From Argopecten irradians (Eukaryota > Mollusca > Bivalvia > Pectinida > Pectinidae): 64,000 nt of DNA. The stretch's first letter is position 1; every line of letters begins with the position of its first letter. The notes under the pieces are model-generated. The model did not search any database. It was not told the origin of the DNA and worked only from the letters and a program-made list of their open reading frames with translations. Position numbers and translations under genes: made by a program. Shown one piece after another: positions 1-64,000 of the stretch. The stretch lies in the NCBI RefSeq assembly GCF_041381155.1, contig NC_091142.1, forward strand, positions 21,352,362-21,416,361, given 5' to 3'.

Positions 1-660
1 TAAACCACGGTTATAACGAACACTTACCAGTAGATCAAGTGAGTTTTTTTTATTTTAATGCAGCGTTTTTCATTTCGACTGCCTTGTGTTTGCAGTAATA
101 ATGAACCTGATAGCTATCCTTTATGATAGTATTTCCTTGATTCGTTAAAACCGTGTTTACTGTAGACGAAGTACTTCCTGACGGCTACGTATCGCTGGAT
201 AGTTGCGTTCGGAACTGTCTGTCATTCGAGCGAGGGGGCGGAGCCAAAGGTAGGGTAATGTTTGTAAACATTTATAAATACACATGGAAAGCCTGCATAT
301 ACAGTTGAAGTTTTTTTACTTGGCCTGCAACACACGGACAAATAGATAAAGATATTCTCACTGTATTTATGTCGAGATGCAGCAGATGCGGCTGGTCATT
401 TGTTTCGTTGGCTCCGAAACTGACAGTTTATCGATGCTGGTTTTGTTAGCGAAAACTGGCAGTTCATCGATGCTGGTTTTGTTAGTTTAACTTTCCCAAG
501 ATACCTCTCGATAAAATATTTGAAACCCCATTGGAGCATATTGTGTTGATTTTAAACTGATGTGTTCTTTTGAATACTTTTAAAGAACAACCGTGCGGAA
601 GATCCTTCAAGTTGCTGCACGGATTATCGCAGCATCCGCCATCTTTCCTCAGTGTTTGTC
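1..660. other. Intergenic, small tandem duplication
   Basis: No gene is recognisable. A unit of about 36 bp ending in GATGCTGGTTTTGTTAG occurs twice in tandem at about 414-486. The rest appears to be unique AT-rich sequence. Confidence 0.5.
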
Positions 661-689
661 CGACCTAGCAACAGTAACCATGCTTCGGG

Positions 690-862
690 AAATTGGGCGG
701 AGCTTAGCTCCGATTGGGGATGGATCAATTCCTTTAAGAAATTATTCAATATTACGCGCCCCATAAAAATATTCTTAAAGGAATTGCTCCATACAAGCAT
801 GGTTAACATCAAGGTGAAATCCAATCCTTATTTGGTTACACAGAGAATAGAATCAACATAAC
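690..862. repeat. Hairpin repeat, partial copy
   Basis: The right arm (about 767-862, containing CCATACAAGCATGGTTAAC) matches a fuller hairpin at 42,060-42,250. The left arm is only partly preserved (around 725-745). It looks like a small foldback or MITE-type element. The duplicated block that carries exon 2 of the E-type gene begins just beyond it, at about 880. Confidence 0.55.
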
Positions 863-1188
863 AATATATATATTTATATAAGTCTAAAGCTAGTACTCAC
901 GTATTTCATGATATAAAGTATCCAGAAAAATTGTTATTTTTTCTTCAGTGATACAAATGTATATATTAAGAACATTATAGCTTGATGAATTAAGCTGAGA
1001 AAATCATTCAAAAGGAGAAAAACATGTTTGATCCCTTGTAAACATCAATTACAATACAGAATTAAAGCACTGTAAAATGCCCTATTTATGATTAAATGAA
1101 AACCTACATGCAAAAATCGCTTTTAATTACTCTGCTTAACACATACTTTTATATGAATACGTTTAAGCCTTTTCTCCATTTTGTTAAG

Positions 1189-1394
1189 CGTCCTCGGCTA
1201 ATATTTACATGTGTAATGATTTGGACGTCTTGGCCTGTCATCTGCCCTGCCCTTACGGTACTGTGAACGATTGTCAGTCGGGGATATGTACGTGTAAACT
1301 GACCGGTGAGCTGTGTACAAACAGGGAGGGGTGTCTCAAGGCCTGCGGTCATCGTCATGCTGAGTGTTACGGAAACACGTGTCACTGTACGTAA
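1189..1394 (+). pseudogene. E-type 12-Cys exon 2 without exons 1 and 3
   Basis: An intact reading frame follows an AG acceptor at 1187-1188 and ends at TAA 1392-1394. It encodes the tail of a signal peptide (SSA) and the complete mature E-type peptide with all 12 cysteines. It differs from gene E exon 2 by three bases: two replacements (Leu for Ser and His for Arg near the first cysteines) and one silent change. No signal-peptide exon like that of gene E (43,508) was found upstream in the window, and the exon 3 acceptor is lost at the duplication edge. Because the frame reads through to a stop after the last cysteine, it could still give a full peptide if spliced to another upstream exon. I treat it as a truncated duplicate, with expression unknown. 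Confidence 0.7.
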
Positions 1395-2587
1395 TCATCA
1401 GTATTCTTTAATTTCATATCACAGTGTTAGCTCCCTTCCGGGCAGGTATCCATTATTCTGTGAGCGCAATTAATGCCGCTTTCTCTGAAAAATATGACGT
1501 CACGCTCGCAAACAGATGACGTCAAAATTAATACCTTCACGGAAGGACGGATAACTCTGTAATATGCAAATTTATACAAAAGTAATTGCCCAGTAAGGTG
1601 AACAGGGTATTGAATGGCTTTCGCGTCGGGTTTAAGAAGTCCTGAGTGACGAGAATCATGCAATATCTTACTCAACCTCGAATAAAATAATTGATAAATA
1701 CTCACCTTTCCATCCTTATACCCCACTCTCTGTTCTTTGTTTGATATAACTGTGCCTATTATGGCTATGAGTACATTTCCGTTGTTAGGGGTTGGAAATA
1801 TGTAGTAAGCCCCCAGTTATCAAAATATATAGGGCCCATTTATGCCCAGAATTGCTAGTAGTCGCCGATGGTGCGGAATAAGAGAAAATCCCTACTCCGT
1901 GGGACTCCTAATTGTGGATTCGTCTATGTTTCAAAACGATAATGCACTATGACTATTTCACCGTGGAATGCGTATTATGTAGTCTATGTTTGAAAACTAA
2001 ATGTAGTTTTTTATCATAAGGTCCTGATGTAAAGCTCAAATGCGTTATTGAATGACATATATCAATATAAACACACGTCCGAAATACTTACCTTGATACT
2101 TTTAATTAGTATTTATCTAAACTTATAAACGCTTGTTTGATATTGGATACGTGTACATATTTCTTTTGTGATTGGTCTAGATCGTTCGCGAGGTCTTGAC
2201 AAAATGCAACCTGGAACCGATGAACGCCTGTTCAGAGGTTGACATTGCAAATCTGGTAACCTGGCTATAAATAGACACGGGGAATTCCCTGTCTCTTCAA
2301 TATATTGGACCAATCAAAATAGAGCATTGCCGACCATCGAACAATAGCCAAATCCAACATGGCAGGCATGGTAGAATTAGGAAAGATGTTTGAACACATG
2401 TTAAATGTAACTATATATTCGAAATTTATATTGTGGAGACGTATAGCAGAAGTACTATTTAATAATACCTGAAGATTCTTCTTATTTTTTGTTTAATTAG
2501 TCATTGAGCTATCCTTGCTTCAAAATTGCTTCAAGTAGCAAAACTTTTATCATTTTATAGTTTCGTATAACAAAACAAATATTTGCT

Positions 2588-2708
2588 TTTTGTAGGTTAA
2601 TACGAGGAATTGTTAAACCTTTGAAAGGTGATATTACCCTCGGCCTTCGGCCTCGGGGAACATCCCCTTTCTCATGTTTAACAATTCCACGTATTAACCT
2701 ACAAAAAG
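2588..2708. repeat. 121-bp hairpin in E-type intron 2 (copy 1)
   Basis: The arms begin TTTTTGTAGGTTAATACG and end in its near-exact reverse complement. They enclose GGAATTGTTAAAC and its inverse, with a CCTCGGCCTTCGGCCTCGG core. The same hairpin sits at 45,840-45,962, so it was in place before the locus was duplicated. It is a MITE-like foldback with no coding capacity. Confidence 0.75.
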
Positions 2709-3140
2709 GCAATATTTGTATATTCTTAACCCATATTCGTCAGACATTTGTTTCAGTATACAAATGTATACCGTCGGGCTGGAATTTTTCGCGAGTTTAT
2801 TTTCGCAATTTTATAGAACATTGCACAATTTTAATTCCCAAAAATACAAGATATCGCGACCGCTAGCATACCTTCTTAATTAAAACGAAACGCTTAGCTG
2901 ATCAATGCTGGTTCAATCTACGATAAATTCCCTCTTTCTTTCACCAAATTGTAGTTAAAATATGATCGTTATACCGTAAAATCCTATGTAGGAAATTATG
3001 TGATTGAAGTATGTATATACATATTTAAAAGGTTTTATAAATCACATCTTCACAAATTTAGCTGCAATTGTTGCTGCCAATCTAATTAATCATCTTTATC
3101 ACCAAACATTAATTAATATCATTATTTCCTTTTACTTTCG

Positions 3141-3530
3141 AAACCTGAAACCATTTGGCATTACTGATTTTGTTATTCTGTTCAACTTAAGCATTTTGGT
3201 AATATCCCAAACCATCAATTACAGTTTGCTTAATACGCGAACTTAGTTCACCTCCACGAAAATTCACCCATGCTTGTTAGGTTAAATATGACGAATAAAG
3301 GAACGTAACTCGGACAAAAACACCTGTATATTTTGATTTTAAATTTATCTCTTTTGGGAAGTAATTGTTTGGACATGATTGTTTTCAAAGCGACGATCGA
3401 TGATGACCAACTCGGCTCTAAAGTCTGTTCAGTACTTGATGTTCACCAACCAAATACGACAAGTCGATCAAAGGAACGATAAAAACTTTGTCGCAATGTA
3501 GCATTAACTCCACTGTAGTAGTTCATGTGG
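3141..3530. other. Intergenic, no feature recognised
   Basis: Unique sequence between the duplicated block and the minisatellite. No gene, repeat or regulatory signal could be supported. Confidence 0.4.
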
Positions 3531-3534
3531 GAGT

Positions 3535-4065
3535 AATAATCTAAACTGTCCCCATCCCGTGTTGATACAGGACAGGAGGGGGAGTAATACCTGAAACTAA
3601 CAAATCCGGAGGAAAGTTTATGAACTAAACTGTCCCCATCCCGTGTTGAGACAGTAGGTGGGAGTAATACCTGTAACTAACAAATCCGGAGGAGAGTGGG
3701 GGAGTAATACCTGTAACTAACAAATCCAGAGGAGAGTGTATATTATAAACTGTCCCTATCCCGTGTTGAGACAGGATGGGGGAGTAATACCTGTAACTAA
3801 CAAATCCGGAGGAGAGTTGTCCGTAACCCGTGTTGAGACAGGAAGGGGGGAGTAATAACTGTACATATTGTAACTAACAAATCCGGAGGAGAGTTGTCCG
3901 TAACCCGTGTTGAGACAGGAGGGGGGAGTAATAACTGTACATATTGTAACTAACACATCCGGAGGAGAGTATAATCTAAAATGTCCCTATCCCGTGTTGA
4001 GACAGGAGCTGGGAGTAATAACTAACAAATCCGGAGGAGAGTTTATAATCTAAACTGTGACTTAA
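3535..4065. repeat. Minisatellite, unit about 60-90 bp
   Basis: About seven imperfect units share the words CTGTCC, CCCGTGTTGAGACAGGA, GGGAGTAAT and ACTAACAAATCCGGAGGAG. Unit length varies through internal deletions. Short open frames across it on the minus strand are by-products of the repeat. Confidence 0.85.
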
Positions 4066-4194
4066 AAGAACCAAATCAACCAACGGTATCATTAACTCCA
4101 AGCAGGTACTTTAAATCAAATCAAACTGACTCATTGACGTTTTACACTGTGATCATGTCAGGGCATTAACCCGACAATTACTCCTATATTATTA

Positions 4195-4510
4195 ATTTGT
4201 TTATTATCACATAATCCTCCTGAAATCCAATGATTTTGCCCGTGTAATTTGTATGCATATGTCACTAGTGTAATATGACCTGGAAGGGTTTTCATTGGTT
4301 GGAAATTCATTGTGAATCTTGCGACAAGACAGAAAAAATAAAATGAAGTCATGAAAAATGAAGTCATGAAAAATGGAAAAATGGAAAAATGACGTGATTT
4401 CGAGGACAGCAGGGACAAAATGGTGGCATCCGCTGGATTTTCCTAATACATGTACATTTTGACGTGAGATTCTTTGAAATATAGATATCAGTATTCATGT
4501 GATAAAATTG
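4195..4510. repeat. Dispersed repeat, pair with 50,760-51,000
   Basis: Shares TATGTCACTA-TGTAATAT, GAAATTCATTGT, GATTTCGAGGA and TTTTGACNTGAGATTC in the same order with 50,760-51,000. Type unknown. A short direct repeat around ATGAAGTCATGAAAAAT lies at about 4,340-4,390. Confidence 0.6.
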
Positions 4511-4549
4511 TGTTCACTGAGATAAAAATGATGACCATTTAAGGTTGGA

Positions 4550-5300
4550 ATCATAACATATTGGATTCTTTTTTATATTTCAATGAAGATAAAGTGTTGA
4601 ATGTTTAGCAAAAAAATCAAGCACACTGACCCTCCAATTTCATGATAGTTTTAAAAACAGGACATTAAATTCTTTTGAACTACAAAATTTTAGAAAAAAA
4701 GTCAGTCAACTTTTTCTGTTAAGAATTGAATCTGTCAAAAATTGTAAAAAAAAAAAAAAGTATTTTCATCTTAAAAAGATATGGGATAGGTATAACTTAT
4801 ACAGCTGTTCTGAGCAAAAATAATGGATTGACTGAGTGATATTAATATTTTCTTTAAACAACCATTTGTTTTGTCAATTTTGCGAATATTAATACTTATT
4901 AGACAACTAATTTGCAAAATGTTGGTTTAGTTTATTGTGTGTATGCTTAAAACTGAAATTCCAGTAAAATCCCAACTTACGTCAAATGGTCATCTTTGAT
5001 TCATAAAAACTAAAAATCAAGCACACCACAATATTATTTTTATTACATTTTTAATTTTGGTATGAATTCCTGTTTCCAAAAATCTATATTAGAAAAAGTT
5101 AATCATCAGAAAATTTTGATTTTTCTCCTATATTTGATTAATTTTAGGAGATATTCTGATTATTCTTTAAGAAATTTTAACAAATAAGTTAGTTTATGCT
5201 ATTTTTCAATAATGTGATTGTTGCACTTATTTTCATTGGTTAGAAGTAAGAAGTATTTTTGGATAGTCTGGCAGAATTAACAAACCCAAACACAGTACAT
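4550..5300. other. AT-rich intergenic sequence
   Basis: No gene is seen. The phrase AAAATCAAGCACAC occurs near 4,612 and again near 5,015, and ATGACCATTT near 4,530 recurs inverted near 4,987. This may be a decayed repeat with inverted ends. Confidence 0.35.
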
Positions 5301-5305
5301 TATCT

Positions 5306-5412
5306 TTAGCTCGACCGGTTGAGCGTCAGATTAGTTAACCAGAAGTTCCGAGTTGAAATCCTGGCAGAGGCAGCGATTGTGTTTATATGAAATCATTTGC
5401 TCTGTTACAATT
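5306..5412 (+). repeat. tRNA-derived SINE, head and short body
   Basis: The head has a box A-like TAGCTCGACCGGTTGAGC and a box B-like GAGTTGAAATCC about 30 bases further on, the arrangement of a tRNA-type internal RNA polymerase III promoter. The following body (TTGTGTTTATATGAAATC...TGTTACAA) resembles the sequence after the SINE-like heads in intron 2 of genes A and B. It is not a functional tRNA: no cloverleaf can be drawn. Confidence 0.5.
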
Positions 5413-5459
5413 GCGGTGTCATGATTTTGTGAGCAAATCTCTCGCCTCTGAAAAATGTT

Positions 5460-5980
5460 GCATTGTGAATAAAGGCAGGTTTTTCCTGCTTTACCGACCA
5501 CACTTGCCATATAATCTACTTTAAATCTAGACCAAATGTAGATTAAATCCAATCCAAACTTCCAGGTCAGGTCAAGGTCAAATCTGGGTCAATTTAGCAG
5601 TAATATATAAGAGAACACACAGAATGTATACGTGTGAATTTAATAAAAAAATATAATTAATTGTGAAGACTCTCAAGGAGTGGTCGAAGCCATCTTACCT
5701 GGAAATATAACAAAGAAAAAAATTAGATATAAGCATTTTGTAAATGCCTTTCTTAGTCTTAAAGATGCTAAACCGCTGACAAATTGTATTTTTACTATCA
5801 AAACAAGAGAAGACGAACACGTATTTCCCGTTAGTTGTAAAAGCAACTTATTTTACACCATAACAACCATTGAAAAATTTTGAGCTTCTAATCTAAATTA
5901 AGGATAAAACTATCAAAAACAGTTAATTACATCCCGAACAAATCAATGGCACTATGTTCTATATAGAATGAAGTACTGAT
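5460..5980. repeat. Unit 1 (D) of tandem array: 3' flank, exon 3 and start of intron 2
   Basis: Colinear with 9,960-10,465 and 19,905-20,425, the 3' flank, third exon and start of intron 2 of genes A and B. It also carries the left part of the AAAGATGCT-family inverted-repeat element shared by all three units (from about 5,760). Confidence 0.75.
5673..5698 (-). pseudogene. Orphan third exon of a fourth 12-Cys gene (D)
   Basis: On the minus strand a pyrimidine-rich tract and AG acceptor (5,699-5,700) lead into GT AAG ATG GCT and a TGA at 5,673-5,675. If joined to a T from exon 2, this would complete a Cys codon and add a seven-residue tail. The downstream sequence aligns with the 3' UTRs of genes A and B and keeps an ATTAAA signal (5,639-5,644). 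No exon 2 or exon 1 exists between here and 6.69 kb, where sequence homologous to the region upstream of genes A and B begins. The coding core has therefore been deleted. Confidence 0.6.
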
Positions 5981-6480
5981 TGCACATGCGCCCAAAGCAA
6001 GGCAAAGCCAAAGATGTCAAATCATGCTTTTATTTTTATAGTTTGCTTCGTTCTCTGTCAGAATAAACGTTCATAAATCCACAATGAACAGATAAAACAA
6101 GACTGAAATTGAGTGTCAGTAGCCTTATTACTGAATTGGGTTTATAATACAACGCAGTAAAAAGTTGGGTAAAGCAAGGCTTTGATAATTCGTTATAGAT
6201 GGGTATCCATGTATTTGCACTCAATTTCCATATGTCTTTCTTAGTTGTATATCTTATCTTAGCAGCCATTTTGTACCAAATGCGTATATTGCAAAGCTCA
6301 TACAACACAAGGAAAATTCAGAGGAAAAAAAAACATAATACATATATATGTTTGTTTAGAACGAAATTTTGAAAAATTACTTCAAACTACTTAAAATAAC
6401 GAACTCCCACTACCGACAGAACATAAACGGTAATCATGATGTTATCGTATCAAGGACTATTTATTTGTTTTATTAATTCT
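5981..6480. other. Remnant intron 2 and unassigned sequence
   Basis: The first part (to about 6,020) continues the AAAGATGCT-family element, also seen at 12,400-12,440. The remainder shows no cysteine-rich exon on either strand. This is where exons 1 and 2 of unit D would be expected. Confidence 0.4.
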
Positions 6481-6710
6481 TTCTTTCCTATTTGTTTGGT
6501 CAAGAATCTGAAATCAAACTTAAATCATACTGGTGCGAATGATAACAAACAATCGCCACTTCTAAAATAATTGGCCTGGGCTACATATTTATCTATGTAT
6601 TTCTTTCAATAATTATCAAATATACTGCATAAGGAACCTGCAGAATAATACTGAATAATTCATAAATCAACAATAATTTCGGCACTCCTATGTGCACAGT
6701 AGGCCTACTT
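6480..6710. repeat. Dispersed repeat, pair with 34,860-35,080
   Basis: Shares AAAATAATTGGCCT, TATGTATTTCTTT, AATACTNAATAATT and CATAAATCA..TAATAATTTCG in order with 34,860-35,080. No coding capacity; class unresolved. Confidence 0.65.
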
Positions 6711-6892
6711 CAATATGACACTAGATGGTTGACCAACATGGTCGCCAGGATCTTTGTTACATGTATGTATGTAATAAATAATATCCAGGTGGGTGTGAAG
6801 TTTACCTGGCCTCTGAAATCAAGACGTTGTAATAAGGTCTTTAACATTCAAATAATAAACCGACTATTAATATTATCGTTGCATGGTTTCAT

Positions 6893-7260
6893 CTCTGCTC
6901 CTGCTTAGCGCTCAGCATACAGGGAGTGGGACGACTGGTTCGCCCGTTGTCAGTATAATGTGACCGGGTGGAGTGTGTTGCTTGGTGTCTTCGGCGGCAT
7001 GCTTCAGTGATATAGCACTATAAAGGGCAAAAGTTCCACTATACAAGAAGAAACAACATGAATATACCGCAGTCTCCCAAAAACATTGTAATCCGTTCCA
7101 ATATGCATTCCGCAATTTGGGGAAAAAGACTATTACACCTACATTATATGTGTTAAACATCTCGCACAACATACACGCAACACACCACATATATGGGAAG
7201 CCATCCTTACATGACCATAGCTGTTAATGGGACGTTGATTGAATCAAACAAACAAATGTT
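6893..7260. mobile_element. 368-bp retroposon-like insert with 9-bp target duplication
   Basis: The insert is flanked by TGGTTTCAT at 6,884-6,892 and 7,261-7,269. Units 2 (16,035-16,043) and 3 have a single TGGTTTCAT and no insert. The right end has a CAAA-rich tail (ATCAAACAAACAAA) preceded by TGTTAATGGGACGTTGA, a 3' end I recall as common in mollusc SINE or LINE insertions. An open frame on the minus strand (6,912-7,190) is repeat-derived, not a host gene. Confidence 0.7.
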
Positions 7261-8299
7261 TGGTTTCATTAGTGATATGTTTGTTTTTTTAACTGCTTCC
7301 ATCATCCCAAATATCCAAATAACGTCAATAGCTTAGGAAATGTATTGCCTGCTTATTGATGTTCCAAAATAAAATAAAAAAAAAAAAAATAAAACACTTT
7401 GCATGTTTAACTTCAATATCCAATATCAAGCTAGAGATCTGATATAAATCCATGATGATGTACTAAGATTGCTGGCTTAGATTAATCCTGGAAGGCGAAA
7501 GAGGCGGACACACACACTGTAGAGCAAGCAGTCATCAATTTGTTTAGATAAAAAGAGGGAAATAGAAAAGAACAGTTGAAAAAATAACTCTTCTATCGTA
7601 GACAAAAACAGATCAAAGAGACGAAGACAGATTTATACATGAAGTTAATTTCAATAAACGGTTCGTAGACTATGTGAATGCCAAGTGCCCGCCAACATAT
7701 CACGTGGAGCGCGTTAGCGCTCCTCGGAAGATAAGTAGATAGCTTTTGCTATTCATTGCCGCTAATACATTGAATCCATATATTTACATTAGAATGATTT
7801 ATGAAAATTAAAATAAATGAAAGGTCATTATATTATAGTTAAAATTATGACACCCATACACGACCAGAAAGAGGTTAATGGAACAGCTGGATGACAAAGT
7901 CGTTCCATAACGTTGCGTTTTCACGCTTTCCGCCTTCCGGTCGACCTTTTTTCGCAAATGACAAACGATAAACAAGAAATACAGTTAAAATAAGATTTGA
8001 TGATCCAATATCAAGAAACAATACATTAAAAATTATACATTAAAATATTGTGGGGGACTGTATTTGTATTTATATGAAACTGGCGTGATGTTTAAAATCA
8101 GCTTGATCGACGCAAGAGAATCATTGTATTCATATTGTGTTCATAGACAAATGCTAGTTTTCGTCAGTTGGTTAATTCATATAGTGAAGAAACACTCAAA
8201 ATGTAAATATATATAAATAAATTATTTATAAAACGATATGAATAGAATGGTATCTAACATGCTAGAACGTTTTGAATATATTTCATACGGCTGTCAAGG

Positions 8300-8445
8300 T
8301 ATGATATAAATAAAGGTTCCCCAACAAGTGACTGTAGTTTATCATGTTTATCAAACTCGAGCTAGTTAACTTGAAAATTAACTAACTCGAGTTTAGATAA
8401 ATATAATAAACAACAGCCACGCGTTGGGGAACTTATTTATCCCAT
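8300..8445. repeat. GTTCCCCAAC hairpin element (copy 1)
   Basis: Inverted arms start GTTCCCCAACAAGTGACTGT and end GCGTTGGGGAAC, with inner arms TCAAACTCGAG and CTCGAGTTTAGATAAA. The loop is shorter than in the copy at 16,982-17,175. Present in the same place in units 1 and 2, so it predates the duplication. Confidence 0.7.
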
Positions 8446-9121
8446 AACTTTAATTCTATATTTATACCCCTGTGATGACCATTATCTTGTCTTCACTCAG
8501 GGGAACTTACCACTATAGAATGTGTAGTGATATCTTTCCGCCATAAAATATAATGCCTAAATAGAGAGCCAATATTCTATTGTTTAATACTTTGAGTAAG
8601 CAATTACCTGTTATACAGTAATTACAATGTTATTTAAAAGAAAATGCGCTATAATAAGTAGCCCGAAGTTAAGAGCCAATCGGAATCAAAAGATCTTTCA
8701 GTTGACCAATCAGAGGCACCGTAGGTGTTAACACACTGGAGTGTGTAAACATAAATTATAACTTACTGTTATGGAATTTATCACATTGGTTTTCCATTAT
8801 GAAGCATGCATAATTATTGGATAAATAGTGACCATGACTTACGATTAAACCACAGTGGAAGGTACATGTAGGTCAAAGTCCATCTGAATAAATCTATCAA
8901 TACCTGCACTATCGGCGAAATGGTATGGTGTGTGCCCTCTCAGTTTATAGTAATCAAAACATAACATATTACTGTATCTATGTTGATATACATATAATGT
9001 ATATTTGTAACTTGGTATTTAATGAGATAGATTGTGTATGCGTCAATGGTACACTGTAGCTACGTCCATGATTACTCACAATAATTATGAATTGATTGTC
9101 TTACTAAGACATATAAACTAA

Positions 9122-9640
9122 TTAAAGGGACAATTCAGTCTAAGAGTACATTAAAACTTGCAAACCAGTTCTAATTGAAGTTAGATTAGTTGGTTTTACT
9201 GTGATATGTCAGAAAAGCCCACTGTAGTCAAATGTATGTGAAATATTTAATCGCCATTACACATAGTCTTGTATGTCGAACCCTGAACCTTGCCTGTGTA
9301 GTAAAAGATTTTTGTCTAGAACCTCTCAAATCGCTCTTACAGTTGTGTTAATAAATAATTTCATCAACTCCTCAGTGGTTATGTATTGCTTTTGTTTAAC
9401 GTGCGTGACTTTGACTCGTGTATGGGTACAGCGTATGTGTTGTACATGTATGTACCTTCTTAATCGTATTGATAAACGATTTGGAATTTCAATGGTATTA
9501 ATCAAAATACTAAACAATGTTGTGGAATTTTGTCACTAAATCTTGTCATATGTTTCATAAGGAATGTAGAACAATACATTTATGTCATATTTTGCTTCGT
9601 GGTTATGTAACGAATGAGCCTCACTGTATTGTCCCTTTAA
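9122..9640. mobile_element. TTAA-flanked non-autonomous DNA transposon
   Basis: Ends are inverted: TTAAAGGGACAATTCAGT at 9,122 and its near complement CACTGTATTGTCCCTTTAA ending at 9,640. Removing one TTAA copy plus the insert gives ACTAA-TTAA-TATTTCAC, while unit 3 reads ACTAA-TTCA-TATTTCAC at about 19,566. TTAA target use points to a piggyBac-like (or Kolobok-like) source of transposase, which is an inference. Short open frames inside do not resemble transposase. Confidence 0.75.
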
Positions 9641-10192
9641 TATTTCACGAAATATTTTTTGTAATAGTTGTATTCAATATAAGCGCATTTTAATGAATAT
9701 AGGATTACAAGTCGTAAATCATCAATTTTATGTTTAACCATACTGGGCGATTTACATGAAGTTATCAAATGTTTTGATAAGTTGTGCTTGTTTTTTGACG
9801 TACCTTAACCAAAAAAATAACATGTAAGTCTAAAACCAGTTTGATGATTTTTTTTAGTTCCGTATGTAATTAATGTACCGCTAATTCTACACTTAGCTTT
9901 GCTACTCCGAATAATGTCCGTTTGATATTTCTCGATAGCAAAGTAAATTTGAACAGTCCAACTTTACTTTGCTGATATTGTGGATAAAGGAAGTTTTTTT
10001 TGTGCTTTACCGATTATACTGACCATATGATCTACTTGAAATCTAGACCAAATGTAGGTTAAATCCATATCAAACTTCCAGGTCAAACCAAGGTCAAGTT
10101 CATGGCAAGTCCAGGTATACAAGTTACATCAGTTGTTTCTACACAACGTGACAAAGCAGTAATATATAAGAGAACACACGGAATGCATACGA

Positions 10193-10206
10193 GTGAATTT
10201 AATCTA
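10193..10206 (-). terminator. Poly(A) signal of gene A
   Basis: ATTAAA on the minus strand at 10,198-10,203, about 45 bases past the stop. A GTGTTCTCTTAT word follows about 30 bases later, at the place of a downstream element. It is conserved in units D, A and B, and recognisably in C. Confidence 0.6.
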
Positions 10207-10247
10207 ACCCAAAATATAATTCATTGTGAAGGCTCTTCAGGATTGGT

Positions 10248-13200
10248 TTAAGACTTGTGACCTGCAAATATAAGAAAGGAACAATTAGAAATCAATTTTT
10301 ATCGAATTGTATCTTTTCTCTATCAAAAACGGTAGAAATATTTTTCGTTTGTCGCAAAAGTTACTAACTTTACACCATAACCACCATTGAAAAGTTTTAG
10401 CTTCTGATTTTACTTCAAGATAAAAATGTCAAAAATAAGTAATTGTATCACGAAAAAAATCCATGGCATTATTAGGCCGGGATCAAGCTACCCCCCCCCC
10501 CCCCAACAACTTAACGAAAAATGTTTTTCTGAAGCCTTATGACCCACTGATAGCGAAATCGAGAGGTAACATTGTATAAACTGGGATGAACTTCCGGTTA
10601 TGACGTCATCAAGATGGCCGCCATCTCGAATTTCACTAAAGATTGAAAAATAGTCATAACATTGACATTTTTCAACCGAAGAAGACAAATGAGGCATCAA
10701 AATGACCACAATAGAACAACAAATACATATCAGGACTATATAATCCAATATATGTAGTTATTTCTACGCAGGAAATGAAAATATCGGATTTTAAGCTCAA
10801 AAATGGTAATTTGTTAGCAAATTTTTCATATTTGGCTTGACACAACAAAAATGTTTGCCAACAACAAGCTATTATTTCTAATCAGTTATTTGACCTTTTA
10901 TCAATCAGTAAAAACAATACCAACAAAAAATAACAATGTTAGCATTGTATAAGCCCCGGTTTAGTTGGTTTAGGGTTAAGTTGCTTTTCCTTAATTCGTA
11001 TGAAGCACAATTCCTCATTCTTGTGAACCCTCAATGACCATAGATAGCACAGGTGGAATCTTTGAGGTCATAAATGAGGTCTACAGTGAAGTTCCTCTCT
11101 TTCCCAAGTCTGGAGAGCACTGTAGAAAACTTTTTTCTGGAGAGTCTTCAATGATGTATCCACGAATACACCAGAAGCGACACAACCAGTACTTTTAAGG
11201 GACTGGGGAAAGTTTGACCAATGAAATTTAACATTTATGACCTCATTAAAAACCTCGAGGATATCACCTGTGCCATCTATAGTCGCACGAGTGTCCACAA
11301 GGTTGATGAATGGTGCTTGAATCATTCCACCATCCGAAGAATCTGGATCTGGTGTAATTTCCTGAGAGGTCTGAAACAACATATACGATATGTTAGGATC
11401 TGAAGGAGATCCCTCATCCCTGAACCTGTTGTTCCTGATATAAACTCCGGCCATGGATGGGTCATGAAAAATGACAGGCTAGAACACCACTGGTAATGTA
11501 GTGTCGCATCAGCTCATCGACATCGAAGACGACGCTCTGGCTTCGACAATGTACCAGCTACCAGACATGCCCAGTCACGTCAGAGGATAGTGCAGTGAGG
11601 GGGGGGGGGAGCACGCACAATGATAATGGTTATAATTGAGAACGAGTGAAAGAAATATGTGACATTGTGGTATCCATCTGACATTTTGCTTATACTATGC
11701 GTAGGAAATAAACGAAACTGTGATTTGTCCTACCTAGATATTCTGTCAACTTTACATTCATGTTTCCCACTTATAAATCGCCAATAGTCAAACTTATTTG
11801 AGGAACTTATAATACACCAGGACACTGTAGTGTCAGCGGTTTGGAGTTAGAAAAATAGCATATACCCAGTATACGCACCCGGTGATGTTTTGTAAACATA
11901 ATGATGGTATAACAATAATTCTTTTTGTATTTCTACATATTTTTATTGTTTAACTGAGTGATTAGAGGTCAAATAACTGTTTACGAATAATAGCTTCTTG
12001 TTGGTAAACATTTTTGCTGCGTCAAGCCAAATATGAAAAATTTGCTAAAAAATATCATTTTTGAGCTTAATTTTTTTTTCATTTCCTACATAGAAATCAC
12101 TACATATATTGAATTATGTGGTCCCGATATGAATTTGTTGTTCTATTATGATCATTTTTATACCTTATATGTCTACTTCGGTTGAAAAATGTTAAAGATG
12201 CTCCACCGCTGACAAATGGTATTTTTTCACTATCAAAAACAGGAGCAGACAATTTTGTATTTTTCTTCAGTTACAAAACTACTTATTTTACACCATTACC
12301 ACCGTTAAAAAGTTTGAGGTCTAATTTTACATCAAGTTAAAAATATGAAAAAATTAATTGCATCCCGAAAAAATTCCGTGGCACTATATCTTATATAGAA
12401 TGAAGTAATGATTGCGCATGCACCAAAGGCAAAATCAATTATTTTTTGTATTAATTAGGCCTACATATACACGATAAACACCAATTATTGTTCAAATGAT
12501 GAATATCATTTATACTCTGCGGCGGTGGAGCATCTTTAATGTTATGACTATTTTTCAATTGTTAGTGAAATTCGAGATGGCGACCATCTTGATGACGTCA
12601 TAACCGAAGCTTTACAATGTTAACATTGTTTTTTTGTTGGTGTTGTTTTTGCTAATTGATAAAAGGTCAAATAACTGATTAGAAATATAGTTTGCTGTTG
12701 GCAAACATTTTTTGTTGTGTCAAGCCAAATATGAAAAATTTGCTAAAAAATTACCACTTTTCAGCTTAAAATCCGATTTTTTCATTTTCTGCGTAGAAAT
12801 AACTACATATATTGGATTATATGGTCCCGATATGTATTTTTTGTTCTATTGTGGTAATTTTGATGCCTCATTTGTCTTCTTCGGTTGAAAAATGTCAATG
12901 TTATGACTATTTTTCAATCTTTAGTGAAATTCGAGATGGCGGCCATCCCCCCCCCCCCCTAGATCCCGGCCTATATGTTTTAATGGTGTTTAATCGTGTA
13001 TATTTATGTGGATTTAAAACAAAACATAATATAAAATAATTCATTTTGGTTTTGGTTGATGTGCAATCATACTTCATTCCATATAGGGCTTAGTGTCTTG
13101 GAATTTCGGGGCGCAATTAATTATTTTGAATAATTTTATCTTGAAGTAAGACCAAAGTCTCAATGACGATAGTGGCAGAAAATGGCGGTGAGTAACTTAA

Positions 13201-14438
13201 AATACTTACTCGGATGCCCTTGCTTTTGACATAAAATATACCATTCGTCAGCGGCGTAGCATCTTTGAGGAGCATTATCAGAAAAGCAGCAATATACCCC
13301 TCGGCGAGAGAGGACTTCTTTATCGGTTGAGCATGAGACCAAAGGTCCCGAGTTTGATCCCAGACAGGGGTTATGTTTATATACAATCCTAAATTATGTT
13401 ACAAATATTTACACTTATCGATAATATAGTAGATTTGTAGTCTTTTTCTCTTTAATCATTGAATTCTGCATTACATTAAAAACGAGCGGAACTATGTATA
13501 CATACATTGGCAATGTCCATGTGGACATGTAGCTGTGAACGTGCTGGTGCAGGAACAGTCAGACGCAGTTGTACATGCATGTGTTGAGTGACAGTGACAT
13601 GAATTATGGTGACACACATTGGTCAAAATAAACCCATGATGTGCTGGGCAGTCGCCGGTACAATCTGTGTCCGACGAACAGGCGGTGTTTCCGGCACCAC
13701 TGACCGTGTAGACTTTTAGAAAATAGAATACGGTAATAATGTAATAAAACTCAAAAAAGATAAGCTTCAATACTAGTCACGTATTTCTAAATAGAATACA
13801 AATAACATATATGATATACATGAAACATAAATGTATAATATATTACCCAGGGGCTATTATATCAATAGAATTTTATGTCTTTCGAAGTATACAAAAGAGT
13901 TCAGTGAAGAAATAACGACGATAATGCAGATGGTGGTTTTCGTTTTCATAGATATACGAAACTACGAAAGCCGATTGGGCTCATTTGGTAGAAGAAAAAA
14001 ATTAAATTTCGATTTATTACGCGAAACTGTTGGCGTTACTACGCGAAACCTTCGAGTCATAACGCGAAAAGTACTATATGTAATTACATAATATACACAA
14101 TAACGCCAAAGTTTCGCGTAATAACACGAAAAATTTTCGTGTAATAAAACGATAGTTTCGCGTATTAACGCAATGTTTTTTTCTTTTAGCCAAATTGAGC
14201 CCAATCGCCTTTCGTATGAAACTAAAACAAATCGGTAAGTCAGAAAAAAATTAGTATAAAAACAAAGAATACATAACTATATCCCAATTGAATTAAACAA
14301 AATTGACAAACAAATGTAATTGTTTATGTAAATATATACCGTTTGAATATATTTTTTCTATAATCGCATTATACATAATGTATTTATAATGAACTTACCA
14401 GTAACAACAAGGAGAGCGAGAACGATGGCGACCTTCAT
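10248..14438 (-). CDS. Gene A: secreted 12-Cys peptide, cvSI/I84-like protease inhibitor
   Basis: Three exons: 14,438-14,399 (ATG and first 13 codons), 13,712-13,506 and 10,261-10,248 (stop TAA). Both introns are phase 1 with GT/AG ends (GTAAGT, GTATGT). The predicted 86-residue product has a signal peptide (about residues 1-19) and 12 cysteines at 25, 31, 35, 47, 52, 54, 60, 66, 68, 76, 81 and 83, read as two tandem six-Cys modules each ending CxxxxCxC. The mature part has 10 histidines. By its size, secretion and 12-Cys pattern it resembles oyster plasma serine protease inhibitors of the cvSI type; this is unverified. The donor overlaps the last Cys codon, so intron retention would still give that Cys followed by MYT and a stop (13,492). 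Intron 2 holds a SINE head, an inverted-repeat element and a 2.5-kb transposon. Confidence 0.82.
11068..11454 (-). other. Unrecognised 128-codon open frame inside the 2.5-kb element
   Basis: Begins ATG at 11,454 and stays open for 387 bases in otherwise stop-rich sequence. The product is acidic and mixed in composition, with no motif, signal peptide or membrane segment that I recognise. It lies in the non-repetitive middle of the element. It could be captured host sequence, a remnant of a transposon protein, or chance. Confidence 0.25.
12195..12536. mobile_element. 342-bp TA-flanked MITE nested in the 2.5-kb element
   Basis: Inverted ends AAGATGCTCCACCGC and its complement are flanked by TA at 12,193-12,194 and 12,537-12,538. 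The host repeat reads GAAAAATGT-CA-ATGTTATGAC in its other copies and GAAAAATGT-TA-ATGTTATGAC here once the insert is removed. TA duplication with short inverted ends suggests a Tc1/mariner-type source. Relatives lie in intron 2 of units D, A and B and in the core of the element at 48,753-50,025. Confidence 0.75.
13310..13410 (+). repeat. tRNA-derived SINE head in intron 2 of gene A
   Basis: Contains TATCGGTTGAGCATGAG (box A-like) and CCGAGTTTGATCCCAG (box B-like), followed by TTATGTTTATATACAATCC. The same insertion lies at 20,752-20,850 in gene B, so it predates their duplication. The shared CGGTTGAGC links it to the SINE at 5,306. Confidence 0.5.
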
Positions 14439-14515
14439 GATGGTGGTTGTGCAGGGTTGGAATGTACACTAAGAATACTCAGCGACTGCCGAGACAAGAC
14501 TCCTTTTAAATAGAT
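14439..14515 (-). promoter_or_regulatory. Gene A core promoter and 5' UTR
   Basis: A TATA-like TATTTAAAA lies at 14,504-14,512, about 66-74 bases upstream of the ATG. The 60 bases between it and the ATG are almost identical to gene B (GTCGCTGAGTATT, TAGTGTACATTCCAACCCTG), which supports a retained promoter and leader. Confidence 0.55.
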
Positions 14516-14729
14516 AAAAAAAACTAGGCTATCACGATTAATCCAAATTTGGACAACCCTAACACGATCAAGTAACGTGAAACTATTATTTGTTTTTGCC
14601 AAACCGACGTCAGTGCATAACATATGTACTGGCACAAAATCTGGACACCTTATCAAAGATAGCAGCAGCAATTAGACATAGAATGTCGTGATACAGAATT
14701 CTGAATTGATATTCTATAATTGACATGGA

Positions 14730-15860
14730 TTTTGTAATATAATATAGTCCGGACGCCAACTAGCAATTTTTACCCTAACCCAAAATGTTTTGATATAGTT
14801 TTTTTTTCTTTGCTGAATATTGTCTATTGATATGTATATAATAAGATCAAGGTGGGTGTGAAGCTCCACTTTTGAGCCTTCAAGATGGCGTCCGATATGG
14901 CCGCCGAATTTTGGAAATTTCAATAATTCATACAGAAATCATATAAACCCAACATCGAAACCCAATTCATTTTAAATCTTTCTATGATACCGCTGGTATA
15001 AACGGAAATATACATCCATACAAAAAAACCAAGATGGCGGAAAAAATAGCTCAAAGTACTAAAAGCGATTAAAAGTTATTATATCTTACAAAATACAAGC
15101 TCATAAAGGTCGATTGTGAAATATATGTTTTAAGAATATAAGGAGGAGAAATTTTCCATATGTATATTTTGAAAATAATGTTTGATAATTTCAAGATTGC
15201 TGACCAAAATGGCGCTAAAATGTATTATGAATAACTTATTATAGTCGCGACTCCAACTATTTTATTCCGGCTTAATATTTCTGATAAAGGTTTTTTTTCT
15301 ATTTTGAATACAAACTATTGGTGTGTTTACAAATATGAATATAAAAATCGAGGTAAGAATGGACCCCATACCATTGAGTATTTTATTTTATTCAAAATGG
15401 CGTCTAAGTTAACCACTGGAATCTTGTTTTCGTTTCTTTAACATTCACGGTGTATTAGAATACCGACAATTTACATTTGTGATTTATGAGGTATATGTAG
15501 AGTATCCAGTCACACTCTGTATTAAATTTTAAAGATGGTGGACAAATATGACCGCCACTAGTTGTAGTATTCGTCCAAGATGACTGTTAAATATTGATCC
15601 TTCAAAAAGCTACCGCATATCTATTTATATCGTTTCAAGATTTTTAAGGATTCAAATGGTTTTTTTTTTAAATATTGTACACTATTAATATCATTACAAA
15701 CAAATCATGATGGCGGATAAATAGTACAGAGTCCTTGTAATAATTTTATATTTACCCTTACTTCAAAATGGAAATATGTTCATGTAGGTTAAATGTCAAA
15801 TACAAGGTTAACGTTATATAGGCACGGAACTATTCAATATGTATTTTTGAACAATTTTCA
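14730..15860. repeat. AAGATGGCG-rich dispersed repeat (copy 1)
   Basis: Degenerate sequence punctuated by CAAGATGGCG or CAAAATGGCG words at roughly 100-200 bp spacing. Colinear with 22,050-23,110, and matched in inverse orientation by 28,200-28,750. No coding frame. It lies directly upstream of genes A and B and travelled with them. Confidence 0.7.
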
Positions 15861-15867
15861 TTGATGA

Positions 15868-17475
15868 TACACTAGATGGTTGACCAAAATGGTCGCCAGG
15901 ATCTTTGGTACATGTATGTATGTAATAAATAATATCCAGGTGGGTGTGAAGTTTACCTGGCCTCTGAAATCAAGACGTTGTAATAAGGTCTTTAACATTC
16001 AAATAATAAACCGACTATTAACATTATCGTTGTATGGTTTCATTAGTGATATGTTGTGTTTCTTTTAACCGCTTTCATCATTCAAAATATCCAAATGGTC
16101 GTCAATAGCTTAGGATATGTATTGCCTGCTTATTGATGTTCCAAAATAAAAAAAAAATAAAAAACTTTGCATGTTAACTTCATAATCCAATATCAATCAA
16201 GAGATCTGATATGAATGCATGATGATGTACTAAGATTGCCGGCTTAGATCCATCATGGAAGGAGAAAAAGGCGGACAAACACACTGTAGAGCATGTAGTC
16301 TTCTTTGTCTTAAGTTAAAAAGAGGGAAGTAGAAAGGAACAGTTGAAAAATAACTCTTCTATCGTGGACAAACACAGATCAAAGAGACGAAGACGGATTT
16401 ATACATGAAGTTAATTTTAATAAGCGCTTGAAGTTCGTAGACTATATGAATGCCAACTGCGCGCAAACATATCCCGTGGAGCGCGTTAGCGCTCCACGGA
16501 AGATAAGTAGTAGCTTTGCTATTCATAGCCGCTATGAAAATTAGAAATAAAATCCATATATTAACATAGAATAATTTATGAAAATAAAAAAAATAAGGTT
16601 AATGGAACAGCTGGATGACAAAGTCGTTCCATAACGTTGCGTTTTCACGCTTTCCGCCTTCCGGAAGACCATTTTTTGCAAATGATAAAAACGATAAACA
16701 TCATAAAATAAGAATTGATGATACATTAAAATATTCTGAGGGACTATATTTTTTATATGAAACTGGCGTGATGTTTAAAATCAGCTGATCGATGCACGAG
16801 AATCGTTGTATTCATAGTGTATTCATAGGCAAATGTTTGTTTTCGTCAGTTGGTTAATTCATATAGTGACGAAACATTCGTAATGTAGATATATATTAAT
16901 AAATTATTTATAAAACGATATGAATAGAATGGTATCTAACAAGCAAGGACTTTTTGAATATATTCCATACGGTTGTCAAGGTTAGATATAAATAGAGGTT
17001 CCCCAACAAGTGACTGTTGTTTATCATGTTTATCAAACTCGAGTTAGTTAATTTTCAAATTTAGAAAATACACGAGCTTTAGCGAGTGCTTTTAAAAAAT
17101 TGAAAATTAACAAACTCGAGTTTAGATAAACATGATAAACAACAGCCACGCGTTGGGGAACTTATTTATCCCATAACTTTAACTCTATATTTATACCCCT
17201 GTGATAACTAACTGTTATGGAACTTATCACATGGGTTTTCCATTGTGAAGCATGCATAATTATTGGATAGATAGTGACCATGACTTACGATTAAACCACA
17301 GTGGAAGGTACCTGTAGGTCAAAGTTCATCTGAATAAATCTATCAATACCTGCACTAACGGCGAAATGGTATGGTGTGTGCCCTCTCAGTTTATAGTAAT
17401 TAAAACATAACATATTACTGTATCTATGCTGATATATATATAATGTATATTTGTAACTTGCTATTTAATGAGAAC
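15868..17475. repeat. Unit 2 upstream flank (array repeat)
   Basis: Homologue of 6,712-9,035. It preserves the empty sites for the 368-bp retroposon (16,035-16,043) and for the 3.5-kb element (around 16,315). A 26-bp near-perfect palindrome CCGTGGAGCGC-GTTA-GCGCTCCACGG lies at about 16,473-16,498, with a weaker version at about 7,702-7,727. Confidence 0.8.
16982..17175. repeat. GTTCCCCAAC hairpin element (copy 2)
   Basis: Arms start at 16,998 (GTTCCCCAACAAGTGACTGT) and end at 17,161 (GCGTTGGGGAAC). Inner arms contain TGTTTATCATGTTTATC and its inverse. The loop contains CACGAGCTTTAGCGAGTGC, which is missing from the copy at 8.3 kb. A non-coding foldback element. Confidence 0.75.
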
Positions 17476-19487
17476 AACGATTTTGTATGTTAGATGTCAG
17501 AAACAAATACTTTCTGCTTAAATTGTTTTTTACCATTGCAACCATTGCAATAACACTTATGATTGATTGTTTGTATTTTGTCAGTAAATCTTGTCGTCTG
17601 TGCACAGAAATCTCTATCTGTTATTGGCATTTAACGGCCCATTACCTTTCCGAAACAAGGTCTTCAAGTTTCTTAAAACAATAACATAAGATAATGTCTA
17701 TTGATTGCCTGCCGCCTTAGACGAGGTTACACACCAAATAAGTAAATTCTCACCGTAATCTATGTTAACATTGAAATTCATTTCACTGTTGTGCCGTCTG
17801 GTGCTGTGATAGTCAAGCAGCACACGGTAATTAGGACGACGTCGGGAAACATAAGACGACCCGCGTTATGAAAATTAATATTTTTAAAAAATAATTTTGA
17901 TTTATTTGTTCAGAAGGTGATAATGAGTTTTGTATGAACGGTAAGCTTATATTTTTTCCGACTAAACAAAATTATCAAACTCTTTTTAGTTCCCATTTTA
18001 AAAATCAAAGCCTTTTTGAGCCTTTAACAGACACCCACACTACACTGCTACACGTACTGTAGGGCTTTATTTAAACGGTCAAAAACGTGCACTGAGCGGG
18101 CCATTAAAATCTAGATTGTCCAATAGAGCATTGTTGATGATAGTTATTGTTATGGTTTACGAAAACAGTTTCTTTCGTCTGAAATCCATCGCTGCACAAA
18201 TGTCGACAGTTTGTTGAGTTCTGTACTTAGGATGGCGCCAAAGTGTGTTTATGGATCTATACATTTTGACCTCTCGGAGGACATGTAGCCAATTGCTGAT
18301 AATGAACAGGTTGCTGGGTACTGTATAAACTTTGTACGCATTTCGATTGGTTAGCAAGGCGAATTTTGACCAAACTTCTATTTAGTCAGTGCCATTTGAT
18401 ATCTTTTCAACGTCACCAATAATGAAACGAATCTGAAATGGACTTGAACTTGAATATATTAGTTTAATGATTATTTGGCAGGAGTATATGCAGTTGTGTG
18501 ATCGCACAACGCACGACGTACTAAAAAAACAGTGTGCGCACACCGCACAGACATCGTGCGCACATCTTGCACCCGATTGTACGATGTGCGTTACAAACCG
18601 CACCTTTGTTCGATTCGTATCGTACACTGCACATTTTGGAATGATGAGTTGATTTAAATTACGAAATCATTAGCTGGCGGAATATCTTATTGTAATTAAA
18701 TTGCCGGTTAGAAACTCTTGTTTTATATCACATAATATATTACTTGCATTACATTAGTAATTGTTGTTTAACTACGTACATGGACGATACGATGATAAAT
18801 GTTTAGAAGTGGAGACGTACATTGCATGTAGGCATAGCTGTACTGCACAGAAAACAGTTTTTCTGCACGATATTATCGGAAGTGTGTTTGTGTGGGTGGG
18901 GGACTTCGTGTGAAAGATGGGCTGATGAATCTGAAACGTATTTGGATGGTCTAAGATGAGTTATACGACGTATTGTTTTACTTTAACGCGTTCTTCTTAA
19001 CGTGGTTGGTTGTTTTTTTTTAAATAACACTGAAAACGGATTAATTCTGATTGCAGATAAATACGATGCATTTTTTTTACTTTAAAGCGTTCTTCTTAAC
19101 GTGGTGTTTTTTGGGTCTTTTTTTTTTAAAAAAATAACACTGAAAACGGATTAATTCTGATTGCAGATAAATGTCGTCATATCCTTATGAGAACATGCGC
19201 TGTATGTTTTCTACACGCGGTCGTATCGTTGGTTATATTCCTACTACACTGCGATTAAATGGTAGAGCAATTGTGTGAGAATTCTTTATGCATGTAAGGG
19301 CTGTTACTCTCATTGAATCATTTGTATACCTTGACACGCAAGGACTAAATGAAATTTTCACGAATAAGTAAACCTAAAAATAACGGGCGATCCGGATAAC
19401 AAATTTAACTATATAACGTTATTCTCGGTTTGTATGTGTAGTTCTGGTTTTGAAAAAGGAAACATATATGACTTTTTATGAGTATTA
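17476..19487. other. 2-kb insert between units 2 and 3
   Basis: Unit 1 passes directly from TTTAATGAG to GCGTCAATGG, but here 2 kb separates them. No gene is recognised. It holds a GGACGACGTCGGG repeat (about 17,834, related to 26,014), a decayed hAT-like relic (18,334-18,495) and a tandem duplication of about 100 bp at 18,970-19,172 (unit contains GCGTTCTTCTTAACGTGG and GAAAACGGATTAATTCTG). Confidence 0.6.
18334..18495. repeat. Decayed copy of the GTACGCAT element
   Basis: Shares GTACGCATTTCGATTGG, CAGTGCC, CAACGTCA and GATGATTATTTGGC-type words in order with 51,853-52,200. Internal parts and the right end are missing. Confidence 0.55.
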
Positions 19488-20170
19488 TGCGTCAATGGTA
19501 CACTGTAGCTACGTCACTGATTACTTACAATAATAATAAATTGATTGTCTTACTGAGACATATAAACTAATTCATATTTCACGATACATTTTTTGTAATA
19601 GTTGTATTTGATATAAGCGCATTTTAATTAACATAGAATTACAAGTCGTAAATCATCAATTTTATGTTTAACCATACTGGGCGATTTACATTAAGTAATC
19701 AAATGTTTTGATAAGTTGTGCTTGTTTTTTGACGTACCTTAACTAAAAAGACTTGTAAGTCTAAAACCAGTTTGATGATTTTTTTATAGTTCCAAATGTA
19801 ATTAATGTACCGCTAATTCTTCTAAACTTAGGTTTGCTACTCCGAATAATTTCCGTTTTATATTTCTCGATATCAAAGTAAATTGGAACAGGCCAAACTT
19901 TACTTTGTAGATATTGTGGATAAAGGAGGTTTTTTCTGCTTTACCAATTATACTAACCATATGATCTACTTGAAAACTAGATCAAATGTAGGTTAAATCC
20001 ATATCAAACTTTCAGTTCAAATTAAGGTCAAGGTCATGTATACAAGTTACATAAGATGTTTCTACACAACGTGACAAAGCAGTAATATATAAGAGAGCAC
20101 ACGGAATGCATAAGAGTGAATTTAATCTAACCCAAAATATAATTAATTGTGAAGGCTCTTAAGGATTGGT
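19488..20170. repeat. Unit 3 start: 3' flank of gene B
   Basis: Colinear with 9,038-10,247. It keeps the empty site for the TTAA element at about 19,566. It includes the ATTAAA signal of gene B on the minus strand (20,121-20,126) and the downstream GTGCTCTCTTAT word. Confidence 0.75.
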
Positions 20171-21791
20171 TTAAGACTTGTGACCTGCAAATATAACAAA
20201 GGAAAAATTAGAAATCAATTTTAATGACTTCCTTAGTATTAAAGAAGCTACACCGGTGACGAATTGTATCTTTTTTCTATCAAAAACGGGAGAAATACTT
20301 TTCGTTTGTCGCAAAAGTTACTTACTTTACACAATAACCACCATTGAAAAGTTTTAGCTTCTGATTTTACTTCAAGATAAAAATATCAAAAAGAATTAAT
20401 TGTATCACGAAAAAAATCCATGGCATTATGTTTTCATGGTGTTTAATCGTGTATATTTATGTGGATTTAAAACAAAACATAATTAAAATAAATCATTTTT
20501 CATATAGGGCTTAGTGTCTTAGTGTCTTTTAATAATAATTAATTATTTTGAATAATTTTATCTTGAAGTAAGACCAAAGTCTCAATGACGATAGTGGCAG
20601 AAAATGGCGGCGAGTAACTTAAAATACTTACTCGGATGGTCTTGCCTTTGACAAAAAAATACCATTCGTCAGCGGCGTAGCATCTTTGAGGAGCATTATC
20701 AGTATAATGTATGTAACCTTGGTAATAAAAGCAGCAATATATCCCTCGGCGAGAGAGAACTTCTTTATCGGTTGAGCATGAGAGATCCCGGGTTTGATCC
20801 CAGGCAGTGGTTATGTTTATATACAATCCTAAATTATGTTACAAATAGTTACACTTATCGATGATATAGTAAATTATAGTCTTTTTCTCCTTAATCATTG
20901 AATTCTGCATAACATTAAAAACGAGCGGAACTATGTATACATACATTGGCAATGTCCATGTGGACATGTAGCTGTGAACGTGCTGGTGCAGGAACAGTCA
21001 GACGCAGTTGTACATGCATGTGTTGAGTGACAGTGACATGAATTATGGTGACACACATTGGTCAAAGTAAACCCATGATGTGCTGGACAGTCGCCGGTAC
21101 AATCTGCGTCCGATGAACAGGCGTTGTTTCTTGCACCACTGACTGTGTAGACTTTAAGGAAATAGAAAAACGGTAGTAACGTAATAAAATTCAAAATAGA
21201 AAAGCTTCAATACTAGTCAAGTTTAATTTATTTCCAAATAGAATATGGTATTAATGTAATATTTTCAAAATAATTAAGCTTCAATCCTAGTCATGTATTC
21301 TAAATAGAATACAAATAACATGTATTATTTACTTGTAACATAAATGTGCAATGTAGTATCCAGAGGCTATAATCGAAAGCATACAAAAGGGTTTAGTGAA
21401 GAAATTACGAGGCGATAAAGCAGATTTTTTTGTTTGCCACAATGGCGGTTTTTGCTTTCATAGATGTATAAAATCGTACAAAAACAAAGAATACATAACT
21501 ATATCCCAATGAAATTGAACAAAATTGCCACAAATGTTTATGTAAATATATACTGGAGGATATAAGAAATGAGATATAATCATTGCAACCTATTTTCACA
21601 CTAATAGTGCTTTCATAATAAAAGAGCTAAAATACGAATATGTTGAGCAATACAACGCTGAAGATTATACGTTCCATTTTCGTATTGCATTAGAGTCACC
21701 AACAGTGTAATATGGAGTCATTATTGTTTAAATATTCTTTTTTCAACTTACCAGTGACAGCAAGGAAAGCGAGAACAATGACGATCTTCAT
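20171..21791 (-). CDS. Gene B: secreted 12-Cys peptide, cvSI/I84-like protease inhibitor
   Basis: Three exons: 21,791-21,752 (ATG, 13 codons plus one base), 21,151-20,945 and 20,184-20,171 (stop TAA). Introns are phase 1 with GT/AG ends. The 86-residue product has the same cysteine positions as gene A and the same C-terminal CHKS tail. It differs from A in the signal peptide and at four positions near the mature N-terminus (Gly to Arg, Thr to Asn, Thr to Ala, Ile to Thr). The last 122 coding bases of exon 2 are identical to gene A. A TATA-like TTAAAAAGG lies at 21,856-21,864. Reading on past the second donor would give a stop at 20,931 after MYT. Probably a secreted protease inhibitor; the target is unknown. 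Confidence 0.82.
20239..20688. mobile_element. AAAGATGCT-family MITE in intron 2 of gene B
   Basis: Left end TTAAAGAAGCTACACCGGTGAC, right end GTCAGCGGCGTAGCATCTTT. The same insertion is in intron 2 of gene A (right end about 13,248-13,266, left end eroded) and begins at 5,760 in unit D. It therefore entered before the array expanded. Family member of 12,195-12,536. Confidence 0.65.
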
Positions 21792-21870
21792 GATGGTGGC
21801 TGTGCAGGGTTGGAATGTACACTAAAAATACTCAGCGACTACCTCGATTCGACTCCTTTTTAACAGATAC
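21792..21870 (-). promoter_or_regulatory. Gene B core promoter and 5' UTR
   Basis: TTAAAAAGG at 21,856-21,864, followed by a leader nearly identical to that of gene A (TCGCTGAGTATT, TAGTGTACATTCCAACCCTG). Confidence 0.5.
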
Positions 21871-22049
21871 AAAAATTAGGTCATCACGTTTTATCCAAAT
21901 ATAACAACCCTAACACGTTCGAGTAACGTGAAACCATTTTTTTCCAGACTGAGGTCTGCATAGGCCTATCAAATATGTAACAATTAGATATAGAATGTAA
22001 TGATATATATTTTTTGAACTAATATTATATAATTTACAGATTTTGTAAT

Positions 22050-23110
22050 TTAATATAGAATTTGTACTAGCAAAGTTTACCCTTACACTATATGTTTTGA
22101 TATAGTTTTTTCTCTGCTGAATATTGTCTGTTAATATGTATATAATAAGATTCATGTGGGTGTGTAGGTTCCTACCATTGAGCCTTCAAGATGGCGTCCA
22201 TAATGCCAATGCATAATTTCAATAATTCATACAGAAGTCATATAAAACCAACATCACAACCCTATTTATTTTAAATCTTTCTATGATAGCACTTGTATAA
22301 ACGGAAATATACATCCATAAAAAACAAGATGGCTGACAAGTTTAAAAGTTCTCCTATCTTACAAAATACAAGTTCATGTTGATTGTGAAATTAAGGAGGA
22401 GAACTTTTCGATATGTATATTTTGAAAATAACTTTTCATAATTACTAATCTAAAGATTGCGGACCAAAATAGCGCCAATATGTATTATAAATAGTTTATT
22501 ATAGTCGCGACGCCAACTATTTTATTCCGCCTCAATATTTCTGATAATTTCGAATACAATCTATTGGTATGTCTATAGATATGATTTTAAAGATTCAGGG
22601 AAGCATGGACCTCGCACCATTGATTTTTTCATTTTATTCAAAATGGCGTCTTAGATAACCACTGGAATATTGAAGTTGTAATCGGTTTTTTAACATGCAC
22701 GGCAAATAACAGTTTACATTCGAATTTAATTATATATATGTAGAGTATCCAGTCACGCTATGTTTTAAATTTTCAAGATGGCGGACACTTATAACCGTTA
22801 ATAGTTGTTGTATTCGTCCAGGATGGCTGCTAAATATTGAAGCATTCCATAGTTCCTTCAAGAAACCAACTGCAAAACTATTTATATCATTTCGAAAGTT
22901 TTAAGGATTCAACTGCTAATTTTTTAAAATATTATGCACTATTTATATCATTACAGAAAAATCATGATGGCGGATAAAATAGTCAAAGGTCTTCAAATAC
23001 TTTAATTGGTACCCATACTTCAAAATGGAAGTATATTCATGTAGGTTAAATGTCAAATACAAGGTTAACGTCATATTACCACGGAACTATTCAATATGTA
23101 TTTTTGAAAA
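22050..23110. repeat. AAGATGGCG-rich dispersed repeat (copy 2)
   Basis: Colinear with 14,730-15,860 and carried in the same duplication. No coding frame. Confidence 0.7.
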
Positions 23111-23117
23111 ATTATCT

Positions 23118-23560
23118 TCGATGATACACTAGATGGTTGACCAACATGGTCGCAAGGATATTTGGTACATGAATGTATGTAATAAATAATATCCAGGTGG
23201 GTGTGAAGTTTACCTGGCCTCTGAAATCAAGAAGTTGTAATAAGGTCTTTAACATTCAAATTATAATCCGACCATTAACATTATCGTTGTATGGTTTCAT
23301 TAGTGAAATGTTGTGTTTCTTTTAACCGCTTTCATCATTCAAAATATCCAAATGGTCGTCAATAGCTTAGGATATGTATTGCCTGCTTATTGATGTTCCA
23401 AAATATAAAAAGTCATGTTTAACTTCAATATCCAATATCAATCTAGAGATCTGATATGAATACATGATGATGTACTAAGATTGCTGGCTTAGATCCATCC
23501 TGGAAGGCGAAAGAGGCGGACAAAACACGGTGTAGACCAAGCAGCCTTCTTTTTGGTTTG
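23118..23560. repeat. Unit 3 upstream flank, interrupted
   Basis: Homologous to 6,712 and 15,868 onward. It is broken at about 23,560 by the long-inverted-repeat element and resumes at 27,026 for about 95 bases. Confidence 0.75.
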
Positions 23561-23570
23561 TGAAAAAATT

Positions 23571-26500
23571 GTGAGCGGCTAAGGTCGATTTTTCGGCGAA
23601 ATCGTTCAAAGTTTGAAGAAAGTATGAAACTTTGCATAGGGCTTCTTTGGGACATAAGGTTTCAGGAAAAAAATGGACCCAAAAAATCACAGCCCCTGTC
23701 TGCCGCCATATTGGTTTTCAAAATGGCTGCCAAAAATCACCTTAAAACCCATAACTTGCGTTCTATAACAGCTAAATCCATGCATCCAATGCATCTAATT
23801 AGCTAAGCTGACTTTAAGCAAATATAGAGACAGCACTTATACTTGTGTAGTGTTTTGTACATAAGTAATTTGATTTTTAATTTAATTTCAACGTGACCGC
23901 CATTTTGAAATCAAAGATGGTCATTCATTTAAATTTAAGTTGTTTCCATATTTTACTCTGTAAACACTCATAAAATGTTGATATGATATGCCTTGAATTA
24001 TATTTGAATAAATTCCTGGATTGTAACTCTGCATGCGTAATCGGATGATCATCTTTCTTTTCGACTCCTCAACTAGAAGATTTTCAATGTCGCAAGTCAA
24101 CAGCGATTGACCAAATCACTGCCCATTTGCAGATAACACTAAACTCATTCCTTTCAAATCCCTCCTCACAGTGAAACTCCTATAGAAATGGCAAGTCATC
24201 TTTTAACACTTCAGAACATCTAGACGCATTTCACCTTATGGTGTCTAAGAACAAATCCACCTTATTTCTCGTGTGTATGTATGCATTCCTTCTTCAGGTC
24301 ATACTGACGTTTGTTATCCTCATTTGCCTTTAACAAAATTGATAAAACTATTTTCTTTTAGTGGCCATGGCTTTTTTCCTCTCTTTTTCGAGATGTCTGC
24401 CAATTTACTTAGCATTTTCTCAGGACAACAGCTATATGTTTTTATGGAGCTAGAGTAGTAGAACGCACAAGAGTGCCCAGTGACACAATCAACAGCTTGC
24501 ACTATCGGTCCCACTTTTTGTCATAGGCAAGGTTCCGGATGACCAATATCGGACTAAGTTACTCTGCTGTCTATATGGACCAAATATTGTTTACACTATC
24601 ATCTCCATTGTTTGCACTTTTTGTGGTTTGAAGGCTTACGGTTCTTCTGTTCTCCATCGCTGCAATTTACTTTCGCCTAGTCCTTGGTGCCGTATGCATG
24701 GTTTACTGACGGTGGCTATGTGTTTTAGGTGGATTTATTTTGTATATACTGACCGCTAACATAGTGCTTTATCTCTGTTCTTTATTCAACACCATCATCT
24801 TCATCTCCTGAGATTGGGAGTTCTTCAAAGGTTCAGCTAAATTTTGTAAAGCTTCGTCATAGTGGAACTTATTACTATCTTCGCAAGGACTTGTTTGATA
24901 GACGTACCACAAGGTTTCATGTCATGCGAGGTAAACTTCCACGCTTTGGCGGCATAACCTTGCTATGAACTAACTCGAAGTCCTTTCTTATGTGGAGTCT
25001 CCTGGTGTTGTTTGAGTCGTTCAGAACTACATCGCACCAATTTCCCAGACACTTTATCTTATTATTAACAATAGAGGGAATATCTTCCCCTGAATCCACA
25101 TCAAATTTCCTGAGATGCGGTTGACGGCCGGGCATGGTTATGCAATATAAGAGCGGCATCTAATCCATGAAGCCTCCCTTGGAGGACGAATCCCAAATGA
25201 TATCCTTGGATTTAGTACTTCTGTCTGCAGGTCTGATAATAAGAATCTCAATCACTCAAAGATTATCTAGGATGACTGCCTAAGTGATTTCTGATAAAGT
25301 CCTTGCTGTGGTCAGAAAAAAGGTATGATATCATCCATATGCATTAAATAGTTTCAGTCATAGTAAACCATTTGAAGCCTTGAATGCCTTCTTGCTTTAG
25401 CGAAAATATATTCGCTAGCCGTCATGAATATTTCCATTCTTTTGGCAAATAATATCTTACACGCCATATCTAAAAGAAGATTATCCTCAATTGATATTTG
25501 TTTACAGTTTGTGTCTTTGGGAAATGGCAGATGACATTAATGATTCTCCACAGTATTTTTTGTAAGGTTTTGGCAAATCTTGCATTTGTAGACAGTGCAA
25601 GGTATGCCAATAGGTTATTGTGCTGATGTAGTGAATATCTCCTTCAGGAAAGGTTATTTCCAAGGTACATGATATAGATGATTTCACAGAGCAATATGTG
25701 ATTTTTCTCTAATTAAATAATAACTTACATTTTGTGTTAAAAAGTCTCTGCCAAAGCCTCTTTTTAGAGTTAAAGCATTAACACTGAGTTCTTGTATGAG
25801 TGTTCTTTTCAGAATGACCAATATTGCTGTCGTGTCAAATTTGATTCTAGAACTATAATTATCTTTTAGGCGGGAAAATGGATGTGAAACATGAATGTTT
25901 TTTCAAGCTGCTATACATTGAAAGAGTTAATAGTCCGATACCTATCCGAAAGGATAAAATGATTCCAAGTTTACTAATAGCCGAAGTGAAAGTCAACCAC
26001 GGTGTGTTTATAAGGACGACGTCGGGGATCATAAACGACCCGCTTTATGGAAATTAACGTTTGCATTTGATTAATCTATTCAGATTGGTTCAGAGAATAG
26101 TGCTAAGTATAATATTTACAGAAGTTAATACCATTTGAGACTCAAGTTTTACAGCAATGTTTCAAAATTATCAGCTGTTTCGGCTAGTTTATGTACCTTT
26201 AATCTAATGCTACCGGACATCTTGAATTTCAGATTTGCAGCCATTTTGAATGTTAAATGAAAATTGAATTTAAAAAAACGCTAAAAAACAGGAAAACTCA
26301 CTGCAATTGCAGGTATTTTATTTGCTTAAATCAGCTTAGCCAATCATTATATTATTATTATATTTGGCGGCCATCTTGGAATGCAAAATGGCGGTCTTTC
26401 TACATGAAGTTTAACACTACCAGAATGATCCTAAGTATCACTAAAAATAAATATCAATAATTTGGGTGTAGATTCTAAAGAATGTTCTCTTGATTTTTTG

Positions 26501-27025
26501 CTCGATCACTTAGAGAATGAAATTCGGAAACATCTTTGATTTAAACGGCCATCTTGGATTCCAAAATGGCTGTCATTTTGAAATTAAAATAAGACTCAAA
26601 CTATTCATGTTACAAACTCTACGAAAATATAAATACTCTCATTGTATTTGCAGGTGGTTATTTGCTTAAAGTCAAATTAGTCATTTAGGTGTATTATATA
26701 CAGATATAGCTCGAAAAGTAGGCAGCCATCATGAAATACAAAATGACGTCCTTCTACTTGACGTTTAACACTACCAGAATGTTCCTAGGAATCAATAATA
26801 TGGGCGTAGACGTTTAAAGTATTGGTCTAGCTGTTATAGAACGTGAGATATAGGTAGCAGAAGGTGGTTTCTGGCGGCCATTTTGAAAACCAATATGGCG
26901 GCCAAAAGAGGCCGTGATTTTTTGGGGTCCATTTTTTTCCTGAAACCTTATGTCCTAAAGAAGCCATATGCAAAGTTTAATGCTTTCTTCAAACTTTGAA
27001 CGATTTTCATGCTTAGCCGCTCCAC
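23571..27025. mobile_element. 3.5-kb element with about 210-bp terminal inverted repeats
   Basis: Left arm 23,571-23,782 and right arm 26,817-27,025 are inverted copies: GTGAGCGGCTAAG, GTTTGAAGAAAG, AAACTTTGCATA, GGACATAAGGTTTCAGG and CGTTCTATAACAGCTA all recur inverted in order. Units 1 and 2 have no element at the matching site (about 7,555 and 16,320). The target duplication is unclear. Sub-terminal sequence is rich in ATGGCGGCCAT-like words. At 26,225-26,850 a unit of about 354 bp occurs twice in tandem (shared TTTAACACTACCAGAATG and TTGCAGGT..TTATTTGCTTAAA). No transposase was recognised. The interior holds a degraded reverse transcriptase fragment. Confidence 0.75.
24917..25190 (-). pseudogene. 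Degraded non-LTR reverse transcriptase fragment
   Basis: The open frame contains IPSIVNNKIKCLGNWCDVVL followed by an NDSNNTRR stretch. This resembles the region downstream of the catalytic core in a LINE reverse transcriptase common in invertebrates (IP-x-V-x(4)-IK-x-LG-x-W-x-D). Only about 80 residues are open, and flanking frames hold only scattered hints. No catalytic YxDD box was found. The clade is unresolved, and this is from memory of the family. Confidence 0.45.
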
Positions 27026-27120
27026 TAAAAGGAGGAAATAGAAATGGACAGCTAAAAAAAATAGCTTTTCCATCGTGGACAAACACGGTCAAAGAATAAG
27101 AAGTACATGAAGTTAGTCTT

Positions 27121-28190
27121 TCTTGACGATATTGGGGTCGTCGTGATTGGGGGAAATCCATAGAAGAAAATATGAAGTATAACAAACTGGTGACAAAGTG
27201 AAGAAATGTGTTGCTCTTCAATATTATGTTGAAGTGGGCTGCAGAATTTAGTTTACGTGTGCAAACGAATTGAATGCAGCTGACACTTAGACTGACAGGA
27301 ATAACAACAATCGCAGCCATTGGGTGTTTGCCAAAATCTGCAGACTATAGTAAAGGGTAGATTAGCCATTGTTGAAACCTACGTAGACGATCATTGGTTT
27401 GTCACTATTTACCCATCGGTCACTCAAAGCTATGGTGACAAGTCAAAATGTAAGAGGAGGGCTTGTACAGCATGAACTTGTAAATAGAGGCTACTAAAGT
27501 CAGTAAACTAAACACTAGTGACATACTTCAAGTTACGAAGGCTTCAGGATACACAATATCGTAATTTATAAATCATCACATAGTAGTTCTGTGAGACAGA
27601 GGTATATTATTGATATTATTGTCAGTGCGAAACTTCAATACAGTATTTCTGACAAGCCAATGTGTACTGAATCTAATACGGACAGAAACGTTCCTAGAAG
27701 ACAGCCCTTCAGATGGCAATTTGTATATGAGCAGTAAATGGAATAATCGGTATCAGTCTTAACAAGTTCAAATGTCAAATAAATGAAATATAACTAAACT
27801 AACACGTGGTTGATGAAAGCATTTTTTTATGCTCTTGTAGCATAAAACATCGTAACCAAACAATTAAGATTTCAATGTTTTTGTTAGATTATTTTCTATC
27901 CTTAGATTGACGATTCAGGGAATTTGGCATTATAAATATCAATCTTTGAATATGAAAATAAAGACAGTACATATCTAAAGCTATGGATGGCCACTTGTGT
28001 CCATTATCGTTTAATTTCGAATAATGAAAAGGTTAATGGAAACTTTACATGTTAATCCATAAAGCACGAATAAGTTATTTCCGGTGTTTTGAATATTTAA
28101 TTCTCAAAATGAGCTACACAATCATCTGATACTTATTATGTAACAATATGTATTATTCAGGAAAAAAATAGAAAAAAAACTGTATAATGT
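27121..28190. other. Intergenic, no feature recognised
   Basis: After the resumed unit 3 flank ends near 27,120 the sequence appears unique. A 121-codon minus-strand frame ending in the inverted repeat arm (26,955-27,320) overlaps the transposon edge and shows no family resemblance. Confidence 0.4.
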
Positions 28191-28199
28191 ATTTTTGGT

Positions 28200-28750
28200 C
28201 AGGACAAAAATCTCTAGTTTGTAATACTATAATAGATTGGTCCACCATCTTGATTTTAATAATCATCAAAGATTATTTTAAAAATATATTGATGTACAAT
28301 GTTTATACGACATACATGTATTAGTTTAGCAATTAACAATTGAATCGCAAGAAAAAAGACTTAAATGTAATAAATACAGTTTTACTGTTGGCTTGTATCT
28401 GGGTTTCGATTTCCGACCATCTTGAACGAATATGGCAGCTACTGGCGGCCATATTTGTGTCCACCGTCTTGAAATTTTGGTTACTGAGAGCGTTAATGAA
28501 AATTCTACATAATAAGACATATAGATAATTAAGTACAAATTCAAATAGTTATTTTTTATTCGGTGTGAATTTTCACAGTGGAATGATTCCAAAGGTCATC
28601 TAAGACGCCATCTTGAATGCTTCATAATACTCAAGAATGTGTACTTCACACACATGGATCTTTATGTGTAATATTGTACATGCATGTCAATAGAAAACAT
28701 GATAAGTTATTTATTTTGGCGACGTTTTGGTCTACCATCTTGAATTTAGG
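28200..28750 (-). repeat. AAGATGGCG-rich dispersed repeat (inverted copy)
   Basis: The reverse complement matches parts of 15,390-15,600 and 22,630-22,860 (TTCAAGATGGCGTCTTAGAT, CTTTGGAAT, TTCAAGACGGTGGACAC). Orientation is opposite to the copies upstream of genes A and B. Confidence 0.55.
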
Positions 28751-29130
28751 AATTATCAAAAAACCAGTTTTAGAATATACGTATTGGGTAATTTTGTTCT
28801 TTATCATCGACCTCCAGGTATTATTTTCACTATCGTTATGTACACCCCATAACTATGTCATAGCAGATCTGAAGGCAGATGGTAAGACAGGGTAATATGC
28901 TAGTTTGATATGCACCACAATTACACAATGATAGAGGTATACTATTGTTGAGCGTCGAGTGGAAAATGCTAAAGCCTGTTTAGGCTTGAAATTGTTTTCT
29001 TTTCTCCCGTGAAGTTTTTTTTTTCTCTCGTAAGGTATTCAGTTTTTTCTATGAAAAAAGTCCAGGAGTGGATATTAAGACAGGTGTGATATTGTTTCAT
29101 GAAAACATAAGAGAACACTTAACTGATACT
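28750..29130. other. 3' flank of gene C
   Basis: No gene is seen. Unlike genes A and B, this flank keeps little array homology beyond the first 60 bases after the stop. Confidence 0.4.
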
Positions 29131-29134
29131 CATG

Positions 29135-29146
29135 TATATTTAATCC
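29135..29146 (-). terminator. Poly(A) signal of gene C
   Basis: ATTAAA on the minus strand at 29,139-29,144, 34 bases past the stop. GTGTTCTCTTAT lies about 30 bases further on, matching the arrangement in units D, A and B although the surrounding sequence has diverged. Confidence 0.65.
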
Positions 29147-29177
29147 AGCACAAAATGATACATTAGTGTAAAACAAC

Positions 29178-30780
29178 TCATGGATGCTGATGATGACCTG
29201 GAATTGAAATAAAAGCAAATTCAGAATGTTTGAAAATACAACTCTTAACACGTAACCGTTGTCCAATGTTAACCTTGTATAATAAAAATGGTTAGGATTC
29301 AACTTATATGATTTGTTTCGTTTTCAAATATTTTATTGACTAAAAATGTTGATATGTTATCATATTATATAATTAATAAGAGTGGACATCAGACGTTTCT
29401 TGTCGTAGTCTCCTCTGATACTGATGGTACAAATAAACATGTAGTGAAGGTAAGTAGAGGTAACTCCAGGATGTCGAAAGATATTACCACTTTTCTTATG
29501 TAATGTATTTCCCTAAATCGAGATGTATTTTCATTTTTAATGCATTCCCCAAATTAATAGCGTGAACACGGTTATTGAAAGTCATTGAAAGAAAAATCTC
29601 TTCAAATTACCCAAATTTCATTGTAACCAAGGAGAAAGATAATGAATACGCGTGCATAGGTAACATATAACATTTCCAATTAAGCAATACTTCAATATAG
29701 CTGATTTCAAATAAAATGGGTCCCACTGTAATTTGAACGTATATTGATAACCTTGTGAGGGAGATGATTGTAGTTAGTTCCCCAGTTAAAACCAAGTAGG
29801 CGCATGATTTGATCAATTTATACTTAATATAACCAACAGATAAATGCCCTGATAACATTTTACCACACCTTTCTACAGATCTTATAACATTTTTTTCTCT
29901 CAATACATATCCTACTTATAACAAAGAAAGACGGTAAATGTGGTATACTTACAGTGACAATGTCCATGTGTACAGGTAGCTGTGAATCCAGTATTACAGG
30001 AGCAGTCAGAGTCCATTGAGCACTGGTGGGTTGAGTGGCAGTGGCATGATCCATGGTGGCACACATTGGTCATGGTCATGCCGCCATGTACGGGACAGTC
30101 AGCAGTACAGTCAGCGTCAGACGTACAAGCCTCGTGTTGGGCACTCACTGTGTAGGCTAAAACAAAGAAACATCAATATGCAACAGATTTATAGCGTTCA
30201 GTTTTTATTTTGTTTCATTTTATTTTATTTATTTTCTATTTTCAATTTATTTATTTATTTATTTATTGCCTAAATTTACCACTACCCAGTTGATATTCAT
30301 ACTTCCATAATTGCCAACTGAATGCAGTTCAATATTTGAATAGTCACACAGGTGAATTCCCTAAGATATACAATATGTTACAAAATATGAATGACTACTG
30401 AATGGAAGCTGAAAAAAATAATTGATATACATTTCAAAATTTCAATTTCAATAAATTTCAAACACATTTCAAAATTTCAATTTCAATAAATTTCAAACAC
30501 AAAAAATGCAATCACACATAGCATTTTTTTAATTTTTTTTTTAGATATTGACCGGTCTTATGTCGCCATATTTAAACTATTGCATATTAACACCAATTTG
30601 TATTGGTATAATCTTATGATACAAAAAATCGACTTTGAACGAACTTGATATATTGTTTATAAAAAGTCAATCAAACGTTAAATAAAGAGGTTCACGTAAA
30701 ATATTACATCCGTCGCAAATCACAATTTAAGGTGTCTTACCAACTACCAAGAGGCAGGCGAATACAACAGCAGTCTTCAT
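29178..30780 (-). CDS. Gene C: secreted Cys/His-rich peptide, cvSI/I84-like protease inhibitor
   Basis: Exons: 30,780-30,741, 30,156-29,953 and 29,197-29,178 (stop TGA). Donors are GTAAG and a consensus GTAAGT that overlaps the last Cys codon; the exon 3 acceptor follows TTTATTTCAATTCCAG. The 87-residue product has a signal peptide (about 1-19, MKTAVVFACLLVVAYTVSA) and cysteines at 24, 30, 34, 46, 51, 53, 59, 65, 67, 75, 80 and 82, the same spacing as A and B. The tail after Cys82 is HHQHP. Thirteen of 68 mature residues are histidine. If intron 2 were retained, the frame would run to TAG at 29,912 with an unrelated tail. It is the most diverged member of the array and has the clearest TATA box. 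Confidence 0.85.
30195..30545. repeat. Simple repeats in intron 1 of gene C
   Basis: A (TTTA)n tract at about 30,200-30,270 and a duplicated AATTTCAATTTCAATAAATT unit at about 30,438-30,500, with T-runs after it. Confidence 0.7.
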
Positions 30781-30855
30781 GATCAGGTTTGGTTAGTAAG
30801 GAAGTTTGGAGGCCTTTACTAACACTGTATTCCTAATCCCACATTATATACCATT
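30781..30855 (-). promoter_or_regulatory. Gene C core promoter and 5' UTR
   Basis: A perfect TATATAA box lies at 30,844-30,850 (minus strand), 64-70 bases before the ATG, placing transcription start near 30,815-30,820. Confidence 0.65.
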
Positions 30856-31154
30856 GAGACAATCTGTCGGTTCGTGACTGGACACGTTTTGACCTTTTTG
30901 CACACGACCAACAAATGTCACTTGACACGATATTAATGTGGCCTGTTAAAATCATGCAAAACATTCTACCCATTTGTGATAAAAGGTGCTCGCAAGCATG
31001 TAGAGCGATCATGAACAATTTGTACTATCTATGATAATTATTGCATAATGGATGCATTAGATGTGATCAAATAATATCAATTTTAAAATCATTACGTTCT
31101 TGATAGTGACATTTTTTGTTAATATCTCAGCATTGAGGACACCATTTAATTTAA

Positions 31155-31620
31155 TCATTTAAATTTTATCGACATGGTATTTTGTTTTGTCGACATGGTA
31201 TTTTGTTTTGTCTGCATGTTATTTTGTTTTATCCACATGGTATTTTGTTTTATAGACACGGTATTTTGTTTTATCAAGATGGTATTTTGATTTACCGACA
31301 TGATATTTTGTTTTACCGACATGGTATTTCGTTTTACCTTCATGGTATTTTGTTTTATCAACATGGTAATTTGTTTTATCGACATGGTATTTTGTTTTAT
31401 CTACATGATAATTTGTTTTATCGACATGTTAATTTGTTTTATCGACATAATATTTTGTTTTATCGACATGTTATTTTGTTTTATCGACATGGTAATTTGT
31501 TTTATCGACATGTTATTTTGTTTTATCGACATGGAATTATGTTTTATCGACATGTTATTTCGGTTTCGTTTTGACGAAATGCTATTTAATTTTAACGAAC
31601 TGTTTTTTGGTTTTGACTAA
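31155..31620. repeat. 21-bp minisatellite array (left arm)
   Basis: About 20 copies of ATCGACATGGTATTTTGTTTT with drift toward ATTTCGTTTTATCGAAAT at the right edge. Seven-residue repeats in all frames explain the long open frames here; they are not genes. Confidence 0.9.
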
Positions 31621-31629
31621 ATACTTACT

Positions 31630-32215
31630 CATTTTATCGAAATGTTATTTCTTTTTTTATTTCGCTTTATCGAAATACTATTTCGTTAAAGCGAAATAAA
31701 AGCAAGGTATTTATGAATAATAATTTTAGTGTGATTGGGTATAAATCAGAGGGTCAAAAAGCTTACGGCTTATAACAAAACTCGAGGAGTGATCGGAGAG
31801 TTTGTATACCACAAACAAACAAAATGTTAACAGAAGGCGTCTCATATCGCTTGCATAACGGGTTAAGTAGGAGGTAGATTAATGCCAGGAACTACCCAAC
31901 AAGGGATTCGAACTCGCGACCAATTCTAGGGACACAATTTTATTGAAAGATTTTTCCCGATTTTTACCTAAGTTTCGAGCTGCATACTGTAATTACTTGT
32001 TTCTGTAAATCATGCAACTCTATGAATATCAGCTAATGATGGAACTTTTTTTGGTATTTTATTTTATTTATTTGCGGTATAGAATAGAAATAATAATGAT
32101 AAAATTTCTATCTACTTCGTAAGATACTCATTCTGTGCGTCTCACTTTCATGAATACGGGCCTATGACCCCTTCAGTTTTTTTAGATATTACCTGAACAT
32201 TTAGGCTGATATGTT
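31630..32215. other. Spacer between inverted minisatellite arrays
   Basis: Contains a short foldback around TTTCGCTTTATCGAAATAC (31,660-31,710) and a SINE-like tRNA box B on the minus strand (GAGTTCGAATCCC, about 31,902-31,914) with related sequence to 31,857. No gene. Confidence 0.45.
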
Positions 32216-32219
32216 GTTA

Positions 32220-32520
32220 TCTCACATATTATTTCGATAAAACGAAATAAGTGTTTCGATAAAACGAAATACTGTAGCTATTTCGATAAAACGAAATACT
32301 GTAGCTATTTCGATAAAACGAAATAATATTTCAATAAAACGAAACAGTATTTCGATTAAACGAAATAGTATTTCGATAAAACGAAATAGTATTTAGATAA
32401 AACGAAAAAAATACTTCGATAAAACAGAACAGTTTTTCGACGAAACAAAAAAATATTTCGTTAAAACGAATTAAGATTCCGATGAAACGAAATAGTATTT
32501 CGATAAAACGAAACAAAATA
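32220..32520. repeat. 20-bp minisatellite array (right arm, inverted)
   Basis: About 14 copies of TATTTCGATAAAACGAAATA, the inverse of the unit at the right edge of the 31-kb array. The pair may be sub-terminal arms of one element of about 1.4 kb. Confidence 0.85.
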
Positions 32521-34670
32521 AGTGTGTGGCATGTCAGTCAGGGCTCCGTAGAATAACAAAACTTACAATGCATATTTTTTTACAAAAAAATAATAATAAC
32601 TGAAAATGATTTTTGGCAATACAGCCGAAAGCATTGTACACTATATACATATACAGTGTTGTAAAATGTGTACATACATATTTCTGCAGAAATGTTTCAA
32701 TCTAATTATAAACATGCATAAAACATTTCTGAAAGTGCATACACGGCAACATACGTGTTTATATGTCAGTTAATTCGAATGATTCTCATAACTTAATTCA
32801 AACCTTAAGGTAGTCAATAGATTACTGAAGAAAACACAGCATGTCAAAAAGTTATGGGATATATCATTCAATGCATTGTCCCATTTACAAGGACAGACCT
32901 GGGATATTTTTGATCCCCAAATCCATGGATTTTTTTAAAGTGTTACGAAAATAAGTCGTTGTATTTGAAATATGAAGTAAATCACTTTTGTTTTTGTGAA
33001 AATTAACGTTTTAATTTCTCTGCTTAAGTTGCCATGGTAACCATAAGAATACATGCATACATTTATCATATTTGAAAATGTCATGTTTTGCCTATCTTTT
33101 AGACGACTGTAGCTTCTGTTGGAAAAAAAGTATAATCTTTAACAAACATAATATTTACACGAAATTTAAGGCACTTCAGATACTTCTTTAGGAGAAATAC
33201 AAAGATTGTTTAAGGATGTATACTAAAATTATTAGATGAATTTGTTTTTGAATGGACAAAATTTACAACATTTCCACATTCCCACTGTCATCCCTATCGC
33301 ATCAAAGATGTACTCGATATTGGAAATTAAACAATTAAATACTAAATAACAAGTTGGAACATTTGACGTAACGGGGGCCGAAAAGGACCCAAACCATTTC
33401 TCATGTATAATATTATTCAGTGTTATATAATATTACAGATATGTATAACTACATGCCAAATTCCAATTCAATGAATAAACAGTTATTTGCCACCATTGTT
33501 CTGACAAGGTCAATAAGGACTCGATGTGAGTGCCTATGTTAAGACGTATCTGGCCAAACGAGCGCTCCCTCTACACTAGCAAACATAATTGCATGGTTAT
33601 TTAGTGACAGAAATGTGTACTGAACCCTGTGGACTTGCAAAAAAAGTGTACAATTATTTGCATATTTTGCCAAAATGCACAAACAATACATCATTCTACG
33701 AGTCAACAGTGAAATATATCAAGTAAGTTGTGTTCAAAATCACCTAAGAAGTGATATATAGTTATACAAAAATAACTTGTTTAAACGGGTTCTTAAACTT
33801 TAAAAAAGAAATGATTAATCTAAAGAGTAACTTCGTATTTTTTAATCTGTTACCATCGTAACCAAAGACCAAAGTAACATCAATATATGATACATAAGAT
33901 TTAAATTATCAAGCCTGATTGTGACTTGATTTATAATTATAACCATTATCTGTTGAAGCTTGTCTAAATGAGAACAGATAATAGCACTGAGTGACTGAAA
34001 AAAGTTTATCGGATTTACTTTCAGAGGGAAATTGTCCTTATGCCGGAATTGGGTTATCTGAGATACCGAGTCCGCTTTTAAACTACAAACATGTCTGAAC
34101 TGTATGACACACATGTCCCAGAAGTGTCACAGCACAAGATTTTATTCACGTTTTCTTGTAGATTTGTGATATGTGAAACATTTTATATAAAGATATTGTG
34201 CTAACAGTAAGTTAACAATACTGATATATCAAACCTTAATTCAAGTCAAATCATAAATTAATGTTTCTATGTTTGTAAAATATTGACTAATATACCTTTA
34301 AATCGTAATTGAATAATACAGCATGATTCAATTTTCAGAATCAACCTTTGACTTGATCGGGCTGATATATTTGTAAACTATTTGTAAACTCACTTTTGAA
34401 GAAAGATGTAAAAACAACAAGATGATTTGAGAAACGAAGTTTGATATAGTGTCAGGCAGAGGAGTAATGATATGTATTTATTTAATTTTCTGGCATTTTT
34501 TTCTATTTTGGAATAAAATCTATGACGAAATATTTATGGAGTATGTTTTGCGTAAATGTAATAAAATAAATAAAATAAGATTAGACCTCATTCGTAGTTG
34601 TGTGTAACTGTCTCATAAGTTACCTTTTGTTATCTTATTAGTGATTGTCTTCACGTGAGTCCCATATCAT
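32521..34670. other. Intergenic, no feature recognised
   Basis: AT-rich unique sequence of about 2.1 kb. No family-like protein, exon signals or repeat could be supported on either strand. Confidence 0.4.
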
Positions 34671-34674
34671 TAAT

Positions 34675-34807
34675 TATATAGTCAGTTACTGATCCCCTAC
34701 CAAGGCATAGGGGTAAGTAAAATTTATAGGGGGGGACGTAGCCCAAGCCTCCTATACTTTATACTGACCCTCTATGCCTTCATAGGGAGACAGTAACTGA
34801 CTATATA
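34675..34807. mobile_element. 133-bp MITE with 17-bp inverted ends
   Basis: TATATAGTCAGTTACTG at 34,675-34,691 and its exact inverse at 34,791-34,807. The TA at the tips fits a TA target, as in Tc1/mariner-type MITEs. The interior is partly self-complementary (CCTATGC..GGCATAGG). Confidence 0.75.
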
Positions 34808-34859
34808 ACTAATTTATCGCATCGAGAACCAATGATATGTTTCATTAGGTCTTTGTTTC

Positions 34860-35080
34860 CTATATTTTATCAATAATCTGAAATCAAAGTTGAATTGTGT
34901 TGGATACAAACAATCAACGCTTTTAAAATAATTGGCCTAGGCTTATATATCTGTATATGTATTTCTTTTCGGAATCTGCAAATATGCTGTATAAGAAACT
35001 TGCAAAGTAATACTAAATAATTTATAAATCACTAATAATTTCGACATTCCTAGTGCACACTTGGCCTACCTCAATGTACC
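34860..35080. repeat. Dispersed repeat, pair with 6,480-6,710
   Basis: Same orientation as the copy at 6.5 kb, with shared words AAAATAATTGGCCTAGGCT-type, TATGTATTTCTTTT and TAATAATTTCGNCATTCCTA. Confidence 0.6.
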
Positions 35081-36050
35081 ATGTGTCTAGTGACAACACC
35101 GAGTCAGGTTCTGTGCTCAATTAATGTAAGGTTTATTCCCTCAAATAAGGGTTATATAGTTATAGCTATACCTTGTTCACACCTGTTCACTCTGGTGGTT
35201 ATGAATAATAATGGTTTGGGGTTGGGGCAAGTGATATGAAATATGAAGGACTGGACGAGAAGTCCGTGCAACACTCTCATCCAATCGTCTTTCACTCACA
35301 CGATGACGTACAGGAAGTGTCCATGTACACTCGGGACACATTTGTGATTGACACATGCGTGTACCGAATGCATTTGGGCTACATACTCCCTCTCCCAGAT
35401 TAAATGACTCATGGCATTACATAAAGTCTTATTTAATGAATTACACGTGGTTAATAAGCAAAAGTAAATAACCGCACTAGTAACGGTAACATTAAGTTAT
35501 CCTAGCATCGCTCCTGTCCATCAACTGTAACAGGGATACATTACTAGAATGCATGACCAGAAGATTTGACACTACACAGGATACTTACTATCGTCATCTT
35601 AACAAATGAAACTCTATCTTACAAAAGTGAAGTAGTATAGTGAAACACAAACACAACTATACATGACCACTGATATTCACCATGTCTTGGCGATATACCT
35701 ATATATAAATGCAGATACTCTATTATCTGTAATTGTGAATGATACCAATCACATATTACTATCTCTGCTGTCGGACAGGATCCTGGAGACCATCAAACTT
35801 CCGATAAAATATATGCTGGTTAAACAACTTTATCACTTTTTAAAGTATTGGTCGGTGAACTTATCAAACGGACCCTAACCATTGATTGGAATTATGGCAA
35901 TTTAAAATAAACTCTAACCCTAGTTTTTTTTAAACATTTCTAGTACCACTGGTCCAGTCGTCCTGGCGGTGAAGCAATCCCAACCAGCCAGTCTATGGAC
36001 TGTAACCCATCTAAATGAAATATCATTATAAAAACACATAGTATACATAA
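35081..36050. other. Intergenic, no feature recognised
   Basis: Open frames present (for example 35,663-35,878) have no signal peptide, motif or splice context that supports a gene. Confidence 0.4.
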
Positions 36051-36056
36051 AGGTTA

Positions 36057-36839
36057 CACAATGAGTGTTTGTTGAATATTGAATTTATTCCACATGAGTG
36101 AGTTATTTTTTTAAAGTTACAAACGACACATGCTTTAGCGTAAAATAACTTACGAGTGTGAAATAAATTCAAAATTCAACGACCACGAGTAATGTGACCT
36201 GTTTCTACCACAGTCATATTCATTTTTAGCCGATAGAAATACGGCAGGGATACGGTAACGTGTATTTACCGAAATATGCAAATAAGGTGGAGTAATATTT
36301 TCATCAGTAATTTTGACACTAATTAGTATTCAAAAGTCATCTTTTGATAAAGAATCCGTCGATATCAAATTCTTCTAATTGGGAACATCTTTAGGGTTAA
36401 ATAATACTCATTTAACGTCTTATTGAGTTAAAATCTTCATAGTTGCTTCCAGAACTCAATTAAACTCAATGTCGGACTACATGTATTGGTGTAAAGCGTT
36501 CGCACGAGACGGCATCATCTATTTTCCGCCAGATAATCATCAAGCCTTACCATCAAGATCAAGTTCGTTTCGTTAAATCTACGAAACTCTTCAGTAAAAT
36601 TCTTGTCCTTCAAGATGTAATATAAGCACTAAAGATCAATTTAACATGTATGTAAACGTCACGTATTTTGACACAACAACCACGACGCAAACGCTTTCCA
36701 ACAGCCGTTTTGGACGTCAAGCGGCGATCACAACATAGAATGACGTCATTTGATTATTGATTTTTGACAATGATGGTGTGACACTGAGAAATAATTAATT
36801 CGGTCAAAGTTCACCGTGGCAGCCAATCAGAATTCGTAC
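36057..36839. mobile_element. GTACGCAT-family element with internal hairpin (copy 2)
   Basis: Inverse orientation to 51,853-52,595: ends CACAATGAG and CAGAATTCGTAC match that copy reversed. A hairpin at about 36,075-36,180 has arms GTTGAATATTGAATTTATTC and its inverse. Flanking octamers AAAGGTTA and AGAGTTCA agree at five of eight places, which could be an eroded 8-bp target duplication. No coding capacity. Confidence 0.6.
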
Positions 36840-36963
36840 AGAGTTCATATCACGTAAAGAGATGAATGGCTTTGCAGGAGGTAAACCCATTGTCCACATA
36901 GGTCGGGAGGCTTAGTGGAACGTGTCGAGCGGCGGGGCTGAACCGCCTCGGGGCTGATTTGAT

Positions 36964-39420
36964 CTATAGGTTCTTGACTTTCAGGGTTGAAAACTCTGAC
37001 AAAGCCTCCACATCTGAAGCCTCCCCTACTTCACCCTTTTTAATAGAGGATACAAGCTCAGAGTGACCTGGTTCGGAGTCTGGTGTCAGATATTTGCGCA
37101 CTCTCCTGTCCTTACGGGAGGGTCTTTGATGCTCAGAAGGTGGCAACTCAGTCTCCGATTCAGAGTATGATGAGGATGTAAGATCGGGACCAACTACCTG
37201 TTTTAATGACCTGTGCTTTCGAACAGGCGCTTTAGGGGGAACTTCCAGAGAAATATAGTTGAAAGGAAGCAACATGTTACGGTGCAAGTTACGACTCTTA
37301 TCCCTTGAACAATCATGTGTCACCTCGTATACAGGAATATTGGGAATGTTATTAACCACACAGGGTTCCTGTTCCCACCTGTCAGCTAGTTTATTTTTGC
37401 CATTAACACCTAGCTTTCTGACCAGGCTCCGATTTCTCGAAACAACTTAACTCAAAAACTGACTTAATTCATAAATTTTCATATAAGTTTCATAAGAAGA
37501 AAAACTTAAGTTTTGACTTAAGTCTGCACTTTTGTTTCGAGAAATTGAGGCCTTTGGACTCGTCTAAGGTTGCAAGCATAACTATGAGTGTTTTATTGAA
37601 CCCTTCAACTGGCCCATTTCCCATGGGGTGGTAAGGGGTCATTCTGGTCTTCTTAATACCAGCCACTTTGCAGAGCTGCTTTATAACCTCGCTTTCGAAG
37701 TTACGCCCCTGATCACTATGAAGCCTTTCTTGGAAACTATTGTACACTATAAATTTCACATACAGTGCTTTAGCCGTAGTGTAGGCCTTCTGGTTTTTAC
37801 ACGTTATTGCAACGGCATACCTCGTAAAGTGATCAGTTATCACTAGAGCATTTTCAAACCCATCTGAATCTGAAGACAGCTCCAGACCAAGGGCATTCAT
37901 GCAGACCAATTTCATCTGTCTTTGGTTTGTATAGGATCAGCTTAGCTGTAGGTTTGATTGGATTTTCCTTTTTATGCAACGACCACAGGTCTCATCTTTC
38001 TTATTTACATCTTTCTCAATACCTGACCAGTAAAACCGTTGACTTGTTAACCATAATATTTTTTCCTTCCCCTGATCACCGACGTCATCATGAACACCCA
38101 TTAGGGGGAGGAAAAGATATCGCTTTGGCATCAACAACTGCTTTACATCCTAAACCTCTAGAGAAATGGTGCGAAATAGAACACCATTCTGTAAACTCAA
38201 TTTGTCCCAAGTTCTCAGCAAGCTCAGGACATATGAAGTTTCCTCACTCAGCTGTTTTCCCCCGGGATGAAAACCATTTCGCATTAGGGCCAAAACCTTC
38301 GCAAGATCCGAGTTTAGCCTCTGTTTTTCTTTCCAATCGACTGAATGTATGTAAGCGGGTTGTTGTCTGTGACAACTTTGAACGAATTACCATATAGATA
38401 ATCGTGGAATTGGTCTGTGAACGCCCATTTCAATGCTATATATTCCAGCTTGTGTGCTGAGTCATTCCGCTCACTTGGTCGTAAAACATGACTCGCGTAC
38501 GCAATTACTCTTTCGCCATCCCCATGTTTCTGATATAGGATAGTACCTTATCCAAGGCTGCTAGCATCAGTATGGAGGACGAGCGGCTTAGAGAAGTCTG
38601 CGTACGCCAGAACTGTGGGGTTCATTATTTTCTCTTTTAAAGTATCCAAGGCGATTTGTTGGGTATCACCCCAGACCCATTCTGCCTTTTTCTTGGCCTT
38701 AATCTTGGATTTGACATGCAATTTGACCTTTGGCCTCTTATGCAGGTCCTGACCCTGCAAAAAAAATCAATAGCTGGGCTATAGACGCAAAATATCTAAT
38801 AAACCGCCTACAGTACACTACAAACCCTAAAAACTGACGAAGCTCCTTTACATTCTAAGGTCGAGGCCATTCTTTGACTGCAGACACCTTCTGAGGTACT
38901 GTAGCAATACCTTCTTTTGAAACCATGTGCCCTAAATAGGTAACAGATGTTTTTAAGAACTTACACTTGGACGGTTTTAATTTGAAGTCATGTCGTACAA
39001 ATCTGGTAAAAACTGATTTCAATCGAGTAAGATGCTCATCAAAAGTACGAGAGAATATGAGGATATCATCGAGAAAAAATAGATATTATCTAAAGTGCAT
39101 ATCGCCCATGCATTTTTCAATCATTCTCTGCAATGTGGCACCAGAATAGCAGAGACCATAACTAATCCTGATAGTCTCCCAAAAACCGAGGTTAGTTACA
39201 GTGAAAGCTGTTTTTTCTTTGTTCCCTTCATCCATTTCGATCTGCCAGACCTTAAGTCTAGTATGACACCAGACTTGCTGTATATTGAAATCATCAAAAA
39301 CAAAAGTGACACAAACATCCATCCAAAATTTAAAGCACAATCCTCATGATCATTTCTGCATTCTGTTGAAAACGCTTGAATCGTTACGTTTGAATTTCAG
39401 CGCTTCATCAACTTTCGAAC
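36964..39420 (-). mobile_element. Ty3/Gypsy pol fossil, broken
   Basis: A degraded pol region of a Ty3/Gypsy LTR retroelement. In minus-strand order it shows parts of reverse transcriptase (about 39,350-38,950), RNase H (about 38,760-38,550, LHTDAS), the integrase zinc-binding region (about 38,140-37,940), the integrase core (about 37,915-37,560) and the integrase C-terminal tail (about 37,360-36,964). No LTRs, gag or protease were recognised in the window. It is interrupted by at least several breaks and by a small inverted-repeat element. It looks old and inactive. The lineage within Ty3/Gypsy is not resolved. Confidence 0.85.
37424..37553. mobile_element. 130-bp inverted-repeat MITE inside the Gypsy fossil
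   Basis: Left end AGGCTCCGATTTCTCGAAAC; right end is the inverse of AGGCCTCAATTTCTCGAAAC. Inner arms ACTTAAGTCAAAACTTAAG-type are also inverted. It inserted after the retroelement and separates its integrase core from the C-terminal part. Confidence 0.7.
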
Positions 39421-40045
39421 TGGCGTAGGGGAAGTAAATCGTATTTGAAAAATGCTTTTCTCTTACTTTGAGTTATTAAAACGATAAAAATCAATTTTAT
39501 ACATAAAATAATAAGTAATTTATATTTCTACTATAATGAAAAAAGTATACTTACTTGAAGAGAATGTGTTTAAATTTTGAAGCGAGGGCAAGAGCCGCCA
39601 TATTGCATAATAATGCAATTTATAAAGTGTTAAGGGGTCAACACGTGACGGCTCTCCGCCAATCGTTTGGGGACATTTTTGCCCGAGGTGCGATAATGGT
39701 TCCATAATCTGGGAGTTAAAATAAAGAAACAGCACTAGATGGCATCTCATTTTCAGAATCTTATGAATCAATAATAAATAGTCAGTAGGTACAAAATCAA
39801 ATGTATATCAGACAATACAGGAGCTTAGAATATGTTTTTACTAACAAATACGAAAAAAAATGCAACAAAATTATTTTTCAGTACATATCTATACTGTATT
39901 GTTGCTGATATATTTTAATTGATTGATTTCGCCCTCTTCGTTTTTCCCCAAAGTTCCTGAAATTTAGTATCTTATATCCCATTCGAATATGATTCGCGAA
40001 AATAAACTCATGCAAATAGCTCCAAACAGTCTAATCACAAGATCA
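39421..40045. other. Intergenic with possible CpG-bearing promoter patch
   Basis: At about 39,575-39,690 the sequence is richer in G and C, with GCCGCCATATTG (YY1-like), CACGTG (E-box) and GCCAATCG (CCAAT-like, 39,658). These are the ingredients of a promoter, but no first exon can be tied to it with confidence. Confidence 0.25.
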
Positions 40046-40047
40046 AT

Positions 40048-40530
40048 TACAAGTTTCGATGAAAATATGCTCTCAATGCCTTAAAAATGCCATTAAAAGA
40101 TATATCATTTACCTACAAGTTTTGATGAAAACTTGCTCTCAATGCTTTCCCAAAATGCTCTCAAATGCGATATCATTTACCTATAAGTTTCGATGAAAAT
40201 AAGCTCTACGTGCCCTCAAGAAGCGATAACAATTACTTACAAGTTTCGATCATAAAATATGCTCTCAACGCTTTCAAAAATGCCATAAAAGGCGATATCA
40301 TTTACCTACAAGTTTTGATGAAAACATAATATCAATGCTTTCCCAAAATGCTCTCAAATGCGATATCATTTACCTACAAGTTTCGATGAAAATAAGCTAT
40401 CAGTGCCCTCAAAAAACGATATCAATTAGTAACAAGTGTTGATGAAAATATTATCACAGTGCCTTCAAAAATGTCCTCAAAAAGTGGTATTAATTACTTA
40501 CAAGTTTTGATGAAAATATGCTCTGAATGC
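40048..40530. repeat. Satellite with 3-unit higher-order period of about 190 bp
   Basis: Units start with ACAAGTTT(T/C)GATGAAAA at about 40,050, 40,117, 40,185, 40,240, 40,309, 40,378, 40,434 and 40,502. Unit lengths run about 67, 68, 55, 69, 69, 56, 68: a repeated long-long-short triplet. Confidence 0.8.
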
Positions 40531-40650
40531 CTAAAAAAGCGTTTAGCATCCTTAAAGTACTTAATAAGTGTTATTGTGTTACTTTTGCAATTAAAAATGC
40601 ATCTACATGTTTGTCAAACAGTACTGTATTGTGTCTTTCTTACATTTTAG

Positions 40651-40723
40651 ATCATGGATAAGGATGGAATTCCAGAATTGCAGTTGAAACATCATGGACT
40701 TATCACTGATGCTTATATTGATG
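40651..40723 (+). other. Candidate orphan coding exon
   Basis: A good acceptor (TTTCTTACATTTTAG) precedes ATC ATG GAT AAG GAT GGA, and a GGTAAT donor-like site follows at 40,724. The 73-base segment encodes MDKDGIPELQLKHHGLITDA then YID. No partner exon or protein family was recognised. It could be chance. Confidence 0.22.
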
Positions 40724-42055
40724 GTAATAATAATAAGTAATATGAATGCCATTTTCAGTGTCGATCTCTTATTTATCAGTTTGTTTGGGGTTTTTTTTCA
40801 ATTTAATCTGACTAGCAATTCTGTTTCTGCACAGATAAACTGTAAATCGCAGGCTTGGTAAAATAATTTGCCAAAAAATATATTTATAAAATATTCAAAT
40901 ATTTGTATTGCCACGGAGAAAAAGAATATCAGGTAACGAATAATTTGATTTGAAACATCCGTGAAGGGGGGATTAAAATGTTCACCTTCATAGAGGTTAA
41001 TTGTCATATACACTGAGTAAGAGTGTTTGTATGTTATCAAGGTCCGTTTGTTTTTATCCAAACCTGCCTCTATATATCAACTAAATAAATCTCATCGGTT
41101 TCCATAGGCAATGCAATGAGCCTTGACTAACTGAAGGTTTGTATCGACCTATATTTACACCTGCTAGGCTTGTTCAACGAAAATACTAGCCGAGTTTGTT
41201 TACCTTAACTGCATGGTAAAGGGGCTTCTTCTTTTTAAAGAAACACATGGCTTTGTTTACATTTTGATATGAAATTACGTGTATATTGCTGTTTTTCTTA
41301 GAATTTTGGAAAAATGTAAACAATATATTCATTTATAATATAAATATCTTTTTTAATTAACAATTGTATAAAGAAACAGGAAAAATATCCCGACGTGTAG
41401 TGCTTTCATATTGACAATGATGGATGTCAAATGTAAACATTCCCTCTGTGTCTGTCATTATCCTATGATCGAGTCTTTCGAATTAACGGGCGTGAGGCCC
41501 TCTGACAGAGGTCAGTTATAAACATATCCTCTGGTCTTTCTTCTTTGATAATTTAATCATGTGTATCATAAAACATGCACCGCCAGTAATCCACGTGCTG
41601 ACAGATACTCGTCACCATAAATACATTGTATCCATCGAACACAAGTGAAGTGTTCCACATATAGATGGATAAACCGTAGATTATATAATCTCATGGCTCC
41701 CAAGGATGTAATATCGTCAAGCTAGACGATAATCTCAAACACATTGAGTTACTTGAACACCGATGTTTTGACAACGTCAGCTATCTCCAGAGTGTAAGTT
41801 TGCAGCTTCGCCTCGCTTCACAATAACGCTCACTGATCGCAAGTTCACACAGGTGGCCGAGCATTATACTTTATGTTATTAGCTAATATATTATTTTTTA
41901 GCAAAAATAAATATATTTTTGATCTGATTAAATGAAATTTTCTCTAAAAGTTACTTTGGATGACATGTTTATTTTAAACAAAAATATTGATAATTCTGAA
42001 GTGTCATTATTCGCTGTTCAATTGAGAAAGCTCCTCCGTTATTGCATAAGAAATA
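40724..42055. other. Intergenic, no feature recognised
   Basis: No gene, repeat or promoter could be supported over about 1.3 kb. Confidence 0.4.
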
Positions 42056-42059
42056 AATA

Positions 42060-42250
42060 AAACGTCGTGAGTGTACATAAAGGGAATCCATTTCACTTTT
42101 ATGTTAACCATGCTTGTATGGAGCAATTCCTCTAAGAATTTATTCAATATTACGCGCCCCATAGAATATATTCTTAAAGGAATTGCTCCATACAAGCATG
42201 GTTAACATAAAGGTGAAATCCAATTCCTATATGGCTATACAGAGAATAGA
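42060..42250. repeat. Hairpin element upstream of gene E
   Basis: Arms GTTAACCATGCTTGTATGG and CCATACAAGCATGGTTAAC are exact inverses. They extend outward through TTTCAC(T/C)TTTATG and inward through AGCAATTCCT. The loop contains ATTACGCGCCCCATA. Same family as 690-862. Confidence 0.8.
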
Positions 42251-43507
42251 AACAACATATCCCAATTGTAATTTTTCATTTTCATTTTATACGATCCATA
42301 TCTTAAGTAGATGAATCCCGTTGTTCCAATGTTCACAAACTTGAATAATCAGTGTTATGACCCAGAATAACAGAAATGATAAACCAGCAGCTAAATTCAA
42401 AACACAATTTAATTATATATACAATATTATACAGAGATGGTTTACAGTATCTTAAGTAAAAGAGTAATACGAGAATTTAAAGTGTTACTTATCTGTATGT
42501 GAATGTCCTGGTATAATCCTTGATCCTTCCAGGTTCCTAATTAACAGTGTTCACAACTTCACGAGGTAAATGAATGTCCACAGATAATTTGTAAAGCTCC
42601 AGGCAATATGAATAAATCCAATGCGTTGTAATAATCCATAGAAAAAGTCACAATAGCTCTCCCAATATAATTTAATATGGCGTTGTACAATTCTTGATAT
42701 GTTTAATTACTGGTCTCATTACAGTTCTGATTAGCATTGGACAATTGGAGTATATATAGCTAAACCCTAATTCAAGAATATTGGAGAACCTTCTACTTCT
42801 AGAAATATCTAACTAAAAACAGTAAACAAATAAACACACAGAACTTTCTGGAAATAGATCATTCTAGATCCCTACTTATATTCAACATGTTTACAAACAT
42901 GTATGTTTATACATGATATTATTATAGAAAGTTCTATAACCTAAATTAATTATATGAACTAGGATGTATTGATAATATAGCGATAGGAGTTATCTCCCTT
43001 ATCTAATAGCTACATGTATTTAGTGTCATACATAGCATCAGAAATAATAAAACAGGAAATGGTGTCAATCTGTGAAGTTCATACTTTAGCATTTCATAAA
43101 TATGACATGTCTATTATGTATAATTATTTGTTTGCACAAAGGATTTTAGTACATTGCTGACGTGAAACAAAGATTAAGAAATATGATATTTATATGAGGC
43201 TTTGAAATTTTAAGTTATTTTACCTTATTTTATTTTCAATTTCCTTTTATTTTGGCGGTGTCAATTTTAAACGGTATTATTTGAAAGTCTGGTAAAGATG
43301 GTATTGTTTGTTATGATCGCTATGATCGTTCCATTCAGATAAGGTCACAATAGTATTGGTAAAAGGTCACAGGTCATCACCTAGTGTTACCGTATTGTCT
43401 CCACAGGCCACTGACCAGGGCTCAGTAGGTCAAAAAATCCGCGATAAGGACTGAACCTGACTTCCCAAGGTCGCCAGCAATTTACTCTGGAACTTTCGAT
43501 TAACAGG
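42251..43507. other. Upstream region of gene E
   Basis: About 1.25 kb without a recognisable gene. No clear TATA box was found close to the ATG of gene E. Transcription start is unassigned. Confidence 0.4.
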
Positions 43508-46500
43508 ATGACACGTATATACTTCTGCATCTCTGTTCTAGTACTGGTGCAAATAGGTAAGTATGCCAAGCAATAATTATGTATAATTAATATCGTCTTC
43601 TGTCGTACAAAATCTATAATAGTAACAATATGTTTCTTCTTTTCCAAATTTTCGGCCTTTTGGCCATCCTTATGTACATGAAAACAAAAAAACAGCTTAG
43701 TACAAAGTTTAAACAATATATTCTATCCATCTGGAGGACGAGTGTTTACAAATCTATCTGATAACATACGATAACAAAATTTGTTTTTGAAGATTTCCTG
43801 ATTTATGCTCAAGTTTAAAGTTTTATCATTTCTATTTATTTATGTCCATTAACGATGAGACATTTATTTGCGTTATTTATCTACGTCATTTTTTAAATAA
43901 AGATTTAAGCATTTTCATATCTCTAACAGATCATTTTGTCTATATTTCATTGACATTAGATGTCCATTTCATTTGAAATAGAAAGTTTCCATGAATAACA
44001 TGAAATCTCTATTGTATATATTGTTCGTTGTTTAATTGATTGCTAGTGAACCACTCATAAAAAACAACGAATTGTAATTACATGAAATGTATACATTAGT
44101 GACATCAACTTTTACCACGAATACTTTTACCCGCGAAATAATTTGAAAGTTCCAAGCCACGAAACAAAGTACTCATGTATTTCATGTTATACAGTATACA
44201 GAAAATTGTTATTTTTTCTTCAGTGATACAAATGTATATACTAAGAACCTTACGGCTTGATGAATTAAGCTGAGAAAATCATTCAAAAGGAGAAAACGTG
44301 TATGATCCCTAGTAAACATCAATTACTATACAGAATTAAAGCACTGCAAAATATCCTATTTATGACTAAAAGAAAGCCTACATGCAAAAATCACTTTGCA
44401 GATGCTAATTCCTCTGCTTAACACATACTTTTATATGAACACTTTTAAGCATTTTCTCCATATTGTTTTAGCGTCCTCGGCTAATATTTACATGTGTAAT
44501 GATTTGGACGTCTCGGCCTGTCGTCTGCCCTGCCCTTACGGTACTGTGAACGATTGTCAGTCGGGGATATGTACGTGTAAACTGACCGGTGAGCTGTGTA
44601 CAAACAGGGAGGGGTGTCTCAAGGCCTGCGGTCATCGTCATGCTGAGTGTTATGGAAACACGTGTCACTGTACGTAATCAGTATTCCGTATTGCATATCA
44701 CAGTGTTAGCTCCCTTCCGGGCAGGTATCCATTATCCTGTGAGCGCAATTAATGCCGTTTTCTCTAAAAAATATGACGTTACGCTCGCAAACAGATGACG
44801 TCAAAATCAATACCTTCACGGAAGGACGGAGAACTTTGTAATATGCAAATTTATGCAGAAGTAATTGTCCAGTAAGGTGAAAAAGGTATTGCATGGCTTT
44901 CGCCTCGGGTTTAAGAAGTCCTGAGTGACGGGAATCATGAAATATCTTACCTAACCTCGAATGCACCCCTTTACCCCACTCTCTGTTCTTTGTTTGATAT
45001 AACTGTGCCTATAATGGGGTTGGAAGTATGTAGTATGCTAGGTTATCAAACTATATAGGGCCCATTTTATGTCCTGAATTGCTAGTAGTCGCTGATGGTG
45101 CGGAATAAGAGAAATCCATACTCCGTGGGACTCCTGATTGTGGATTCGTCTGTTTCAAAACGATAATGCACTATGTCTATTTCACCGTGGAATGCGTATT
45201 ACATAGTCTTTGTTTGAAATATATGTAGTTTTTTATCATATGGTCTTGATGTAAAGCTCAAATGCGTTATTGAATGACATGTATCAATATAAACACACGT
45301 CCGAAATTCTTGCATATCTTGATACTTTTAATTAGTATTTATCTAAACTTAAAAACGTTTGTTAGCTATATTTTGATATTGGATACGTGTAAATATTTCT
45401 GTTTGTTATTTGACTGTGAGTTTGCCGTTTTCTGATTGGTCTGGGTCGCTCGCGAGGTCTTGACAAAATGCAACCTGGAACCGATGAACACCTGTTCAGA
45501 GGTTGACATTGCAAATCTGGTAACCTGGCTATAGATAGACACATGGAATTCCCTGTCTCTTCAATATATTGGACCAATCAAAATAGAGCATTGCCGACCA
45601 TAATCCAACATGGCAGACATGGTAGAATTAGGAAAAATGTTTGAACACATGTTAAATGTAACGATATGTTCGAAAGTTATATTGTGGAGAAGCATAGCAG
45701 AAGTACCTACTGAGGATACGCGGATGAAGATTTTCTTAATTTTTGTTTAATTAGTCATTGAGCTATCATTGTTTCAAAATTGCTTCAAGTAACAAAACTT
45801 ATATCTTTGTATCGTTTCATATAACAAAACAAATATTGGCTTTTTGTAGGTTTATACGAGGAATTGTTAAACCTTTGAAAGGTGATATTACCCTCGGCCT
45901 TCGGCCTCGGGGAACATCCCCTTTTTCATGTTTCACAATACCTCGTATTAACCTACAAAAAGACAATACTTGTATATTCCTAATCCATATTCGTCAGACA
46001 TTTGTTTCAGTTTATACCGGCGGGCTGGAATTTTTCGCGAGTTTATTTTCGCAATTTTTTAGAACATTGCACAATTTTAATCCCCGAAAATACACGATAT
46101 CGCGACTGCTTACATATCTTCTTTATTAAATCGAAACGTTTAGCTGATCAAAGCTGGTTCAATCTACGATAGATTCCCTCTTTCTTTCTCCAATATTGTA
46201 GTTTTGTTGTTAAAATATTATCGTTATAGGCTACCGTAAAATCCCATTTAGGAAAACATGTAATTGATTCTGAATTATTGTTTCCTTTCATCAATGAAGG
46301 TCAGACGTGATTTACGGCAACAAGTGGTTTTAATGAGGAATAAATATTTCAGCAATGGTCATTTGTGTTATCATCATTGTATATATATATTTAAAAGGTT
46401 TTATAAATCACATATTCACAACTTTAGCTGCAATTGTTGCTGCAAATCTAATTAATCATCTTTATCACCAAACATTAATTAATATCACTATTTCCTTATA

Positions 46501-46515
46501 CTTTCAGGTACATAA
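43508..46515 (+). CDS. Gene E: secreted 12-Cys peptide, second subfamily
   Basis: Exons: 43,508-43,556, 44,472-44,669 and 46,508-46,515 (stop TAA). Donors are GTAAGT and GTACGT; acceptors follow TATTGTTTTAG and TTATACTTTCAG. Both introns are phase 1, as in genes A-C. The 84-residue product has a signal peptide (about 1-20, MTRIYFCISVLVLVQIASSA) and cysteines at 25, 33, 37, 45, 50, 52, 59, 65, 69, 76, 81 and 83. These form two modules C-x(5-7)-C-x3-C-x(6-7)-C-x4-C-x-C, more regular than in A-C. Histidine is not enriched (3 residues). AATAAA lies at 46,583-46,588. Reading through the second donor gives the same ending, Cys-Thr-stop (44,677). Likely a secreted protease inhibitor related to the cvSI/I84 group, with lower certainty than A-C. 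Confidence 0.8.
44165..46505 (+). repeat. Source copy of the duplicated E block
   Basis: Partner of 880-3,140. It spans the end of intron 1, exon 2 and intron 2 up to the exon 3 acceptor. Confidence 0.8.
45840..45962. repeat. Hairpin in intron 2 of gene E (copy 2)
   Basis: Same TTTTTGTAGGTT...AACCTACAAAAA foldback as 2,588-2,708, with a few substitutions in the arms. Confidence 0.75.
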
Positions 46516-46582
46516 ACAAATTGCCAGATCTTCATCATCGTCAATCTAAACCATTTTATCATGATTATCTTGTCTTCTTATG

Positions 46583-46588
46583 AATAAA
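46583..46588 (+). terminator. Poly(A) signal of gene E
   Basis: AATAAA 68 bases past the exon 3 stop codon, which supports exon 3 as the terminal exon. Confidence 0.6.
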
Positions 46589-46599
46589 ACCATCCAAAC

Positions 46600-47080
46600 A
46601 TTGAAACAACTTTCATATGATTTTGATTATCTTGTAGATAGTAAATGTTTGTTATCTTGGTTTCTTTCATCCGTTATAATTAAATTCGGGACCAAATACC
46701 ATTATGAACATCGGGAAAGACTGAAATGTTATACTTGGTGTGACCAACGGTGGGTGGGTTCGCTAAAATGTAAATAATAATTGAAAATCAACCTTTACAG
46801 TATTCAATTAGAATAGTACGGGCAAAAAATATCTTTAAAAAATAGATGCTGTTATTGTATACTAAGTAGATGTTGATTTATTAAAGTTCAAAATATACCC
46901 ATCCGAAGTTGCAAGCAAAGCGTGAATGTGCCAAGGAGCATTTATCCAGTAGGCCTCTATGGATAAACAGTGATACGACTCTGTGCTGAAAGGAAATAGG
47001 GTTTAGGGCTTTTATTTGCGATGTTTGTGATTTTTATTTTTTATAACTCGATCCCTGGTAATGGCCCTTAACATGACTTT
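46600..47080. other. Intergenic, no feature recognised
   Basis: No gene or repeat could be supported. Confidence 0.35.
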
Positions 47081-47640
47081 CTGATATTCAAGCTATAAGG
47101 CCATGGTCATTTTGATACTTTATTTGTCTATGTCGGTTGAAAAATGTCAATGTTATGACTATTTTTCATTTTTCAGTGAAATTCGAGATGGCGTCCATTT
47201 TGATGATGTCATAACCAGAATTTATACAATGTTAACATTGGTGTTTTGGTTGTTGTTGATTTTACTGATTGATAAGAGGTAAAAAAACTGATTACAAATA
47301 ATAGTTTGCTATTTGGAAACATTTCTGCTGCGTTAAGCCAAAAATGAAAAATATGCTAAAAAATTACAATTTTTAAGCTTAAAATCCGATTTTTTCATTT
47401 ACTGCGTAGAAACCACTACATATATTGGATTATTTGGTCCTGATGTGCATTTATGTTCTATTGTGGTCATTTTGATACTTCATTTGTCTACTTCGGTTGA
47501 AAAATGTCAATGTTATGACAACTTTTCAATTTTTAGTGAAAATCAAGTTAGCGGCCATCTTGATGACGTCATAACCGGAAGTTCATCCCAATTTATGCAA
47601 TGTTAACATTTTGATTTGTAATCAGTGGGTCATAAAGGTT
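47080..47640. repeat. Relic of the TAGGCCGGGATC element family
   Basis: Two direct copies (about 47,100-47,290 and 47,455-47,640) of the arm sequence from the 2.5-kb element, sharing GGTTGAAAAATGTCAATG, GATGACGTCATAACCGGAAG and CAGTGGGTCATAA. The terminal tips are missing. Confidence 0.7.
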
Positions 47641-48477
47641 CAGAAAAATATTGGTTCGGAGGTTCGGGGTGCATTTGGGACTCTGTTTGCCCATTGCCTA
47701 TATATCTTATGTCTTCTCAAATGATGGTTAACAAGAGTTATCCCTCTTTGCCTCTAGCTCAAACAGTCCAAGATATAAGACAAATTATTTATTTTCCTCG
47801 ATATTTATCGTGTTGAGCACACGCAATTATTTTTATGTCATTTAACTTTGACCTAATGAGTTTTTTCCACGTGTTTTACTAATATATGTCGAACGAATAA
47901 AAACACACACAATGTATCACGACCTCTTATAATTCAGTTAGAGTGATCCAGCCTTATAAAAATCGTGACCCTTTTTACTTAATCAAACATTTTAAACATG
48001 AAATTAAAAGTTTCATGAATTCATGTACCAGACATATATATATTTTACACTTTGATATTGTCTTGTTTTTGAAGTTATGTATCTTTTGAACTACTTTAAA
48101 AGTAAGGTAACTTCAAGTATTATTTCAAAGTCGATAGAATGCATAGTATTCCGTATCATAATTACGAAAAGTCTCAAACCAAATAATAAAATTGTTGAAT
48201 TGTTTAATATGTTACTTATATTATAGACGCTGTAGCATATTTAATGTTATCAAAATATTAAAATAATGTTAGTTAATTTTAATAGTTTCTAACATTGCAT
48301 AAAATTCAGTTAATCCTCATCTGGCCAACAAATGAAACATTTTATCCTTTTTTGAGCAATACCAACATCTTAATAATATCACGAATTTAAAAAGGGATAC
48401 GAACTCTCAGTAGTGGTATCATATTAACGTTATTGCATGTAACACCAATAATGGAAAAAGTATGATGATAGCTTTGT
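47640..48477. other. Intergenic, no feature recognised
   Basis: AT-rich unique sequence without a supported feature. Confidence 0.35.
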
Positions 48478-50250
48478 TCAAAGTCAAATACGATTGCGTC
48501 AAAGGAAGAAAAATAGAAAACATGATTAAGTTAAAGAAAAACTCAAACACGATTATATCAAAAGAAGAAACTCTAGAAACATGATTAACTTAAAGAACAA
48601 GAATTCAAACACAATTACATGAAAGGAAGAAAAACTAGAAACATGATTAAATTTAAAAAAAAAAAAAAAAAACAAAAACAAAAACGACGCGATTGTATGA
48701 ACGGAAGAAAAACTAGAAACATGATTAAATAAAAGAACAAAAACCTCAAACATACGGCGGCGTATTAGGGCCACTACAAAATTTTATTTATCTTGTACGT
48801 AAAAGTTATTATCTTGTACGTACAAGTTAATATCTTGTACGTACATCTTAGTATCTTTTACGTACAACTTAGTATCCTGTACGTACAAGTTACTATCTTG
48901 TACGTCTTGTACGTACAAGTTAGTATCTTGTACGTACAACTTATAGTATCTTGTACGTACAACTTATAGTATCTTGTACGTACAAGATAGTATCTTGTAC
49001 GTACAACTTAGTATTTTGAACATACAAGTTGAGTTGAACTGCTGTTCATCACCGCAGAATTGAGTCACCCGCCTGATATTTTTCGTAATTAAAGATAGTC
49101 GGTCTACTTTGCATTGCTTCAAGCACGATCACAGGTTTATTAACTTATTTGACAATATTAAAAATATAAATATATATTAATGAGAACAATATCTTTTTCA
49201 CAATCGTAATTTGAAATTGCCGGATTATAAGTTGAAACTGTATAGTCACTTGCATTATTTTGAAACTGACACTGTATAGTTCCATTCGAGAAAACTGTAT
49301 AGTCGCTTGTTTTATAGATAAGATACATTTAGTGATAAAATGGATATGATACATCTCCGATGAATTATAAGTTTTATATATTAAACAAATTCGTAATTTT
49401 CTTCAGTAATAAAAGTTAAATACTTCACAATGGTGCCATTATTGGAAATGCTTGAGCATTTATTTTACTTCTTAATAGTAGTATTGAAAATAATTAACTG
49501 CCTCCGAAAAAAAATCCTAGGCATTATGCCCTAATTTGAATGAGTTACTGATTGCACAGACAACAAAAGCAAAACAAATTATTTCATATGTGTTTTTTTG
49601 TGTTTATTAGACATATATACACACATCAATTATTGTCCAAATGATGATCATAGTAAATACTCTGTTATAAACATTTACATATATGTGTTCGGAAACTTAT
49701 CACAGCATTACAACTCCACAACATATATTCTTTTGTCCCTTTGGCTTAAACAAAGTTTACGTAATATACGTATAGCTTCATGCGATGCCATTGTGACAGT
49801 AAACCAGCCACAGCCTTTAATACCGAGAGTTTCAACATTATACTATCTTGTACGTACAAGATACTAAGTTGTACGTACAAGATAGTAACTTGTACGTACA
49901 GGATACTAAGTTGTACGTACAAGATACTAAGTTGTACGTACAAGATATTAACTTGTACGTACAAGATAATAACTTGTACGTACAAGATAAATAAAATTTT
50001 GTAGTGGCCCTAATACACCGCCGTACAAACACGACTGTATCAACAGAAGAAAATCTAGAAACATATTAAAGTTAAAGAACAAAACAAAACATCAAACACA
50101 ACTGAATGAAAGGTAGAAAAAAAACTAAAAATATATTTAAAATTAAAAAAAAAGATTACCAAAACTACAGACATAAGTAACGTAAAGAATATACCCGACT
50201 GTATGAACGGAAAATAAAACTAGGAACACGATTAAATGAAACAAAACAAA
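48478..50250. repeat. 65-bp tandem repeat array, split by a transposon
   Basis: Units contain GAAGAAAAACTAGAAACATG, ATTAAATTAAAGAAC and CTCAAACACGATTGTATG. About four units lie left of 48,752 and about three degraded units right of 50,026. The two halves join in register when the intervening element is removed. Confidence 0.75.
48753..50025. mobile_element. 1.27-kb element with palindrome-array inverted ends
   Basis: The first and last 48 or so bases are inverted copies with one mismatch (TACGGCGG(C/T)GTATTAGGGC...). They are flanked by CAAACA at 48,747-48,752 and 50,026-50,031. Next to the tips are arrays of CTTGTACGTACAAG-type palindromes: about ten units at 48,790-49,020 and about eight at 49,845-49,990. 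The core (49,030-49,840) includes sequence related to the AAAGATGCT family (around 49,490-49,670). No transposase frame was found. Class unassigned. Confidence 0.85.
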
Positions 50251-51850
50251 ATATCAGCTTGTCAAAAAGACTACGTTTCCTTCGCTTGATATAATTTTTT
50301 ACAGAGAGAAAACAAAAAGAACGAAGAAACATGAAATTGTAGAAAAGAAACGACAATCTTGATCGATGATGAGAGAAAATAATAAGGAAGATACATCCGG
50401 GATATAAATTGTTACCTCTGAGTGAACATATTTTAAGGCATTATCATAGTTTATGTAATGAGAGTGATACACAACCAGTCGACATGTGTAACGATGACGA
50501 CGTATCCATGTCACCTTCGTCAAACAAAAACGTCATACATAAAGGTTTCACCAGTAATGAAACAGTATCTTTACATGAACCATACTTATCTACCTAAAGA
50601 ATCACTGTAATAATCATCTTAATGTTCTGTGCTGTCATGCAAAATGTTGTAAAATAATTCAATCAAATTATTTTTGAGTTATCACATACTATTATTATAT
50701 GTTTTCGTAACATAATCCTATTTTGTGTTCTATATAGTTATTTATCACATACAATGTGCTAGATATTCCATAAATTTCCCCATATGATATCTTTGTATAT
50801 GTCACTAATGTAATATAACCCAGAGCGGTTTTCTGCGACTGGAAAATTCATTGTAACGTCATGACGGAAACAATAAAATGACGTCGGGATTTCGAGGATA
50901 ACGGGATACAATGACTGTCTCTGCTGAATTTTCGTAATACATTTTGACCTGAGATTCCGTAAAAAATATAAGATGCTGTAGCGATGTGATAAAAAGAATC
51001 TTACATTAAATTATGCGTTCATTTCACATAAGATTTTATGAACTTTTCCCAAAGCTTTAATTTTTTGGGCACCAATGCTCGTAAAAATAAAAGTATCCTA
51101 TGCTCGTTTCATGAAATTTCATATCCAATGAACATTATTTAAGATCCTATATGTATCGCATTATCCGCTTGATATCCTGTGAATTTGCACATGAAATATC
51201 TTTGTATATGCTACTATTTAAGGATAAAGTTAAATAACTTTTTTTATGTCATTTAAGCATTGATGTCTCTATTTTTTTTAATTTCATAGTGGTATGAAAA
51301 AAAATGTTTGCAAACTATGTGAATCCGCATTGTAGATTCTAACAAAGTTTGCAAACAAAATTTATTTCATAACCCGATAAAGTTGAAAAATAGTTGCATC
51401 AATGCTTTTAAATAATTTTTCAGACTACTAATTAACATAAAACACTTTTAAAAGTATGATTCCATTGACATTCCAAGGATTTTTTTTCTAAATCAATTCG
51501 CGCAACATCGACGTCTCTATTGTGACGTCATTATAACGTCGGGTTTTCGCGCAATTCTCGGATTTTTTTCGTCATAGTATATGAAGAAAACGTTTCTGCC
51601 AATCAGAAAGTCGGATAAAGTATGAAAACAAAAATAAATAATTATTGATGTATAAGAGAAAAATTTGAGTGTACTTCAAATAAATACAATTTATATCGCC
51701 ATAAAGTTTTATATAATCTCATATGAAATGAACACTCGTTTAAGTTCCTTTCTAACTCAATAGGCGGTGTTCTTAAACTCCCAAAAACACTCAGAATAAA
51801 CGATGCAACTGTTGATTAACATTTTGTTTATACCACACGTGGAATAACCT
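50251..51850. other. Intergenic, one dispersed repeat
   Basis: The second copy of the 4.2-kb repeat is at 50,760-51,000. A short inverted pair GTTTGCAAACTATG and AAGTTTGCAAAC lies near 51,305-51,355. No gene recognised. Confidence 0.4.
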
Positions 51851-51852
51851 CT

Positions 51853-52595
51853 GTACGCATTCTGATTGGCTGACATGGTGAACTTTGACCGAACTACTTA
51901 TTTCTCAGTTTCTCAGTGCCGCATCATCATTTGTCAACGTCATGAATAATCGACTGACGTCATGCTACCGTGTATGTTAGGATCGCTGCTTGACGCCAAC
52001 ACTGCTGCTGGAAAGCGTACCGTATGTGACGTGGTTGTTGTGTCAAAAACGTGACGTTTTTATGTGAAGTATAGTAATAGGTGTAATTCGTTTTGATGGA
52101 AAAAGGATATTACTGGTGAATTTGTTAGATTAAACGAGTCTGTGACGAACTTGAACTTGATAACAATGGCTTGATGATTATTTGGCGGGAAGTAAACGGC
52201 ACGGCTCTGCCGTGCGCAAGCTTGTATATAGTCCGACAGTGAGCGATATATTGTTGGAGTAACTTTGAAAAAAAAATCTATTCAATAATACGTTTAATGA
52301 GAAATTTTTCATCCTAAAATTGACTTTTTGAATATTGATTAATGCCTTTTTGCTGATGAAAATATTACTACAATTTATTTGCATATGTCGGCAAACACAT
52401 GTTATCACATCGTCGCCGTATTTCTATCGGCTAAAAGCTGATATAACTGTGGTAAAAAACAAGTTATACGACTCGTGCTTGTTGGATACTCCTGAGTTAT
52501 TTTTAGTGTTACAAAAGACGCTCGTGTCTTTTGTAACTTTTAAAAATAACTCACTCGTGTGGAATAAAGTCGATATCCAACGACCAATCGTTGTG
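51853..52595. mobile_element. 743-bp GTACGCAT element with 8-bp target duplication
   Basis: Flanked by TAACCTCT at 51,845-51,852 and 52,596-52,603. It begins GTACGCATTCTGATTGG and ends CGACCAATCGTTGTG. A hairpin lies near the right end (GTTGGATA..CTCCTGAGTTATTTTTA against its inverse; inner AAAAGACGCTCGTGTCTTTT). Eight-base duplication fits hAT-type or P-type transposition. No coding capacity. Copies at 36,057-36,839 (inverted) and 18,334-18,495 (decayed). Confidence 0.75.
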
Positions 52596-52603
52596 TAACC
52601 TCT

Positions 52604-55600
52604 ATATATATCTCATGACCTAGTTGTGCTAAATTCTACAAGTGTCTAAAACAACGTCACATGTTACACATTCACTTGTTGCAATATTAAAGAGGTGAGC
52701 ACGTCCATGTTGACATTATAGCGTGAATCAAGTTTAGAGATAAAAAATAGGTGACTTCCCTTCATTGCCTAGATATCCCCTTTCCTCTCTTATCAATAGG
52801 TATTCTGACCTTTTATTTCCTTTATCAATTTATATTGCCTCCTAATCGCCATATGATGGGTGGGATTATTAAGTCTTTGAAAAGGTACTTATATTTCTTT
52901 TGTAGGAATCTCTTCCTTGTTGAATATGATGAACGCAAATAAATGTAAAAAAGTAAACACAAATGTATTGTTTTGCTTTGGTTTTGAATTATTATTATTA
53001 TTTTTGTAATGATAAAGGTAAAATGATTAGATAGGTATTAAACGTGTAGTATATCAAATTAATACTTGATGGTGTTTTGTACGTCCTGCAATCATCGTAT
53101 AGAAATTTTATAAAAAATTTTTAAAACTCAAATACTTTAAATAAAAGTGATTTGTTCCGTATTTTGTATACTGACAAAATCACGCACTGTCTGTTGTGTT
53201 ACACAGTAACAAAAGCATTATGAGAGGTTCATGATCCCATAGGTATTCAATTTTACAGAAGTCAAAATAACGGTTACAAAATGAATTCTTAGAATGTAGG
53301 ACTACTGTATTTTAATTTACGAAACCACTCATGGTCAGACGGCCACGCAGTGGTCTCCAGACTTTTATTTCACAATTATTTACAGTTTTAATTGTTGGAC
53401 TACGTGACCAAGCGACTTATTTTCTGATGGTTTTCATCTCAGCAAAAAACATACTAAAAAACGAAGAGTTGTCTATATCATGGTAAAGTACACTGATGTG
53501 TACGTAGGTAGTCGCTAACAATTATAAGAATTTCTAAAGCGTAATTCCACTTCAATTAAATTAAGTAGCTGAAGGCAAAAAAACAGAGCAGATTTTATGG
53601 ACAGTCGTTGTATATGAATAGAACCTCTTTTTTTTTTTCAAAAAATAATTAGATAACTTTTCTCCAAATTTACAAGGATTGAAAAGTAGAATAAAAAGTT
53701 TATCGCCAATCATATCCATGAGCCTGAATAAAAAATGCACGACGGGGAGAGTCTAGGAAACAGTTAAAATTATTGTTTCATCGTCACAATATGCTGACAA
53801 TAAGTAAGATATTTTAAATCTCTATCATTTAACTCCATTTATGTTACAATTACTATAAGAAAGAGTTGAATTAACATGACCGACACCGTATTTTATTCAA
53901 ATGGTGACATTTTTTAAATTAATATAAACAAACTATCTATTTGATATCTATCTAATTTCAACAGACACATAAAAACATTAAAGAAATCAAAGCAAGTGTC
54001 CAAAAATATCAATAACACAAAATTAAAGCAAAAGTCTGTGTAGCGGTTACCACTGCCTTCTATTATCCCGGAGGATGGTACTCTTTACCTTCATTATTGG
54101 TTTTCGTCAATGAAGGATGATACACTGACTCATTCTTTGAATCCATTGTCTTTATGATTAGTGTGTTCATTTGTGCTCATACATCAACTCATCTATCGGA
54201 ATGATTTTTAGGTTTATAAAAGTCTTGATAAATTAGAGTCGCAAAAGTTTTTACCGTTTATGCCAGCCACACTTATCATTCCCCCTTATAATGATTTACA
54301 AAATATATTGAAAAAATTATTCTTAATAACGCCTGGTCGTTTCTTAATATGTTTCCGTGCGAAGTCCTTATTACAGCGTCATACATAATCCGCTACTTCT
54401 CGCTAGCGAAGCGAAAAAGCAAAATTGTACTTTCATCGTAAACCATACTTCTTACAGGACATCTCGAATTGTTTTGATACGGATAACTTCATTTAGGCCA
54501 TCGGATGTAGATATTTTGACGTTGATATTTGATTTTTATCATAAACTTTCTATTTGGTTCTTTTGAATACGTTTAGTAGAACTCCTCGATTAATCGATTT
54601 TATGTTTTATATGACGATTTCTTTATTATATCGCCATTTGAGAAAATTAACAACCACAATTTTGAGTGACCAAATGTGATACTGGAACCTGACTGTTAGA
54701 GCGACAAGCGAAATGAAAGAGTTAGAAAACAGTCACAAATATCAAGCGCCGGGTCCCAGTGATACACAGGGTGGCCATTGCGTTGTAAATGTGTCATTTA
54801 GGACCTTAGATAAGAGGTCTTAGGTGGACTTCTCAGAAAAGATGGTGTGTAGAGTGGACATTATACAGATGGCGGTTGACCCGGTAGTATAATCTAAGTA
54901 ACACCACAGCATTTGAAACAATACATCTTATCTATAAATGTTAATAATTAGTAAGACGGAACTGTTCCCATACTCAGAAAGCACGGGCGAATTGCGACTG
55001 CGCCGGTTGTCCTGTGCTGGTAGAAGGGACCTCCGACACCTGTATTTTAATGCGACTTACTTAAAATGTCGATCCAATTTCGTATTTACATATATCCAGA
55101 GAATGTCTAGAATAAAAGGATTCGTTATATCACCTTATAAAGACCATGCTGGGAGAGAAAGCCTGGGATCTTTGTTGAATGGGGGCTTGTTTTCTTGGTA
55201 GATTATCAGTAGTTTAGTGAAGAATCCGCCCAACACTAGAGATCACTTATGACAACACTAATACTTCTGTCCCATATACCCGGGGTACAGGATCAAATGT
55301 TTGCATAGTCGCCTCGGATTTCACCTCAATTTGTACGGATAACCGTTAAGTTTATCATATGCATATGTTGTATCGATAGTTTATTACCATGTTCATGTGA
55401 ACTGAATTTTATAATCTTACTATAATTCATATTTATGTATGTCAAAAAACATCAATGACCTCAAAAGCGCTAAGGTTTTGCTAAGATAAATCAGGAAATT
55501 ATGTCAATAGCCTATCTATAGTTACATTGATATTCATAATTAATTTTTGTTATAATTGCGATCTAAAGGTTTGTCCTCTCAGAAAATACATTTAATAAAC

Positions 55601-57084
55601 CATCATATCAGACAATAAAATAATAAATGATGATATATTTGTAAACGGATTGTAATGCTGACAAATAATTGAATGGTACATCCTCGTACTGTTACTCATA
55701 AGAAGATAAACGTCGTATCTACAGAAATATCGGATACATGCATAGTAAAAGTTATATAACATATCATTTTAATCTGCAGAATTTTTCGAATTTTGGAAGG
55801 TTTCAAATTATTTCGTGAGTAGACATATTCCTGATGACTTTAGTTACAACGATAACAATAACTTGATTTTAATACTCATTCTTTTTTATCAGAAGGCAAT
55901 GACAGATAATTTCATGATATGTTACTTTATACCATCTTATGTGTACCAAGCGTTGAGAGTATGATGGAGAATATTCCATTATTTAAAAAAAATGTCCAGT
56001 TTCAATGACGTTATGTCGGCAAAGTTAATCGAATTACCGATTATTAGTAAATGTGTTTTTTATCGAAGCCTAGAAAACCGCTTTCGTCTCCCTCCCCGAG
56101 ATCGTTTTTACATGTATACACTTCGAAAGAACTCATTCATCCACAAAATTTGAAGTTTGAAAAAATAGATACAAATGCGTCCATAGGGAAAAACAGTTGG
56201 AGAAGCTGACGAACTGGCGGTGAGCTTCTTTGATTGATTTTGGATGATGTTTAAAGGAAATCTGTAACATCACACAATGTATAAGTTTCAGCAAAGTCAT
56301 ACACCACCCCAAAACTAGGAAAAAAAAACAATTGTTTCTATTTACAAAAGTGTCATAAAAATGAGGGTATGTCGTCAGGTACAGGTATTTACATGATATC
56401 AAAGAGGGAAAATCGTCCAAATGCTACTTAGGAGAGTCCCCAGATTTAATGTTAAATAGACGTTTCATAAACCGTTTTAAGCTATTAAACGAGGGCGTCA
56501 CTCAATATCAAAACTTATAACAATAATTACGTTTGTAAATAATGAAGCTTTATTGCTTGTCTTTGTCGCATGACAACTACAAATGTACTGCCAGTAATTA
56601 TGACGAATACACTTAGTATTTAGTAGAAAAACATGCTAAAAATTGTTAAAATCAACATTGGGTATGTTCCTTTTAATATAAACTGACCAAACAAAACAAG
56701 TACGTAATGTCCTTCATCATAAAAGTGGTAATAAGTCGTAGAAATTCGCCAAATACATTTGTAATGACAAGAGTAATCAAAAACAGTTACGTATACATGT
56801 CATATATACGTTTTTTAATTCAAACTAAAGCAATTTCTTAAAATATTTGTAAATCAAACGGTTTTACTAGGTATATATAAAATAATCTTACAGAATTAAC
56901 TATGGTAATTTTATTACGATATTCACCCAAAGGCAATTGAATATAAAGAATGAGACCAGGTGTTTCTGAAGAGAGTGAGAGCTTTTTTAATTTCACAAGG
57001 AATACCACATGGTTTATACAACATATCTAAAGCTGAGTTGCTACTTCTTTCGCACAATCTTCAATGGTGTGCAATACACATGTG
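52604..57084. other. 4.5-kb intergenic region, no feature recognised
   Basis: AT-rich sequence with only short open frames. An 87-codon frame at 54,938-55,201 has no motif, signal peptide or splice context that I recognise. No tandem arrays were seen. Confidence 0.4.
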
Positions 57085-57275
57085 TTTTTATTCCGTCTTT
57101 GCATATTACAGAGTTAGCTTTTTATGTCTTGTTGCGGTAGGTATCTATGGTGATGTCATTATTTTTGCACGCAATTCACGTCGTTTTCCGAATAGTAATG
57201 ACGTAACGCTAGCAAACACATGATGTCACAATCATTACCTGCCTGCAAGGAGCAGATAACTCTGTAATATGCTCA
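57085..57275 (+). pseudogene. Decayed E-type intron 2 start
   Basis: Aligns with 1,405-1,570 and 44,690-44,835: ATTACAGAGTTAGC, GTAGGTATC, CGCAATT, ATGACGT..CGCT(A/C)GCAAACA, GATGTCA and GATAACTCTGTAATATGC. The upstream bases where exon 2 would lie have no cysteine-coding frame. It marks a third, old E-type locus. Confidence 0.6.
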
Positions 57276-58280
57276 AATACCGAATAAACAATGGACTGGT
57301 AACAGCATAGTAGAGTGTTCATGATTTACCTACTTCGTGGTGGCTAGTTACATTTGATCGTCAGATGTATTAGTAGTGGGACATCCTCCGTGCCTAGTGC
57401 ATGTCGTATGGGATTTCTACTCTCAAGATAAAGGGATATACCTTCCCCGGAATGTTTGTATATACCCGGAAAAAATCTAGGTGATAACAGGAATCAGTAC
57501 TTGTTTTACCTAATACACGTATTTAAATGATCATATATTGGATGTTGGAATGACAAAGGTTGCCGGGCAAATTTCCAGCTGATGTGACATGCATTACATG
57601 GAATCAAGAGGCAGTAATATCCAATAGTCATATGATAAAGTAAATAATAGTAAATCTCTTTTTGGATCATTTATGATATTGGACTTCTAGAAAATTGTTT
57701 CGTGGAAATTCATAACCTGTCAAATAAAAATTATCATTAATGCATAAAAAAAATATACATTTTGTGTTAACAAAAATTCCTACAAGTTTTATTATCGCCC
57801 GTACCTCTATGGAATTTTGGAGGTGAGGTTAACATGAGGAAAATTAATAATAAAACCGTCAAGAAGAATGTTTCAAATTATGTTTGCATTTCAGAATTCT
57901 ACGTGTGTGTAGCCGTATACCGTCTGGCAGGTTAAAGCCTACCTTTAAGTGTATTTATGTAACATAAATGGAGAGGACAACTAACAGCCACACTATTCTC
58001 TCCAGTATGTGAGTAGCCATCTGCCTAAATCCCCTACCAGATCCGTTTCGTGATAAAAGGAATCAATTTATCTCAAATGTTTTTTTAAAATCCCCCATCA
58101 ATTTGGATAAAAATTTATGCAACCTTTTAAGGATGTTATCGCTCTAATCATACGTGCTTAATTAAACATTGGTAGAACCACATGCACATAATTTAATAGC
58201 GGTTTATGATGTTAGTTTTAGTTATCCAGAATAGTTTATTATCAAGTAGGATGTCAACTATTGATTTGATATCACGCAGA
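57276..58280. other. Intergenic, no feature recognised
   Basis: No supported feature. Confidence 0.35.
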
Positions 58281-59060
58281 ATAAGTGAAGTAAGACCGCT
58301 GTCTGGGAGTATGGGAGGAACACCCCCTGGGGGTAGGTGTAATGGATGGTGCGAAGTGGTGAGACATATGAAGATAATAAAGTAATAAGACAGTTGTTAA
58401 AGAAGAGGCCTTAGAAGAAAGGAGTAAGAGGTGGTCTAGATGGTTAAAGAGACAAAGCCAAAGAGTTGACGACGGAAGGTCATATGGGAATGCACAATCA
58501 AAAATATATGTAAGGAATATGGAAGGGTTTTGGACGGGCGATGGTGGAGTGAGACATGAAGAAACTAAAGGAGATGAGAATGATAACTGAAATGAACTAG
58601 GAGAGAAAGCAGTGAGGAATAGAAGGAGAATAGGGACAAAAGTCCAAAGAGGAGGAAGGGAGGTAAGGACATGTGGGCAGTAATAGAGATATTAGCAAAA
58701 GAGGGAACGGAGTAGTATTCAAAATGTGAAAATGTGAGAGATACGGAAAAAAGAGAAGATGGACGGGGAGAATGGACAATAGAATTCAACAGCATTTGTG
58801 GGACAAACGGAGTCAAAGCCACTAAGGGGCAATGTGGGATGAGGTAGACACGGAATGGATTAATACTGAGAATGGTTCAATGGAAAAATAGGCTAGGTGT
58901 GATAGTCGTGGCATGGATATACATTGGAAAATGAGAGCAAGGAAGTAGGTATGAATACGGAGGAATACGGAAATGAGAAAGGAGCAGCAAGTGTGAAGTC
59001 GAATTAAGGGGGAAGAGAGAGCTTTGTGTAAAAGATAGTGGTTCACGCGAGATTTAATGC
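58280..59060. other. Purine-rich strand-asymmetric tract
   Basis: The plus strand is dominated by A and G (AGGAGAGAAAGCAGTGAGG, AGAGGAGGAAGGGAGG and the like) for nearly 800 bases. Minus-strand frames rich in Ser, Leu, Phe and Pro (58,565-58,822) are products of this bias. No gene inferred. Confidence 0.6.
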
Positions 59061-61840
59061 GGGGTGCATGTAGGTGGACACTCCTAGCCCGTTACCTAAA
59101 GTGTAGGGGAACATTGCATGGACTAGGAAGGTTCAGATATAGGTGATTTCAGTTGAAGAATATTGATCGATACAGTGAGATAATACGGTACGCGTACACG
59201 TGATTTAGTTTCACTTTTTGAAACCGTACACATGTATAATAATCTTGTTTCTGCACGTCTACTGAAATTTACAAATTTTTTTCTTCGACAACATTCCTCA
59301 ATAAATCTATTGTTAGCCCTTCCTTTAGATTAAATATAAAGGGTGTTCAATAGAAATGGTAGATGTTTAACTGGTGTGCGTAAGATATAGACATTCTGAC
59401 CTTTAGAACGTTACGCCACTCGAGTAGAAGAAAACTTGCTATCAATCACGCTATAATTTGCCTTGGTAGGAATAGAGTTCTCTCCAAACAATTTGTAATA
59501 TCGAATTTTTTACTCATTTTATTGAGTTTATAAACCGTTTATAATGTATCGATTAGACGATAATAGCTGAATCATGAACATTGAAATTCTAGAGTTAAAT
59601 AGGGGTTCCATTATTGGTACTCTTGTTATTAGGAGTGAGAACTCGTAGTGTAAATCGGCACGAACGCTAGACCCTCTACATCGGGGATCGATAATGTGCA
59701 AACAACCGCAGTCACAGTTTTCGCGAACACAAGTTAAAAACATGACATAGAATACATATGAACTCAACTGTTCTTGTGCTGTTCAGTTTTTAAAAAGCGA
59801 GAGACAACTCTCATTATCGTATGTGTCCGAACTAAAATATACAAGCTTATTGAAAATCGTCAGAAAACATCAAATCTTGTCCTTCGGGCACACTCAGGAA
59901 TGTAGGAATATATGAACTTAATCGAAAGGCATGACAGAGTAAGAATAATCTTATTTTGTGAGTTCTAACAATGTGTATTAAAAGAAATGGGTTTTCTAGC
60001 GATGGGGAGGTACGGTGTATGATATGTACAGATAATTGAGATTAACCTGCTTCAACAGACTAGCTTGTTTCTATGTTTACTCCTTATAAGGATTATCGAC
60101 GTATATAAAATTATGCCAATATGATCGATTATATGCACTTATATTTAACATAATCTACTTTATTGTAAAGCACCTTGTTGCAATACCTGAAAACGTCCTT
60201 TACAATCATATATTTCCTGAGTTTAATAAAGTATTTGATTTTAGTGCTAGAGACTATTTTTTATCCTCTAAAGCAGTCCGGATATAAATTGTTATGGCGT
60301 TCGTCGCAGGGTTTTCCACCGTCCGCCGTTTCTACTATTGTATATAGCTATTCTGACAGTACTTGGCATAAACAATACTCTTTTGACAACTGAAATGGTT
60401 TGTATTTAGAAAATAGTTGATGTTTATAAAAAAAGAGAGTTATTAATACGAAAATAATACAAAATGTGATTTATAGTCCTTCTATGGAAAATCTTTCACA
60501 ATTTCCGGCGTCTACCGAGAAGAGAAAATGTTTGGGTTTTTGAAAAATCGTCGACGATTTGCGAGAGAAAAAAAATCGAAAAAATCTAGTGACTCTTGGA
60601 GGATAGGATATTTATCAGCAATATCTGACACAGAATAATTAGATGTTGGCTTTGCATTTGTATTATAAAAGCTTTTATTATATCATTACTATCAAAATAT
60701 ATAAAATAGATTATCTCAGTTATCACTACTGTATATGGTAACATAAGCATTCAACCATTACCACTGATTCATTTCTTTTTATTTCCAGTAAGAGATTTGC
60801 CCCAGCACAAGGAATTTGGTGTCCTAATTTCTTAGTCTTAACTACCACAATCATGGGATTACACTTGTCTGTTCTGATTTGATTTTAATGGTGAAATCTG
60901 ACATGTACTAATGACCGGATGATATTCGGATATTTATCGCAAAGACCTAAAAGAAAAACACTTCCTTATGTCTTAAATTCGCATCGTTAATCTGATCGAT
61001 CGGAAGGTCATTTTTCAACTGGGCAAGTTTAAATAAATGCGAAGTAACGCCATACAATAGACTTCGGCCTGTGTGTTAAGAAATGGAGTGTGAAACGGAA
61101 TTAAAAAAGCTACTTCAAATGAATTGTCAACTATGGATAAAGAACCCACAGAAACAAACCGTCTGGAAAAACTGCACTGCCTTTTGAAGAGAACCCACCT
61201 ATTATGAATGATATCTTCAACTGATGTCAACTAATTGATAGAACTTCGTACCACAAAATCTACAAGACATGCAATACACTGTAGGTGTTAAAGTGTTATT
61301 TATTTCCGCAGAAATATGTACTAATTGTACTGAGAATCATATAATTAGGACACATCGCAAGATGCTATATCAGTCTGGCTGACCGATAGTTTAAATGAAA
61401 GGTCCTTACTTTTTTCCCCCCCCAAATATGAAAATTACTAGGTGTTTGAACAAATTATACCAGTACACTTTAGTATAAACAAAAGGGACGGATTGAGGAT
61501 CGTCGGATATTCATCTCAAACAAATTTTGTGATGAAACAGTACTGTTAACTATTTTTTATTGTATGGACAACCTTGGGATTACTTACCCCCTAGGATTAC
61601 ACCGGAATTAGATCCAGCCTAATAATACCCCCGAAACACATCTTGAAGTGTGTCTTTAAATCACTGGATCTATTTCCCTTGAAAGTTCAAACACAGTGCT
61701 GGTTCTAGCCCTGGAGTACAAAATGAAATCAGATAGCAGGGGAGAAGCTACGTTAGTGCCATGAGCTCCCCTGCTCTATCGCGTCCTATCCATTCAACGA
61801 CAGAAAGATGAGTCTCCTGTCCAGCAAGTAAGGTATCAAT
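59061..61840. other. 2.8-kb intergenic region, no feature recognised
   Basis: Short open frames only, with no exon signals or known motifs. Confidence 0.35.
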
Positions 61841-61847
61841 TTATTTT

Positions 61848-62135
61848 ATTTACGGTAGTTCATCAAATTATTGATAATATTTATTAATAGTAATGTCATT
61901 TGATGAACAAAATTGTATTTTCTTTGTTCATCAAAGTGTGGTTTTATATCTGCTTTATAGATTTTATTTGATGAAACAATAATAATTCATTTTGTTTTCT
62001 AAGCTCATCATAATAATGAATTATATTATTAATATTAATCTTATTTGATTAACAAAATTATTCATCATTTTATTTTAGTTCATCAAATGATGAATTTATA
62101 TCAATAATATGAATCTCATTTAATGAACAATATCA
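61848..62135. repeat. AT-rich inverted repeat built on GTTCATCAAAT
   Basis: GTTCATCAAAT and its inverse ATTTGATGAAC recur at about 61,858, 61,900, 61,938, 61,968, 62,079 and 62,121 with TAATAATAT-rich spacers. This resembles a small foldback element or inverted minisatellite. Confidence 0.55.
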
Positions 62136-64000
62136 GTCTTTCTCAATTGTTGTCATTTTTATATATAATGTCATCGGGGTTCACTATCCGCTGTCTTTTA
62201 CGTCATTTCTGTACATTGTACATTGTTATACTAAAATTGTTGTCCAAAGCACAACATTCAATTTTGATTTGGTATTAATTTTGTACTTATTGAAAACGAA
62301 CTATGTATTCACACACTTATGCATGAGTATGCCTTGGTATTTTTCATTTATTTTTATTATTATCATTTTCCCTACCTAACACCCTGTATGTATGACAACA
62401 ATTAACGACGACAAATCAAAAGTCTTCCTTTCTAGTGTTATTAACATGAACTTTCTTATACGTATTGTTATTTACATATATTGATGTTTTTATAAACCAC
62501 ATGTTTGATGCATTTTTCGTATCATTGTCTATGACTTAGAGTGGTCAATGTTGTAAATATTGTATTTTCATCATACTATGTATAATTATAACATTGGATA
62601 TCGAATAAACTCCGACTCGGCATTGCACTTAATATGTAAAACGTAATAATCATGACGTCTTCTCTTCCGGAACGCGTGGTCTATTTCCCATTATATAGTT
62701 TATATGTTCCTTTCTCTTTCAAAATCTGACAATTGGATAACTGATCAATTTGAGAAAAGCTTTCAGATATCTTGTAGATTTAAATCATAACATGGAACAG
62801 TAATATATGAATGTCTTACTATTCATATGTAAAACATGTTATATAAACAAAACATTTAATAAAACAGTATGCACAAAGGGAAATTGCATATGTTTACCAA
62901 TCTTGCAAACATTCTGTGGGATTAAAAAAACTTCATTAAGTCTTGATGATCAATATATTGACGAATCCTTTACTATTTATGAAAGATGTTTTGATTAACA
63001 TTCGCCATTGATAAACATTATCGAGATATGGATTAAAACGTTCTGAACATATATTTACACTTGTCAGAGTAAACGTTCGATTGTACCTGAGACATATTGG
63101 AAGAGGGGAATTGATATGTCTTCAGAGCATTGTCAAACATAATCCCGTGTGAAAACAACAACATCATTCTGTATAAAACATAGAACGTTAGAAATTGATG
63201 AAGACTTGGAATGGCGAGCAGCAAAGATAATACATCAAACCACTAAACTATTTTAGTGGGGAATATAGTGTTCGGGATTACATTTCCATAGACTTTGCTG
63301 TCATTTATTTTTCGTAAATTTGAGGGCAGATCAATTTCACTAGCATAAAAAGGTCTCGTGTGGAATAGAAAATAAGAAAAAAAATCACATTTCCATGTAC
63401 TGCATGTTTGTATACCAACAAAAGCTATGTATATTATACATTGAAATACTGCTGTTCATCCATGTAACAGACTGTGATTGTGTTTGTTTATTTAATATTC
63501 ATATCATATCCGGCAATTTAGACTAAAGCTTCACTTGGTGGTCCTTACAATACCCTAAAAACAGGCTATACAACTTCTGAGTTTATTATTGGGTGGTTTT
63601 AGAATTCTATTATTATGAAAAAGATAATGCCATTGTTTATATTAAAATGACTACAGATTTAGATCAGCAGAGTATTATATTCAAAATTTTACTGACTCTT
63701 CATCATTGGAGTCGATGTTATCGAAGCAGAAAATTTGCCTTACTTTTTATACATATGTAGACTATACTGCGTTCTGTATAATTCATAAGATGATATTTCC
63801 AGTATGCGAGTCGATAGTATTGTTTAATTGAACTCTCTACAAAGTTTTACGTTTATGGATTTTCGAATTTCCATTGATGGAAGTAAACCCCATAAACCTT
63901 TGTACCAATATTTCTGACCAAAACAATTGACTGGTTGTCAAGACTCTATAAGACCTCTATAAGGAGGTTCGGTCCACATTGGGGACCTTTAAATTATTGT
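62136..64000. other. Intergenic to window end, no feature recognised
   Basis: No gene, RNA gene or repeat could be supported. Confidence 0.35.

What the first reader, a model, noticed from the sequence alone, without database searches (positions are those of the whole stretch)
10248..30780. Three-exon secreted 12-Cys genes whose last cysteine codon is split by an intron
In genes A, B and C the second donor falls inside the twelfth Cys codon (T|GT). Exon 3 restores it with GT and adds only 3-5 residues. The donor is GTATGT or GTAAGT, the acceptors have pyrimidine tracts, and each exon 3 is followed by ATTAAA. Frame-based gene prediction would miss exon 3 and give wrong tails (MYT in A and B, a 13-residue run-on in C). 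The splice plan recurs in the unlinked-orientation gene E.
Basis: partly seen in the sequence, partly recalled or inferred. Interest (0 to 1): 0.75.

Follow-up and report, generated by a model that had tools for sequence, protein, structure and literature searches.

The report
Three-exon twelve-cysteine secreted protein genes
A small cluster of mollusc-like genes for secreted twelve-cysteine proteins probably does carry a tiny last exon that completes the final cysteine codon, but that cysteine is read with or without splicing, so this is a tidy variant of a familiar gene layout rather than a surprise.

Summary
Genes A, B and C each rebuild as leader exon, one exon with cysteines 1-11 plus the T of cysteine 12, and a short exon 3, at the stated bases. 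Comparison supports exon 3: between A or B and the diverged copy C, a block of about 125-130 nt (29 nt of intron, acceptor, exon 3, ATTAAA and beyond) scores above all 300 shuffles, whereas seven control comparisons do not stand out. No RNA was available.

Two corrections. Introns start with GT, so T|GT reads Cys whether or not intron 2 is removed; only the tail depends on splicing. In gene E both outcomes give the same protein, so E adds little.

The proteins resemble molluscan Family I84 (cvSI) protease inhibitors: twelve cysteines in a 6+6 array, two phase-1 introns, clustered copies. But the published razor-clam genes put cysteines 1-6 in exon 2 and 7-12 in exon 3; here all twelve begin in exon 2. 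E fits the razor-clam spacing at 10 of 11 gaps, A and C at 7 of 11, so membership of A-C is unproven. A new variant of a known kind, of modest interest.

The parts
14399..14438 (-). Gene A exon 1, coding part (leader)
13506..13712 (-). Gene A exon 2: Cys1-Cys11 and the T of the Cys12 codon
10248..10261 (-). Gene A exon 3, coding part: GT of Cys12, HKS, stop
10198..10203 (-). Gene A ATTAAA, 58 nt into exon 3
21752..21791 (-). Gene B exon 1, coding part (leader)
20945..21151 (-). Gene B exon 2: Cys1-Cys11 and the T of the Cys12 codon
20171..20184 (-). Gene B exon 3, coding part: GT of Cys12, HKS, stop
20121..20126 (-). Gene B ATTAAA, 58 nt into exon 3
30741..30780 (-). Gene C exon 1, coding part (leader)
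29953..30156 (-). Gene C exon 2: Cys1-Cys11 and the T of the Cys12 codon
29178..29197 (-). Gene C exon 3, coding part: GT of Cys12, HHQHP, stop
29139..29144 (-). Gene C ATTAAA, 53 nt into exon 3
43508..43556 (+). Gene E exon 1, coding part (leader)
44472..44669 (+). Gene E exon 2: Cys1-Cys11 and the T of the Cys12 codon
46508..46515 (+). Gene E proposed exon 3, coding part: GT of Cys12, T, stop; AATAAA 75 nt into it
   Evidence: not supported by comparison
1189..1386 (+). Copy D: E-like exon 2 only; E's exon 1 segment and exon 3 have no counterpart beside it
5673..5698 (-). Orphan exon-3-like block (acceptor, GT, short open tail), ATTAAA following
   Evidence: ends of the open tail read by eye

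Best explanation
A, B and C are clustered copies of a gene for a small secreted protein with a 6+6 cysteine array, most like the molluscan Family I84 (cvSI) protease inhibitors. Each has a leader exon, one exon for both halves, and a terminal exon that supplies the last two bases of the Cys12 codon, 3-5 freely varying residues, the stop, the 3' untranslated region and the poly(A) signal. Both introns are phase 1. Shown by comparison for A, B and C: the acceptor, exon 3 and what follows are conserved as a unit. Shown by reading the sequence: Cys12 is kept whether intron 2 is removed or not, because the intron itself begins with GT. Inferred, not shown: transcription, splicing, secretion, disulfide pairing, and inhibition of proteases in host defence.
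For: Exact gene models. Exon 3 block of A and B against C: 0 of 300 shuffles in each of four tests, while the 200 nt after exon 2, both introns and the flanks of the same loci do not stand out. Exon 2 similarity between A or B and C stops 10 bases past the donor. Proposed acceptors outscore all other AGs in the next 4 kb in A (175), C (175) and E (159); in B one of 190, further downstream, is better (splice frequencies recalled, approximate). Cysteine 12 kept in spliced and unspliced readings in 4 of 4 genes. Family lead: PMC9198434, 10 of 11 gaps for E.
Against: No RNA. The acceptors were first chosen by a reader who looked for good acceptors, so their rank is partly circular. Donors of intron 2 are weak (0.7, 0.7, 2.3, 0.1 against 6.8, 6.8, 2.9, 6.4 for intron 1). 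Family: exon layout differs from razor-clam I84, A and C fit only 7 of 11 gaps, and likeness to the published I84 motifs beyond the cysteines is not established (16 motif tests, lowest 13/2000). No Pfam model reaches its cut-off. A-B selection estimates disagree by method: dN/dS 0.041/0.110 (NG86) and 0.062/0.051 (YN00).
Confidence: 0.65

Rival explanations
1. The messages normally end inside intron 2: exon 2 is the last exon, with tails MYT, MYT and a 12-residue run-on in C, and the exon-3-like block is a remnant.
For: Cys12 and a stop are present without exon 3; intron 2 donors are weak; A has an ATTAAA 49 nt into intron 2.
Against: The 200 nt after exon 2 are not conserved between A or B and C (139/300, 92/300), whereas the exon 3 block is (0/300 each); no AATAAA or ATTAAA in the first 260-300 nt after exon 2 in B, C and E. 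In C the unspliced tail adds a further cysteine.
Confidence: 0.12
2. The proteins are not protease inhibitors but secreted His- and Cys-rich peptides (metal-binding or antimicrobial) that share the 6+6 cysteine array and the gene plan; the exon 3 reading stands as above.
For: 10, 10 and 13 His and 1, 2 and 0 Lys+Arg in mature A, B and C of 67-69 residues, by my guess of the cleavage site; spacing of A-C departs from razor-clam I84 at 4 of 11 gaps. Weak sequence matches of C and E to CS-alpha-beta-type peptides in the PDB (best E 0.095 and 0.49).
Against: No family model reaches its cut-off for any such class either; E has only 3 His.
Confidence: 0.3
3. Gene A has two alternative last exons, the near one at 10261 and the orphan block at 5698.
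For: The orphan keeps acceptor, GT, an open seven-residue tail and ATTAAA, and lies downstream of A on the same strand; no other exon 2 was found between them.
Against: Against A the orphan block is no better conserved than its flanks (107/138 and 242/306, Fisher p 0.71), as expected of a neutral relic; its 3' untranslated part alone is a little higher, 74/84.
Confidence: 0.07

Closest known systems
Molluscan Family I84 serine protease inhibitors (cvSI-1/2/3 of oyster, scSI-1 to -14 of razor clam; PMC9198434)
   Same: Leader, about 65-70 mature residues, 12 cysteines in a 6+6 array, three exons with two phase-1 introns, tandem clusters with damaged copies.
   Different: In the razor clam exon 2 holds Cys1-6 and exon 3 holds Cys7-12; here exon 2 holds all but two bases of Cys12. 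Spacing fits at 10 of 11 gaps (E) and 7 of 11 (A, C). A-C are His-rich and have CHC, not CTC, at Cys5-6.
Mammalian WFDC / semenogelin / SPINT genes (PMC3209443, passages)
   Same: Leader exon, one exon for the secreted protein entered in phase 1, and a last exon of mostly or only 3' untranslated sequence with the poly(A) signal; first and last exons conserved while the middle one varies.
   Different: Unrelated proteins in vertebrates; in those genes the stop usually lies in exon 2, not in exon 3. A parallel in layout only.
Mytilins and other bivalve CS-alpha-beta peptides (PMC7168163, passages)
   Same: Secreted cysteine-rich bivalve defence peptides from multi-exon genes; one CS-alpha-beta-like spacing per half in E.
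   Different: Mytilin genes have four exons, an eight-cysteine mature peptide and an anionic C-terminal extension.

Membership tests
Family I84 (MEROPS) | 12 conserved cysteines in a mature peptide of about 7-9 kDa behind a leader | tested here: met
   A, B, C, E: 12 Cys after the leader, 6.96-7.36 kDa with a guessed cleavage site; the published razor-clam range is 7.1-9.3 kDa, so A, B and E are slightly light. The leader was judged by eye, no predictor was run
Family I84 (MEROPS) | Razor-clam array CX5-8CX4-5CX7-9CX4CTCX6-23CX5-7CX3-6CX5-8CX4CXC | tested here: inconclusive
   Gaps in range: E 10 of 11, A 7 of 11, C 7 of 11; CTC in E, CHC in A and C. The range is for one species only
Family I84 (MEROPS) | Three exons, two phase-1 introns | tested here: met
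   A, B, C, E as models from DNA; E's exon 3 is weakly supported
Family I84 (MEROPS) | Cys1-6 in exon 2, Cys7-12 in exon 3 (14 razor-clam genes) | tested here: not met
   Cys1-11 and the T of Cys12 lie in exon 2 in A, B, C and E. Whether this defines the family or only the clam genes is not known here
Family I84 (MEROPS) | Sequence likeness to known members beyond cysteines | tested here: inconclusive
   Four published motifs against A, B, C, E with Cys-fixed shuffles, 16 tests: lowest 13/2000 (C, motif 2), the other fifteen 168-1551/2000. No member sequences were held
Family I84 (MEROPS) | Inhibition of subtilisin-type serine proteases | not testable with these tools
   needs protein
CS-alpha-beta superfamily | C...CX3C...C...CXC spacing (recalled) | tested here: inconclusive
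   Present in both halves of E and the first half of A and C; second half of A and C has CX1C
CS-alpha-beta superfamily | Fold | tested here: inconclusive
   Models of low confidence, mean pLDDT 65.8 (C) and 64.8 (E); Foldseek gave 4 and 22 matches at E up to 10, none at 0.001

The most novel reading that the evidence does not exclude
The Cys12-splitting phase-1 intron sits at the end of the second six-cysteine half, in the place that corresponds to the razor-clam intron at the end of the first half. Both may descend from one ancestral module exon with phase-1 introns on either side, whose duplication built the 12-cysteine family, different introns being kept in different lineages. Standing at T|GT also makes the protein indifferent to whether the last intron is removed: retention or early polyadenylation still yields the full 12-cysteine product, in E the very same protein.
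Probability: 0.2. Interest if true: 0.5.

Novelty: new variant of a known kind. Interest (0 to 1): 0.3.

Why it matters
Gene models that stop at exon 2 would give these genes slightly wrong C-termini but the right twelve cysteines, which bears on annotation of fast-evolving mollusc defence genes. The exon layout differs from the one I84 gene survey that I read and could help to show how the two six-cysteine halves arose.

Tried and rejected
Exon 3 of E compared with that of A and C: not beyond shuffles (51/300, 206/300). Orphan block as a conserved alternative exon: no extra conservation over its flanks; its acceptor score was taken at a wrong base and is not used. ATTAAA alone as evidence for exon 3: background too high. 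Two halves as an internal duplication: on Cys-fixed shuffles clear for C (2/2000), not for A (326/2000) or E (1056/2000); B not run. Structure prediction and fold search: too low in confidence. Pfam: Nodulin_late (A, C), Myticin-prepro and New_glue (A) and Toxin_2 (E) are all under their cut-offs. Viral contigs scanned for relatives of E: two loci with a 19-residue match each, not followed. The window's own genome is not held. Species not identified; 'mollusc' rests on the family resemblance only.

Full report
What is there. Three genes on the minus strand (A, B, C) and one on the plus strand (E) have the same build: a first exon with 40 coding bases (49 in E) that reads as a leader, a second exon of 207, 207, 204 and 198 bases, and a third exon with 14, 14, 20 and 8 coding bases. 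Both introns are phase 1. Intron 2 starts after the T of the twelfth cysteine codon and exon 3 starts with GT. The coordinates in the finding are right. The proteins have 86, 86, 87 and 84 residues and twelve cysteines after the leader (C and E have one more within the leader). Intron 2 is 3244, 760, 755 and 1838 bases long. A six-frame scan for this cysteine pattern, or for 9 or more Cys in 60 residues, gave seven rows: A, B, C, E, one more copy D, and two that I set aside, a simple-repeat frame at 31291-31617 and a frame at 9267-9536 without the pattern.

Is exon 3 real? A and B are near copies, so their agreement says little: exon 3 block 135/142, flanks 320/341. C is the useful one. Its exon 2 matches A and B at about 72 percent over 208 and 219 aligned positions, and the similarity stops 10 bases past the donor. 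Local alignment of 201 bases around exon 3 scores 61 (A-C) and 65 (B-C); 0 of 300 dinucleotide shuffles reach these, in each of two runs. The aligned block runs over 29 bases of intron, the acceptor, exon 3, ATTAAA and a GTG(T/C)TCTCTTAT stretch that begins about 20 bases after it. Seven control comparisons of the same loci did not stand out: after exon 2 (B-C 92/300, A-C 139/300), intron 2 (B-C 80/100), intron 1 (B-C 35/100), downstream (B-C 298/300), upstream (B-C 277/300, A-C 229/300).

Splice sites. With generic frequencies that I recalled, the proposed intron 2 acceptors outscore all other AGs in the next 4 kb in A (175 candidates), C (175) and E (159); in B one of 190 is better, and it lies further downstream. 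A reader looking for good acceptors chose them, so this is partly circular. The intron 2 donors are weaker than those of intron 1 (0.7, 0.7, 2.3, 0.1 against 6.8, 6.8, 2.9, 6.4), as expected if the cysteine codon forces T at the last exon base. AATAAA or ATTAAA follows exon 3 in 4 of 4 genes and exon 2 in 1 of 4 (A) within 260-300 bases, against a background of 0.71 per 260.

What the split codon does. It does, but so does the intron: T followed by GT reads TGT. Translating into the intron gives ends CMYT (A, B), CKYTTFTVFLCYK (C) and CT (E); the spliced ends are CHKS, CHHQHP and CT. So the twelve cysteines are safe either way, with an additional cysteine in unspliced C, and for E the protein is unchanged. 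The tails differ between A/B, C and E, so I read exon 3 as mainly a 3' untranslated exon that also holds the stop.

Copies and relics. D (1189-1386) matches exon 2 of E at 195/198 bases while the intron stretches around it match at 0.91-0.94 (270/295, 183/201, 1240/1354, 100/107). Relative to E it lacks about 1.9 kb that holds exon 1, and the similarity ends directly before E's acceptor AG. It is probably a broken copy and is only described here. An exon-3-like orphan block lies at 5698-5673, 82 percent identical to A over 139 bases; it is not better conserved than its flanks (107/138 and 242/306). Gene A's intron 2 holds about 2.5 kb (12973-10473) that B's lacks, with inverted arms of 239 bases, 96 percent complementary.

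What family. The best lead is Family I84. Of PMC9198434 I saw the abstract and outline, parts 1-3 of 6 of the text, part 1 of 2 of the discussion and part 1 of 2 of the reference list. [quoted passage not shown] 13 of the 14 are clustered. E matches the clam spacing at 10 of 11 gaps, A and C at 7 of 11. Likeness beyond the cysteines is not established: in 16 motif tests with Cys-fixed shuffles the lowest was 13/2000. No Pfam model reaches its cut-off, and PDB sequence matches are weak (two for E, best E 0.49; six for C, best 0.095). A, B and C carry 10, 10 and 13 His and 1, 2 and 0 Lys+Arg, which leaves room for a metal-related or antimicrobial role. A duplication of the two halves is clear for C only on the strict test (2/2000; A 326, E 1056); on full shuffles 2, 0 and 9 of 2000 reach the score of A, C and E. 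Selection: A-B dN/dS 0.041/0.110 (NG86) but 0.062/0.051 (YN00); A-C 0.270/1.75 and B-C 0.246/1.70 (NG86; YN00 gave none).

What is known of this layout. A leader exon, a protein exon entered in phase 1 and a last exon of 3' untranslated sequence with the poly(A) signal is the plan of the mammalian WFDC, semenogelin and SPINT genes (PMC3209443, passages only). Mytilin genes have four exons (PMC7168163, passages only). I made ten paper searches; no title or passage that I saw describes a Cys12-split last intron in I84, but most listed papers were not opened, the oyster gene papers cited by PMC9198434 were not read, and subscription journals are not held, so I make no claim that it is unpublished.

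Verdict. The stated importance is overdrawn, because the cysteine does not depend on that exon. It is a new variant of a known gene plan, of interest mainly to those who annotate or study mollusc protease inhibitors and their relatives.

Noticed in passing
1189-3139: Copy D: an exon 2 nearly identical to E's (195/198) although the segments holding E's exon 1 and exon 3 have no counterpart beside it. The similarity ends directly before the acceptor AG of E, which is odd.
   Followed up: partly
5673-5698: Orphan exon-3-like block with acceptor, GT and ATTAAA; no matching exon 2 found between it and gene A.
   Followed up: yes
10473-12973: About 2.5 kb in intron 2 of gene A that B lacks, with long inverted arms (239 bases, 96 percent complementary); similar sequence also at 47104-47652.
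   Followed up: partly
37493-39085: Minus-strand frames matching integrase core (rve), RNase H-like and reverse transcriptase models above cut-off: a retrotransposon, in pieces.
   Followed up: partly
48789-49030 and 49840-49989: Two arrays of 21-base units with the palindrome TTGTACGTACAA, the second in reverse orientation, about 0.8 kb apart.
   Followed up: no
31164-31560: Array of about 19 copies of a 21-base unit beside gene C, open in more than one frame.
   Followed up: no
58001-60000: Strong G over C excess (skew 0.275) unlike the rest of the window, where 2-kb values lie between -0.08 and 0.10.
   Followed up: no
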